The notes under the pieces were generated by a model. It was not told where the DNA came from and did not search any database. It saw nothing but the letters and a program-made list of their open reading frames with translations. 48,428 bases of DNA from a virus: positions 1 through 48,428 of IMG/VR virus record IMGVR_UViG_3300005533_000227; one strand, 5' to 3'. Below, piece by piece: positions 1 to 48,428 of the stretch. The position numbers were made by a program, and so were the translations under genes. Numbering within the stretch: position 1 is the first letter of the stretch; every line of letters begins with the position of its first letter.

Positions 1-354
1 TCAGGCCCTCGCCAAATCAGTCGCAAACAGTACCTCTATGAGAGGCTGCAGCCATCGCCGGTCGGCGTTGGCGCCGTACGAGTTCCATGTCTGGACCGCC
101 GCCTTGATGCGCGTGACTTCCGGTTCGGTGAACTCGAAATCCTTGGCGGGGATCGAGAGCGCGGCGTTCCACACCACACGCTCCTGGCCCGCGACCATCT
201 CGCGCTTCAACTCAATGGCTTTCTCCTCGTCGGCGTCGAGCGCGATCTTGTCCTGAGCCGCCCAAATCGCGCGAATAGAACCCACGTCTGCCCGCTGTGC
301 GCCCAGGAGCGCGTGCAGATTCAGACGCTGGGTGTGGTCCAGCTTTAACTTCAT
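1..354 (-). CDS. Hypothetical phage protein, 117 aa
   Basis: I do not recognise a named family. The protein is soluble, charged and mostly helical by appearance, with no signal peptide or membrane segment, and it opens with MKLKLDHTQRLNLHALLG. The stop codon occupies the first three bases of the window, so the gene is complete. AAAGGA lies about 8 nt before the ATG. It follows the long tail fibre gene after a 22-nt gap and is the last gene of the late block seen here. By position it could be a small fibre-assembly chaperone or a late accessory protein, but nothing in the sequence proves that. Confidence 0.75.
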   Translation of the reverse strand: MKLKLDHTQRLNLHALLGAQRADVGSIRAIWAAQDKIALDADEEKAIELKREMVAGQERVVWNAALSIPAKDFEFTEPEVTRIKAAVQTWNSYGANADRRWLQPLIEVLFATDLARA

Positions 355-376
355 AGGGTTGTCCTTTCAGTTTGAA

Positions 377-3300
377 CTACGGGTTGGAGTAAAGCAGGAT
401 GTAACCTGCGGTGACGCCAGCCGGATTCTTGACCTTGAGCACTCCGCTCCAGCCGTTCGGGTTCGTCGCGCCCATTAACTCCGCGAGGCGGTAACCGTTT
501 CCGGTACCGCCCGCGATGATCAATTCGCCGCCCGCAGTCACCTCGAGGAGCGTGTGGTCCGCGAGGTTCGAACCGGGACCGCGCACCTTCAACGGCGAGT
601 CAGTGCTGTTCACCGCAGAGACTACGGTTGGTCCGCAGGCCACGCCCGCCAACACCTGCGCGGTCTGGTAGCCCCAGGTCCTTGCGTACCCGCGTTTCGG
701 ATCATTGCCCTGCTGGAGGCACGCGCCCCACGCATGGAAGACTTGGCCTGCGGTCCAGCCGTCCGTGTAATGGCCCAGCGCTACCCAAAGCGCGGTCGCG
801 CCGCCGGTCATCGTCGCGGTCACCTTGAACCGCTGCCACGACGTCGTGAGCGTTACGGCGGTCGGACCCACCAGCCACGTGGTCCAGCCGTTGTCGAGGA
901 TGCCGAGCGACACCGTCATCGTGCCGGAGGCGACCTTCATCCAGACGTAAAACGTATACTGGCCGTTCGCCGCGAGGCCAGCGATGTTCTGCCGGATGAG
1001 GCCCGCCGCGCCGCTCGCGGTGACCGCGTCGGCGGTCGTGTTGCCATCGGGCGCCACGATCGAGTTGGCGACCACGGTGCAAGTGCCGCCGTTCTTGTCC
1101 CACGTGCCGACGCTGAAGTCTTCGGAGTACTTCAGCATGTTCTCGTAGGGACCGCCGACCGTCCCGTATGGCCCGCTCTCGACGGACTGGAGATGCGAGT
1201 CGAGGTAAGCCCACAGGTTGTTGGCGGCGGCGTACGCAAAATTGGCGCCGCCCGAACCGTCGCGTAGCACCACCGTGCTGACGGTCGCGGCTGCGGTCGC
1301 GTCGGTGATCTGCGCGCTCGTGTGCGTGTGGGCCGGCAGATCTCCGGACGCGAGCGCGGCCACGGTGACCGCCGCTCCGACGCCGGTTTGCTTCAGGAAG
1401 CCGGGGCCTGACGCGGATAGATCCGCGCCAGCGCCGCCGCGAGCGAGCGCCAGCGTGCCACTGGTGAGCTTCGAAGTGTCGTGAGCCGGGATATCCGCCG
1501 CTGCGAGCGCGGCCACCGTGACCACGGCACCCACGCCGGTCTGCTTGAGGAAGCCGGGACCGCTCGCGGAAAGGTCCGCGCCCGCGCCGCCGCGGGCGAG
1601 CGCGAGTGTGCCGGAGTTCACGTCGCTCGCGGCGTGGTTGTGTGCTGGCAGATCTCCGGACACCAGCGTGTCCCAAGCGGGGATAGCGCCTACCGTGCCT
1701 GTCCCTGTCTGGCGCAGGAACTTCCTGGTCGCCGTGGTGTTCCCCGCGACCCGCTGCCAGGCCGGAGTGGAGTTGGCCGCGATCATATCCCCGAGGACCG
1801 GCGACGCGGCCACGGTGTCGGAGTGCGTGCCGCTCAGGAGATTGTGGTTGGAGCCGCCGCCGGCCGACGCGGCAATGGTGATATTCACGCGGTCGTTGCC
1901 CGCGTCGTCGGCCATTGTGAGCGTGACGTTCGTGCCCTCGATCAGATTGATCCCGCGCCGCGTCCCGATGGCGGCGGCAGATTTCAGCACGTTGATGGGC
2001 GCCGCGCTCGTAACATCGGTTCCGGTATGCGTGTGCGTGGGCAAGTCGCCAGACACCAGCGTGTCCCAGGCGGGCAGCGCCGCAGTGCTGCCGTTGCCAG
2101 TCTGCCGCAGGAACTTGCGCGTGGCAGTGGTGTTGCCAGCCACGCGCGACCACGCCGGAGTCGCATTGGCCGCGATCAGATCCCCCAGGACCGGCGAGGC
2201 GACCGCCGTGTCCGGATGCGTCACGCTCAGGAGATTGTGGGTGGCGGCACCGGACGCCGCCGCAATGGTGACGTTCACGCGGTCGTTCCCGGCGTCGTCC
2301 GAGACGGTGAGCGTCACGTTGCCGCCCTCGATCAGGTTGATGCCGCGCCGCGTCCCGATGCTCGCCGCCGCCTTGAGGACGGTGTGGAGCGCCGCGCTCG
2401 TGATATCGCTGCCTTCGTGCGTGTGGCTGGGCAGGTCGCCGGAGACGAGCGTGGCCACTGTTACGGCCGCGCCAACGCCCGTCTGCCTCAGGAAGCCGGG
2501 GCCCGTGCCCGAGAGACTCGCCCCCACACCGCCGCGCGCCAGGGCCAGCGTGCCTGAGTTGATATCGCTTGCCGCATGGTTGTGCGCCGGGACCGACGCA
2601 AGCGCAACCGTCACCTCCACGCGGTCGCTGGCGGGCACATCGAGGAACGTGAGGCCGATGTTCGCGCCCTGGATCAGGTTCAACGCGCGACGCGTCCCGA
2701 CAGCCGCGCCGTTGTTTTGGATCGTAAATGGCAGCGATCCGGCGGTGATATCGGACGCCGTGTGGGTGTGCGAGGGCAGGTCGGCGGCGAGCAGGAGCGT
2801 GCCCGCCGTCACGCGCCCCTTCTGATCGACCGTGACCTTCGGGTAGGAGCCAGGCGTGACCGGCGAGTCGGCAATTGAGAGAACACCAGCAGCCACAGCC
2901 AGACCGCCAACGGCGTCGATCTGCACGATGCCCTTGGCGGCGGTCGTCGCGTCTGGATAGGAGAACGCGCCGAACGTCTGGCCCGCAGCGAAGTCGATCA
3001 CAGCGTCCATCGCCAGATGGTTGTTCGCGCCGAGCGAGATGCCGAGGTCGCCGGAGTTGTCGGCCTTGCGCCACTTGACCGAGCCAGCGTTGGGCAGGCG
3101 CACCAAGCCGGTGCTGGCCTTCGTTCCGCTGCCGAACTCCGCGCCGTCCTGGAACGTCTTGAGGCCGGTGACCGTGACCGCGCCGTCCTTCCGGACGTAG
3201 TTGCGCGCGGCGGCGGTGCCCAACTCGTTCTCGATGGCCAGCACCGCCGACTGGAGCGCGGTGATGAAGCCCGCGACCATGTTCGCCTTCACCGCCGTGC

Positions 3301-3574
3301 CGTTGCTGTGGGCGGCGGCGGTCGTCCCGAAGGCTCCACGCTGGCAACCCGTGAACGCCGTCCCGCTCTTGCCGGTGTACACGATCAGTTCGTCGTCAAT
3401 CGAGAGGATGCCGTAGCTCGCGGCAAACCCACCGGACGCGGACACCACGTTAATCGTGGAGTCGCCCGCCAGGACGCCGCCCGTGACCGTCGTCTCCAGG
3501 GGCGCGCCGGAAAACGCATCGGCCGGCGTGAACAGGCTGGCCGCGCTGTCGATTGCGCCAGGATAGTTAGCCAT
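377..3574 (-). CDS. Long repetitive tail fibre protein with C-terminal carbohydrate-binding-like domain, 1065 aa
   Basis: Probable receptor-binding side or tip fibre. The ATG at 3574 gives MANYPGAIDS and overlaps the stop of the preceding gene by 8 nt; a longer in-frame reading (to 3892) is out-of-frame sequence of that neighbour. Residues 1-250 look like a fibre attachment region. Residues 255-760 are repeats: a module of about 130 residues starting at V399 recurs at V529 (GTRRGINLIEG, PAWDTLVSGDLP), and a shorter unit (SGTLALARGGAGADLS) occurs near 340, 654 and 704. Residues about 810-960 resemble a jelly-roll CBM (YSEDFSVGTWDKNGG, FYVWMKVASGTMTVSL). The repeats and the C-terminal sugar-binding fold are typical of phage fibres; the receptor is unknown. 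Confidence 0.85.
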   Translation of the reverse strand: MANYPGAIDSAASLFTPADAFSGAPLETTVTGGVLAGDSTINVVSASGGFAASYGILSIDDELIVYTGKSGTAFTGCQRGAFGTTAAAHSNGTAVKANMVAGFITALQSAVLAIENELGTAAARNYVRKDGAVTVTGLKTFQDGAEFGSGTKASTGLVRLPNAGSVKWRKADNSGDLGISLGANNHLAMDAVIDFAAGQTFGAFSYPDATTAAKGIVQIDAVGGLAVAAGVLSIADSPVTPGSYPKVTVDQKGRVTAGTLLLAADLPSHTHTASDITAGSLPFTIQNNGAAVGTRRALNLIQGANIGLTFLDVPASDRVEVTVALASVPAHNHAASDINSGTLALARGGVGASLSGTGPGFLRQTGVGAAVTVATLVSGDLPSHTHEGSDITSAALHTVLKAAASIGTRRGINLIEGGNVTLTVSDDAGNDRVNVTIAAASGAATHNLLSVTHPDTAVASPVLGDLIAANATPAWSRVAGNTTATRKFLRQTGNGSTAALPAWDTLVSGDLPTHTHTGTDVTSAAPINVLKSAAAIGTRRGINLIEGTNVTLTMADDAGNDRVNITIAASAGGGSNHNLLSGTHSDTVAASPVLGDMIAANSTPAWQRVAGNTTATRKFLRQTGTGTVGAIPAWDTLVSGDLPAHNHAASDVNSGTLALARGGAGADLSASGPGFLKQTGVGAVVTVAALAAADIPAHDTSKLTSGTLALARGGAGADLSASGPGFLKQTGVGAAVTVAALASGDLPAHTHTSAQITDATAAATVSTVVLRDGSGGANFAYAAANNLWAYLDSHLQSVESGPYGTVGGPYENMLKYSEDFSVGTWDKNGGTCTVVANSIVAPDGNTTADAVTASGAAGLIRQNIAGLAANGQYTFYVWMKVASGTMTVSLGILDNGWTTWLVGPTAVTLTTSWQRFKVTATMTGGATALWVALGHYTDGWTAGQVFHAWGACLQQGNDPKRGYARTWGYQTAQVLAGVACGPTVVSAVNSTDSPLKVRGPGSNLADHTLLEVTAGGELIIAGGTGNGYRLAELMGATNPNGWSGVLKVKNPAGVTAGYILLYSNP
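1640..2380 (-). repeat. Tandem duplication of a ~390-bp module inside the tail fibre gene
   Basis: Units start at 2380 and 1990 (reading on the minus strand), 390 nt apart. Both encode VLK(A/S)AA(S/A)IGTRRGINLIEG followed by a (V/M)(S/A)DDAGNDRVN(V/I)TIAA stretch and a PAWDTLVSGDLP end. The nucleotide sequences remain clearly similar. A second, shorter duplication of about 150 nt (SGTLALARGGAGADLS) lies at about 1352-1615. Confidence 0.85.
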
Positions 3575-6500
3575 TGAGCTTTCCCTCGTTTCCCTTGAAC
3601 CGATTGAGAGCACCACTGGGCGGCGCGATGACCACGACCGCCGTTGGCAGCTCCGCGGCGCGAGCGTACTTCGGCTTGTGGTACACCGCTGCCGTTCCTT
3701 GCGCCTGCGGGAGGGCCGTGGGCAAGGGCACCGGACGGCTGTTGAGACAGAACTGGTCGAACGCCCACAGCGCCATTGAGTAGACCTTCGACGCGCGGAA
3801 GTTCGAGTACGCCTGCGCGAGCGGAGGGTCCGGAGGACCGTACAGGCCCGCCAGATACATGCACTCCGATGCGGGCCGTCCCAGCGTGGCATTCGCGTAC
3901 GTCAACGTCTGCTTCATCAGCACGGCGTTCTTCTGCCACACGTCGTAATCGAATCCCTCGCATCGGAAGTACTTGAGGCCGAACGACGACGACTTCCACT
4001 GGTCGGGCAGGTTGATGCGCATCAGGAGCGCGCGGTACGCCGGATCGGGCGACGGCTTCCCCTGATTGGCATCGAGCGGCCACAGGCACTCGAAGACGGC
4101 GGTCGGATGATACGCGAGAACGTACGCCATCACCTCCTGGCAATACGACCAGATCCGGTCTCGCAGGAAGTTCGCCGTCTCGTACGGGTGCGCCGGATCG
4201 CCAGCAGGATCATCGGTATTGGCCACGAACGGCCAAATCTGGTGACCTTTCGCCGCCGCGAATGCGTCGATAGTCTCCTGATCATAGAAGCCCATGCCGC
4301 CGTTGGCATCGGTCGCGCGGTTGTCGAAGTACCACCACTGCGTCTCTCCAAACTGGAGCGCGACCGCCAGGCCCGCCGCCGCCACCTCGTCCGCGCACTC
4401 CTTGTACATCTGCTTCAGGTAGTTCCGGACGCGCGTGCCGAAGTGCATCTGGTACGAGGGCGTAGGCAGGAACACGTCGTCGCCCTGCTGCACGACGCCG
4501 CCAGCCTTGCGGAGATACTTCGCGCGCATGCCTGCGGGCGGGTTGTAGCACTCCATCGAGAACGCGAACGACGCCGGGATGCCCGCCGCCGCGAACTGGC
4601 CCGCCAGATCGCGCAGCCACTTCCGCGCGCCCTCCGTCATCACCGGCGACACGGAGTCGAGCAACTCCCAATCGCCCTCCGCGCCCGCCGTGCCGAGGTT
4701 GTTCACGAGCGTGAGCGTCACATTCGCGGAGGATGTGACCGCCACGCCAGTGAACGTCTGGCTGGGCGCCTTGGCCTGAATCCGGAGCGTGGTGCTCGAT
4801 CCGAAGTTGTCGTTGGCCCATGCGCTGGAGAAAATCGCGTTGATGGCCATGCGGAGTTGGGACGCGATGCTCTGGAGAGTCTCGCCGTACCCCATCGCGT
4901 GCGTGATGGTGGTCCCGGCAATCGAGATGGCGACCGTCTCTCCTGGCGTCGGCGTGCCAGTGAACGCGACCGTGGCGTACGGGTAGCTCGCGCCGATCCG
5001 CTGCCGCTTGTTGTTCCAGAAGACGCCCATGTACACGTCGGCGTGGCCCTGGAACCCGAGTTTCTGGAGTTGCCACAGCAGCCAGGCCGGGGGCTTCTTG
5101 TAGCCGTGGTCGGTGTCGAAGTCGATGGCCAGCGACACGTCGCCGTACACCTGCGGCGCGTCAGGAACGTCCTGCGGCTCCAGGGGCCACAGGTAATCGA
5201 AGTAAAAGAACGCGGTCGGCGTCGTGCCCCACGGTTCGATCCTCACCGTGTGACTTCCGGCCGCAACGCCCGTGGCGATCCGGAGGTTCACTGAACGGCC
5301 TCCGTACTCGTTGAGCACTGGATAGACGGCACCAGCGAACGCGCCGTCCACATATACGCTCGCAAATGCGAAATCGCTGCTCGCGAGGTCGAAGGTACCA
5401 AGGTAGAGGTCGTGTTGCTTCGGATACGAGTACGTGATCGACACGTCGCCTATGTCGGCGTGGTCGTTGTTCGGCGCGATCCGGCGCGCGTGGCCACCGC
5501 TCCACCATTGGGAGGGCCACCCCGCGCCATAGGCGTAATCCTGCCATTTCGTGCCCGTGTACTTGCACCGCGCGTCGGAGGACTTGATGCGCGAGCTACC
5601 GCCGCCCACCTTCAGGCTGGCATCGCCGGTCACCGTGATGTTGGAGATGGTCGCGCGCCACTCCACGTCGGACGTGAAGCCGCTATCAGGCGGGAGCTTC
5701 TGGAGGCGCGTGCCGGTGGGCCAGGAGCCTGCCGTCGAGCCTTCATAGCCACGCTGGACGCTGATGCTGGTCGAGCCTCCGGCCACGAGCAGGATGCGCT
5801 CCTTGCTGGTCGGCGTCCCGATGAAGTACCGCCCCCCAGTGAGCTTCGATCCATCGTCCACGCTCCAGGTGGTGTCGCCCGGATTGACCAGAGCGGTCAG
5901 GAAGCACCCGTCCTCCAACTCCTCCTCCGCGCGCTCGAAGCGGGGCGCAAAAACCATGTAGATCTTCCAGCACTTGGTGGCATCGACCGCAGCGCCGTTC
6001 TTGTCCGTGAGGGTGTTGAACGGCAACTCGATGTGGTACCGGATCGTGTTGTCGCCGCCCCCGAAGCGATAACTCGATCCGGAGCCATCGGTCCACTGGA
6101 AGCCCTGCTGCGTGTCGTCCTCCGCGCCGCCGTTCGTGCGCCCGTGCGTCACTACCACGCGATCCAGGTTCCCGAGTTTCCCGTAGATCGTCCCATCAGA
6201 TGCGGCGGGCTGGAACTCGAGGTGTACCGATCCGGACTGGTAAGTGGTGCCGCCGCCCACTTCGGCTTTGATGACGCTCGATTGGTCCGGGCCGAACCTG
6301 CCCGCCACGTCGCCGGCGTTGTGCGTGTTGATGATGTCCGCGAGCTTCTTGGCGAGGTGCCACGCTTCGGTCTGGCGGCTTATGTACGACTTGTCGGCGT
6401 GGGTCTTCGTGAGGTACGCATAGAACTTCCCGAAGACGCCGGAGACGATCTGAACGATGGAGGTCGTCTCGAAGTTTGTCCCGCCGCGCTCGATATCGAT

Positions 6501-7127
6501 GGTGTCGCCCTCCGCGAATCCCGTGGTGTCGTACACGTAGATTTCGGTAAGACCGCCTGCGGGGTCCGGTGCGACGTTCCCAAGGATCTGCGTCTCCAGA
6601 CGGCAGTCCGTGCTCGTCACCGTGTACCGGGTGTCGCGGAAGTACAGGTGCAGCCAATCGATGCCGCCGTCCAGGATCTCCGCTCCGGAGACTTCGGCCC
6701 ACATGCTGGCGGGCGTCTGCTCGCCGTCGATCACCGTGGCGTGCTTGAGCAGGGACACCTCGTGGGTGTCGTACGTGCCGCGCCCGTCATTGCAGACGAA
6801 CGTGATCGCGTCCCACGCGACGGACGGGTACTTGGCGGCGTCCAACCGCATCGCGCCGTCGAGATCGTGGTCGTACTCGATATCGAACGCGAGCGTGATG
6901 CCCGAGAGGTCCGTCCGCGGCAGGTGCTTCAACCGGAGGTGGTTGTAGTAATCGTACGCGTGGTACAGTTCGAGGACTCCGAAATCCTCCGCGCCCTGGA
7001 AGATGCCGGAGATGGACACACCCGTGGCGGTCGCATCATGGAGCGTGGTTGTCGCGGCGCGACCGGTGAAGCCCTGCAATTGGAAGTTGCGGCGTGGGTC
7101 GAAGATTCGAAGGAGCTCAGAACCCAT
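3567..7127 (-). CDS. Large tail-associated protein with TIM-barrel glycosidase-like region, 1186 aa
   Basis: Structural protein of the tail tip or fibre region. The N-terminal half is beta-rich and contains short loops of the kind seen in phage fibres (for example ALVNPGDTTWSVDDGS near residue 410). From about residue 640 to 1110 the sequence resembles a TIM-barrel hydrolase: IDFDTDHG, FAFSMECYNPP, LQFGETQWWYFDN near 929 and ECLWPLDAN near 1014. A beta-rich insert of about 90 residues (TPTPGETVAISIAGTTI) interrupts it near residue 720. Carboxylates in QFGETQWW and ECLWP could be catalytic, which would fit a polysaccharide- or cell-envelope-degrading tail enzyme; this is inference. No clear Shine-Dalgarno precedes the ATG, and a 522-nt gap lies upstream. 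Confidence 0.8.
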   Translation of the reverse strand: MGSELLRIFDPRRNFQLQGFTGRAATTTLHDATATGVSISGIFQGAEDFGVLELYHAYDYYNHLRLKHLPRTDLSGITLAFDIEYDHDLDGAMRLDAAKYPSVAWDAITFVCNDGRGTYDTHEVSLLKHATVIDGEQTPASMWAEVSGAEILDGGIDWLHLYFRDTRYTVTSTDCRLETQILGNVAPDPAGGLTEIYVYDTTGFAEGDTIDIERGGTNFETTSIVQIVSGVFGKFYAYLTKTHADKSYISRQTEAWHLAKKLADIINTHNAGDVAGRFGPDQSSVIKAEVGGGTTYQSGSVHLEFQPAASDGTIYGKLGNLDRVVVTHGRTNGGAEDDTQQGFQWTDGSGSSYRFGGGDNTIRYHIELPFNTLTDKNGAAVDATKCWKIYMVFAPRFERAEEELEDGCFLTALVNPGDTTWSVDDGSKLTGGRYFIGTPTSKERILLVAGGSTSISVQRGYEGSTAGSWPTGTRLQKLPPDSGFTSDVEWRATISNITVTGDASLKVGGGSSRIKSSDARCKYTGTKWQDYAYGAGWPSQWWSGGHARRIAPNNDHADIGDVSITYSYPKQHDLYLGTFDLASSDFAFASVYVDGAFAGAVYPVLNEYGGRSVNLRIATGVAAGSHTVRIEPWGTTPTAFFYFDYLWPLEPQDVPDAPQVYGDVSLAIDFDTDHGYKKPPAWLLWQLQKLGFQGHADVYMGVFWNNKRQRIGASYPYATVAFTGTPTPGETVAISIAGTTITHAMGYGETLQSIASQLRMAINAIFSSAWANDNFGSSTTLRIQAKAPSQTFTGVAVTSSANVTLTLVNNLGTAGAEGDWELLDSVSPVMTEGARKWLRDLAGQFAAAGIPASFAFSMECYNPPAGMRAKYLRKAGGVVQQGDDVFLPTPSYQMHFGTRVRNYLKQMYKECADEVAAAGLAVALQFGETQWWYFDNRATDANGGMGFYDQETIDAFAAAKGHQIWPFVANTDDPAGDPAHPYETANFLRDRIWSYCQEVMAYVLAYHPTAVFECLWPLDANQGKPSPDPAYRALLMRINLPDQWKSSSFGLKYFRCEGFDYDVWQKNAVLMKQTLTYANATLGRPASECMYLAGLYGPPDPPLAQAYSNFRASKVYSMALWAFDQFCLNSRPVPLPTALPQAQGTAAVYHKPKYARAAELPTAVVVIAPPSGALNRFKGNEGKLNG

Positions 7128-7649
7128 GTAGTATGAATCGGCAGTAGAGAGGACGGGCGCTTAAGTTGTTGGCGACCAGCAGGAGGATCGAAGCGCTGGC
7201 CCTGGACATCTCAGCAACGGATGCTTTCCGTCAGCGTGGCCCATAGCGCGCGACCTCTGGGTTTTGCGCCTCACCCCGGAGTGCTCGTGTAGAGCGCATT
7301 TGCGATGAGGGATTTATCTTCGGTCCGACATGTCAAAGGCACAAAGGCGACACATTCATTTCCGGCAAAGCGTGGCTTTGGTCCGAAAAGAAAGATTTTC
7401 TATGCCGGGAATTCGAACTTCGATCTCGCACCGGATGACAACCCCTTCCTCGTTTTGCGCTACCGGAAACGCCGCCAGGACAGAAGGCCTCGGCTTGCTT
7501 GCGCGGGGCTGAGCGCCTATGATTTATGACTCGGCTGCCAGCAGGAGCGCTCCGGGGCCTGAGTCAAGTCCATTTACAGATGCACCCCTTATCGAATTTG
7601 GGGAATCCCGCAGGTCGTAGGTATCGCGAGGGGCTTTGCAGCGACTAGA
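7128..7649. other. Non-coding stretch between the YwgA-family gene and the tail fibre operon
   Basis: About 520 nt with no convincing gene. Short plus-strand readings at 7305-7529 and 7330-7512 have no ribosome site or recognisable product. GC content falls relative to the tail genes. On the minus strand a perfect TTGACA (7331-7336) is followed by ATAAAT only 13 nt later, too close for a normal sigma-70 promoter. This is the left border of the HD/YwgA insertion and the leader of the fibre gene at 7127. Confidence 0.6.
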
Positions 7650-8204
7650 TTAATCAACTGCCTTGGCCAGATCCAAGGCAATCAAGAATTCAACGGCCTT
7701 TCGGATCTCATCTTCCGTGACGGTCCAACCGAATTTAGTGGCCTGTTTGACGAGTTCGGTATCGCTTGCCCTCGTCGCCTGTTTGAGCAGGAAATATGCT
7801 TTCGCTGCGATGGATAGCTCCATATAATTCAGGTCGCCGGCCTCAGAAAGGCGCTTGACCGCCTTTTCAACCCGTATCCAATCCTCAGGCGACCGGGCCT
7901 TCTTTGCGGCTAGCACAGAGCGCCCATCGGGAGTCAGTTGGAAATCGTGGCGCGCAATCTCGAAGCCTGATGCGTTGTAGCTGCCGGCTGATGCTGTGGA
8001 TTCCGAGAGGTATCCCAAGCTCTTAAGTTCCTGATTTGCCGCGGCCACCGTTGCCGAGTAAGGGCCATAGTAATGAGCACCGTAGCCGAAGTCCTTCCCC
8101 AACATGACCGCCACAAAATACATTTTTTTCTGGAGGTTGGTTTTCCCTTGAATGCTTCCCCCAGCGGCGTCGTAGGTAAACAGGAGGGCGTCATTAATCG
8201 TCAT
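7650..8204 (-). CDS. ywgA-like: YwgA-family protein, partner of the HD phosphohydrolase, 184 aa
   Basis: The N-terminus has the YwgA-family pattern: GKTNLQKKMYFVAVMLG followed by HYYGPYS, a short helical-wedge fold reported next to HD-domain genes in Bacillus and many other bacteria. No enzymatic motif is visible and no biochemical role is established for the family. The ATG at 8204 overlaps the TGA of the HD gene in an ATGA motif and is preceded by GGAAGGAG, so the two proteins are translationally coupled and probably act together, for example with YwgA as a regulator or sensor of the HD enzyme. Codon use and GC differ from the surrounding tail genes, which suggests acquisition as a unit. 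Confidence 0.75.
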   Translation of the reverse strand: MTINDALLFTYDAAGGSIQGKTNLQKKMYFVAVMLGKDFGYGAHYYGPYSATVAAANQELKSLGYLSESTASAGSYNASGFEIARHDFQLTPDGRSVLAAKKARSPEDWIRVEKAVKRLSEAGDLNYMELSIAAKAYFLLKQATRASDTELVKQATKFGWTVTEDEIRKAVEFLIALDLAKAVD

Positions 8205-9760
8205 TGTGATGCTCCTTCCAGAATCGCGGCAATCGGCGCCGAGAGTTTGTTCTTCAGGCTTCTCCGTTCCGCCGGCGTCTGATACTCTACTGGGGCGTAG
8301 ACCTCGACAAAAGTCTCGCTGAGCTTCTCATTTATCGAATTAAACAAAACTGAAGCGCTCTCGAACAGTATGGGGGGCGTTTCGTTAACCAAGATGGACG
8401 CCTCATCGTTCCGCGCCTCCTCCTTAACCGACTTCAATGTATAACCGTGAACAATGACGAAATGCGAAGGGTCTGTTCCGGGTGTAGTTACAACCTTGGC
8501 GTGTTTTTGTATCTCTTCCAATAGCAGCTTTTCGATGTGCCTGCGTTTGTCCGCATTTTTCGGCTTGGAAATAGCGCTCAGTGCTTCCCGCGCGTCCGGA
8601 GAAAACTGAATGACTGGTTTACGGAAAACCAGTTTAAGTAGCCGCCTTCGAAGCAAGCCACTGAACAGAAAGTGGCCGAGTTTGCCCTCGAACTGCTCCG
8701 ACGAAAATGCCTGCAGTAGTCGCGTGTCTCCCCACGCAGCGTACCGTTTGATGAAGTCAAACGACCCATCGAAAGCGTAGAGCGCACGGAGCTCGTCTAT
8801 TTGGTCCTCTTCAACGCCCAGTATGATCGCCCGGATGAGCATCTGATCGGTGATCAGACGGATTCGATGGCGCACCACCTGGGTGGTGATGTAGTACTTC
8901 GCCAGAACGAATTGCTCTAACGTATGGACACCGCCGGGCTCGATCATGAGCGTTCTGTCCCCAGCGGGATCAGCGATGTTACAGAGCACCTCGTGCAACT
9001 GCGGCAGATCGAACATGCCATACTGAACTCCACAATAATAACTGTCCCGCAACAGGTAGTCCTGCTTATCCGCATCAAGCGGCCCCGAAAGCACGTTTTT
9101 CAAAATGGGCTCGCCGTGCCCGGGACCGAGGGCATTCACAATTCTTTCCCTGTCATTCTGTGCAAGCGACCTGGCGATCTGCGGATCCTCTCGAATCAGG
9201 ATCGTGGTAATCAGTTCATGGATCTTATGCGTCTTCGGGGGTAATTTTTCACGATCAGAATACCGCTCAAGGGCTTCCTCAGAGACGTGCGAAAACGGGC
9301 CATGGCCGAGATCATGAAGAAGCGCCGCAAGCCGCACCAGCTTCGTCTGGTCCTCGTCGAATCCGAGCTTCCGGGCAAGCAATCCGGCGACGTGGCAAAC
9401 GCCGAGGCTATGCTCGAAGCGCGTGTGGGTGGCACCAGGATAGACCAGGTAGGCGAACGCGAGTTGCCGCAGATTCCGCAGGCGTTGAAACGCCTCAGAA
9501 TCGATGATTTCGGTCTCCTGTTCGTTCAGTTTGATGAACCGATGGATCGGATCGCGAATTGTTCGGCTCTCTGGCACGGCGATGGTTGCGCGAAAACGTT
9601 CTGACGGAATTCTGTTTTGGACTTCTATTGTACAGGCTGTCACAGCGCGTGCATACCCCAGAATGAACACTTCGCTACGGGAATCGAAGCAAACGTATTT
9701 CCATGACGCGAAATTCCCAGCCGACGCCCATTCTTTGAGCTTGAAACCGATTCTCTTCAT
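8201..9760 (-). CDS. HD-domain phosphohydrolase (SAMHD1/dGTPase-like), 519 aa
   Basis: Predicted metal-dependent phosphohydrolase of the family that includes dGTPases, SAMHD1 and Bacillus YwfO. The fold begins near residue 65 with TIRDPIHRFIKL and AFQRLRNLRQLA. The metal-binding set is HTRFEHSLGVCHVA (His117) and LLHDLGHGPFSH (His149-Asp150), followed by DADKQDYLLRDSYYCG, the conserved third-Asp region of these enzymes. The likely substrates are deoxynucleoside triphosphates or other nucleotides, not shown here. I chose ATG 9760 (MKRIGFKLKEW); the longer reading to 9949 is arginine- and glycine-rich and unlikely to be translated. No Shine-Dalgarno is visible, unlike the phage structural genes. 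The gene sits between tail-tip and tail-fibre genes and is coupled to the YwgA gene. Confidence 0.85.
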   Translation of the reverse strand: MKRIGFKLKEWASAGNFASWKYVCFDSRSEVFILGYARAVTACTIEVQNRIPSERFRATIAVPESRTIRDPIHRFIKLNEQETEIIDSEAFQRLRNLRQLAFAYLVYPGATHTRFEHSLGVCHVAGLLARKLGFDEDQTKLVRLAALLHDLGHGPFSHVSEEALERYSDREKLPPKTHKIHELITTILIREDPQIARSLAQNDRERIVNALGPGHGEPILKNVLSGPLDADKQDYLLRDSYYCGVQYGMFDLPQLHEVLCNIADPAGDRTLMIEPGGVHTLEQFVLAKYYITTQVVRHRIRLITDQMLIRAIILGVEEDQIDELRALYAFDGSFDFIKRYAAWGDTRLLQAFSSEQFEGKLGHFLFSGLLRRRLLKLVFRKPVIQFSPDAREALSAISKPKNADKRRHIEKLLLEEIQKHAKVVTTPGTDPSHFVIVHGYTLKSVKEEARNDEASILVNETPPILFESASVLFNSINEKLSETFVEVYAPVEYQTPAERRSLKNKLSAPIAAILEGASQ

Positions 9761-10055
9761 TGGTCGACTTTCGGGAACTGTCGGGCGGGAATGGCGATTC
9801 CCGCCGAATACCCCGCTACCGGGTTTCACCGTCTTAACGCCAGTTTCGCTGCCTGGACATCGCGCGTACCTGTAAAGCCCCAGTCGCATACTACGGCCGC
9901 ACATCCATCCTACCATGGCGAACAAAAAGCGAAAGTGCCTGTTGCCCACCTTGTCGAGTCTCTACCGTGCGCCGGTGATGGCAAGACGGTCCAGCCCTAC
10001 TGTCGCCAACCCGTGGACATCTCGGGACAACCGACTCGTTGGTCATTAGGCCGAT
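9761..10055. other. Non-coding leader between tail-tip gene and HD gene
   Basis: 295 nt without a gene. It separates the end of the tail-tip gene from the HD/YwgA pair and should hold the promoter of that pair, but I see no convincing -35/-10 set. It contains one strong hairpin, listed separately. The gap is exceptional, since other late genes here overlap or are spaced by under 50 nt. Confidence 0.6.
9784..9805 (-). promoter_or_regulatory. Perfect 9-bp inverted repeat upstream of the HD gene
   Basis: GGCGGGAAT / ATTCCCGCC with a 4-nt loop (ggcg), ending 23 nt before the HD start codon. There is no T-run on either side, so it is not a classical terminator. It may be an operator or a leader hairpin limiting ribosome access to the HD gene. 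Confidence 0.5.
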
Positions 10056-13000
10056 TCATGTCTGAATCACTACGGTCACGTCGCTGCCGGGATCGGGACT
10101 CGCGACCGCCAGAATGTCGAACGCCAGCGTGTCGCCCTCGTTGAGCACCGGTGTCGGCCAGATGGTCGGGCGCACCGTGGCGCCCGTCGAGTGGTCCTGG
10201 GTGAAGTTCGCGGTGAACAACTGTGCGGCCGGATCGACCGTCAACACCTCCACGTACTCCTCGTCGGCCTGACCGAGGTTGATATGAACGAATTCGCCGA
10301 CGTCCAAGCCAAGGACGTTCGCGCCGTACGATGCGATGGAGACGGTCTGCGCGCCGCCGCCCCCGGTGACGTTCTGCGTGAGAACGATGCCGCAATCGTC
10401 GTACGGGAGGCGGCGCGTGGCGGGCTTACCGTAGCCGCCGTCCACGAGGAAGTCGTACGTGTTCTTGTAGCCACCGGGGAGCTTCTGCGCGATGCCCATG
10501 TACTCCAACGGTTCCCACGTCGCGCTGTCGTCGCGCGAGACTTTCACGAGGTACGCGCTCTGCCCGTCCGTGGTCGGCGTCTGCACGTACGCATAGATGC
10601 ACCGGATCGATGCCGTGTCGTGGACGCGCATTGGAATGACCACGGTGTCCGCGACCGCCAGCGGGCCGGGAACCTGGAACGTGTACGCGCCGCCGTTGCA
10701 CGTCCTCATGCCGGGAGCGAACGGTTCGCTCTGGTGTGAGAGCGGGAACACCGTGAACGGGCTGTAGCCGAAGTTATTGGCCACGCCGACCAGCATGGCG
10801 ACCACGCAGGCAGAGGGCAGGATCGCCTCGATGCGCGGCGTGATTCCCGGCGTCCGAAAGAAGCCCTTCTTAACCGAGTACGTGAACTGCTTCAGATCGA
10901 GCCTGTAGAACCGGATGCCAGCCTTGTGCGCGCAACGGAGCGTGCCGAAGGTAGCGAAGCCGGGATCGACGCCGGGATAGGCCCGCTGCAACTGGAAGTT
11001 GCCGGTGGGGACCACATCGCCGGTATTACCAGGCCCGACGATCTGCGCGGACTCGTACGACCGGAGGTATCCCACGTCCGGATTCTTCGTCTCGTCGTTG
11101 AACACCACGAAGTCGCCCACTTTGAACGTGCGGCTGGTGTCCGGATTGACGGTGCAGGCGACGGTGGCCGGATCGGTGTCGCGGTCGAGATCGGCGTCGA
11201 GGCTGGCCCACAGGTCCACCGCCAGTTCGTCCACGTAGTATAGGCCCATCGCGACCTCGTGCGCGGAGACGAGGTTCTCGTTGCCGGAGTCGTCGGGCGC
11301 CACGGTAATGTCATCGAGCGCTATGGTCCCGTAATCCCCGAGCTTCGGTGTGCCGTTCACGATGCCGGGAACGCCCGTGTCGTACAGGATCTCCTCCGGC
11401 ACCGGCGTCGGTTCCACGTCGGCGGGCTTCGGGCCGGCGACCAGATCGTACATGCTGTCGGTCGTCGTGCGGCCTTGCACGTCGATGGAGAAATCCTTGT
11501 TTAGCCTCCAGGAAGCGACACGGAACTCCCCCGCGCCACCGGGCATGTCGGCCTGCGTCATCGAGCAGACCATCCCCGGCTCCGTGTTGAGCGCGAGCGC
11601 CGTGGTCTTGAACCCGATCTGGCGCGCGGCTTTCCACTCCGCTGCGTTAGTGCCGCCCAACTCCTCGCGCAACCGGGTGCTCACGATCCGGGCGGCCTGG
11701 CTCTTGGTCGAGGTGCCGCAGAGGTTGACGCTGGACTTCAGGTACATCGGACCCGCGCCGCCACCCACGTAGACCGCGTGGTCAATGTCGTACACCGCCA
11801 CACTGTTGTTCACGAACGCGAAGTCCTGGTCCGCGAAGTTGGCGGTCAGATGGTTGAACGAAGGCTTCGCCGGAGCCAGTTGCAGGCTCCGGAACAGGAT
11901 GTTGCCCTCCGTGAACGCCTCGACCACGCTGCTGTTCTCGCGGATACCGATGCGGAGTTTCCCGAACGAGAAGGTGTAATAGCCGAGGCAGTTCATCAGG
12001 ACTTCCTGAAGCCAGTCCCGCAGAGGCTTCTCCTCCTGGAGCGTGCCGCGGAAAGCGAACTGCGTCTCCGTGCCGGCACCGACCATCTTGGTAACAGAGT
12101 CGTTGCAAATCGCGGCGGCGTCGATCGCTGCCTGCACGTCGAAGTATGCTTCGGCGGCGTTCAACTGCGGGGTGGTGGCGTCCGCGCCCAAACGGAGACC
12201 GCGCGCGCGGAAAACCATGTTGACCGCGATCCATACCGGGTTCACCATGCACGGTCCGTAAACTCGCACGCCCGGACTGGTCCACTCCCACCCGCTCAAA
12301 CCCTGCGCGACCGTCGCGATCATCGCGTGGTCGCCGGGACTGGAGAGTTGGAGGCCCTTCGCGTCCGACCTGCGGATCACGATAAACGCCGTACCCGCCG
12401 CGAAGTTATCCAGGAGCGTCGAGTTGCCGGAGTATACCTTTCGGAAGTCGCCGCCCGTCAGGTTGCCGGATTGGTCGAGGGAAAAGAAGTCGCCCGCGCC
12501 GGCCGGATCGGTGCCCAGGCACGTCCGGAGGCCGAGGTCGTTCTTGGGGAAGCCGTGGTGCGCCTGCCCGTCGAGCGTGTGGCCCACCAGGGTCTCTGCG
12601 TTGCCATCGCCGTCCTTATCCTCGTAGTGAGTTGGTGTGTACGCCACGATCGGGCCTTCGCCCACGATGCCCAACGCCTCGTAGAAGTCGCTCTCGTCGC
12701 GGCCAGCCGCCACCTTGCAGTTGACCGGCATCTCCGTGTCGGTGTACACCTCCGGCAGCACCTGGTCGTAAATCGAATCCGCGACCAGCGACACACTGGT
12801 GAGCGTGGATCGCCCGAAGCCCCACACGCCGGTCGAGTTATCCTTGATCCGGACGCCCTGCGGCACGGCGATGATGCCGCCGTAGTACCGCTTCATCCCG
12901 TGCGCCAGGCACCCGTTCGGCGTGTCATAGTTCTTATCGCACTTGGTTTGATCGCCGTCCGGAAAGTGCACCAGATCCATCGCGCCGTGACTGGCGTAAG

Positions 13001-13931
13001 GACACGCCTGCGAGTCGAAGGCCTTCCAGCAGGTGCGCGATATTTTGCGCGTCGGGTACGGCAGGTTCAACTCGTATAGGCCGTCCGATGCCGTTACTTT
13101 GAACTCCGGGCCGGCATCGCAGGACCAGTTGACGATGTCGCCCTTCCACAGATCGACCTTGATGCCCGTGCCCACGTGGAACAGCGAGAAGGAAATCGCC
13201 GCCCGATACAGGTCCACGTCGTTGGCGAGGTCGCGCATCACCCGGTCGGCATTGCCGAACGTGAATGCGGCGTCGTCGGACTCGTTACCCATGCCCTGCG
13301 AGATACCGTCGAAATCGATTAGGCGGGCCTGGTAGAGTTGCGCGCCGACCGTGCAGCGCCGGTCGGAGACGTAGATCGCTGGGTACCCAGCCTGGAGAGG
13401 CTCGATCTTAATGAGTGGGATGAGCTGCTGGACCTGGGAGAGCAGTGCGGCCTGCAAGCCGCCAGAAGGAAACCGGGTCGCGGTGGAGTTGAGCGTGTAG
13501 GCCGGAGTCGCGGCGGGGATCTCGACCAGCGTCACGCCGACAGAGCAGACCCAGTCCGCGACCATCTCCCAGGACAGAGGCTCGTTGGCGAACCGGCAGG
13601 TGAGCGCGGTCGTCCCGTTGCCGTCGTCATTGGGCGCGTTGTAGCCGAACGCGCCGTACGGCCCGTACTTCGATTCCCAAAAGTTCCGGAGTGCGATCCG
13701 CTGGGCGTCGTTCATCCACGTGCGCCGCACAGAGAAGCGCCGCGCGCCAGTGCCCAGCAGGAACCGCTGCTCGATCTTCGCGTTCCCCGACCCGAACTGG
13801 TGGATGACGACGTCCGGATGGCTGGCGCGGCCGTACGGGTACTCGGGGACGATCGGGAACATGCCCGAGACGGCGATCTCCGGAACGGTGATGTTGCCGA
13901 TGGTGTCAGGCACGGACAGTCCTCGCGGCAT
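10056..13931 (-). CDS. Tail tip / central hub protein (gpJ-like position), 1291 aa
   Basis: Large tail-tip protein at the place where lambda has gpJ. Residues about 30-135 (RRFSVRRTWMNDAQRIALRNF, YGAFGYNAP) resemble the distal-tail fold also seen in the 133-aa protein at 17592. Residues about 295-350 carry a cysteine-rich block (CWKAFDSQACPYASHG, CDKNYDTPNGCLAHGM) as in the BR0599/DUF2163 tail proteins of gene transfer agents. The middle (LQEVLMNCLGYY, FNHLTANFADQDFAFVNN) looks like a hub domain, and the C-terminal third is beta-rich. The ATG at 13931 is annotated; a GTG at 13913 with GAGGA about 7 nt upstream would give an 8-nt overlap with the previous stop and is a good alternative. Confidence 0.82.
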   Translation of the reverse strand: MPRGLSVPDTIGNITVPEIAVSGMFPIVPEYPYGRASHPDVVIHQFGSGNAKIEQRFLLGTGARRFSVRRTWMNDAQRIALRNFWESKYGPYGAFGYNAPNDDGNGTTALTCRFANEPLSWEMVADWVCSVGVTLVEIPAATPAYTLNSTATRFPSGGLQAALLSQVQQLIPLIKIEPLQAGYPAIYVSDRRCTVGAQLYQARLIDFDGISQGMGNESDDAAFTFGNADRVMRDLANDVDLYRAAISFSLFHVGTGIKVDLWKGDIVNWSCDAGPEFKVTASDGLYELNLPYPTRKISRTCWKAFDSQACPYASHGAMDLVHFPDGDQTKCDKNYDTPNGCLAHGMKRYYGGIIAVPQGVRIKDNSTGVWGFGRSTLTSVSLVADSIYDQVLPEVYTDTEMPVNCKVAAGRDESDFYEALGIVGEGPIVAYTPTHYEDKDGDGNAETLVGHTLDGQAHHGFPKNDLGLRTCLGTDPAGAGDFFSLDQSGNLTGGDFRKVYSGNSTLLDNFAAGTAFIVIRRSDAKGLQLSSPGDHAMIATVAQGLSGWEWTSPGVRVYGPCMVNPVWIAVNMVFRARGLRLGADATTPQLNAAEAYFDVQAAIDAAAICNDSVTKMVGAGTETQFAFRGTLQEEKPLRDWLQEVLMNCLGYYTFSFGKLRIGIRENSSVVEAFTEGNILFRSLQLAPAKPSFNHLTANFADQDFAFVNNSVAVYDIDHAVYVGGGAGPMYLKSSVNLCGTSTKSQAARIVSTRLREELGGTNAAEWKAARQIGFKTTALALNTEPGMVCSMTQADMPGGAGEFRVASWRLNKDFSIDVQGRTTTDSMYDLVAGPKPADVEPTPVPEEILYDTGVPGIVNGTPKLGDYGTIALDDITVAPDDSGNENLVSAHEVAMGLYYVDELAVDLWASLDADLDRDTDPATVACTVNPDTSRTFKVGDFVVFNDETKNPDVGYLRSYESAQIVGPGNTGDVVPTGNFQLQRAYPGVDPGFATFGTLRCAHKAGIRFYRLDLKQFTYSVKKGFFRTPGITPRIEAILPSACVVAMLVGVANNFGYSPFTVFPLSHQSEPFAPGMRTCNGGAYTFQVPGPLAVADTVVIPMRVHDTASIRCIYAYVQTPTTDGQSAYLVKVSRDDSATWEPLEYMGIAQKLPGGYKNTYDFLVDGGYGKPATRRLPYDDCGIVLTQNVTGGGGAQTVSIASYGANVLGLDVGEFVHINLGQADEEYVEVLTVDPAAQLFTANFTQDHSTGATVRPTIWPTPVLNEGDTLAFDILAVASPDPGSDVTVVIQT

Positions 13932-14388
13932 CGATCGCCGCCGCCACGTTCGTCTGGTAGGCGATACTCGTGACCAGCGCCTTATAGTTCGGGTCGGTCG
14001 CGTACGCAGTGGCGACCGCAGCGATCAACGCTGGGAGATCGCCGGTCCTTTGGTAGTGTGCCCACGCGACAGCGTATGGCGCCCCGTGGGTGATCAGCCA
14101 CGCATAGTCATGGCACGACGCCTCCAGGGAGTCGTAATCCGCGAACTGGAGTTTCTGTTCGATTCGCCTGCCCGCCACGACCTCCTGCGTCGTGACGATG
14201 CAACACTTCTCATGGCGGCTGGCCTTTTTGATCCCGAAGTAGTTTGCCGCCCCGGCGGGCTTGGCCCCCCACTCCGACTCCATCGCCCACTGCGCGATGA
14301 GCAACCTCGCCGGGCACCCGGTTTCGGCTTCGACACGCACCGCGATCCGGGCGACATCCGCGAGCCGCCGGTCCTGATCCTTGTCCAC
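13906..14388 (-). CDS. Glucosaminidase (FlgJ-like, GH73-type) peptidoglycan hydrolase, 160 aa
   Basis: Cleaves the glycan strand of peptidoglycan. It shows AQWAMESEWG with the likely catalytic Glu37, then NYFGIK at 49-54, and a later AWAHYQ and YATDPNYKALV region, all typical of FlgJ/mannosyl-glycoprotein endo-beta-N-acetylglucosaminidase domains. The GTG at 14388 is preceded by GGAGG at 9-nt spacing; an in-frame ATG at 14442 would overlap the upstream gene by 53 nt and is less likely. With no signal peptide and a place just ahead of the tail-tip gene, it is either a tail-associated lysin helping DNA entry or the endolysin. No holin lies beside it. Confidence 0.8.
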   Translation of the reverse strand: MDKDQDRRLADVARIAVRVEAETGCPARLLIAQWAMESEWGAKPAGAANYFGIKKASRHEKCCIVTTQEVVAGRRIEQKLQFADYDSLEASCHDYAWLITHGAPYAVAWAHYQRTGDLPALIAAVATAYATDPNYKALVTSIAYQTNVAAAIDAARTVRA

Positions 14389-14389
14389 T

Positions 14390-14659
14390 TCAGCGATCCT
14401 CCACTTTGACGGAGATGGTCCGGTCGTCCGTCCTGCCGCCAACGGTCACGATCCGGTTGGTCACGAGGTACGTGATGCCTTTGTCGCCGCCACTTAACCA
14501 GACAACCGTTCTGCTGGTGGTGAATGTGTCGGTGATCTTCTGGATGGTCGCTCCCGGCTCCAGGATCCACTCGCTCGAGGAGATCTGGTCGCCCGCCAGC
14601 CACAGGAGCCAATCCACCGAATAGTCGAGGACCGCATCCGGGTCTTTCGTGAAGGTCAT
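14390..14659 (-). CDS. Small tail-module structural protein, 89 aa
   Basis: Beta-rich small protein with VLDYSVDWLLWL, a GDQISSSEW stretch and TVVWLSGGDKGITYLVTNRI, a pattern seen in many phages next to fibre genes and usually annotated only as a structural or hypothetical protein. ATG 14659 overlaps the preceding stop as ATGA; the longer reading to 14893 is shadow sequence of the neighbouring gene. Confidence 0.75.
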   Translation of the reverse strand: MTFTKDPDAVLDYSVDWLLWLAGDQISSSEWILEPGATIQKITDTFTTSRTVVWLSGGDKGITYLVTNRIVTVGGRTDDRTISVKVEDR

Positions 14660-15288
14660 GCGTCGATGTCCCTGTTCTCCGCTCGCGGATGGATGATCCG
14701 GTCCTCCGAGCCGACCGCCTGGACGCGCGGATCGCGCCGCACGAGGTGTAGCCGGAATTCGGATGCGACCGGCAGGGTCCGCGCGTACCACCGGACCCGC
14801 AACGTGCGACTGGCAGGCGTACCAGCCGATAACAGCATGACGCCGACGACGCGCGACCAGCCAACTGCGACGCCAGACAACGCGCGCACGCACGACGCGC
14901 GCCCGAGGATGCTGGACGTACCGGAGGCCTCGCCGGCCAGCGGGCGCGCACGGGCCAACTGTGCGCGAACGTCGGCCAATCCTGCGGCTTCTCCGCCGAG
15001 CCTCCGGACGACCGCCAGGCGCGCGGCCAAGGCTCCCGAAGCGGCGGCGGTCCCATGCAGGGCGCGAGCTACCCGGAGCGCGCCGGAGACGTTGCCGCGG
15101 CTAGCAGCCAAGCCAGCCAACCGGAGGACCCGTGCCAACCTCCCCGTGGCGGTGGCTTGGCCGGAGGCGTCGCCAGCCATGTGCCGGAGGACCGCGAGAC
15201 GCGCAGCTCCGACCCCCTGGCCGAAAGCCACGCCGGTGAGGGCGTGGGTCGTCGCGGACTGAGTCCGGAGCAGTAGAAGCAGCGACAT
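14656..15288 (-). CDS. Repeat-rich fibre-like structural protein, 210 aa
   Basis: Built largely of about six copies of a roughly 20-residue motif of the form xLxGxAxGxxxVxxxLxxxR (for example PLAGEASGTSSILGRA, ALSGVAVGWSRVVG, RLGGEAAGLADVRAQL), residues about 14-150. Similar short repeats occur in phage and bacterial fibre proteins. The last 50 residues (LRVRWYARTLPVASEF) are not repetitive. No obvious Shine-Dalgarno precedes the ATG. Likely a virion tail accessory protein; no enzymatic motif is visible. Confidence 0.65.
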   Translation of the reverse strand: MSLLLLLRTQSATTHALTGVAFGQGVGAARLAVLRHMAGDASGQATATGRLARVLRLAGLAASRGNVSGALRVARALHGTAAASGALAARLAVVRRLGGEAAGLADVRAQLARARPLAGEASGTSSILGRASCVRALSGVAVGWSRVVGVMLLSAGTPASRTLRVRWYARTLPVASEFRLHLVRRDPRVQAVGSEDRIIHPRAENRDIDA

Positions 15289-15307
15289 GGATCATGCTTG
15301 CGAGGCT

Positions 15308-15964
15308 CTACTGCGGGATCTCTTCCCAGGTGATCGAATACCCGCCCAGAAAGGTCGTGCCAGCGCCCATCCAGGTCGGCACCCAACAGGTGCCCGGAGG
15401 CAGCACGATGTCGCCGTCGATGTATTCGGTCAACTTCGGCTCAAACAAGTTCGCCGGGACCATCGCGCCGGCGCCGATTCCGAGATCCGCCGCCCGCAAG
15501 TATTGCAGGATGCTGTTGCCGGTAAGAGCGGCTCCGGCCGCGGAGGTCAGGGCGCGCGCTACCGAAGCCGCCGCCATGCCCACGTTGTTGCAGGCGATCG
15601 GCGTCACCACCGAAGTCGCAATCGTCGGCGCGGTGCAGAAGCTATGGATCACCGGAGGGACCGGGGCGGTGCCCGAGATCGCCCACACCTGGAACTTAAG
15701 CAGCGAGAGGTTCTTGCCGGAGCCAGCGGGGTTCCACAGGGCGAACTGCGTGGAGGCGGCGGCGGCCGCGCCCACGATGTTGCCGGCGGCGATGGTGGTG
15801 GACCAGGCCGTCAGGATGAGCGAGAAGATGTTCCCCCTAGCGGCCTGTTCGTAGTAGCGCCCCTGCCCGTCTCCCACAACGATGCCGCCCATGCGGGTGG
15901 CGCGGGCCGGAGCGATCGTTCCGTCTGACAGCTGCGTTTGACCTGCGCGAATCTCTGCGAGCAT
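15308..15964 (-). CDS. Putative tail/virion structural protein, 218 aa
   Basis: Alanine-, glycine- and threonine-rich beta protein of the kind found next to phage fibre genes; no named domain is recognised. It opens with MLAEIRAGQTQLSDGTI and ends with GTTFLGGYSITWEEIPQ. AGGAGACAGG lies just upstream of the ATG. It stands between a CBM-containing tail protein and the repeat-rich 210-aa protein, so a virion role is likely by context only. Confidence 0.65.
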   Translation of the reverse strand: MLAEIRAGQTQLSDGTIAPARATRMGGIVVGDGQGRYYEQAARGNIFSLILTAWSTTIAAGNIVGAAAAASTQFALWNPAGSGKNLSLLKFQVWAISGTAPVPPVIHSFCTAPTIATSVVTPIACNNVGMAAASVARALTSAAGAALTGNSILQYLRAADLGIGAGAMVPANLFEPKLTEYIDGDIVLPPGTCWVPTWMGAGTTFLGGYSITWEEIPQ

Positions 15965-15976
15965 TTCCTGTCTCCT

Positions 15977-17182
15977 TTATCTGAATTCTTCGATGGCGTA
16001 AGCGGACATCCCGCTCGCGCCCATAGCGAAACTGGACCCGTACAGGCCCGACACACCCTGCTGCATCAGGAACAACTGGCGCTCCTGAAAGAGCAGATCC
16101 GAGACTTCCTGCTGCTGCTTTGCCGCCAACAACGATTCCGCGAGCCTGTACTGGTACGCGTCCAGGTCGATTTCGACTCGGAGTCTGGCAGCGGCAGGAG
16201 GAGAAACGTAACTACTGGTCACCAGGGATTTGTTCTGGCGCTGATCAACCTGCCAATAGGTGGCGTTGTTCGGATAGGGAGGTGGACTAACTCCAGATGT
16301 CGGAACGATGCACTGGTACACCTGTCCATTCCAGGTGACCGCATCGCCGTACACGTAAAAAGCCCACCTTGGGTTCCACGGAGTCGGCTCAACGAGGGCG
16401 TTCTGCAACTGCACGACTCCGGAATCCGACGTGAGCAACTCAGAACCAGTAGTTCGTACGGTGAAACCCGTGACGCCAACCGTTCCGTTCACGGTCATCG
16501 TGGTTGCAAACCTGCCGTTGACGGACGTCGCGGCCATCGCCTTTACGACGCCGGAAGTGTACGCACTGAATCTGGCGCGGAATGTCCGGAACCCGCCAAC
16601 GGAGAAGACCCAGACGCCGACCACCGTCGTGTTCACAACCATCGTCGTCACCACATCGGGACGCTGGCCATACACGGCGTACCAGTTCTGGGAGTCGGGG
16701 CTAGCCTCAAACGACACCGTGCCAGCCCAGGTGCCGGTGAGTTGAAGGAGAAGCGTGGTCGCCCCATTGAGGACGACGGTCAAGTCTGTGTTCAGCGCTG
16801 GCAGGAACCCGAACACGCTGTTATCCGCGACCGGCGCACCTTCGACCTGCAACCTTTTGGTGGAAGGGTTCACCAGGAGGTCCTGGCCCAGGACACGACC
16901 GAGGTAAGTATCTCTCGTGAGAAGCGGATTCACCGTGTCGTAATTGGACTGCTCCCGCGCGTCCTGCGTGAGCGGCCCCTGGTTTCCCCACACGGGGCTG
17001 TCCGTGTCCGTGGTGTTCTGAATCTCCACGGGAAGCGGATTCGGATCCGTGACGTCGCCGCCGTCCTGCCCGTGAGGGCCAAGCATCAGCTTGACGCGTT
17101 GTACTTCCACGCCGCCGATGTCCTCGGTCGCGACCGGAACCACGGCGTTGGACGAATCCTTGATGGTGATGTTGTCGGCCAT
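15977..17182 (-). CDS. Tail protein with C-terminal CBM5/12-like motif, 401 aa
   Basis: The N-terminal part (VQRVKLMLGPHGQDGGDV) resembles baseplate or tail-decorating proteins that display beta-sandwich domains. Residues about 275-310 contain AVTWNGQVYQCIV followed by YPNNATYWQV, the pattern of CBM5/12-type carbohydrate-binding modules. The C-terminal 80 residues are helical (ESLLAAKQQQEVSDLLFQ). GGAGG lies 9 nt before the ATG. It probably contributes to host-surface recognition at the tail tip. Confidence 0.7.
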   Translation of the reverse strand: MADNITIKDSSNAVVPVATEDIGGVEVQRVKLMLGPHGQDGGDVTDPNPLPVEIQNTTDTDSPVWGNQGPLTQDAREQSNYDTVNPLLTRDTYLGRVLGQDLLVNPSTKRLQVEGAPVADNSVFGFLPALNTDLTVVLNGATTLLLQLTGTWAGTVSFEASPDSQNWYAVYGQRPDVVTTMVVNTTVVGVWVFSVGGFRTFRARFSAYTSGVVKAMAATSVNGRFATTMTVNGTVGVTGFTVRTTGSELLTSDSGVVQLQNALVEPTPWNPRWAFYVYGDAVTWNGQVYQCIVPTSGVSPPPYPNNATYWQVDQRQNKSLVTSSYVSPPAAARLRVEIDLDAYQYRLAESLLAAKQQQEVSDLLFQERQLFLMQQGVSGLYGSSFAMGASGMSAYAIEEFR

Positions 17183-17186
17183 CGCC

Positions 17187-17582
17187 TCAGTCCTCCTTCA
17201 CCACGAGCGTGCCGACTCCGAACTGGCCATAGTCGTCCTGCTGAACGGTCTTTGGGGTCGGCAATACGTCCCAGTACAGGAGCGCACCCGCCGCAGAGGC
17301 GAAGACGCCGAACGCCACTGCCTGCGACCAGTCCGACAGCGCGGGGCCGAACTGAATGTTGTTCGTGTTCGACACCTCACGGACGTTCCCGGCGTCGGTC
17401 ACGGGCGCGCCGAACGTGATAGCCTGCCGCGCGTAACCATTCCCCGCCAGTTCCGTGCCCGCCGAATTGTCATCGGCGGGCGCCACGGAGAACAGCCCGA
17501 CGTACGGCGCGACTCCGGTGAGGTCCGATCCGCGCAGAACGTTGAGCACGGCATCGGTGTGGGACTGCGACTTTCCGGGCAT
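17187..17582 (-). CDS. Small tail fibre-like protein, 131 aa
   Basis: Matches a family of small phage tail proteins with the recognisable pattern YVGLFSVAPADDNSAGTEL, GNGYARQAITFG, WSQAVAFGVF and LLYWDVL. These form compact beta folds near the tail tip. AGGAG is placed about 8 nt upstream of the ATG. Its exact location in the virion is not known. Confidence 0.75.
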   Translation of the reverse strand: MPGKSQSHTDAVLNVLRGSDLTGVAPYVGLFSVAPADDNSAGTELAGNGYARQAITFGAPVTDAGNVREVSNTNNIQFGPALSDWSQAVAFGVFASAAGALLYWDVLPTPKTVQQDDYGQFGVGTLVVKED

Positions 17583-17591
17583 GGAATTCTC

Positions 17592-17993
17592 CTAAGCGAG
17601 TTCGATCAGTTCGAGTTGCACGTCCGACCGGCCCGGAGTTACGGACTGGCTCCAGTCAGCGTTGAACCGGACGATGTATCTGCCGGTCACCGCCGCGCCG
17701 GTCGGGTCGTAGGAAAACTTCGGGTTCGTCTCGTACGGATCGTAAAAGTAGAACGGTTCGTGGGTGCCGTTGCGGGCATCGTAGAACGTCCGAAGCGCCG
17801 CCAACTGGCCGGGCGTCAGGCGCTTCGTCAGGTTCCACTTCTTACGACTGGTTCCCGCCTGCACCGAGCGCTGGGACTCGCCATTCCGGTACTCGTTGTC
17901 GATGACCGGGTACTCGCGGGTGTGGACGAACGCACTGGACAGGCTGTTGGGCAGCACCGTCACCGGGGCGGCGTTCGCAACCGAGCCAGGCAT
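17592..17993 (-). CDS. Distal tail / minor tail protein (lambda gpM-like position), 133 aa
   Basis: Directly follows the tape measure gene, sharing TAATG. The sequence KKWNLTKRLTPGQLAALRTFYDAR, EPFYFYDPYET and GRYIVRFNADW corresponds to the small distal-tail fold of DUF2460/gpM-type proteins. The N-terminal region of the 1291-aa hub has a similar layout. It probably forms the ring between the tail tube and the tip. Confidence 0.75.
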   Translation of the reverse strand: MPGSVANAAPVTVLPNSLSSAFVHTREYPVIDNEYRNGESQRSVQAGTSRKKWNLTKRLTPGQLAALRTFYDARNGTHEPFYFYDPYETNPKFSYDPTGAAVTGRYIVRFNADWSQSVTPGRSDVQLELIELA

Positions 17994-20900
17994 TAGGAAG
18001 TCACCAGGCCGGGGCTGAGCTGGAGGCTGGTCAATTCCCGCCGGCCGGCGTTCGACTTCGCCGCACTCAGAGACGCGCTCGCGACGACGCGCGGGTTGCT
18101 CGCGATGGCGTTCACAGCCTCGCCACGCAGGAGGCTGGTCGTGGCAGGCCCGTCGAGCTGGATGACCACCGGCCCCGCGCCGGAGGCCACGCCGCCGCCA
18201 ATTCTGTCGAGCGTCGGCAGGCCGCCCATACCGGGGAGCCCGGTTCCGTTGGAGTAACCGGGGGACTGGTAGAGCGACTCGCCCTTTTGAACGAGATCGA
18301 GCGGGTGGACGGTGGCGGGCATCCCCTTGATCGCCTGCCCCGTGCTCATTGCGTACAACTGAATCAGGTCGCGGATCTGCTGCGTCCGGATCGCCATGTC
18401 GAGGTTGCCGCCGTACGATTGCTTCGCGGTGTCCACGATCTGCTGGAGGACCGCCTTGTCGGGGATATCGACGCCATAGAGGTCCTTGATCTTCTGGCGC
18501 GCCTTCTCGACCGCGCCCTTGATGAACAGGCGCACCATCCCTGCCGCGAAGCCGGCGATACCGCCGATCAACGCGCCCAATGGACCGCCGAACTTCGCGC
18601 CGATGAGGGCACCGCCACCGGTCGTTTCCGCGACGCCGAGCTTGCCGCCACGTCGGAGGCCATCCATCACGAGCATCGCGCCGGCCGCCAGCATCGCGCC
18701 GCCTTTCATGCCGCCGACACCCTTCGCGTCCGCGACCTTGTACGGATCTCCGCCGATCTCGTCAATCTTCCATCGTTCGGGTTTGTAGCCGATATTGCCG
18801 AGGTTGGTGAGCATGTCCTTCCAACCGGAGATGCTCTGCTTGAGGTTGGCCAGAATACCGACGCCGGCCGTCGACGTGACGCCGCCCCCGCCAGCAGCAG
18901 TCCCGCCAGCAGCAGCGCCGCCGCCAATCGGAACACCGCCGCCGCCCTGCGGCAGAAATGGAGGCGTGCCCCAGCCACCCGCCGCGCCGCCAGGGATCGG
19001 CCCGCCGCCAGTCCCGCCGAACACCGGGACCGCGCCGATGCCCAGCAGGCCGCCCAGCCCGCCCAGCATCCCGCCGCTACCGCCAGGCCCCGCGCCGCCG
19101 CCCGCGAACGTCACCTTTTGGCCGGTGAACATGTACATCAGAGTGGCCGCGACCCGCGACGTGACAACCTCCTTGATAGCCGTCAGGAGCGCGGTCTTGA
19201 GCGAGTTGCCGATGGCCTTCCACACCGACTGCGACTTGTCGAGGAGCGCGTCGAACACGCCTCCCGCCTGTTGCTTGAGCGAGTCGAAGATCTGCTTGTT
19301 GTGGTCGCGCACGAGTTGGGCCGTCCGGTTGGCGGCGTTCTCGTGCGCCGCCCGGACCGCCGCGTCGTTTGCCTCGTCTCCCTGGTCGCGGATCTCCTTG
19401 CGCTGGCCGGTCAACTCCGCAATCCGCGCGGTAATCTCGTCGGCCTTGTAGCCGAGGCGCTTGAGGGTGAGTTCCTCTTCCAGCAGCAGACGGCGCGTGT
19501 CCATGTCGTAAAGCGCCTGCTTCACCTCGTGGACCTTGTTCAGATAGTCGATCTCGATGGCCGCCTTCTGCTGCTCGACCGCGATCTTCTGCTGGAGAGT
19601 CTGCGGGTCCAACGACTCCACTTGCCGGAGACGCGCGTCCCGCTCGAAGCCAGCCCGCTGCTCCTCGAAGGCGTAGACCGTCCGGAGATGGTCGAGGTTC
19701 TTCTCCGCGATATCCACGTCGTTCTTGAGGCGCTCCTGGTATCGCTTGGCCTCGTACTCCATTTCCTTCTGGTGCTTCTCATCCTCGTCCTTGAGGTAAT
19801 CCGCGAGCGTCTTCCTGTTTTCGAGCGCGAAGTGGTCCTTGAACGCCTGGAGCTTCTTCTGCATCGTGTCGATGATCGAGGACCACGCCGACTTGGTGAG
19901 CGCGACCTGATGCGTGCCCTTGTCGTCGGTGAACGTTGTGCGCCGCGCGATCTCCGCGTTCATCTCCGCAACGTCCTTCGCGTACCCGGTCTTGCCCGCG
20001 CCAGTGGCAGCAATGGCCTGGTCCTTGAAGTACTGCTCATTCTCCCGCTGCCGCTTCTGGACCTCGATGGCGAGCTTCAACGCCTCCGGGTCGGGCTTGG
20101 GCTTTCCACCGATCTGGAGTTTGATGCCCGTGTCGAAGCCTTCGAAGGACTCGCCCGCTTCGAGCTTCCGGCCGGAAATCAACTCCCGGATCTGGTCATC
20201 CGTCATGCCGCGCTTTCGGAGGTCGTCGATCTTGACCTTGCCGGAGCCAACGTCTCTGCGGAGGGCGTCCGTCTCCATCTGCTTGTAGCGGGCGTCCATC
20301 CCCTCCTTCATGTCGGAATACTCTTTGTAGATAATCGCGCCGGCTCCGATGATGCCGCCCGCCAGCAGGAACGCCGGGTTGATGGCCATCGCAAGGTTGA
20401 GCGCGGCTTGCGCGAGCGCCCACGCCCTGGTCGCCGCCGTGATCGTGGCGATGATGCCGACCAGAACCAGCGCGCCCTTGCCGAACTTCTCGATGGCGTC
20501 GGTGTGGTCCTTGAAGAAACCGACCATGCCCTTCAGCAGCGTGACCGCACCCTGCAACTCGCCCTGGAACGCCTTGCCCACGTCCTCCTTGAGGTCCTTC
20601 ATGTCGCGGGAGAGCTTCGCCATCTGACCGTCGAATGTGCCCGCAGCCTCGGCAGCGACCCCGTGAATCGTTTGCGAAGCCTCCACGATGGCGTTGTACC
20701 GGACCTGCTTGATCTGGTTCTCGTCAAGAGTCCTGCCGTGGAGTTGCGCCTCGAGCCGCGCGACTTCTTCTGCTTCCGCCATCTTGGGGAAGATGCTCAT
20801 GGTCCGGAGGCCGCGCTCCTGTCCCGTTTCGATCGCCAGCATGAGCTTCTCGAACGCCTGGGTGGCGTCCAGTCCTTCGGTGTTGACAGCGGCGGCATCC

Positions 20901-21355
20901 TTGGCGATCTTGGCAAGGCTGGTGGCTTTATCCAGACCGATATCCGCGATGATGAGCTTCTGCACACTGGTGGTGGCGTCTGCCGCTGCGAACCCAACGC
21001 CCCGGATTGCCTCGATAGCTTTCTGCGCGGCGGCGGCGCCGTCGCCATGCGACTTGGCCAGCGTTCGCGTGATGGCCACCGAGCGCTCCGCGTGCGCCGC
21101 CTCCTTTGCTGCCTCGATGGTCCACTCCTTGGCCCACGCGAGCGCACCCTTGATCGCGTCCGCGAGCAGGTTGCCTGCCGTGGCGCCTTTGATCATCGAA
21201 GCTGTCATGCCGTCGATACCGCCCGAGGCAGCGCGGGCCGACTTGGTGGCGGCGGCTTCGATGCCCGACAGGTTCGCGTTGACGCTCTTGATGGACTGGT
21301 TCGCCTTGTCCACCTCTACGGTGACGACCAGCTCGAGCTGGTTGTTATTTGCCAT
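17993..21355 (-). CDS. Tape measure protein, 1120 aa
   Basis: Sets tail length and is ejected with the DNA. N-terminal residues 1-280 are helical with alanine-rich heptad-like patterns. A hydrophobic region with GALVLVGIIATITAATRA and FLLAGGIIGAGAIIY lies at about 290-340. Long charged coiled coil follows at about 500-720 (KDEDEKHQKEMEYEAK), then a glycine/proline-rich stretch at about 748-825 and another small hydrophobic segment near 930. Position after the frameshifting chaperone genes and length fit a tape measure. At about 0.15 nm per residue a tail near 170 nm would be expected. Start ATG 21355 overlaps the chaperone extension stop by 11 nt. Confidence 0.9.
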   Translation of the reverse strand: MANNNQLELVVTVEVDKANQSIKSVNANLSGIEAAATKSARAASGGIDGMTASMIKGATAGNLLADAIKGALAWAKEWTIEAAKEAAHAERSVAITRTLAKSHGDGAAAAQKAIEAIRGVGFAAADATTSVQKLIIADIGLDKATSLAKIAKDAAAVNTEGLDATQAFEKLMLAIETGQERGLRTMSIFPKMAEAEEVARLEAQLHGRTLDENQIKQVRYNAIVEASQTIHGVAAEAAGTFDGQMAKLSRDMKDLKEDVGKAFQGELQGAVTLLKGMVGFFKDHTDAIEKFGKGALVLVGIIATITAATRAWALAQAALNLAMAINPAFLLAGGIIGAGAIIYKEYSDMKEGMDARYKQMETDALRRDVGSGKVKIDDLRKRGMTDDQIRELISGRKLEAGESFEGFDTGIKLQIGGKPKPDPEALKLAIEVQKRQRENEQYFKDQAIAATGAGKTGYAKDVAEMNAEIARRTTFTDDKGTHQVALTKSAWSSIIDTMQKKLQAFKDHFALENRKTLADYLKDEDEKHQKEMEYEAKRYQERLKNDVDIAEKNLDHLRTVYAFEEQRAGFERDARLRQVESLDPQTLQQKIAVEQQKAAIEIDYLNKVHEVKQALYDMDTRRLLLEEELTLKRLGYKADEITARIAELTGQRKEIRDQGDEANDAAVRAAHENAANRTAQLVRDHNKQIFDSLKQQAGGVFDALLDKSQSVWKAIGNSLKTALLTAIKEVVTSRVAATLMYMFTGQKVTFAGGGAGPGGSGGMLGGLGGLLGIGAVPVFGGTGGGPIPGGAAGGWGTPPFLPQGGGGVPIGGGAAAGGTAAGGGGVTSTAGVGILANLKQSISGWKDMLTNLGNIGYKPERWKIDEIGGDPYKVADAKGVGGMKGGAMLAAGAMLVMDGLRRGGKLGVAETTGGGALIGAKFGGPLGALIGGIAGFAAGMVRLFIKGAVEKARQKIKDLYGVDIPDKAVLQQIVDTAKQSYGGNLDMAIRTQQIRDLIQLYAMSTGQAIKGMPATVHPLDLVQKGESLYQSPGYSNGTGLPGMGGLPTLDRIGGGVASGAGPVVIQLDGPATTSLLRGEAVNAIASNPRVVASASLSAAKSNAGRRELTSLQLSPGLVTS

Positions 21356-22285
21356 GGGTGCCAGTCCGCTCGCGGTCCAGTTGGTCCCGCTCGTCGTCGA
21401 GGATTAGCATGGCGTAGAACTCGTCCGCCCGAATATCATCCAAGCCGATGTGGATTCCCAGGTTCAGTGCCGCGCGCAGATCGAGAGCGCGCCGGATGAG
21501 CAGGCCAGCTTCGGAAGTCTGCGCGGAGTCGAGTTGGTCCTGGGGGCAGTGGTCGCACCGGCCGCCATCGGGCGCATCCGGGCACAAACCGGGTTCGCAC
21601 AGTTCATCGCGCCGGAGCGCCCAATGGATGAGATAGCGCAGTGAAGGCTGTTCGGGCCACTCCCCGGCTAAAAATTTGCGTCCCGATCCTCCTGGAAGGA
21701 AGTGTCGAGGGCATCGATGGCGGCTTTGACAGCAACTGCCTGATGGATGATCGGCGCGTCTCCGGTGTAGCCTTCGGTGCTTTCGACGAGCTTCTTGTAG
21801 AGTTCGCCGGCCGCACGCACGTTGATGGTAAGTTCCTGGCGGTTGAACGGCAGGTCGAGCACGCGCGCGAAGCCGCGCCGGTACTGGTTCACGTCCTTCG
21901 CGGACGGCATCTTGAGGAGGTGCGTGGTGGTGGCGCCCAGCACGCGGAGCGTGACCTGGAATGCGTCGCCGGCCAGCACCACGTCGTCCACGTCGCAAGT
22001 GGCCAGTTGCTCGATGACCTTCTGCGCCTCGAACGCGTCGACCTCGGGCGCCTCTTCGGTACGGATCTTCGCCAACATCGCGGCATCGATCTCCTCACCG
22101 TTCGGGATCGTCGTCTCAGAGACTCCGCGCCCGAGTTGCTTCACGATGACCTTGCGACGGCGCTGGCGTTCGGCCCATTCGTCGTCGGAAGGGAAACGGA
22201 CACGGACTGTCTTCACGCCGTCCGGGCCGCGGAGTTGAATGGCGACCGGCCTGGCCGCGTCAAACACAGGAGCGTTGCTGTCCAT
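21345..22285 (-). CDS. Tail assembly chaperone, -1 frameshift product (gpGT-like), 313 aa
   Basis: Predicted fusion made when ribosomes slip back one base at 21671-21677, joining the 205-aa chaperone to a 108-aa extension encoded by 21345-21671. The extension begins LAGEWPEQPSLRYLIHW, has four cysteines (CEPGLCPDAPDGGRCDHC) that may bind zinc, and ends at a stop just inside the tape measure start. It has no good start codon of its own. In lambda the equivalent GT protein bridges the tape measure and tail tube protein during tail assembly. Confidence 0.82.
21668..22285 (-). CDS. Tail assembly chaperone, unshifted product (gpG-like), 205 aa
   Basis: Standard translation from ATG 22285 (MDSNAPVFDAARPVAIQLRG) ending at TAG 21668. 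It contains VRVRFPSDDEWAERQRRRKV and VLDLPFNRQELTINVRAAG. It lies between tail tube and tape measure genes, the universal place of tail assembly chaperones in long-tailed phages. The reading upstream to 22360 overlaps the end of the tail tube gene and has no start signal, so 22285 is preferred. Most ribosomes would stop here and a minority would shift. Confidence 0.82.
   Translation of the reverse strand: MDSNAPVFDAARPVAIQLRGPDGVKTVRVRFPSDDEWAERQRRRKVIVKQLGRGVSETTIPNGEEIDAAMLAKIRTEEAPEVDAFEAQKVIEQLATCDVDDVVLAGDAFQVTLRVLGATTTHLLKMPSAKDVNQYRRGFARVLDLPFNRQELTINVRAAGELYKKLVESTEGYTGDAPIIHQAVAVKAAIDALDTSFQEDRDANF
21671..21677 (-). promoter_or_regulatory. Programmed -1 ribosomal frameshift slippery heptamer A AAT TTT
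   Basis: On the minus strand the zero-frame codons are GCA AAT TTT TAG. The heptamer A AAT TTT fits X XXY YYZ, so both tRNAs can re-pair after a -1 slip (AAA TTT), and translation continues TTA GCC GGG GAG into the extension frame. The stop immediately after the heptamer is a common arrangement for tail chaperone frameshifts. Confidence 0.85.
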
Positions 22286-22295
22286 GAGAGTGTCC

Positions 22296-23336
22296 TTACT
22301 GGCAGATCGCGTCAACGGTAGTCTTGCCGACCGCCGTGAGAATGCCGTTGGTGGAGTCATACATCGGAAGGCACTCGACCGAAACCGTGAGGACCTGATC
22401 CGTCTCCGCGATTTCGACCACGGAGTAGGTGATCTTCTGCCACGTTAACTGGAGGGAATTGTTCGCGTCGTATGCAAGCGTGATCACCGCGGTGCCGGAG
22501 GTCTGCGCCTTGAGTTTCGTGTATTCGTCCGATCCGTTCATGAATCGCGCGACGAACTTCAGGTTGCCGGCGCGGTTGCCGAACTCCAGCCTGCCGCGGA
22601 TCGCGCCCGTAGACCCGTCGCCGGCCGTCTGGAAGCCGGAGCCGGGGAAGAAGCCGGCATCCATGCGGATGTTGTTCTTCCAGCCGGTTTCAAGGGAGAC
22701 GATGTTTTTGTTGGTCACATAGTCGATGCCGTTGATCGACAGCGTGAGCGAAGCGGACGGCAGGAGTTTTTCGGTCGTGGCAGCGGGAACCGTGATGCCG
22801 GTCGCGGAGTCGATGACCTTGCCGGATCCGACCAGTTCGACGCTGATCTTGCTGTTGGCGCGGCCAGGACCGGAACCAACAGTGATCTGGAAGCCTTCGA
22901 CTGCCAAACCAACCGCTTGCCGGTCCAGGACAACGCCCGCACCGGGACGGATCTGCTCGACGTACGACAGGTAAGGCAGTTCCGCGGCATCCCCAGCGGA
23001 GGGGATCAACGGCGTGCAGGTGTAAACGAAGGGACCCGCGCCACTCTTGACGACTTTGCCCAAGCCGAAGCAGACCGCCCACGCGCCGATCTCGGCAGAG
23101 AGATACTTCTCCAACGTGGCGCTCACGTCCCACGCGGTTTTGAACGTTGCGGTCGGAAACTCATGGCCCTTGCCGTATTCCTCAGCGTCGTTTTCAGTCG
23201 CCAGTTTCGGGTTCGCGAGCGCGGCGTTGATCTTGCTGAACCGCCACATGTCGGCGGCAGTCTGTGCGGTCGCGATATCGGACTGCTTCTTCTTCCCGAA
23301 GCAGACGAGGACTTCCTGAAGCCTAGTCGTGGACAT
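22296..23336 (-). CDS. Major tail tube protein, 346 aa
   Basis: Polymerises into the tail tube. It has the beta-rich composition and repeated short strands of tail tube proteins (GFQITVGSGPGRANSKISVE, GIDYVTNKNIVSLETGWKNN, GRLEFGNRAGNLKFVARF). Synteny is decisive: it follows the tail terminator and precedes the chaperone pair. GGAGG is well spaced upstream of ATG 23336. No tail sheath gene lies nearby, so the tail is non-contractile. Confidence 0.85.
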   Translation of the reverse strand: MSTTRLQEVLVCFGKKKQSDIATAQTAADMWRFSKINAALANPKLATENDAEEYGKGHEFPTATFKTAWDVSATLEKYLSAEIGAWAVCFGLGKVVKSGAGPFVYTCTPLIPSAGDAAELPYLSYVEQIRPGAGVVLDRQAVGLAVEGFQITVGSGPGRANSKISVELVGSGKVIDSATGITVPAATTEKLLPSASLTLSINGIDYVTNKNIVSLETGWKNNIRMDAGFFPGSGFQTAGDGSTGAIRGRLEFGNRAGNLKFVARFMNGSDEYTKLKAQTSGTAVITLAYDANNSLQLTWQKITYSVVEIAETDQVLTVSVECLPMYDSTNGILTAVGKTTVDAICQ

Positions 23337-23481
23337 GAGTCGTTACCTCCTCCGCGTTGGCCGGCGGATCGCACTGGGTCCATCCGCTGATCATCAAGGG
23401 GCTGAGGACCTCGGGTGTCGCTTCGACCCTCCGGACCTCGGCGCCGCCCCACGGTGCGCGCATATACACGAACTCAGTCAT
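23323..23481 (-). CDS. Small hypothetical protein between tail terminator and tail tube genes, 52 aa
   Basis: Begins MTEFVYMRAPWGGAEVRRVE and ends near EEVTTHVHD. ATG 23481 overlaps the preceding stop by 8 nt, and its own end overlaps the tail tube start by 14 nt, so it fits the operon precisely. A 70-aa reading from 23535 is less likely because it would run 62 nt into the upstream gene. Small genes at this place are common in phages and have no established role. Confidence 0.65.
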   Translation of the reverse strand: MTEFVYMRAPWGGAEVRRVEATPEVLSPLMISGWTQCDPPANAEEVTTHVHD

Positions 23482-23947
23482 CGCCAATCTCCGTGAACGT
23501 GATGGGAACTTCGAAATAATCCAACCCCTCGGCATCGGTCTGCCTCTGGATCATGGGCAGATCCATCGGGTAGCACGAGGGATGAACGGTGGCGTTCAGC
23601 ATGACCACGTTGGCCGACGACGGCACGCCCTTCGTGATCAGCCGGAACAGCCGGTAGTAGGCCGTGGGTGGCTCGCCGTCGAACGTCTCGCGGGCGCGCA
23701 GGTAGAGAGTCACCTGGTGCTTCCAGACGTCCATTCCGCCGAACGAACCTGGCCCGGTGCCCTGCCAGACCGCCATAATCGACGGCGCGGGCATCTGGTG
23801 AATGGCATGGGTCAGGCTCGACTGCTTCGGATACTGATCGTGATAAGCGTAGATGCGGTCAGGGTCGCCGTCCATTTCCAGGACGAGGTCCTCGATCTCT
23901 CGCAGCATCGCGACCAGGTTCTCTACCAGAACAGAGGGATCAACCAT
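23474..23947 (-). CDS. Tail terminator / minor tail protein (gpU-like position), 157 aa
   Basis: By synteny the protein that caps the tail tube and contacts the head-tail connector. It is a mixed alpha/beta protein with a helical N-terminus (ENLVAMLREIEDLVLEM), a middle HQVTLYLRARE and a C-terminal DYFEVPITFTEIGDD strand, as in tail-completion folds. It starts 8 nt inside the end of the preceding gp10-like gene. Confidence 0.65.
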   Translation of the reverse strand: MVDPSVLVENLVAMLREIEDLVLEMDGDPDRIYAYHDQYPKQSSLTHAIHQMPAPSIMAVWQGTGPGSFGGMDVWKHQVTLYLRARETFDGEPPTAYYRLFRLITKGVPSSANVVMLNATVHPSCYPMDLPMIQRQTDAEGLDYFEVPITFTEIGDD

Positions 23948-24398
23948 AATACCTGCCGCCGAGCGCGCGTTCCATGAGCAACTTCGGTCTCATCTCCTGC
24001 AGCACCCGCCGCGCGGACTCGGCGACCGCCGCCTGGTTTTTCGGAGAGAACACCACCCACGGCTCGATCTTCTGGTTGAGCCACGCCTTTAACCGATCCT
24101 TACGAGTGGAGTTGCTGGCCTTCGCCCTGTTGTCCGTTACCGTGCGCACCTGAAAGTTGCGCAGCATGTCGCCGGTCATCATCAGGTTGCGACGGTTCCC
24201 CCTGCCAAGCTTGGTCTTCTGGATCGCATACCGCCTGGTGAGTGGCTTCGCGGGCGAGTCAGTCGGACCTTGCGCGGCCGCGAGACGGTTCTTGAGGGCG
24301 GCCACGCCAACAGTCCCGATCTTAAACATCGACTGTTGGCGGAAGTTCATCTGGTCGATACGGACTTGCTTCTTGTAGAAGACTCGCACCGACGCCAT
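23940..24398 (-). CDS. Minor tail protein, HK97 gp10 / gpZ-like, 152 aa
   Basis: Basic protein, opening MASVRVFYKKQVRIDQMNFR, with AALKNRLAAAQG, RNLMMTGDMLRNFQVRTV and SARRVLQEMRPKL, typical of the gp10/gpZ proteins that complete the tail so it can bind heads. TGATG overlap with the upstream stop fixes the start at 24398; the reading to 24428 would begin inside that gene. Confidence 0.7.
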   Translation of the reverse strand: MASVRVFYKKQVRIDQMNFRQQSMFKIGTVGVAALKNRLAAAQGPTDSPAKPLTRRYAIQKTKLGRGNRRNLMMTGDMLRNFQVRTVTDNRAKASNSTRKDRLKAWLNQKIEPWVVFSPKNQAAVAESARRVLQEMRPKLLMERALGGRYYG

Positions 24399-24703
24399 CA
24401 GAGCTTCTCCCGAATGGAAAGCCAGCAACCGCCGGCAGGATCGTTCAGTACTTCGAACACTGTGTACAGCTCGCCGTCGACGGTGACCTCATCACCGTGA
24501 TTGGGTGGCACCGAGAAACTGGACAACGCTACGAACAGCCGCGCGTAGACGGTGTCGGGATGGCGTTGCTCATCGGTCCTCCGGTCCAGGATGCCGATGA
24601 CCGTGAACGGATCAACGGCGCCCTGCTGGTATGAGACCGGCTGGCCGAACGCGGCCAGGATCGCCGCGTTCGCCAAACCGGACTGTTGCGACCACGCCGC
24701 CAT
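24398..24703 (-). CDS. Head-tail joining protein (gpFII-like), 101 aa
   Basis: Small beta protein with GAVDPFTVIGILDRRTDEQ, SSFSVPPNHGDEVTVDGELY and TVFEVLNDPAGGCW. The GD.V..DG..Y.V....D..G..W pattern is characteristic of the head-tail attachment proteins that sit at the connector after DNA packaging. It stands between the decoration and gp10-like genes. Confidence 0.75.
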   Translation of the reverse strand: MAAWSQQSGLANAAILAAFGQPVSYQQGAVDPFTVIGILDRRTDEQRHPDTVYARLFVALSSFSVPPNHGDEVTVDGELYTVFEVLNDPAGGCWLSIREKL

Positions 24704-24707
24704 CGGA

Positions 24708-25421
24708 TTACGCCGCGGCGGTGGTGTAGAGCGCCCAGACCTCGATGACGCCTGCAGTCAGCGGGCCGGTGGCGATCGTGACATTGATCTTGCCGGCAGC
24801 GGTCATCTTGAAAGGAGTCGCGACGGCAGTGGGCACGACCACCGCGTTCGTCCCGAGGGACGCCTTGCCAGTGGCAGCCAGGATGCTCGCGGCACCGGAA
24901 CCGGCAACGGTCCCAATGGAAACTGTGGCCGCACCGCCTGCCGCGACAGCGGTAGTCGAGACGACAGCGCCCCCGAACACGACGGCGTTGATCGGGATCG
25001 TGTCGCTGACCGCCGGCGTACAGGAGGCGCCACCATCGACGCTGAAGTCGTACTTGGCGTACGCCACCTTGAGGCCGTGTGCCTGCCCCGAGAAGCCCGG
25101 CACGCCGAACAGGTTGACCCGCACAACGGCGACGCCGGTCGCGGCGGCCACCTCGACCGCTCCGATCAGCAGGTTGCTACCGACTGTGGACGTCACCTTC
25201 TTCGCGGTGTCGTCCCAGTAGGCCAAATCGCCCTGGGCAAAGGTGCTGGCGTCTTTGGCAAGGTCATAGACGCCCTCGACTTCGCATTCGACGTTGGCGC
25301 CCGAGAGCGCGTCATTGGCGGCCACGCCGAAGAGGTTGCCCACCTTGAAGCCGCCACCGGACAGTACGTCGTAGGGCGCGACAAGGGTGAGATTATCACC
25401 GCTCTTTACGAAATTAATCAT
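24708..25421 (-). CDS. DUF2190-type capsid decoration protein with C-terminal extension, 237 aa
   Basis: Residues 1-105 match the DUF2190 layout: NFVKSGDNLTLVAPYDV, SGGGFKVGNLFGVAAND, EGVYDLAKDA and GDLAYWDDTAKKVT, ending in an IGAVEVAAATG stretch. Such proteins lie next to major capsid genes and probably decorate or stabilise the shell (inference). The C-terminal half is an extra beta domain (INAVVFGGAVVSTTAVAAGG) that may project from the capsid. AGGAG precedes the ATG. Confidence 0.75.
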   Translation of the reverse strand: MINFVKSGDNLTLVAPYDVLSGGGFKVGNLFGVAANDALSGANVECEVEGVYDLAKDASTFAQGDLAYWDDTAKKVTSTVGSNLLIGAVEVAAATGVAVVRVNLFGVPGFSGQAHGLKVAYAKYDFSVDGGASCTPAVSDTIPINAVVFGGAVVSTTAVAAGGAATVSIGTVAGSGAASILAATGKASLGTNAVVVPTAVATPFKMTAAGKINVTIATGPLTAGVIEVWALYTTAAA

Positions 25422-25466
25422 GACTCTCTTCTCCTTCCTGTTGCTTTGGAATGCTGACTCACCGCC

Positions 25467-27539
25467 CTACGCCGCGGTGTTTTTCTGCAGGCCGCGGAAG
25501 TCGATTGCCGCGGCGGCAAAATCCAGACGGGCCTTGACCTCGACACCGTCCACCTCGAAGCCCTGACGGGTTTCGATGTTCACACCCTGCTGCCCTTCGA
25601 GATAGCAGTACTCGATCGTGTCAATCGAGCTCGGATCGGCCGCCGTGTACCAGTTGGTGTCGCCGACGCTCGCCACTGCATCGAGGCGGGGCTCCACGAT
25701 CGGCACCATGGCTCGCACGAAGGCGGGCACGTCGGCGGAAGATGCGGTGGCGGCCAGGTTGATGGGGTTGGTGAGCTGGACCGCAATTCCCTCGAGTGCC
25801 GCCGGGATAATCAGGAACTTGGGAATCAGGTTCAGGATCGTGCCCTTGGGTGCCGTCTGTTTGCGCATCGCCTTGCGCGCGGCCGTGATATTGGCCACGG
25901 CAGCGAGGGCGTTGGTGGCCGTTAGGTTCTTGTGCGTCGCATGGAACAGAGGCAGGCCGTCGGCCATGTTCGCGTTTGCCGTGATCACGGCCCACACGGT
26001 GTCGCTTTCGAGCGTGGCGGCCGCAATACCCAAACCGGCGGGAATCCGCGTCAACGACTGGAGGTCGTCGTTGAGCACCACCTTTCTGGTGATGGGCACG
26101 ATGCCGCCCCAGGTGCTGAGCGCGTAGGATTCCTTCGAGTCGCTCAGATAGATGCGGACGAACTCCCCGTTCTCGCTCGTCTTCTGCAAGGCGGCGATGT
26201 CGCTCAACTGAACACGGTTCACCGGCTTGAAGTCGGCTGCGGTCACCTGCCGGCAAAACGGCACGAACGTGCGCGGCGCCGCCTCATATGCCTGGCGCAG
26301 AGTCTTGTTGGCGACATTGGCGAGGATGTTCGGAAAGTCGCTGGTGGTCATTGCCCCGGCGAAGTATTCGGCCGCCCCGTTGCGGCCTTGGAGAGCCACG
26401 CGAGCGATCTCGTGCCGCTCCATCCCGCGCGTCTTCACGCCGGCGGCATTCAGGCATTCGCGCGCCATGTCCACCAGCGTGAGCCCGGCGAACTCGCGCC
26501 CCTTTTCGACCATGTCAGCAGACACGCCAGGGTTGCCCCGCAAGAACAATGCGGCCTCCATTCCCTCCCGCCGCTTGTCGACCTCATCTCTGCCTCCGAA
26601 CGTGGCAGGCGGGTTGACTCCATTGGTCGGCGTCCTGCGATACTCGGCCTCGACCTTGTTCATGATGCGTTCGCGAGCGGCGTCGATGGACACACCCTCG
26701 TCAATCAGCGCTGCGAGGAAGCTCTCCTCCACCTGGAAGGGGCCGGTTGCGATCGCGCGAATCTTGCTCGCGCGCAACCGCTCCGCCTTCACCGCCTCGT
26801 CGCGCGCCGCGGCGAGGTCAACTTCGTTCTGACGGGCCTCAACGCCCGGATCCTGCGTGGTCGTTTCCATGTCAGGGTTCTCCTCTGTGTGGGCAGATGC
26901 CCGTTGGGTTTCAACTACACTCGGTGGCGCCGGTGGCGATACCGCCGCCGACATGAAATTGGTGGCCGCGTCGGCGGGCACCGACAAAAGGGAGATCTCA
27001 AACGGCTCCCAATCCGTCGCCGTGAATTCCTTGCGTTCCTGGCCCTTCGGCGTGGTGTCGACCTTCTTGTAGATCCACATGCCAGGGCTGAGGTTCTGAA
27101 TGATGCCGGCCTTTACGTCGTTCCAGATCGGCGTCACCGCGTCGCGCTTGCTGAACTGGAGCGTGGCCATGCCGGTAGATTTCTTGGCCCAGGCCTTGCG
27201 CACTACGCCAAGCTGACTCTCCACCCCGTAGGCGCTGTGCGAGTCCAAAACCGGACCGCCGTTGTTCAGGCGATCCAGACGGCACCCTTTCATGTCGAGG
27301 ATGAGGTCGTATTCCTCGCCGCTGCGCCAGTCGAACCGGGGCACCTTGGCGCCCGTGTACCAGACCGCGTCGATGGTTCGAGAGTCGTCGTTTGCCGACG
27401 GCGGAGCGAAGGTAGCCTCCACCGTGAAACGCTCGACCTGGACCTCCGGGCTTTCCTGCTGAGGCTCGGGCTGCGCGGCCGCCGCGATAACTTCCGCCGG
27501 GGCGGTCTCCGGCGCTGTCCCCGTGACTTCTTCAGGCAT
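25467..27539 (-). CDS. Fused prohead protease and major capsid protein (Mu gpT-like), 690 aa
   Basis: Residues about 35-200 resemble an HK97-type prohead protease: VLDSHSAYG with candidate His101, IIQNLSPGMW with candidate Ser151 and the closing EISLLSVPADAATNF. Residues about 225-365 are charged and helical like a scaffold or delta domain. From about 365 the sequence is a Mu gpT-like major head subunit (TTSDFPNILANVANKTLRQA, LPLFHATHKNLT, QGVNIETRQGFEVDGVEVK). A single polypeptide would thus carry protease, scaffold and shell. An internal start at 26870 could separately supply scaffold-capsid. ATG 27539 lies 31 nt after the portal gene. Confidence 0.88.
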   Translation of the reverse strand: MPEEVTGTAPETAPAEVIAAAAQPEPQQESPEVQVERFTVEATFAPPSANDDSRTIDAVWYTGAKVPRFDWRSGEEYDLILDMKGCRLDRLNNGGPVLDSHSAYGVESQLGVVRKAWAKKSTGMATLQFSKRDAVTPIWNDVKAGIIQNLSPGMWIYKKVDTTPKGQERKEFTATDWEPFEISLLSVPADAATNFMSAAVSPPAPPSVVETQRASAHTEENPDMETTTQDPGVEARQNEVDLAAARDEAVKAERLRASKIRAIATGPFQVEESFLAALIDEGVSIDAARERIMNKVEAEYRRTPTNGVNPPATFGGRDEVDKRREGMEAALFLRGNPGVSADMVEKGREFAGLTLVDMARECLNAAGVKTRGMERHEIARVALQGRNGAAEYFAGAMTTSDFPNILANVANKTLRQAYEAAPRTFVPFCRQVTAADFKPVNRVQLSDIAALQKTSENGEFVRIYLSDSKESYALSTWGGIVPITRKVVLNDDLQSLTRIPAGLGIAAATLESDTVWAVITANANMADGLPLFHATHKNLTATNALAAVANITAARKAMRKQTAPKGTILNLIPKFLIIPAALEGIAVQLTNPINLAATASSADVPAFVRAMVPIVEPRLDAVASVGDTNWYTAADPSSIDTIEYCYLEGQQGVNIETRQGFEVDGVEVKARLDFAAAAIDFRGLQKNTAA
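26868..26886 (-). promoter_or_regulatory. Probable internal translation start within the protease-capsid gene
   Basis: An in-frame ATG at 26870 (residue 224, METTTQDPGVEARQ) is preceded by AGAGGAGAA at 26878-26886, with 9 nt between GGAG and ATG. This is as strong as the ribosome sites of independent genes here. It falls exactly between the protease and scaffold/capsid parts and would yield a 467-aa protein lacking the protease, comparable in logic to the internal start that makes Nu3 from lambda gene C. Confidence 0.65.
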
Positions 27540-27569
27540 AAAGAGCTACTCCTTCCTGTAGTTGCTGAT

Positions 27570-29132
27570 TTACGAGGCGTAGGTACGCGTGGGCGAATCC
27601 CACTGCCGGGCGGCGTGCTTCACCGTGCCGCTCTGCTTCGCGAGTGGCGCGGGCGTCGAGTCGCCACCGACAGTCTGCTGCTCGACACCTTTGTCGTTCA
27701 CCTTGCGCGGGTCGCAGTCCAGGATGATCTGCAGTTCGTCGAGCAACTCGTTCATCCGCTTGATTTCCTGCAACTGCTTCTCGGGGTCGTAGCCGTTCTG
27801 GGCGATGGCCTCCGACAGGGTCAACGTGCCGGTGCGGATACGCTTCAACTCGGCCATGGCATCTTTCAGCGGGTCGACCGATTCGAACTTGGGCGCGGTC
27901 CACTGCACGCCGTAGTTCGCCTCGGGAATCTTTCCGATGAACACCAGGGTGTCGATGAACCTGCGCCACGTCGGGCGGCAGTACATCGGGATCAGCGTCA
28001 ACCACCGGAATGCCTCGATGGCGTTGCGGAACCCCAACATGCCTGCGCGGTAGGAGGAATAGTTGACGTTCGACAAGTCCCCGGACAGCAACTCGTACGG
28101 AACGTCGATACCAGCGCCAATCCCCTGGAGCTCGGTCATCAGGTAATCGCGGTACCCGCCGGCCGGCGACGGTGCATTGAATTTGATGTCCTCGCCCGGT
28201 TTCAAGTATTCGATCATGCCGGGATACATCCGCTCCAGCGTGTTCCCGGTTTTCGGATCGGTGGACTTCGCACCGATGGGCAGGCCGCCCGAACCCTCCG
28301 GCCGCGTGACGATGCCCGCCAGGCATGCTTCGGTCTTCTTCCGCATGCGCTCCGCATCCCGGTAGTCGTCGAGATCGCGAAGCGCCAGCATCACCGGCGC
28401 CAGCCACGGAACGCCACGGACCTGGCCGGGCCGCAGGATGCAGTATGTGTGCATCACCTGAGCGGCCGGCACCGGCTGGCTCAGGATGCCACCACGCGGG
28501 TTCAGCATGTAGACGCCGCCCGGGTGATAGTTATAGAGCCAGTAATACTCGCGTTGCCCGTAGAGGTTGAACTGAACGCCCTGGACAACCTGTCCCGAGG
28601 CGATACCCATCGTCCTGGAGTTGTCCAGGAAGTCCCCCTCCAGCACCTGCAACTGGAGTGGCACGCGGAAATTGTCCTGCGGCAACCGCGGCCGGAACCG
28701 GACGATGCCGTCACCGCTCTCTGCGGTCGTTCGCACGATGAGCGCCTGCATGCCGTAGAAGTCCAGCTGTCCGCCCGGGTCGCAGTTCTCCGCGAAGTAG
28801 AGCCACTCGCCGTCGATGATCTTGTCAAGCTCGGGCGTCCCGGTCTTTGCCTGGGGGACGATCCCGGTCCCCACTGTGTTCCCCACCAGTTCGGCGATGG
28901 CCTTACTGGCATACGGGTTGTTGCGCAGCAGGTCGCGCGACCGATTGCGCAGGCTGATCAGGGAAGCGCCAACCTCGGTATTCGCGTCGCCGCCGGCCGC
29001 CATCCACCCGTCCGTGCGCCGCCCCGACTTCGCGCCGTCGTAAGCGAACCTTTCAGCCGCCGCGCGGAACCGCGCACGACGGTATGCCCGCTCAGGCGAG
29101 AAGTAGCCGATCACTTTGTCGAGGGCGTTCAT
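27570..29132 (-). CDS. Portal protein (lambda gpB family), 520 aa
   Basis: Forms the dodecameric DNA gate at the capsid vertex. Recognised from RRARFRAAAERFAYDGAKSG, SLRNRSRDLLRNNPYASKAI, NTVGTGIVPQAKTG, DKIIDGEWLYFAENCDPGG and DVPYELLSGDLSNVNYSSYR, which are hallmark stretches of lambda-type portals. Length is usual for the family. ATG 29132 directly abuts the TAA of the gpW gene. The tail end is hydrophilic and probably flexible. Confidence 0.93.
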   Translation of the reverse strand: MNALDKVIGYFSPERAYRRARFRAAAERFAYDGAKSGRRTDGWMAAGGDANTEVGASLISLRNRSRDLLRNNPYASKAIAELVGNTVGTGIVPQAKTGTPELDKIIDGEWLYFAENCDPGGQLDFYGMQALIVRTTAESGDGIVRFRPRLPQDNFRVPLQLQVLEGDFLDNSRTMGIASGQVVQGVQFNLYGQREYYWLYNYHPGGVYMLNPRGGILSQPVPAAQVMHTYCILRPGQVRGVPWLAPVMLALRDLDDYRDAERMRKKTEACLAGIVTRPEGSGGLPIGAKSTDPKTGNTLERMYPGMIEYLKPGEDIKFNAPSPAGGYRDYLMTELQGIGAGIDVPYELLSGDLSNVNYSSYRAGMLGFRNAIEAFRWLTLIPMYCRPTWRRFIDTLVFIGKIPEANYGVQWTAPKFESVDPLKDAMAELKRIRTGTLTLSEAIAQNGYDPEKQLQEIKRMNELLDELQIILDCDPRKVNDKGVEQQTVGGDSTPAPLAKQSGTVKHAARQWDSPTRTYAS

Positions 29133-29345
29133 TTAGTCTCTGCTGTGAGTAGCCAAGCTAAAAGAGGATGGCGTCGAGCCTGAAGCGTTGCTGATTGCGG
29201 TGTCGATGTCGGCGAGCGCTTTCCGCATTTCGTCGATGCTGTTGTACTCAACCGCGCGGTCGGTGAACTGTACACGGCGCGTACCGCTGAAGATGGCGCG
29301 CTGCAGCGTGTCGCGCATGGACTGCAATTCAGACAGTTGAATCAT
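29133..29345 (-). CDS. gpW-like head-tail connector protein, 70 aa
   Basis: Small protein with SELQSMRDTLQRAIFSGTRR, VQFTDRAVEYNSIDEMRKAL, matching the gpW family that joins the portal to the head-completion complex. The ATG at 29345 overlaps the TerL stop in ATGA; a longer reading to 29378 starts inside TerL. Gene order TerL-gpW-portal is that of lambda. Confidence 0.88.
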   Translation of the reverse strand: MIQLSELQSMRDTLQRAIFSGTRRVQFTDRAVEYNSIDEMRKALADIDTAISNASGSTPSSFSLATHSRD

Positions 29346-31276
29346 TTGAACCAGTTCTTGCCGCCGCGTTGTCCCCAAAACTCATCGCGTGCGCCCCAGT
29401 ACCCGTCATTGGGTGGCGCCTTCGCCGTGGTGGTCGGGGTGATTCCTTCGAGCTCCGCCCAATCCTCGTCCGAGAAGCGATCGATTCCACACACAGCCGC
29501 GGCCGCTCGGCAGAGCACCGCGAGGTCGAGCGGTTCGTTCCTGACCGACTTATCCGGTACCCACTCCACCTTGCCGCTGGACCGGATGATCCGCGACTCG
29601 GAGCAGAGCCCGCGATAGAAATCCTGATCCTTGTAGGCGTAGTGTTGGAACCCAGGTGGGTACGTGCCGTCGTCGGGCAGCACGATCCGCAGCCAATCGT
29701 AGAACTCCTGCTTCGCCCAGTGCGTGCCGATGTGCCAGATCCGGACGTTTTGCCGCTTGCGCGAAGCATCGGTGGGCGACACGGAGACGATCAGTTTCAG
29801 AAAATCGGGCTTGCCCTTGGTAGCCACCACGGTGCGCGGCGCAGCGATGACGTCGCCTGCCGGCCCGTGCGCCGGTTGCGGATGGCGCGCAGCAAACTCG
29901 TACACCATCTGCGGACGGAAGCCTGAGTCGATGGTCATCGCCATAATGGGCATCGTGCCGCCAGCCTCTCGCGGCCAGTCCGTCGCCAGCAACGTCTCCA
30001 ACTCCTGCCACACTTCCGGCGAGGACGTTTTGAGCGGTTGCCCCACCTGGTCCGGCACCTGGATCACCCGGTAATCCACCGACCAGGACTCCTTGCCCCG
30101 ACCATACGCCTTGACCTCCACCTCGAGGCGGTCGTCCTGCACGTCGACGCCAGCCACCAGCAGCAATCCCTTCGCCGGCACGATCCCGAGCTCGTAATCC
30201 TCGCGGCGCAGATACACCTTTTCCCAATCCGGCGCGGACCCGCGTTCCGTCCACAGTTCCGCGAGTACGGTGTTCAGGAACGCCTTGAGCGTCTCCGTCG
30301 ACTCCTTGGCGACCAGGAACTCCGCGGCAATCGTTGCCCAGGAGCGCTTCGGAGAGATCAACTGCGACACCCGGAATCCAGGAATCGGCGATCCGGGGTT
30401 TTGCGGACGGTACTCGCCGCGTTCCACCATCGACGATTTCTGGTTGTGCGGGATGAGTTCCCGGCACTTCTCACAGCAGTAGGCGGCCTTCTCCGGCTCG
30501 CCTTCCGGCCACACCAGCCCGCCGTCCGTGCCGTCGCTGAACACCAGAATCTGGAAGTGGTTGCACTTCGGACACGGCACGAAGTATTCCCGCTGGTCGC
30601 TCGTGTTCCACGCCGCCTGAATCCGGCTCTCCCCGTCGACGGTCGGCGTCGAGCACATGATTACCTTCTTGTTGTGCTCAAACTCTCCGGTGCGCTGCAT
30701 CGCCAGCGACACCGGATCTCCCTCCGATCCTGCGCTGGTGGGGTATCGGTCAATCTCGTCCAGCAACAAATACCGGATCGGGCGCATGGCCAGGCCGGAT
30801 GGCGAGATGGCGCCGGTGAAGGTGATGTGCCCGGACCCGTTGGCAAACACCTTGTGCATGGCGGTGTTGTTCGAGTCGCGCGACTTCACTGCCGCGAGCT
30901 TCCCCTTGAGCGCGGGCGAATGCCGGAACAACGGTGCGACGCGATCCTTGGAAAGCGCCTTGGCATCTTCCGATCGCGGCTCCACTGCCAACGTCGGGCC
31001 CGGGTCCACATCCGCGATGTAGCCAAGGAAGTTCACCATGATCGAGGTCTTCAGCATCTGGGCCGCGGACATCAACACCACCTGCTTGCACGGATGGCTA
31101 GGGCTGAGAACGTCCATCGGCTCCCGCTGGTACGGCCGTGTGTGCCACTGGCCGCGCTCCGCCGAACCCGATCCGGTGAGCACCACGTTCTCGTCGGCCC
31201 ACCGCGACACTGAGATATCGCGCGGCGGCAGCAACGCCTCTGCTCCCACCTGGTACATCGAGAATGGTGCTTCCAT
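29342..31276 (-). CDS. Terminase large subunit (GpA family), 644 aa
   Basis: ATPase-nuclease that cuts and pumps phage DNA into the prohead. The Walker A region is the deviant form of the family (SAAQMLKTS, residues 70-78); Walker B is LLLDEID (170-176). Two cysteine pairs (CPKC at 235, CEKC at about 268) form a zinc-finger-like element. The nuclease domain begins with AGVDVQDDRLEVEV near 375 and continues through IDSGFRPQMVYEF. Family and lambda order suggest cos or unit-length packaging. TGATG overlap with queD sets the start at 31276, since the reading from 31303 would begin inside queD. Confidence 0.94.
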   Translation of the reverse strand: MEAPFSMYQVGAEALLPPRDISVSRWADENVVLTGSGSAERGQWHTRPYQREPMDVLSPSHPCKQVVLMSAAQMLKTSIMVNFLGYIADVDPGPTLAVEPRSEDAKALSKDRVAPLFRHSPALKGKLAAVKSRDSNNTAMHKVFANGSGHITFTGAISPSGLAMRPIRYLLLDEIDRYPTSAGSEGDPVSLAMQRTGEFEHNKKVIMCSTPTVDGESRIQAAWNTSDQREYFVPCPKCNHFQILVFSDGTDGGLVWPEGEPEKAAYCCEKCRELIPHNQKSSMVERGEYRPQNPGSPIPGFRVSQLISPKRSWATIAAEFLVAKESTETLKAFLNTVLAELWTERGSAPDWEKVYLRREDYELGIVPAKGLLLVAGVDVQDDRLEVEVKAYGRGKESWSVDYRVIQVPDQVGQPLKTSSPEVWQELETLLATDWPREAGGTMPIMAMTIDSGFRPQMVYEFAARHPQPAHGPAGDVIAAPRTVVATKGKPDFLKLIVSVSPTDASRKRQNVRIWHIGTHWAKQEFYDWLRIVLPDDGTYPPGFQHYAYKDQDFYRGLCSESRIIRSSGKVEWVPDKSVRNEPLDLAVLCRAAAAVCGIDRFSDEDWAELEGITPTTTAKAPPNDGYWGARDEFWGQRGGKNWFK

Positions 31277-31638
31277 CAATCGCCATCCCGCTGATACAAA
31301 CAACCGGTCGTCGCGCTCTCCGCAACTTCGATCCGGAACAACTCCGGCAGGTCCACCCTGATCTGCTCAAACAACCAGGGAGCCAGGATCTCGGTGGTCG
31401 GATTGCCCAGGCCGGGGATCTCATTCAAGACGCGGTGGTCGATCTGGTCAATCACTGCGCCGACCTTCTCTGCGATCACGGCGTAGTCGACGATCATGCC
31501 CCGGTCATCGATCGCACCCCGGCACCACACGCGCACGCGATAGGTGTGGCCATGCATCCTGCCGCACTTGTGCCCCTCCGGGACGTGCGGCAGCCAGTGC
31601 GCCGCATCGAAGTGGAAGTCCTTCCAGATGCTGGTCAG
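31276..31638 (-). CDS. queD: QueD, 6-carboxytetrahydropterin synthase, 120 aa
   Basis: Converts dihydroneopterin triphosphate to 6-carboxytetrahydropterin in the preQ0/7-deazaguanine pathway. Zinc ligands His14 (FDAAH), His29 and His31 (HGHTY), catalytic Cys25 (HKCGR), the Asp67-His68 pair (QIDHRVLNE) and Glu107 (AESATTGC) are all present, and the length is standard. No ATG, GTG or TTG fits: the best start is CTG 31638, overlapping the stop of the upstream gene as CTGA with AGAGGAG 8 nt before it. Later pathway steps (QueE, QueC) are not in the window, so the host would have to provide them. Coupled to the DpdA-like gene and TerL. Confidence 0.9.
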   Translation of the reverse strand: MTSIWKDFHFDAAHWLPHVPEGHKCGRMHGHTYRVRVWCRGAIDDRGMIVDYAVIAEKVGAVIDQIDHRVLNEIPGLGNPTTEILAPWLFEQIRVDLPELFRIEVAESATTGCLYQRDGD

Positions 31639-32360
31639 ACGAACAACTCCTCTTGCTGTGGAATGCCCGCCCACACGGCCGCGCTCTGGGTCGTCTCGTA
31701 GTACTCGACCAGCACATGTGCGCGCGATTCCCGCGAAGCGGCTTTGTAGCAGCCGCCCCAATTCGCCAGCCCGACCTTCCTGCTCACATACGCCGAATCT
31801 GCCGATGCGAGCGGCACGTGTTCGACGATGTGCGGGCTCAGCATCCGCAAGCCGTGGATCTTCACGACTGGCTTTCCGTCCCGGCAGATCGAATCCATTA
31901 CCTGCTGCATCCGGCCCCACCAGGACGCCGTTCCCGGCGTCTTGAATTGCCCGGACGAACCCAACGCTACGCGCGGCCACTCGCCGGCTAAACGTGCCAG
32001 CCGCTCAAGCGACTCGTGGAGGTGCCACACCGGGACGCCCGCGTTTCTGCCGAACGGCCAGTCCTCCATGAGACGGTCGTTCGCCGCCTCGTCCCCGTCG
32101 ATCACGTCTGGGATAACGGCCCAGTCGAAACCGGGATGCCGCCACCACTGCTCGACCCACGCGTAGTACGAAATCCAGTTGACCTCGATACCCTGCTTCC
32201 AGACCGAAAACGCGCCGTTGTCGAGCGCGAAGGACTGCGCCACCTCCGCGGCAATTACGATCTGCTGCGAATCAGCGAAGGAGACCAGCGCGTGTCGGCG
32301 CTTCCAGATTTCGACGGCTACCTGCCAGGTCGAGTGCCGGCCGCCATGGTAATGGATCAT
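31635..32360 (-). CDS. DpdA-like tRNA-guanine-transglycosylase-related protein (DNA 7-deazaguanine insertion), 241 aa
   Basis: Probable TIM-barrel base-exchange enzyme placing a 7-deazaguanine into phage DNA. TGT-like landmarks occur in order: ALDNGAF (45-51), AVIPDVIDGDEAAND (81-95), VPVWHLHE (109-116), RVALGSSG (130-137), KIHGLRM (167-173) and ASADSAYVSR (185-194), whose Asp188 could be the nucleophile. The zinc site of tRNA-acting TGTs is absent, as in phage DpdA proteins. I know similar proteins from other phages, usually unannotated. The queD neighbour strongly supports the assignment; the exact modified base cannot be deduced. TGATG overlap with TerS fixes the start; the reading to 32522 lies over TerS. 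Confidence 0.75.
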   Translation of the reverse strand: MIHYHGGRHSTWQVAVEIWKRRHALVSFADSQQIVIAAEVAQSFALDNGAFSVWKQGIEVNWISYYAWVEQWWRHPGFDWAVIPDVIDGDEAANDRLMEDWPFGRNAGVPVWHLHESLERLARLAGEWPRVALGSSGQFKTPGTASWWGRMQQVMDSICRDGKPVVKIHGLRMLSPHIVEHVPLASADSAYVSRKVGLANWGGCYKAASRESRAHVLVEYYETTQSAAVWAGIPQQEELFV

Positions 32361-32914
32361 CAGTAACCAGCGTCCGAGATCGCTTTCGCCATCTTGCGGC
32401 GCAGAGCGTTCGTTTCTCCCACGAGGATCCGGTGGATCTCCGCTTCTGTCTTCGCGGCAGCTACCAGCGGCGCCACGCGATCCGGGTACGCTGACAACGC
32501 ATCCCCAACGATCGCGGACCAATGCGCCGCATATTCGCCGGCCTTGGTCGCCTGGATTAGTTTCCCGGCGCGTTCCTCATACTCCAGTTGCGCCGTCTTC
32601 GCCTTGAAGGTCTCGCTCACAGCGCGGGCCCGGAGATAGGCGGCAACCGGATCGCTCGATACGTCGGGCTGAACCGGCATTGCTGAACTGCCACGCGGCT
32701 GGGGAGGTGCATTGAGCGGCACTGCCTGCGATTTGGTCGCCTGATGCAGGGTCTTGCCGGCGAATGTGTTCCTCTCCCATTCCTGGTTCGCCCGCTCCGG
32801 ATCGATGCTCCCGTCCGGATTCGGTGTGATCCGCTTGGTGGCGATGGCCTTCTGCACGGCGCTGAGCGCAACACCGCGCAACCGTGCGTACGCCCGCTGA
32901 GAAACGCCAGTCAT
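32360..32914 (-). CDS. Terminase small subunit (Nu1-like), 184 aa
   Basis: Recognises packaging sites in phage DNA. The N-terminus contains a helix-turn-helix, SQRAYARLRGVALSAVQKAI followed by KRITPNPDGSIDPERANQEW, as in Nu1/gp1-type small terminases. The rest is helical: YLRARAVSETFKAKTAQLEYEERAG is the typical oligomerisation segment, and HRILVGETNALRRKMAKAIS forms the tail. It is the first gene of the packaging block and is divergently arranged from the plus-strand cassette, with about 100 nt between them. Confidence 0.85.
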   Translation of the reverse strand: MTGVSQRAYARLRGVALSAVQKAIATKRITPNPDGSIDPERANQEWERNTFAGKTLHQATKSQAVPLNAPPQPRGSSAMPVQPDVSSDPVAAYLRARAVSETFKAKTAQLEYEERAGKLIQATKAGEYAAHWSAIVGDALSAYPDRVAPLVAAAKTEAEIHRILVGETNALRRKMAKAISDAGY

Positions 32915-33016
32915 ATGGACACCGGACGGTCAGTTAATCCCACGGTCGCCGCCACTGAATCTTTCTTCCGAAAACTCGATCTTCGGCCTTGCTATTCACC
33001 GGCACCGAAGTGATGT

Positions 33017-33271
33017 ATGTGTTCGATGCCACGCACCGCCAAGACCACCAAGCAAACCGCCGCCGCCTGCTACGCGGAGCGCCACGCCGAGTGCCAGGAC
33101 CTGCTGAAGCGCATCGCCAGCCGCCTTGAGCATCACCAGAAGGACCAGGCGCGGGAACCCGCCAACTGGGGGTATGCCGGCGACCTGGGTCGCGTCACCG
33201 AGGAACTTGCCTACGTCCTCGCCAGCCTCGGCGACCGCAGCGCGGTGGACCAGAAAGGACTGGAGTACTGA
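33017..33271 (+). CDS. Small hypothetical protein, 84 aa (plus-strand cassette gene 1)
   Basis: First gene of the only plus-strand group in the window. It is a charged helical protein (YAERHAECQDLLKRIASRLE, DLGRVTEELAYVLASLGD) with no known motif. The start could be ATG 33017 or 33026 (MPRTAKTTKQ); neither has a strong ribosome site. It precedes the 77-aa gene by 2 nt, so the three plus-strand genes are probably co-transcribed. The roughly 100-nt divergent region 32915-33016 should hold its promoter, but no clear consensus is seen. Confidence 0.65.
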   Translation: MCSMPRTAKTTKQTAAACYAERHAECQDLLKRIASRLEHHQKDQAREPANWGYAGDLGRVTEELAYVLASLGDRSAVDQKGLEY

Positions 33272-33273
33272 GC

Positions 33274-33507
33274 ATGCAGAAGCACAACATCCAGGTCGGA
33301 TCGACCTACATCGTCAAGGTTAGCGGCACGCTGGCCAAAGTCTGCCTCACCCGCGAATCCCCGCGCGGCGGGTGGTACGGCACCAACCTGGCCACCGGAC
33401 GCGAGATCCGCATCCGGACGGCGGCCCGCCTCCGCTCGGAGGTGCCTACGGCGCGGGAAATCAGCCCCGACGAGGCGCGCCAGATCGTCGACGAGATCGA
33501 GTTTTGA
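33274..33507 (+). CDS. Small hypothetical protein, 77 aa (plus-strand cassette gene 2)
   Basis: Beta-rich N-terminal part with basic residues (IQVGSTYIVKVSGTLAKVCL, GWYGTNLATGREIRIRTAAR) and a short acidic C-terminal helix (SPDEARQIVDEIEF). Proteins of this layout often accompany DUF3489 genes. GGAG lies about 12 nt before the ATG. Function unknown. Confidence 0.7.
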   Translation: MQKHNIQVGSTYIVKVSGTLAKVCLTRESPRGGWYGTNLATGREIRIRTAARLRSEVPTAREISPDEARQIVDEIEF

Positions 33508-33522
33508 AACAAGGAGAAAGCC

Positions 33523-34077
33523 ATGACCACGTTCGCAATCGCCACCGACAACAACATCACTGCCTTCACCGCCGCCGAGCAGGTTCCCGAAGGCCAAGAC
33601 CGTTTCGCCACCGAGAAGGAGTTCGCCAAGCTCTCCGCCGACTGGCCCCTCAACCGCTTCCCCGAGGTCTGGAACGCCTTCGCCGGAGTGGTACCCTTCG
33701 ACGGACTCAAACCCGTCAAGAAGTTCACAGACCGCAAGACGGCGGTCTGCCGGATCTGGAAGGCCATCCAAGCCCTGACGCCTGCGCCCGCGCCCCAGGC
33801 GGGCCCCGTCGCGCCAAAGAAGGCCAAGGCGACCAAGGGCGCCAGAAGCAAGGACGAGGTGCCCACGGCGCGCGACGGCAGCAAGAAGGCCGTCGTACTC
33901 GACATGCTGCGGCGCGCAGACGGCGCCACACTCGCCGACATCATGGGCGCGACCGACTGGCAGGCCCACAGCGTCCGCGGCTTCATCTCGGGCAGCCTAG
34001 GCAAGAAGATGGGCCTCACCGTCGAGTCCTTCAAACGTCCCGATGGCATCCGGGCCTACCGCATAGCAGCCAAGTAG
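33523..34077 (+). CDS. DUF3489-domain protein, 184 aa (plus-strand cassette gene 3)
   Basis: The C-terminal third is a DUF3489 domain: SKKAVVLDMLRRADGATLAD, IMGATDWQAHSVRGFISGSL and ESFKRPDGIRAYRI, a winged-helix-like fold thought to bind DNA. The N-terminal half (EKEFAKLSADWPLNRFPEVW, VKKFTDRKTAVCRIWKAIQA) is separated by a proline/alanine/lysine-rich linker. A strong AAGGAG lies 7 nt before the ATG. The domain suggests a regulator, but no target is known. The gene ends at a hairpin terminator. Confidence 0.82.
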   Translation: MTTFAIATDNNITAFTAAEQVPEGQDRFATEKEFAKLSADWPLNRFPEVWNAFAGVVPFDGLKPVKKFTDRKTAVCRIWKAIQALTPAPAPQAGPVAPKKAKATKGARSKDEVPTARDGSKKAVVLDMLRRADGATLADIMGATDWQAHSVRGFISGSLGKKMGLTVESFKRPDGIRAYRIAAK

Positions 34078-34093
34078 CAACTCCCCTCCTCAC

Positions 34094-34127
34094 CGCCGCC
34101 GGCCTCAATCACCGGCGGCGTTTCTGT
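34094..34127 (+). terminator. Rho-independent terminator of the plus-strand cassette
   Basis: A 9-bp stem CGCCGCCGG / CCGGCGGCG with a 9-nt loop is followed by TTTCTGTT. It starts 17 nt after the DUF3489 stop and overlaps the 3' end of the convergent 86-aa gene, where it encodes the last codons of that protein. Confidence 0.7.
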
Positions 34128-34365
34128 TCCGGATCTCTTCCACCAGCGCCTCGAGTCGAGCGTGGACATTTTCCTCCCGCAAGCGACATTCCCCGGAGCG
34201 CACGTACGTGCCGTTGATGCGGGTGAAAATTCGGTTCTCCAACTCCGCGAGTTCCTTGCGCACCTCCGCGAGCAGCGCCCGGTTCTGCAAACCAACGAAG
34301 GCACCGATCAAACCCGAGATGAGGCCGGTCGCTGGAATCAGGTATCGAATGATTTGATCTTCCAT
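34105..34365 (-). CDS. Small membrane protein with coiled coil, 86 aa
   Basis: Begins MEDQIIRYLIPATGLISGLI, giving one N-terminal membrane segment at about residues 4-27, followed by a charged coiled coil (LLAEVRKELAELENRIFTRI, NVHARLEALVEEIRNRNAAG). The layout is compatible with a small lysis accessory (spanin-like) or another membrane-anchored protein, but no specific family is recognised. ATG 34365 has no clear Shine-Dalgarno. A longer reading starts at GTG 34497 in GTGA overlap with the methyltransferase stop, adding 44 low-complexity residues; I prefer the shorter form. Confidence 0.55.
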   Translation of the reverse strand: MEDQIIRYLIPATGLISGLIGAFVGLQNRALLAEVRKELAELENRIFTRINGTYVRSGECRLREENVHARLEALVEEIRNRNAAGD

Positions 34366-34493
34366 GGGTGTCGTTGGAGAATTCGCAGCTCCGTCGACCA
34401 ATCCGACAGAGCCAGGCACAGCCCCATCAGGTCGGGGTTGCCACCTCGTATTTCCAGTTCGATAGCCGCAATCTCCCGGCGGCAGCGGCCGAT
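34338..34493 (-). pseudogene. Short conserved-looking reading frame without a usual start codon (possible small gene or decayed gene)
   Basis: Directly after the methyltransferase stop, and in the same frame, 51 codons read REIAAIELEIRGGNPDLMGL followed by CLALSDWSTELRILQRHP. This looks like real protein, and I recall similar small proteins from GC-rich bacteria. The frame has no ATG/GTG/TTG before codon 23; ATC 34463 has GGGAG 9 nt upstream. It may be a gene with a rare start, a gene that lost its start, or a stop-codon readthrough extension of the methyltransferase. Confidence 0.4.
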
Positions 34494-35750
34494 TCACGCG
34501 GCCACGTTCGACCGCTCCGCAGCCAGTTCATGGAACGGACGTCCGTCCCCATCCAGCGTGGCTTCTTTCCCGCTGAACTCCTGATAGCGGCGAATGATCA
34601 CATCGCAGTACTTCGCATCCAACTCAATCACGCGCGCCTGGCGCCCGGCCTTCTCGCAAGCGATCAAGGTCGTGCCGGACCCGCCGAACGGGTCGAACAC
34701 CGTGTCGCGGCCCTTGCTGCTGTTCCGGATCGCGCGTTCCACCAACTCGACGGGCTTCATTGTCGGGTGCAGATCGTTGAGGTGCGGCTTCTTGATGAAC
34801 CAGACATCGCCCTGGTCCCGGGCGCCGCACCAGAAGTGATCCGTCCCTTCCTTCCATCCATAAAGAATCGGCTCGTACTGACGCTGGTAGTCCGACCTCC
34901 CCATCGTGAACGTGTTCTTCGCCCAGATGACGAACGTGGACCAGTGCCCACCCGCCTCGCGGAACGCCTTCTCCAGCGTGTGCAGCTCCGACGAAGACAT
35001 GCAGATGTAGACCGCGCCCTTGGTCACCGCAAGGATGTTCACGCAGGCATCCCGCAGGAACTGTTCGAAGTCCTGGCCCAAGTCGTCGTTGGCGATCTTC
35101 CGCTTGTTGCCGCGGAGTTTGTCCTTCATCGTTGCGCCGTAATTCACGTTGTACGGCGGATCGCAAAAGACCATGTCGGCCAGGCCGCCGGCGAGGACCT
35201 TCTCCACGTCAGCCATCTGCGTGGCATCACCGCACAGCAACCGGTGCTCCCCGAGGATCCAGACGTCGCCGGGAACCGTGACCGCGGTCTCCGGAGTCTC
35301 CGGCACCGCATCATCGTCCGTGTTGCCGGCGTTTACTTCCTCGGGCTCCCGAAGCAGATTTTCGATCTCGTCATCAGTGAAGCCGACCAGCTCGAGATTG
35401 AATCCATCCTCATCGAGCGCGGCCATCTCCACGCGGAGCATCTCCTCATCCCATCCGGCGTTGAGCGCCAACCGGTTGTCGGCCAGCACCAGCGCGCGAC
35501 GTTGGGATTCGGTCAGATGATCGAGGACGATGACCGGGATTTCGGTCATGCCCAATTTACGAGCAGCCAGCAGGCGCGCGTGACCGGCGATCACGATTCC
35601 ATCGGCGCCGGCCAGAATCGGATTCGTCCACCCAAACTCGGCGATCGACGCCGCAACTTGGGCGACCTGTTCCGCACTATGCGTGCGCGCATTTCGGGCG
35701 TATGGAATCAGCTTCTCGATCGGCCACGTCACTACCTGCAGATTCGTCAT
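34494..35750 (-). CDS. ParB-like domain / beta-class adenine- or cytosine-N4 DNA methyltransferase, 418 aa
   Basis: Residues about 5-120 form a ParB/Srx-like nuclease-fold domain (PYARNARTHSAEQVAQVAAS, IAGHARLLAARKLG). The methyltransferase part has motif IV DPPY at 197-200 and motif I DPFGGSGTT at 353-361. That order marks the beta class, and DPPY favours N6-adenine. No restriction partner is nearby, so it is probably an orphan phage methyltransferase protecting its DNA or regulating it. ATG 35750 overlaps the preceding stop as ATGA; the 34 residues of the longer reading are out-of-frame neighbour sequence. Confidence 0.9.
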   Translation of the reverse strand: MTNLQVVTWPIEKLIPYARNARTHSAEQVAQVAASIAEFGWTNPILAGADGIVIAGHARLLAARKLGMTEIPVIVLDHLTESQRRALVLADNRLALNAGWDEEMLRVEMAALDEDGFNLELVGFTDDEIENLLREPEEVNAGNTDDDAVPETPETAVTVPGDVWILGEHRLLCGDATQMADVEKVLAGGLADMVFCDPPYNVNYGATMKDKLRGNKRKIANDDLGQDFEQFLRDACVNILAVTKGAVYICMSSSELHTLEKAFREAGGHWSTFVIWAKNTFTMGRSDYQRQYEPILYGWKEGTDHFWCGARDQGDVWFIKKPHLNDLHPTMKPVELVERAIRNSSKGRDTVFDPFGGSGTTLIACEKAGRQARVIELDAKYCDVIIRRYQEFSGKEATLDGDGRPFHELAAERSNVAA

Positions 35751-36022
35751 GCGGCTTTGGGTTGAGCGGGTTTTTGGAACAGGCCCAGCGCGTTGTGCAA
35801 GTCGACGATCCTGGCGATCATCGGCACAACCACCGCGACGAGCTTGTCCCAACTGAATTCCTTCGTCAGGTCCGCGCTCCCGTCATAAGCGGACTTGAGC
35901 ACGTCGAGCACGAGTTCCAACTTCTTGTTCCCCTGGCCGGGCAGCGGGATCGCTTGCTCGACGGCCTGAACCGCTGAAAGCACCAGGGGGAAGATCTTCA
36001 GGATAATCAGCAGAGTATTCAT
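35747..36022 (-). CDS. Small protein with hydrophobic N-terminus, possible holin-like, 91 aa
   Basis: Starts MNTLLIILKIFPLVLSAVQA, a membrane-prone helix. A PLPGQGNKK turn, a helix, and a second moderately hydrophobic stretch WDKLVAVVVPMIARIVDL near residues 58-75 follow. The size and two hydrophobic segments are compatible with a holin, and the neighbouring 86-aa gene also has a membrane helix, but the cell-wall hydrolase lies 21 kb away. Assignment by sequence alone is not possible. Confidence 0.6.
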   Translation of the reverse strand: MNTLLIILKIFPLVLSAVQAVEQAIPLPGQGNKKLELVLDVLKSAYDGSADLTKEFSWDKLVAVVVPMIARIVDLHNALGLFQKPAQPKAA

Positions 36023-36650
36023 CGGTTGCGTGTCTCCATTGAAAAAGTGGGGCGGATTGACCGCCCCGGTTCGGAGGGAAGCGTTCCGCCGTCTTCGGCT
36101 GCGACTGGTTCACGACGTTGGCAATCGCCGTGGTCGCCGTGGTCAGCGCCTGGACGATCTGCTGCAGGGTGGCGAGTACCGGAGTGATGGTGGCGTCCAC
36201 CTGCTTGGCGACGGCGGCCGCGACCGCCTGGGCATCGACACCCACACCGGCGGCGCTCACATCGATCGCCCGGTTGGCGGGTACGCTGCCCGCGGTGATG
36301 TTCGATCCGGCGCCGCGCGTCACCGGGTTCAGTTCGTCTGTCCACAGAGCATCCGCGGCGACATCGGCGTGGCGGATGGCCTGCTTGCCGACCATGTTGG
36401 CGGTCTCGACCGCGTTCTGCAGAGCCTGCGAGGCGATCTGGTTCAGTCGCGTGGTCTCGACCAGGGATTGGCGCGCGGCCTGGACGTCCAGATCCTGGTA
36501 AACGTCGTAGGTGCGCTTGATATTGGCGTACGTGACCCGCTGGTTTTCGTTGTGGGCCTCGCCGCCAGTGGCGTTGGCGTTCTTGAACGATTCGTCCGTC
36601 CCGGTTTCGAACTCGCGTTCGCCCTGGTTCGGAGTAGCTGCTTCGGGCAT
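35883..36650 (-). CDS. Hypothetical protein, 255 aa, 3' end uncertain
   Basis: Residues 1-185 are coherent: an acidic N-terminus (EREFETGTDESFKNANATGG), a helical middle (YANIKRTYDVYQDLDVQAAR, LNQIASQALQNAVETANMVG) and an alanine/valine/threonine-rich segment to about residue 180. It resembles phage proteins of unknown role. The last roughly 60 residues run over the 91-aa gene for 140 nt, unlike any other overlap here. In another frame, sequence from about 36100 ends at TGA 36019 in an ATGA overlap with that gene. A one-base shift near 36070-36110 may therefore have altered the true end. AAGGAG precedes the ATG. Confidence 0.65.
   Translation of the reverse strand: MPEAATPNQGEREFETGTDESFKNANATGGEAHNENQRVTYANIKRTYDVYQDLDVQAARQSLVETTRLNQIASQALQNAVETANMVGKQAIRHADVAADALWTDELNPVTRGAGSNITAGSVPANRAIDVSAAGVGVDAQAVAAAVAKQVDATITPVLATLQQIVQALTTATTAIANVVNQSQPKTAERFPPNRGGQSAPLFQWRHATDEYSADYPEDLPPGAFSGSGRRASDPAARPGEQEVGTRARRAQVRL
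36041..36067 (-). terminator. Hairpin with T-run, possible intrinsic terminator or attenuator
   Basis: Read on the minus strand: GGGGCGG, loop of 5 nt, CCGCCCC, then ACTTTTTC. The 7-bp GC stem followed by five T residues has the form of a rho-independent terminator. It lies within the end of the 255-aa reading frame and 19 nt ahead of the 91-aa gene, so it may limit downstream expression. Confidence 0.55.
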
Positions 36651-36694
36651 GCTGGTTTCTCCTTGTCGATTGAATGAAGTGCAACTGCAGTTTC

Positions 36695-38230
36695 TTAGGA
36701 AGCCTGGCGGCTCCCATAGAAGGGCGCTGGACCGTGATGCTGAATCCGGCGTGAATCACGAAGCCGCGGATTGTCGACTTGCTCCTGCGGCACGCCGCGC
36801 GCGGCAGCGACCTCTGAAATGGACTGGCCGGTTTCCACGAGTACGGCCCCCTCGCCGGCTAGGTTCGCCATGCGTCGCAGGATCACATCGCAATAGGCTG
36901 GGGAGATCTCGCATCCGTAGCCTGTCCGTCCCAGGACGTGGGCCGCGGCCATCGTGGTTCCTGAGCCCATGAACGGATCGAAGACCACGTCGCCGGCGTC
37001 CGTGAACGCTTTCACGAAGAACTCCACCAGGGCGCGCGGGAATGGAGCGGAGTGCGATCCCTGGCTGCTCTCCGACTTGACCTCGATTACGTTGCTCGGG
37101 CGCGCCACGCCGGTGTGCCGGCCATCCGAATCGTCCGCACCCGGCTGGGCGGCAGCACTTCCCCGTGCCCCGGTGCCGAGTAGCCCGCTCCCCGAGGTCG
37201 ACTTCGGATTGTTCGGGGAATAGTCAAAGCAGTCGTCGGACTCGTGCCCGACCGCTTGCGGACGGAACTTGATCTGCTGCTGCCTACAGAAGTGGTAAAT
37301 CGGTTCGAACGCGTTCTTGAACCTGTTCCCCCAGCCGCCCGGCACGCCGTTGTCGGTCTTGCGCCAACAGAACTCATCCACGAACCGCCAGCCCCACTGG
37401 CGCCGGTGAGCCAGGACCAGGTCCATCACGTACAGATTCCGCTCGCCCTCGTCGGCGTGGGCCTTGATGTTCAGGAAGTAGGATCCGTCGGGCGCCAGCA
37501 CGGACTCGACGCCGGCGGCCACCGCGCGAAACCATTCGACGTACTCCTCAGGCGGCACCGGCTTGAACCCGCTCGATGGATCGTACTCACGCTGCGTGGC
37601 GTAGGGCGGCGATGTGATCGCCACGTTCGCACGGGCGCCCGCCATCAGATTCTCAACGATCGCAGTGTCCCGGCAGTCGCCACAGGCCAGGCGGTGCGGC
37701 CCGATCAACCACACATCCCCGGGCACCGTGACCGGTTGCGCGGGAGGTTCGGGAACCGGTTCCTCCTCGACGTCGGTGGCAGCTTCCGGTTCGGCACTGG
37801 TAAGCAGCACGACGAGTTCCTCGTCGGAGAACCCCACCAGGGACAGGTTGAACCCATCCGCGCTGAGCGACTCCAACGCGCCCCGCAGCAGTTCATCATT
37901 CCACCCGGCGTTGAGCGCAAGCTGGTTATCCGCGATGACGTACGCCCGCCGTTGAATCTCACTGAGGTGGCCCAGCACCACCACCGGAACCTCCGCAAGG
38001 CCCAACTTCCGGGCGGCCAGGAGACGACCGTGGCCGGCAATGATCCCGCCCGTGGAATCGACGAGGATCGGATTCACAAAACCAAACTCCACGATGGACG
38101 CCGCGATCTGCGCCACCTGCTCCGGCGAGTGTGTGCGCGCGTTCTTGTCGTAAGGGACCAAGCGGCCGATGGGCCAGATTTCGATGCGATGCGCCATCGC
38201 CGGCGTCATGGTTGGCGGGAGTGTTGCCAT
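36695..38230 (-). CDS. ParB-like domain / beta-class DNA methyltransferase, 511 aa
   Basis: Paralogue of the methyltransferase at 34494. The N-terminal ParB/Srx-like domain has YDKNARTHSPEQVAQIAASI and IAGHGRLLAARKLG (64-77). Motif IV is TSPPY at 206-210 and motif I DPFMGSGTT at 418-426 with GYGCEISPAYCDVI after it. The TSPPY form occurs in both N4-cytosine and N6-adenine enzymes, so the target base is open. An insertion rich in Gly, Ser and Asp (about 340-380) lies before motif I. The start may be ATG 38230, or internal Met8 or Met12. No restriction gene accompanies it. Confidence 0.9.
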   Translation of the reverse strand: MATLPPTMTPAMAHRIEIWPIGRLVPYDKNARTHSPEQVAQIAASIVEFGFVNPILVDSTGGIIAGHGRLLAARKLGLAEVPVVVLGHLSEIQRRAYVIADNQLALNAGWNDELLRGALESLSADGFNLSLVGFSDEELVVLLTSAEPEAATDVEEEPVPEPPAQPVTVPGDVWLIGPHRLACGDCRDTAIVENLMAGARANVAITSPPYATQREYDPSSGFKPVPPEEYVEWFRAVAAGVESVLAPDGSYFLNIKAHADEGERNLYVMDLVLAHRRQWGWRFVDEFCWRKTDNGVPGGWGNRFKNAFEPIYHFCRQQQIKFRPQAVGHESDDCFDYSPNNPKSTSGSGLLGTGARGSAAAQPGADDSDGRHTGVARPSNVIEVKSESSQGSHSAPFPRALVEFFVKAFTDAGDVVFDPFMGSGTTMAAAHVLGRTGYGCEISPAYCDVILRRMANLAGEGAVLVETGQSISEVAAARGVPQEQVDNPRLRDSRRIQHHGPAPFYGSRQAS

Positions 38231-38304
38231 CTATTTTGGGATCCTGCGGCCAACCAGGCCGAACGTTGCGGAAGTCAGAGTGACCACCCGCCCTGACCAC
38301 CTGA

Positions 38305-38424
38305 CTAAGTGCAAGTAACTAGAGACTTTGTGCCACCATTCCACCCGCCGCCGCCCAGGCCCAGGAAGGACCCATCGGTCTCACGCCAGCCAGTGGCCAG
38401 CGAATCGGCGATGAACCGTGGCAT
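38305..38424 (-). CDS. Possible very small protein, 39 aa
   Basis: Starts MPRFIADSLATGWRETDGSF, with a glycine-rich end (LGLGGGGWNGGTKSL). It begins 6 nt after the stop of the 33-aa gene. The only ribosome-site candidate is a GGGGAAGAAAAG stretch. The longer 128-aa reading in the same frame overlaps the better-supported small genes and is rejected. Without homologues this remains tentative. Confidence 0.35.
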   Translation of the reverse strand: MPRFIADSLATGWRETDGSFLGLGGGGWNGGTKSLVTCT

Positions 38425-38429
38425 CCGAA

Positions 38430-38531
38430 TCAGCTTTTCTTCCCCGCGATCAGCTTCTTTCCGTTCCGAACGAAGGCGCCACGGACCCATGCCACGTACC
38501 GCCCGCCGACCTTGCGTTGTCGATGTTTCAC
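38430..38531 (-). CDS. Very small basic protein, 33 aa
   Basis: Starts at GTG 38531 in a GTGA overlap with the stop of the 119-aa gene. It reads MKHRQRKVGGRYVAWVRGAF followed by VRNGKKLIAGKKS, a strongly basic peptide with a compact beta-strand pattern, as in small nucleic-acid-binding phage proteins. Too short for routine gene finding. The stop-start coupling and coherent composition support it. Confidence 0.55.
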   Translation of the reverse strand: MKHRQRKVGGRYVAWVRGAFVRNGKKLIAGKKS

Positions 38532-38887
38532 GCGACCAGACAATCTGCCAGCACCTGGGTGAAGATCCCACGCGTGGAAAACGCCACGCCGTCCTCGTCC
38601 TTCCGCGCCAGGCGTCGCAGCTTCCAGCAGCGTCCGTGCTCCAGGTTCTCGACGAAGCTGTAACGTGTGCCGGCCCGCGCGTGCGTTTCAACGGGGCTGC
38701 TGCCGTCCTCGCGCCGCAGCCAGATCGCCTTCAGGTGGCCTTTGCGCCCGTAGGATGGCTTGACGAAGCCGCCTGCGATCAAGCGCTTTGCAGCCTCCAT
38801 CGAGCGGAAGCCAAGGGACGTTCCATCGGGAGCGTAGTACGGGATCTGTTCGGCGGGCTTCATTTGGACACACTTCGGGTACGGCAC
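38528..38887 (-). CDS. Hypothetical protein, 119 aa
   Basis: A small basic protein with IPYYAPDGTSLGFRSMEAAK, LIAGGFVKPSYGRKGHLKAI and a C-terminal RCWKLRRLARKDEDGVAFST. No family is recognised. The first start is GTG 38887; ATG 38863 (MKPAEQIPYY) is an equally good alternative, and neither has a clear Shine-Dalgarno. It is the first gene after a sigma-70-like promoter and is coupled by GTGA to the 33-aa gene. Confidence 0.65.
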   Translation of the reverse strand: MPYPKCVQMKPAEQIPYYAPDGTSLGFRSMEAAKRLIAGGFVKPSYGRKGHLKAIWLRREDGSSPVETHARAGTRYSFVENLEHGRCWKLRRLARKDEDGVAFSTRGIFTQVLADCLVA

Positions 38888-38905
38888 GGAAGGGAAGGAG
38901 TTTTG

Positions 38906-38923
38906 CGAGAGTCCCGTCTCTCG
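38906..38923. repeat. Short inverted repeat in the leader of the 119-aa gene
   Basis: CGAGAG, 6-nt spacer, CTCTCG. It falls in the expected 5' leader between the promoter and the start codon. No T-run follows in the transcribed direction. It could be an operator half-site pair or a weak leader hairpin. Confidence 0.4.
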
Positions 38924-38993
38924 TTGCTGCTTGTGGGGGAGTCCTTCGGAGGGTGCGCCTTGCGCTTGCCTGACGAACTGCGCCTTCGATGTA

Positions 38994-39023
38994 AATATAC
39001 GCAGGCGGCAGGGAAAGTGTAAA
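38994..39023 (-). promoter_or_regulatory. Sigma-70-like promoter ahead of the 119-aa gene and the middle operon
   Basis: On the minus strand TTTACA (39018-39023) and TATATT (38994-38999) are separated by 18 nt. Each box has one mismatch to the consensus. It begins 10 nt downstream of the 249-aa gene stop, in the only sizeable gap here, and points into the 119-aa gene. Transcription would begin near 38987, leaving a leader of about 100 nt. Confidence 0.55.
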
Positions 39024-39032
39024 CCTACCGAA

Positions 39033-39782
39033 TCACAAAGCTGCTGCTGGCCTGACCCGATTGATCCATGGCTGGTCTACATCCGGGTTGTAGAAGCGGG
39101 ATCGTGTCTCCAGTGGCGGCGGGCCGATCAGTTCGATTGACTGGCGGGTGACCTCGCCGATCCGTTGTTCAGCGCCGACATAGCAGACCAGCCCGTACCG
39201 GGGCCCGATTGGGTGTCGCTCGTAACCATCGCAGAAGTACAGATTGTCCATGGACCATCCGAGTGCCAGTGCCTGATCGCGGATTTGATCGACGATGCCG
39301 CGCGCACGGGCGAGCCTCTCGGACTCTGGACTTATTCTCGCTGGGACTGGCTCAACCGGCTTCGGCTTCTCGAACTCATCGGGCAGCGGCGGCCGATACT
39401 TTTCCGCATCGAGCATCCGAACTGCGTCGAGCAACTTCTGCTCACCGAAAACCTTGATCGCGCGTGCCTGAACATCGTTGAAGCGTTGCCGCAAGTCGTC
39501 GAACGCTTCCGCCGGCACGCGCCCGGCATCTGCGGCGGCCTTGACCGCATGCATCCTGAGCTTGAGCCAGGCGAAATACTCCGGATCGAGGCGCCGATAG
39601 CAGCGGTCGTTGATTTGGCAGTCGCGCGCAATGAAGCCCGGATCACGCGGGCACCACGTTCTCAGGTCCGTCGAGACCCAAAGTATTTCAGAAACGTTAC
39701 AATCTGCGGGGACTCGCGGGGACTCTGCGGGGACTGAAATCGACGAGTCCCCGCACCTTAACTCATTCTGGTTCAGTAGCAT
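39033..39782 (-). CDS. Hypothetical protein, 249 aa, start uncertain
   Basis: From about residue 40 the sequence is convincing (CPRDPGFIARDCQINDRCYR, RLDPEYFAWLKLRMHAVKAA, VQARAIKVFGEQKLLDAVRM), with a proline/lysine linker near 145-155 and an ordered C-terminus (SMDNLYFCDGYERHPIGPRY). No family is recognised. The only ATG upstream is 39782, but its first 30 codons run through four copies of the GCGGGGACT repeat and have no ribosome site. A non-ATG start (for example CTG at about residue 42) is possible. If the annotated start is right, the repeats are both coding and potentially regulatory. Confidence 0.6.
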   Translation of the reverse strand: MLLNQNELRCGDSSISVPAESPRVPADCNVSEILWVSTDLRTWCPRDPGFIARDCQINDRCYRRLDPEYFAWLKLRMHAVKAAADAGRVPAEAFDDLRQRFNDVQARAIKVFGEQKLLDAVRMLDAEKYRPPLPDEFEKPKPVEPVPARISPESERLARARGIVDQIRDQALALGWSMDNLYFCDGYERHPIGPRYGLVCYVGAEQRIGEVTRQSIELIGPPPLETRSRFYNPDVDQPWINRVRPAAAL

Positions 39783-40010
39783 AGCGGGATTTGCGGGGAC
39801 TTGCGGGGACTTTCGGCGGGTCGGAGCCTATACGCGTATGCGCGGGTCACGTGATGTGCGCAATGCGTTGTGTGAATATTCTCGTATGCGTGAAAGGGGG
39901 AAAGAGTCCCCGCAAGTCCCCGCAAATCGTTGTAAGTATCTCCATCACATGCGCTTAACCTGCGGGGACTCTCCAAAATGAGTCCCCGCAGAGTCCCCGC
40001 AGGTCCCCGC
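39706..40010. repeat. Cluster of 12 GCGGGGACT / AGTCCCCGC repeats, phased at 10-11 bp
   Basis: Plus-strand copies start at 39706, 39716, 39727, 39793, 39803 and 39962. Inverted copies start at 39746, 39905, 39915, 39981 and 39992, with a one-base variant at 40002. Within clusters the copies repeat every 10 or 11 bp, about one helical turn. Between 39830 and 39881 lie four short perfect palindromes: ATACGCGTAT, TCACGTGA, TGCGCA and GAATATTC. The region lies directly after the primase-helicase gene. Such phased arrays typically bind a replication initiator or a cooperative repressor. Confidence 0.8.
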
Positions 40011-40037
40011 AATTTGTAACAAACAAAAACGCCCGGT

Positions 40038-42485
40038 CTAGGCATCGGCCACCACCTTCCATCGCGCGACTTTGCCGTGAGCGTCTCCGCTGGCGCGCTC
40101 GACACGCATCTGCCGTTTGCCGAACCGCCGCCCGCGCCGCGAATTGAACGCGACGCCAAGACGCTGCTTGAACTGCCCTTCGCGGTCCATCCAGCGGGTC
40201 AGGTCGATGGGAAGCGCATTGCGAAGCTCTTCCGCGCGATCCGTGAGGACGGACTGACGGACCAGCTCCTCGTAGGTTTTCTCATTGAGCCGTTCCCAAA
40301 GCTCCGCAATGGTGAAGGCCGTCGCCTCGAATGCATCCTCGATCGCCTCAAGGAACGTTTCCCAGTCGGTTCGCTCGATGTCGGACTGCTCGAACAGCTT
40401 CTCGCTGTTTGCCAGAAATCCCTCAACCCGGGCGTATTCCAGGATTCCGGCCACAACCTCCGTCCAGCGTTCAAAGCTACCTACGGGCGGAACCGAGGAC
40501 TTGGGCTGGCCCGCCGCAAACCAAGCGCGCGCCAGCGTCAGCATCGCGATCAGCAGATCCCTGCGGTGTTCGACGAGGTATTCCTTCAGCCGCTCATGTT
40601 TGAACCCGGTGCGCCGGAAGGGATCGGAGCACCCAGCATCCATACGAATCCAATAACAGCGGCGCGCCATGTCGCCGCCGAGCTGGAGGTTGTTGCCCGT
40701 GGCGATCCACGAACAACGAACTGGCACCGAGACGGTTTGCGATTTGCCCAGCAGCCGGTCCCGGTGCATTTCTCCGGTGATGACCTTGGCGAGGTCGCCC
40801 CAGTCCACCGTTGTCGTGACGTTGTCGATGATCACCAGCGGCGGGGCCTCTATCAGGATGCTCGTCAACTGCTTGCGCCACTCTTCGGGTTCCGCTGGCG
40901 CTGACATCAACTCCGCGGCGCGCCCGGTGAGAATGATGGCGATGACTTCGGCGAGCAGCGTCTTGCCCGTCCCCTGGGTGGTGGCGTCAAAGAGCGCAAG
41001 CGGCACGGGTCCGCTGATGATATGGCGGCAGACCGACGTCAGCATCGCGCCGACAGCATTGGCGTAGCTCGATTGATCGACGAAAGGGAAGTCACCGATC
41101 GCGTCGCGGATCACCTCGAGGGCAACCTCGATGTGGTCACTGCATGGCTGCTCAGGAATCTCGATGTCCTCCAAGCCCGGGGACGGCACCAGATACAGGC
41201 GGCTGGCGGCGTCATATCCGGGCTGCGCGAGTACCGTGCCGTCCGGCCGCAGGGTGGGTGCTTCGACAACCGCCTCGAGTACAGGGAACCCCCAACTGGC
41301 GGGATTGCGCGCCTGGATGTTCTTGGCTACGTCCAACGGAGGCGGGACTTCCTTCCGAATGCCGCGTGCAGACAACTCGAAGAAATCGGCGGCCTGTGCC
41401 AGGTAGTGGCGCAGCTTCGTCTCGTCAAAGTCGGCTATGAAGGGACGCCCGAGTTCCGTGGCTTCGATGCACGCAATGCGACAGGCCCGAACGAAGAGCT
41501 GGGGTGGCGTGTTCGATGACCCCAGCGCGTCGAAGCCGTCCTGGCAGATTGTTCGAAACGGGCGATCGTTGACCTGGATCTGAGGAATGGCCGGAGCCGC
41601 TGGAGCCTGACTCGATTCGGGCTGCGGGCCCGGCGTGCTCCCATCATTGGAAACGTCCTGGCCGGCGACGACCGAAGCCTGGGAGATCGCTTCGTCGATG
41701 GAGTCGCGCGTGCCGCCGCCCGCAATCCAATCCGAAGCATCCTTGCCGACCGGGATTTGCACGATCCGCAGTTCCTTGACACGATGCCGAATCGCCTGCA
41801 AGACGATTTCGGCGTGCTTCTGGCCGGGCGTATCATTGTCCGGGAGAATAACGACCCGCTTCCCCTCAAGGCTCTCGCTGTAGTTCTTCAGCCACTTGCC
41901 CGGGTGGTTGCACGCCCCACCCGGATTGCAGGTCGCGACGAACCCTAGCTGTTCCAGGCTCTCGACATCCTTCTCCCCCTCGACCACCAACACCTGCTCG
42001 GCGGCCGCCACCTTGGGCAGGCGGTACAACACCCGGCTGATGCCTTTGATGTTGTACTCCCAAGAGATGCCAGCGCTGGTTCCATCCATCTTGACGACGC
42101 GCCGCCGCTGTCGAAACGTCTTGGGCTCGTACCGCACGACCTGGAACAGGAACTCGCCATTGGCATCGGTGTAGTCATAGGTGGCGACCTCCCTCAATTT
42201 CGCCGGCCCTCGGATGGGTCGCCCCACGATGGAGTTCACCTCCTGGCGGCATTCTTTCCACGGTCGCCCAGATAGTTCCTGTTCCAGTTGCAGGATGTTC
42301 CATCCGCGGCCGCACTGCGAGTGACAGTACGCAAGGCCGTTCTTCGGGTTCACCGCGAAATTGGCGTCGTCGCCCTGATGAACGGGGCACGGACCGCGCC
42401 ACTCCGGCCCCGCCTGCTTCAAGTCCGGAAACCGCGTTCGGTAGTAGCTCGCCACCTCGGATGAATTGAAATCCGGGGCCCTCAT
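40038..42485 (-). CDS. Primase-helicase (zinc ribbon, toprim, AAA/SF3-like ATPase), 815 aa
   Basis: Bifunctional replication protein. A CHC2-type zinc ribbon has Cys33, His36 (CPVH), Cys54 and Cys58. The toprim region has LVVEGEKD (166-173) and VVILPDNDTPGQKHAE (211-226) with the DxD of primases. After a proline/glutamine linker and a helical domain, an ATPase follows: Walker A TTQGTGKT (502-509), Walker B LVIIDN (550-555) and a sensor-like WIATGNN (593-599), then arginines (MARRCYW). It would prime and unwind phage DNA with a host polymerase. ATG 42485 overlaps the RecD2 stop as ATGA. The adjacent repeat cluster is a possible loading site. Confidence 0.88.
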   Translation of the reverse strand: MRAPDFNSSEVASYYRTRFPDLKQAGPEWRGPCPVHQGDDANFAVNPKNGLAYCHSQCGRGWNILQLEQELSGRPWKECRQEVNSIVGRPIRGPAKLREVATYDYTDANGEFLFQVVRYEPKTFRQRRRVVKMDGTSAGISWEYNIKGISRVLYRLPKVAAAEQVLVVEGEKDVESLEQLGFVATCNPGGACNHPGKWLKNYSESLEGKRVVILPDNDTPGQKHAEIVLQAIRHRVKELRIVQIPVGKDASDWIAGGGTRDSIDEAISQASVVAGQDVSNDGSTPGPQPESSQAPAAPAIPQIQVNDRPFRTICQDGFDALGSSNTPPQLFVRACRIACIEATELGRPFIADFDETKLRHYLAQAADFFELSARGIRKEVPPPLDVAKNIQARNPASWGFPVLEAVVEAPTLRPDGTVLAQPGYDAASRLYLVPSPGLEDIEIPEQPCSDHIEVALEVIRDAIGDFPFVDQSSYANAVGAMLTSVCRHIISGPVPLALFDATTQGTGKTLLAEVIAIILTGRAAELMSAPAEPEEWRKQLTSILIEAPPLVIIDNVTTTVDWGDLAKVITGEMHRDRLLGKSQTVSVPVRCSWIATGNNLQLGGDMARRCYWIRMDAGCSDPFRRTGFKHERLKEYLVEHRRDLLIAMLTLARAWFAAGQPKSSVPPVGSFERWTEVVAGILEYARVEGFLANSEKLFEQSDIERTDWETFLEAIEDAFEATAFTIAELWERLNEKTYEELVRQSVLTDRAEELRNALPIDLTRWMDREGQFKQRLGVAFNSRRGRRFGKRQMRVERASGDAHGKVARWKVVADA

Positions 42486-44671
42486 TCCGGTCTCCGCGCC
42501 TCATGCAACAGGAAGGACAGAAACGTGTTTCGCCTGTCCACCTGCTGCTTGAGAGCGCAATTCTCGATTCCCCAGTGATCACCGAGGAGGATGACAGCCT
42601 TCTGTGCGCGTGTCACCGCCGTGTACAGCAGATTGCGGTGGTGCATGAACGAGTGCGACTTGTGGGTGATCACGATGGCGCACGGGAACTCGGAGCCCTG
42701 CATCTTGTGGATCGATGTCGCGTAGGCAAGCTGGAGGTTGTATTCCTTGGCGCTCTCTTTCGAGATCTCGACCACGCGCCCTTCAAAATCGACCGCAAGC
42801 CCATCCTTCGGGTCGTTGTCGACGATGAAACCGACCGCGCCGTTCATGACGCCGAGGTCGTAATCGTTCTTGGTCTGGATGACTTTGTCGCGCGGCAGGA
42901 ACCCAGGCCGGTGGCCGAATTCAACCGGCGGCACCTGGACGCCGAACAGTTTCCTCTGGACGAGACGCTGCAGGACAGTGTTCAACTCGATGGTGCCGAG
43001 CGGACCTTTGTGTGTCGGCGTCAACACCTGCACGTCCTGAAGTAAATCGAAGCCGAGGCGTTCGGCCAGCACCTCTTCGAATAGCTTCTCCAGGAAGAAC
43101 CGGACATGCTCGCGATCGGTGAAGTTGTTGACGACATACCAAGGTCGGTAGCCGTCAACCTTTTCGTCGCAGGTCGGCCGCACCACCCCGTCGAGGATTG
43201 CGGTGGAGTTCTCCTTGAGCACGCCGGCCTGGCGGATGATCTTGGTCAGGACCGTCGTCGGGATGGCTCGCGATTGGACCAGGTCTCGCAGGACGTTTCC
43301 GGGGCCAACCGGGGGCAACTGATTGTGGTCGCCGACCAGCAACACGGCAGTCCGGTCACGGTCGATGGCCTGAAACAACTGGTACATCAGGGGAACGTCG
43401 ACCATCGAGACTTCGTCCACCACAAGGAAATCGGTTTCGATCTTTTGCTCCGGGCCCATCGAGAAGGTCTTCCCGTTAAAGCCGAGCAGCCGATGGAGAG
43501 TGCGCGCGGGGCGCTTCACTGATTGTTCCAGCCTCTTCGCAGCCTTGCCCGTGGGTGCGGCCAGTTCGTAACTGAGACCCAGGTCCTCGCAGGCGCCGAT
43601 CAGGGACTTCAATGTGAACGTCTTGCCGCTACCCGCGCCGCCGGTCATCAGGGAGATGGAGAATTCAAACGCATTGTCGATGGCCGCGCGTTGCTCCGGG
43701 TTCAGCAGTTCGAAGAAAACGCCCGATGGGATGTTGTCCTCCCAGTGCGGGTTCCTCGCCGACGCATGGCGGAAAACGCCGGCGAGGTACTCCTCCATTT
43801 CGTGAATCTTGGGGTCTGCCACCACCAGCCGCTCATAGGGGCAACAGACCAGGCGCTTCTCGCCAAGGAGACCTTCGAGTTGCCCCTCGATCAGTTCACG
43901 ACTGTCCAGGTTGTCGAGCACCAGAAGAGTGTTGGTCCGGTCAAGCAGATCTTCGTATTCGACCCAGCAGTCTCCCTCGTCGAGCGCGGACTGGATCGTG
44001 TAGAGAATCCCGGCCTGCAATCGCGAGGGCAGTTCCTTGGGCGTTCCGAGGCGCCTGGCGATCTTGTCCACCCGCTTGAAACCGAAGCCCGGCACTTCGC
44101 TGATGAGAATGTATGGGTTCTCCCGGAGCATCGGCACAACATGGTTGCCGAAGTTCCCCACCAGCTTGGTCACCTGAAAGTGAGTAAGGCCGAAGGCAGC
44201 CAGGTAGGTCATGGCCGCGTTGAGCTTGCTACTCTCTACCCAGATCCGCTGGAGCTCGTCGACCCGCTCCAGGGAAACCTTCGCTACCGCCGCGACGATG
44301 GCGGGTGTCTCGCGGATCACCCGGTCGAAATCCGCGCCGAAGGTCTCCGCGATCAGTTTCGCTTTCGCCGGGCCGATGCCGTGGATGTCCGGGTGGTTCG
44401 CGAGGTAGTTGGCAAGGCCCACGGGATCGAGATCGACCTGCGCGTCCAACCATTCAACAGCGAACTGCCGACCGTACTTCGGATGGTCCTCCCATCGGCC
44501 GCGGAGAGACACGGGATCGTTTTCCCGGATGAACACCTTGCCGGCAAAGCGGACGAACTTTCCATCCTCTGTCCGGAGCCGCCCCGCAGAGAAGTTGGCG
44601 CCGGCGTGGTACACAGCCTGCACCACGCCGCAAATACTCGCCGCCGCTAAAGCTACGTCTGTTCGAACCAT
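42482..44671 (-). CDS. RecD2-type 5'-3' DNA helicase, 729 aa
   Basis: Superfamily 1B helicase. The N-terminal region has helix-hairpin-helix-like motifs (HGIGPAKAKLIAETFG near 97, VPGFGFKRVDKIARRLG near 193), as in RecD2 rather than RecD. Walker A GGAGSGKT is at 344-351, Walker B FLVVDEVSM at 415-423, motif III GDHNQLPPVGPG at 447-458, the SH3/UvrD-C-like YATSIHKMQGSEF at 650-662 and motif VI VTRAQK at 686-691. Length is usual for RecD2. AGGAGG is ideally placed ahead of ATG 44671, which overlaps the ERCC4 gene end by 19 nt. It probably works with the phage recombination set or at forks. Confidence 0.93.
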   Translation of the reverse strand: MVRTDVALAAASICGVVQAVYHAGANFSAGRLRTEDGKFVRFAGKVFIRENDPVSLRGRWEDHPKYGRQFAVEWLDAQVDLDPVGLANYLANHPDIHGIGPAKAKLIAETFGADFDRVIRETPAIVAAVAKVSLERVDELQRIWVESSKLNAAMTYLAAFGLTHFQVTKLVGNFGNHVVPMLRENPYILISEVPGFGFKRVDKIARRLGTPKELPSRLQAGILYTIQSALDEGDCWVEYEDLLDRTNTLLVLDNLDSRELIEGQLEGLLGEKRLVCCPYERLVVADPKIHEMEEYLAGVFRHASARNPHWEDNIPSGVFFELLNPEQRAAIDNAFEFSISLMTGGAGSGKTFTLKSLIGACEDLGLSYELAAPTGKAAKRLEQSVKRPARTLHRLLGFNGKTFSMGPEQKIETDFLVVDEVSMVDVPLMYQLFQAIDRDRTAVLLVGDHNQLPPVGPGNVLRDLVQSRAIPTTVLTKIIRQAGVLKENSTAILDGVVRPTCDEKVDGYRPWYVVNNFTDREHVRFFLEKLFEEVLAERLGFDLLQDVQVLTPTHKGPLGTIELNTVLQRLVQRKLFGVQVPPVEFGHRPGFLPRDKVIQTKNDYDLGVMNGAVGFIVDNDPKDGLAVDFEGRVVEISKESAKEYNLQLAYATSIHKMQGSEFPCAIVITHKSHSFMHHRNLLYTAVTRAQKAVILLGDHWGIENCALKQQVDRRNTFLSFLLHEARRPE

Positions 44672-45123
44672 TGAGTCCTCCTATCCAGCGCGCGCAGCAA
44701 GTAGCCTTCGACGAACCGGCAGGCGATCTGCCGGTTGGAGCAGAAGAACACCGGGACGCCAAAATCCACGGAGACGGCAAGGGCGCTTCCCAGAACCGAG
44801 TGAGGGTGAGCATCGCCCCGATAGCGACCCGCCAGAACGTCGCCCAAATCCGCTTCTACGACGATGCATGCCCGGGCGTAGCGCTCCAGACGCCGGAGTT
44901 CGCGGTAAAAGCGGCCGCGTGCCCGAATGACGGTGCCCACGAAGTCGTCGAGAGTTTTACGCTCCACCGCAACCATCTGCTCCAGGCCGGCTACCGAGTA
45001 ATCCCCGGCAGGCAGCGCGCGTCGAACAGCGGTCACCAGCCGGGGATCAAATTCATATGGCTCCTGCTCGCGGGTGTCGATAATGAACGTGACCGGCGAC
45101 CCATCAGAACGGGACAAGGGCAT
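44653..45123 (-). CDS. ERCC4-fold nuclease, 156 aa
   Basis: Structure-specific nuclease domain related to XPF/Mus81 and Hef. The catalytic set is visible: DTREQ (16-20), GDYS (40-43) and ERKTLDD (54-60, the ERKx3D signature), then FYRELRRLERYARACIVVE. There is no helicase or HhH domain, so it is a stand-alone nuclease, probably cutting branched recombination or replication intermediates. It overlaps the DUF669 gene end by 20 nt. Confidence 0.9.
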   Translation of the reverse strand: MPLSRSDGSPVTFIIDTREQEPYEFDPRLVTAVRRALPAGDYSVAGLEQMVAVERKTLDDFVGTVIRARGRFYRELRRLERYARACIVVEADLGDVLAGRYRGDAHPHSVLGSALAVSVDFGVPVFFCSNRQIACRFVEGYLLRALDRRTQWFEQT

Positions 45124-45559
45124 CTCCGGCCTCGCGCTGATACCGGTTGGTGCTGGCGGCGGTTTCGATGCGGCGATTGAAGTAGATGTTCTCGTTGTCG
45201 CCCTTGGTCTTCTTGGTGACCTCCAGCTTCACGTCAAGCAGTTTGTCCAGGTGCTTCGGAAGCTCCGAAAGCTTGTCGAGGTCGAGCCCGCAGAGATGCA
45301 GGTCCGTCTTTACGTACTTGAGCGTGTTGTGCGTGAAGACGCTGTTGCGCCACAGAAGCCGGTTCGCGAAGCGGGGCGCCAGGATGCGCAGCGTCCATTT
45401 CAACATCGGGTTGCCGGTCGAGGACTGGGTCAACTCCACCTTCTCGACGGCTACCTGATACTTGCCGTCAGGGACGCTCTCGAAGCCGCCCCGCTCCGCG
45501 GTTGCTTCAGTCTGGAAATCGTCGTCGAACTGTGCCAAATCGATTGATTGCTTACCCAT
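45104..45559 (-). CDS. DUF669 family protein (probable single-strand-binding role), 151 aa
   Basis: Matches the DUF669 pattern: FDDDFQTEATAERGGFESVP, DGKYQVAVEKVELTQSSTGN, PMLKWTLRILAPRFANRLLW and LEVTKKTKGDNENIYFNRRI. These phage proteins sit beside recombinase genes and are thought to bind single-stranded DNA. Here it is placed between the Sak4-like ATPase and the ERCC4 nuclease, which fits. A strong AAGGAG precedes the ATG. Confidence 0.85.
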   Translation of the reverse strand: MGKQSIDLAQFDDDFQTEATAERGGFESVPDGKYQVAVEKVELTQSSTGNPMLKWTLRILAPRFANRLLWRNSVFTHNTLKYVKTDLHLCGLDLDKLSELPKHLDKLLDVKLEVTKKTKGDNENIYFNRRIETAASTNRYQREAGDALVPF

Positions 45560-45583
45560 TGGGTTTCTCCTTTTTCGGAATGA

Positions 45584-46351
45584 CTACTTGCTGGCCGCCG
45601 CCGGAGCGGGCTTACCCGCAGAGGCCGGCTTGGCGGCCGATTTCGCGGCGGTTGCCGCATTGAAGGCTTCGAGGAAACTGGAAAAATCGAGGTCGAGGGT
45701 CTCGGGCAGCCGCCCCGTGCGGTCGCCGGCCTCGTAGTAGAGACTCGGCTTCGTGCGAATCACCCGGCGGACCGTTGGCTCGCCCTCGCCGCCAGGCTGG
45801 ACCTCCAGGTCGCAGAACAGCACCATGTCGGCCATGCCCAACACGATCTTGCGGGCCTTGTCCGGCAGCGTTGGGACCACGCGCGTGTATTTGCCGGTGC
45901 GCGAGTCCATCTCCATCTCCTTCGCGTGGGAGATCAAGAATAGGCCGCAGGGCAGGAAGGCGAGCTTCGTCAGCACCCGCTGGAATTCGTTGTTGATCAA
46001 CGCGTAGCCCTTGCCGTAGCCCAGGTCGGACTCGTGCTCGATCTTGAATTTCTTCAGCACGTAATCCGTGCAGAACTTGTAGGCGTTGTCGATCGTGTCG
46101 ATGATCACCGTCTTGAAGGGGTGGTTCCCATCGCTGATCTCGGCGCAAACGTTGAGCAGGTCATCCCAGGTGAGAATCGGGACCTGGAAAACATCGAGGG
46201 CGTTCAGTCCCGGCTCGGTGGCCAGGAACAGCGCGCCCTCGGCCTGAGAGCAGAGCGTGGTCTTGCCGATCTTGGTCTGGCCGTAAACCATGACGGTCAA
46301 ATCGGCCAGACTGTTTTTGGACGCGGTCTTCGTTGTTGGTAATAGAGGCAT
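45584..46351 (-). CDS. Sak4-like RecA-fold ATPase, 255 aa
   Basis: Single-domain phage ATPase of the AAA_24/Sak4 type. Walker A GQTKIGKTT (24-32), Walker B TVIIDTID (81-88) and FLISHAKEMEMDSRTGKYTR, the usual strand with conserved His, are present. The C-terminal 35 residues are an alanine/lysine/proline-rich tail that may be flexible. Sak4 proteins promote strand annealing or exchange with a cognate SSB. The DUF669 gene 24 nt away may encode that partner, and the Cas4-like nuclease the matching exonuclease. Confidence 0.88.
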   Translation of the reverse strand: MPLLPTTKTASKNSLADLTVMVYGQTKIGKTTLCSQAEGALFLATEPGLNALDVFQVPILTWDDLLNVCAEISDGNHPFKTVIIDTIDNAYKFCTDYVLKKFKIEHESDLGYGKGYALINNEFQRVLTKLAFLPCGLFLISHAKEMEMDSRTGKYTRVVPTLPDKARKIVLGMADMVLFCDLEVQPGGEGEPTVRRVIRTKPSLYYEAGDRTGRLPETLDLDFSSFLEAFNAATAAKSAAKPASAGKPAPAAASK

Positions 46352-46362
46352 GGTGTGTCCTT

Positions 46363-47373
46363 TCAGAAAGCAGGTTCACTGGCCGGCACGCGCAGCTCTT
46401 CGTGCGGCGCCTGGATGGTGTAGAAGTTCTCGATCACGTTCGGATTGCCGTTGGAGCGGCAGATGGGAAAGTAAGCACAGGGCCGGTTGTAGTTGAAGCA
46501 GAACGCGGTGTTCTGGTAAAAGACCTTCCGCCTGCGGGCGTCGAGGAGCGCCTGCGTGAGTTCCCAGAGTTCAGCCCGCAAGACGTCGAAGCGGTCCCGC
46601 GACAGATAGAGCATCTCGCGGTGGAACATCTCCGGCTCGAGGTACTTCACCGCCATCCGCGCCTCGAACTCCTCGTCTGATTCCGGCAGCTTGCGCTTGG
46701 CTGTGGTCTTGCCGGTTTTCGACTTTTCCAGCAGCTCGGCGCGCCGGGCCTGGTACTCTTCCTCGGTTTCCCCCTTGCTCTGTTGCAGCCGCGCCTTGCC
46801 CAGGACGTTGTAGATGACGCCGGTGATCGGGATACCAAGCGCCTGCTCGACGTAAAAGGAATAGATGGCGATTTGGAAATCCGTCCAGAGCCGCTCCAGG
46901 TAATCCGCGTCGATCGTCGCGGCGGTCTTGTGTTCGAGGATGTAGTGGTCGCCGCCGATGCGCACGATGCCGTCAACCTTGCCTGCCAGCACGAAGCTGC
47001 GGGAAGAGGCACCCGTGGCGGGATTGATGATCGCGCCTTCGAACGTACTTTCCAGGGCGACGATCTCGAACTCTTCTTGCGGATACCGCGTGGCGTAGCC
47101 GGTCATGATGGCGCGTGCCAGGTGCCAGTCACGGCGAACACTGTCATCGTCGCGGCGGGAGGCGCAGGCCCGATCGATGAAGTCGATAACGGCGGCGAGG
47201 TCTCGGGTCCCGTGCCAGGTTTGCAGACACTCGTGGATCAGCGACCCGAAGCTGAGGTTCGGATCCTTCTCGCGGGGAACGAGGCCGATCTCGTACCGGT
47301 ATTCGCATGCCTTCCGGCAGTTCCGGAAGAGCGACCACATGCTGTAAGTGGAGGTCATCGGCGAGGAGTTCAT
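46363..47373 (-). CDS. Cas4/RecB-like PD-(D/E)XK exonuclease with Fe-S cysteines, 336 aa
   Basis: Nuclease core: AGKVDGIV with Asp134, ILEHKTAA with Glu147 and Lys149, then DFQIAIYSFYVEQALG. Four cysteines flank the core: Cys23 near the N-terminus and Cys292, Cys299 and Cys305 (FCFNYNRPCAYFPICRS), the pattern of a 4Fe-4S cluster in Cas4 and AddB-type nucleases. An insertion of about 70 charged residues lies after the core. Likely a single-strand-generating exonuclease for Sak4-type recombination. ATG 47373 overlaps the previous stop as ATGA with GGAGG 7 nt upstream; the reading to 47472 is a shadow. Confidence 0.88.
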   Translation of the reverse strand: MNSSPMTSTYSMWSLFRNCRKACEYRYEIGLVPREKDPNLSFGSLIHECLQTWHGTRDLAAVIDFIDRACASRRDDDSVRRDWHLARAIMTGYATRYPQEEFEIVALESTFEGAIINPATGASSRSFVLAGKVDGIVRIGGDHYILEHKTAATIDADYLERLWTDFQIAIYSFYVEQALGIPITGVIYNVLGKARLQQSKGETEEEYQARRAELLEKSKTGKTTAKRKLPESDEEFEARMAVKYLEPEMFHREMLYLSRDRFDVLRAELWELTQALLDARRRKVFYQNTAFCFNYNRPCAYFPICRSNGNPNVIENFYTIQAPHEELRVPASEPAF

Positions 47374-47888
47374 CGGGCGCCTCCAGCAGCGAAGTAATTC
47401 GGCCCGATGCCAACGGAAAGAAACGCCTCGCGGATCTGCTGCTTCCGCCTGCTGATCATCTGCCGGGAACATCCCAGCGCCTCTGCTGTTTCTACCGTGG
47501 AGTACCAGAACAGCGCCAGAGCGGTTTTTTGCACGGTGTTGGGCAGCGGAGCCACCGCGCGCTCCATATCAATCCGGAATTGCCGAAGTGACGCTGGACT
47601 TGGAACTGAACCTCTCGACGGGAGGTCCTGCGGCTGGCGGCCCTCTGCCAGGCGGTAGCGCAGGATGGACGTCAGTTCCTTATCCATCACGCGCGACGCG
47701 AACGTCCGGACGGATGCTTTTTCGTTGTCGAACTTCGGCCAGCGTGTGAGAAAGGTCAGGACGAGCTGGCTCTCCACGTCCTCCCGCTCGTCGACGCCGA
47801 GCCCGCAGCGGCGAACAAACGCATTCGCCTTCCGTCCGGCGAGATCCTGAACAACAGGTAGAGCCTGGTCAAGCGTGAGATCAACCAC
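47370..47888 (-). CDS. Sigma-70-family-like protein, 172 aa
   Basis: A sigma region-2-like segment (DEREDVESQLVLTFLTRWPK, FDNEKASVRTFASRVMDKEL) and a C-terminal region-4-like helix-turn-helix (LPNTVQKTALALFWYSTVET, AEALGCSRQMISRRKQQIRE) give the two-domain layout of ECF sigma factors, though divergent. It may redirect host RNA polymerase to phage genes. GTG 47888 is chosen because GGGAGG precedes it by 6 nt and it overlaps the previous stop by 8 nt; the reading to 48140 is low-complexity shadow. Confidence 0.7.
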   Translation of the reverse strand: MVDLTLDQALPVVQDLAGRKANAFVRRCGLGVDEREDVESQLVLTFLTRWPKFDNEKASVRTFASRVMDKELTSILRYRLAEGRQPQDLPSRGSVPSPASLRQFRIDMERAVAPLPNTVQKTALALFWYSTVETAEALGCSRQMISRRKQQIREAFLSVGIGPNYFAAGGAR

Positions 47889-48216
47889 GGCGGCCTCCCT
47901 GGAGTTCGATCTCCATAGAGAAGGGCAACCCGTGCCGCACATCGAGCTCCCGGATCTCGCCGGCGTCGACTTCGCGCACGTAGGCGAAGAATTCGGCGAC
48001 CTGCGGCCGAAGCTCGGAGTTGGGTTCGGCGGGCTTGCCCGCATTGGGCGGGGTCGCGAACTTGACGTCGCGCACGGTGGCGGGCCAGGGATCGAGCACC
48101 AGTTCGCCGCCGCGGATCTGGAGGTACTCGAACCTGCCAAAGCCGAGCTGCTGCATCGCGGCGAGGAAGGTCACTTCGGATGGCAGCATGTCCTGCGCGG
48201 TTTGAAGTGGCGTCAT
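47881..48216 (-). CDS. Hypothetical protein, 111 aa
   Basis: Mixed alpha/beta protein with SEVTFLAAMQQLGFGRFEYL, QIRGGELVLDPWPATVRDVK and EFFAYVREVDAGEIRELDVR. It has no membrane segment or recognised motif. It overlaps its neighbours at both ends (ATGA upstream, 8 nt downstream), which supports reality. An early gene by position; function unknown. Confidence 0.7.
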   Translation of the reverse strand: MTPLQTAQDMLPSEVTFLAAMQQLGFGRFEYLQIRGGELVLDPWPATVRDVKFATPPNAGKPAEPNSELRPQVAEFFAYVREVDAGEIRELDVRHGLPFSMEIELQGGRRG

Positions 48217-48428
48217 CGCGCCACCTCCCGCTGTTCAACCCCAGCTGACTTCTGCGCCGCGATCCAGGCGTCAACGTCCTCGGGCCGATACCGGACCAGC
48301 GCGCCGATCTTCACGAATTCCGGGCCGCGCTTTTGGCTACGCCATTTCCGCAGCGTCAGAACACTGATCGAGCAGGAGTCCGCTACCTCGTGTTCGTTAA
48401 GGAGTCGCTGTTGTGTGTTGAGCTTCAT
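48213..48428 (-). CDS. Excisionase/MerR-like helix-turn-helix DNA-binding protein, 71 aa
   Basis: A single winged-helix of the excisionase (HTH_17) type: LNEHEVADSCSISVLTLRKW, RSQKRGPEFVKIGALVRYRP, EDVDAWIAAQKSAG. Its start codon is the last codon of the window, so its promoter is not visible. In phages these small proteins act as directionality factors or early regulators; without an integrase here, an early regulator is at least as likely. Confidence 0.82.
   Translation of the reverse strand: MKLNTQQRLLNEHEVADSCSISVLTLRKWRSQKRGPEFVKIGALVRYRPEDVDAWIAAQKSAGVEQREVAR

Follow-up and report, generated by a model that had tools for sequence, protein, structure and literature searches.

Why does a soil phage carry a dpdA-like gene and queD between the genes for its two terminase subunits? 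The phage is represented by the 48,428-base virus record IMGVR_UViG_3300005533_000227, which was analysed in its entirety and is referred to as the window in the following. On the minus strand, terS (32360..32914; small subunit of 184 aa, phrog_57 with E 1.2e-19) is followed by the dpdA-like gene (31635..32360; 241 aa from an ATG start), queD (31276..31638; 6-carboxytetrahydropterin synthase of 120 aa, PF01242 with E 2.3e-31) and terL (29342..31276; lambda gpA-type large subunit of 644 aa from an ATG start, PF05876 and PF20454). A previous sequence-only reading had described these genes as serially linked by TGATG, CTGA and TGATG overlaps, and the junctions indeed read ..TTACTGATGATCC.. between terS and dpdA, ..AAGAGGAGTTGTTCGTCTGACC.. 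between dpdA and queD, where the CTG start of queD overlaps the dpdA stop codon, and ..GATTGATGGAAGC.. between queD and terL, where terL starts in the TGATG of the queD stop. The CTG start appears credible, because a ribosome-binding-like AAGAGGAG (31639..31654, minus strand) lies 8 nt upstream and because the identical position is occupied by ATG or TTG in relatives; the GAGTTGTTC of this element is also kept in relatives. Given the overlapping layout, the pair is likely to be cotranscribed with the terminase genes. Scans for RNA families and tRNAs across the window gave no matches. With a probability of roughly three in four, we read the two genes as a minimal 7-deazaguanine DNA-modification cassette, in which a DpdA and the branch-point enzyme QueD rely on preQ0 from the host, serve the evasion of nucleases and are exchanged by recombination.

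The first part of this reading concerns the 241-aa protein, whose proposed DpdA/TGT-like identity has been borne out by several lines of evidence. It belongs to the phage family phrog_887, annotated as ‘queuine tRNA-ribosyltransferase’ (E 3.2e-68), and in hhalign, its family matches the group of 9g-type DpdAs with a probability of 98.1% (E 7.8e-14, 145 columns). In an alignment of 23 sequences, including four 9g-type DpdAs, the residues Asp47, Gly49, Ala50, Phe51, Pro110, His113, Gly134, His169, Pro183, Asp188 and Ser189 are invariant. Asp47, His169 and Asp188, which are thus found in 9g DpdA as well, are candidate catalytic residues by analogy with TGT, and His169, which sits in a KxHG motif, is probably the conserved DpdA histidine named at position 196 in the literature (PMC6884629). 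Structure prediction, suggested earlier as a check for a TGT-like TIM barrel, yielded a barrel of alternating strands and helices (AlphaFold2; pLDDT 92.3, pTM 0.90). The best named matches to this model in a viral model library are Queuine tRNA-ribosyltransferases from several phages (TM to 0.68), and the best 50 matches in the PDB are generic TIM barrels only, with TrpA-type barrels first; the kinship with TGT therefore rests on the profile, the motifs and the viral models.

No Pfam model matches the 241-aa protein, and likewise none matches the characterised 9g DpdA above the cut-off; searches of PDB sequences with the protein and with a 40-row profile returned nothing. The protein thus has no match to the Pfam TGT model, its sequence lacks the C-terminal zinc-binding Cys motif, and the CxCxxC Cys-rich C-terminal region of the host TGTs has no counterpart in the alignment. 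The hhalign comparison between its family and the host TGTs was not significant either, but since the verified 9g DpdA group fails likewise, this comparison does not discriminate. For the DpdA of Pantoea phage vB_PagS_MED16 (MED16), a homologue at 37.5% identity over 80%, an HHpred match to T. maritima TGT has been reported (99.18%; PMC8306585). On our reading, the 241-aa protein is a DpdA-type guanine transglycosylase, which probably exchanges guanine for a modified base in DNA. Some of the guanines would be replaced by preQ0 from the host, with dADG as a possible subsequent form.

The second protein, QueD, matches E. coli QueD (4ntm) with E 2e-36 and 47% identity. Its active site had been described as intact, and His13, Cys24, His28, His30, Asp66-His67 and Glu106 (the start codon is not counted) are all present and aligned with the residues of E. 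coli QueD and relatives. We take them to represent the zinc-binding His triad, the catalytic Cys, the Asp-His pair and the Glu of this enzyme. Two relatives have substituted zinc ligands, H13Y in L003 (2573-2911) and H30D in L106 (2235-2588), which suggests that QueD can decay while dpdA stays. We rejected a host origin of queD, as the host QueDs are of another type (29-36% identity, vs 47% to E. coli QueD), and also a foreign composition (GC 0.631 vs 0.636 in the flanks). QueD catalyses the first dedicated step of the preQ0 branch (PMC13329287); the phage enzyme would pull the FolE product, which is shared with folate synthesis, into this branch and thereby raise the supply of the precursor.

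What such a cassette might produce is indicated by MED16 and Salmonella phage 7-11, whose DpdAs (40.8% identity over 71% in the case of 7-11) are the nearest relatives of the 241-aa protein with mass-spectrometry data. Their DNA contains dADG, at ~0.13% of G in MED16 and ~0.02% in 7-11 (PMC8306585, PMC6884629), far below the level in CAjan, where the full pathway is present and about 30-32% of G is modified. Mycobacteriophage Orion, which has a lone DpdA, shows no 7-deazaguanine, and its host lacks preQ0. In the phage described here, the product would most likely be substoichiometric dPreQ0 or dADG in the phage DNA, and its presence may help the phage to evade host nucleases. In MED16, dADG seemed to affect the assayed restriction enzymes only minimally (PMC8306585), which makes protection at such low levels doubtful.

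The remaining enzymes for preQ0, FolE, QueE and QueC, had been noted as missing and were expected from the host. We found no convincing matches to them in the window, a possibly incomplete contig, with 9g protein queries or when comparing the main ORFs with Pfam; the window thus lacks the complete phage preQ0 pathway of Hutinet groups 1 and 2. A TerL profile scan of a genome collection yielded 13 loci, all of which are found in Acidobacteriota assemblies (Acidobacteriia/Terriglobia, with one Candidatus Sulfopaludibacter). One of them lies on a 101-kb contig together with bacterial genes, for instance for NADH dehydrogenase and type VI secretion, which would fit a prophage, although assembly and binning call for the usual caution. 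FolE, a QueD-type PTPS, adjacent QueE-QueC and a full-length TGT are encoded in 7/7 tested genomes carrying the phage lineage, and phrog_887-type DpdA is rare in the host class (3/299 genomes). These genomic data support the view that the phage infects Acidobacteriota and that its host could supply preQ0, FolE, QueE and QueC being contributed by the latter. A QueD is encoded in the host genomes as well, so that the requirement for a second one from the phage is our assumption.

The same pair also occurs in a second genomic setting. In L003, L007, L008 and L028, dpdA and queD (DpdA 72-83% identical) lie among other genes, and in the first three of these contigs, they adjoin genes for ParB-type N6/N4 DNA methyltransferases; the terminase, where visible (L003 and L007), is only ~44% identical to that of the window. 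L009 and L010 carry dpdA without queD, which was not found across their whole records, and in Pseudomonas phage Epa33, the homologue is followed by a C-5 cytosine methylase. Given these methyltransferase neighbours, the second home of dpdA-queD is a DNA-modification setting. Outside the window's clade, QueD, QueE, QueC-QueE or a YhhQ-type transporter are encoded near 12 of 75 DpdA loci, as opposed to none of 54 control loci that lack DpdA and add up to a similar length; the 12 are partly non-independent (L038, L040, L041 and L043 look alike). L030, for example, features a dpdA-queC-queE cluster (1691-3602), another partial preQ0 set with the same DpdA family, and examples from isolated phages are Pam5 (dpdA and a VUT transporter) and Caulobacter phage DMCA (queD-dpdA). 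The DpdA family has thus been linked independently to different preQ0 genes.

The linkage to QueD and YhhQ would equally suit an activity on tRNA, as the annotation of phrog_887 implies: the transglycosylase and QueD might boost queuosine-type modification of host tRNA and thus late translation. We consider this unlikely, as a full-length TGT is already present in all seven host genomes, while the 241-aa protein has no equivalent of the Cys-rich zinc region at the C terminus of TGT and matches 9g-type DpdA in its profile. Moreover, the dpdA gene of 9g failed to bring back queuosine in E. coli (PMC6884629), and in relatives, it is the DNA that contains dADG. Alternatively, the 241-aa protein could be a decayed or repurposed moron that does not exchange bases and offers another benefit, such as superinfection exclusion; its family is indeed often found as a single-gene moron in temperate phages, for instance in BTP1 beside ea22/eaA. 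Yet Asp47, His169 and Asp188 have been retained from the window phage to 9g DpdA, and the family is tied independently to different preQ0 genes, so that we regard this possibility as highly improbable.

If dpdA and queD form a DNA-modification cassette, how did it come to lie between terS and terL? Among the 60 viral loci retrieved via TerL and the loci from bacterial genomes, the junction is empty in about 35 relatives, 29 of them viral contigs (TerL 76-97% identical) and 6 from Acidobacteriota genomes. In these, terS runs directly into terL, nearly always via a single TGATG and at the same site where the cassette is found. Empty alleles read TTACTGATG(GAA..) in L116, L118, L119, L173 and others, and the empty site GGACGCTGGTTACTGATGGAAACACC of L118 compares with GGACGCTGGTTACTGATG-[cassette]-GATTGATGGAAGCACC in the window. 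By this comparison, the inserted cassette extends from the terS stop to the terL start (31276..32360, minus strand), with TGATG at both edges, and coincides exactly with the span that the sequence-only reading had delimited. The conservation of the gene order in relatives, which it had proposed to examine, holds in part: terS-dpdA-queD-terL is complete in five independent contigs (the window, L002, L005/L117, L106/L130 and L180) and consistent in three that are cut by the contig start (L105, L177 and L178), whereas the relatives with empty junctions lack it. In L006, dpdA-queD-terL is present, but a terS could not be recognised upstream. The join between terS and dpdA is damaged in L004 (3907-4542), with the terS start in frame with dpdA from residue 42 and most of terS lost, which could reflect either a genuine deletion or an artefact of the assembly, joined at a short motif that is shared; this contig also has a portal in reverse orientation.

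In the phylogeny of TerL, filled forms intermingle with empty ones: 7 changes are required, well supported branches enforce at least 5 of these, and a common clade of all filled forms is rejected (p-AU 1.5e-10). The TerLs of filled and empty forms show a fixed difference at only one of ~640 positions. Likewise, the copies from terS-terL junctions do not group together in the DpdA tree, where the methyltransferase-side L003, L008 and L028 are found beside the window's branch and apart from L005, L006, L106 and L177. Both trees indicate that the pair was moved or exchanged repeatedly. On the basis of these comparisons, the pair is most plausibly understood as an optional cassette with a history of repeated exchange, which is absent from most close relatives. 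It would have been inserted at the overlapping terS stop and terL start and spread by recombination via the conserved flanking genes, for which homologous recombination between copies of terS and terL would be enough. We rejected the idea of a general cargo hotspot at this junction, as no other cargo is found there in ~45 contigs.

The position of the pair had previously been taken as a sign of a link to packaging, either because the guanines are modified in DNA that is soon to be packaged or because the terminase prefers modified sites. This would agree with the translational overlap with both terS and terL and with the recurrence of the same order in five complete and three partial contigs, but it is difficult to reconcile with the many close relatives that lack the pair, with filled TerLs that neither form a clade nor differ consistently at more than one position, and with the copies away from the terminase in L003, L007, L008 and L028. 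We therefore consider it very unlikely. In particular, nearly the same terminase is found where the pair is lacking, with no change that is consistent between the two, which renders the recognition of modified sites by this terminase unlikely; late modification is possible. A combination of both ideas, in which two exchangeable genes suffice and terminase-coupled translation in this phage leads to modification of the DNA as it is packaged, also appears decidedly unlikely.

The exchangeable dpdA-queD cassette can be compared with several known systems. Published phages fall into groups with the complete pathway and DpdA, with DpdA alone, and with the pathway but without DpdA (PMC6884629). MED16, a lone-DpdA phage of group 3, has a DpdA of the same family, no FolE, QueE or QueC of its own and would have to obtain preQ0 from its host, but its dpdA is not accompanied by queD and is surrounded by small genes without known function at a distance from the terminase. 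Phage 7-11 likewise shares the DpdA family and has trace dADG in its DNA, but no preQ0 gene (PMC6884629). Enterobacteria phage 9g and CAjan (Queuovirinae) combine DpdA, with the invariant Asp, His and Asp, and QueD, but they encode the entire preQ0 set in a cluster of DNA-metabolism genes, and their DpdAs are only ~24% identical. Closest in gene content is the isolate DMCA (PQ480021), in which queD and dpdA are adjacent and the 18.6 kb analysed contain no further gene for preQ0; here, the gene order is reversed, QueD is shorter, DpdA is 34% identical and the pair lies outside the packaging operon. Pseudanabaena phage Pam5, finally, combines the same DpdA family with one precursor-supply gene, which encodes a VUT transporter rather than a biosynthetic enzyme. 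In the literature consulted, we found no description of a set of DpdA and QueD only, nor of Acidobacteriota phages with it, and regard it as a variant of the known systems; the DMCA deposit suggests that it exists in isolates, too.

For published lone-DpdA phages, the source of preQ0 and the DNA modification itself have been left open. That the same DpdA family is repeatedly found with one supply function, be it QueD, QueE, QueC-QueE or a YhhQ transporter, predicts that the flux of the precursor limits modification. Furthermore, phages that are nearly identical apart from a filled or an empty allele offer a natural matched comparison of what the modification is worth to the phage.

Other regions of the window are noteworthy in their own right. 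Two genes on the minus strand (34494-35852 and 36695-38230) encode fusions of a ParB domain with an N6/N4 DNA methyltransferase, which are found near terS in relatives, too, and constitute a second DNA-modification layer of this phage. Between the methyltransferase genes and terS, an island of three genes on the opposite strand (33017-34077, plus) encodes proteins of 84, 77 and 184 aa, the last with a DUF3489 domain, and is conserved across relatives. A 690-aa protein (25467-27539, minus) has a major capsid domain in its C-terminal half only and is possibly a protease-capsid fusion. Lastly, a 582-aa HD-domain protein (8201-9949, minus) is encoded inside the tail gene region.
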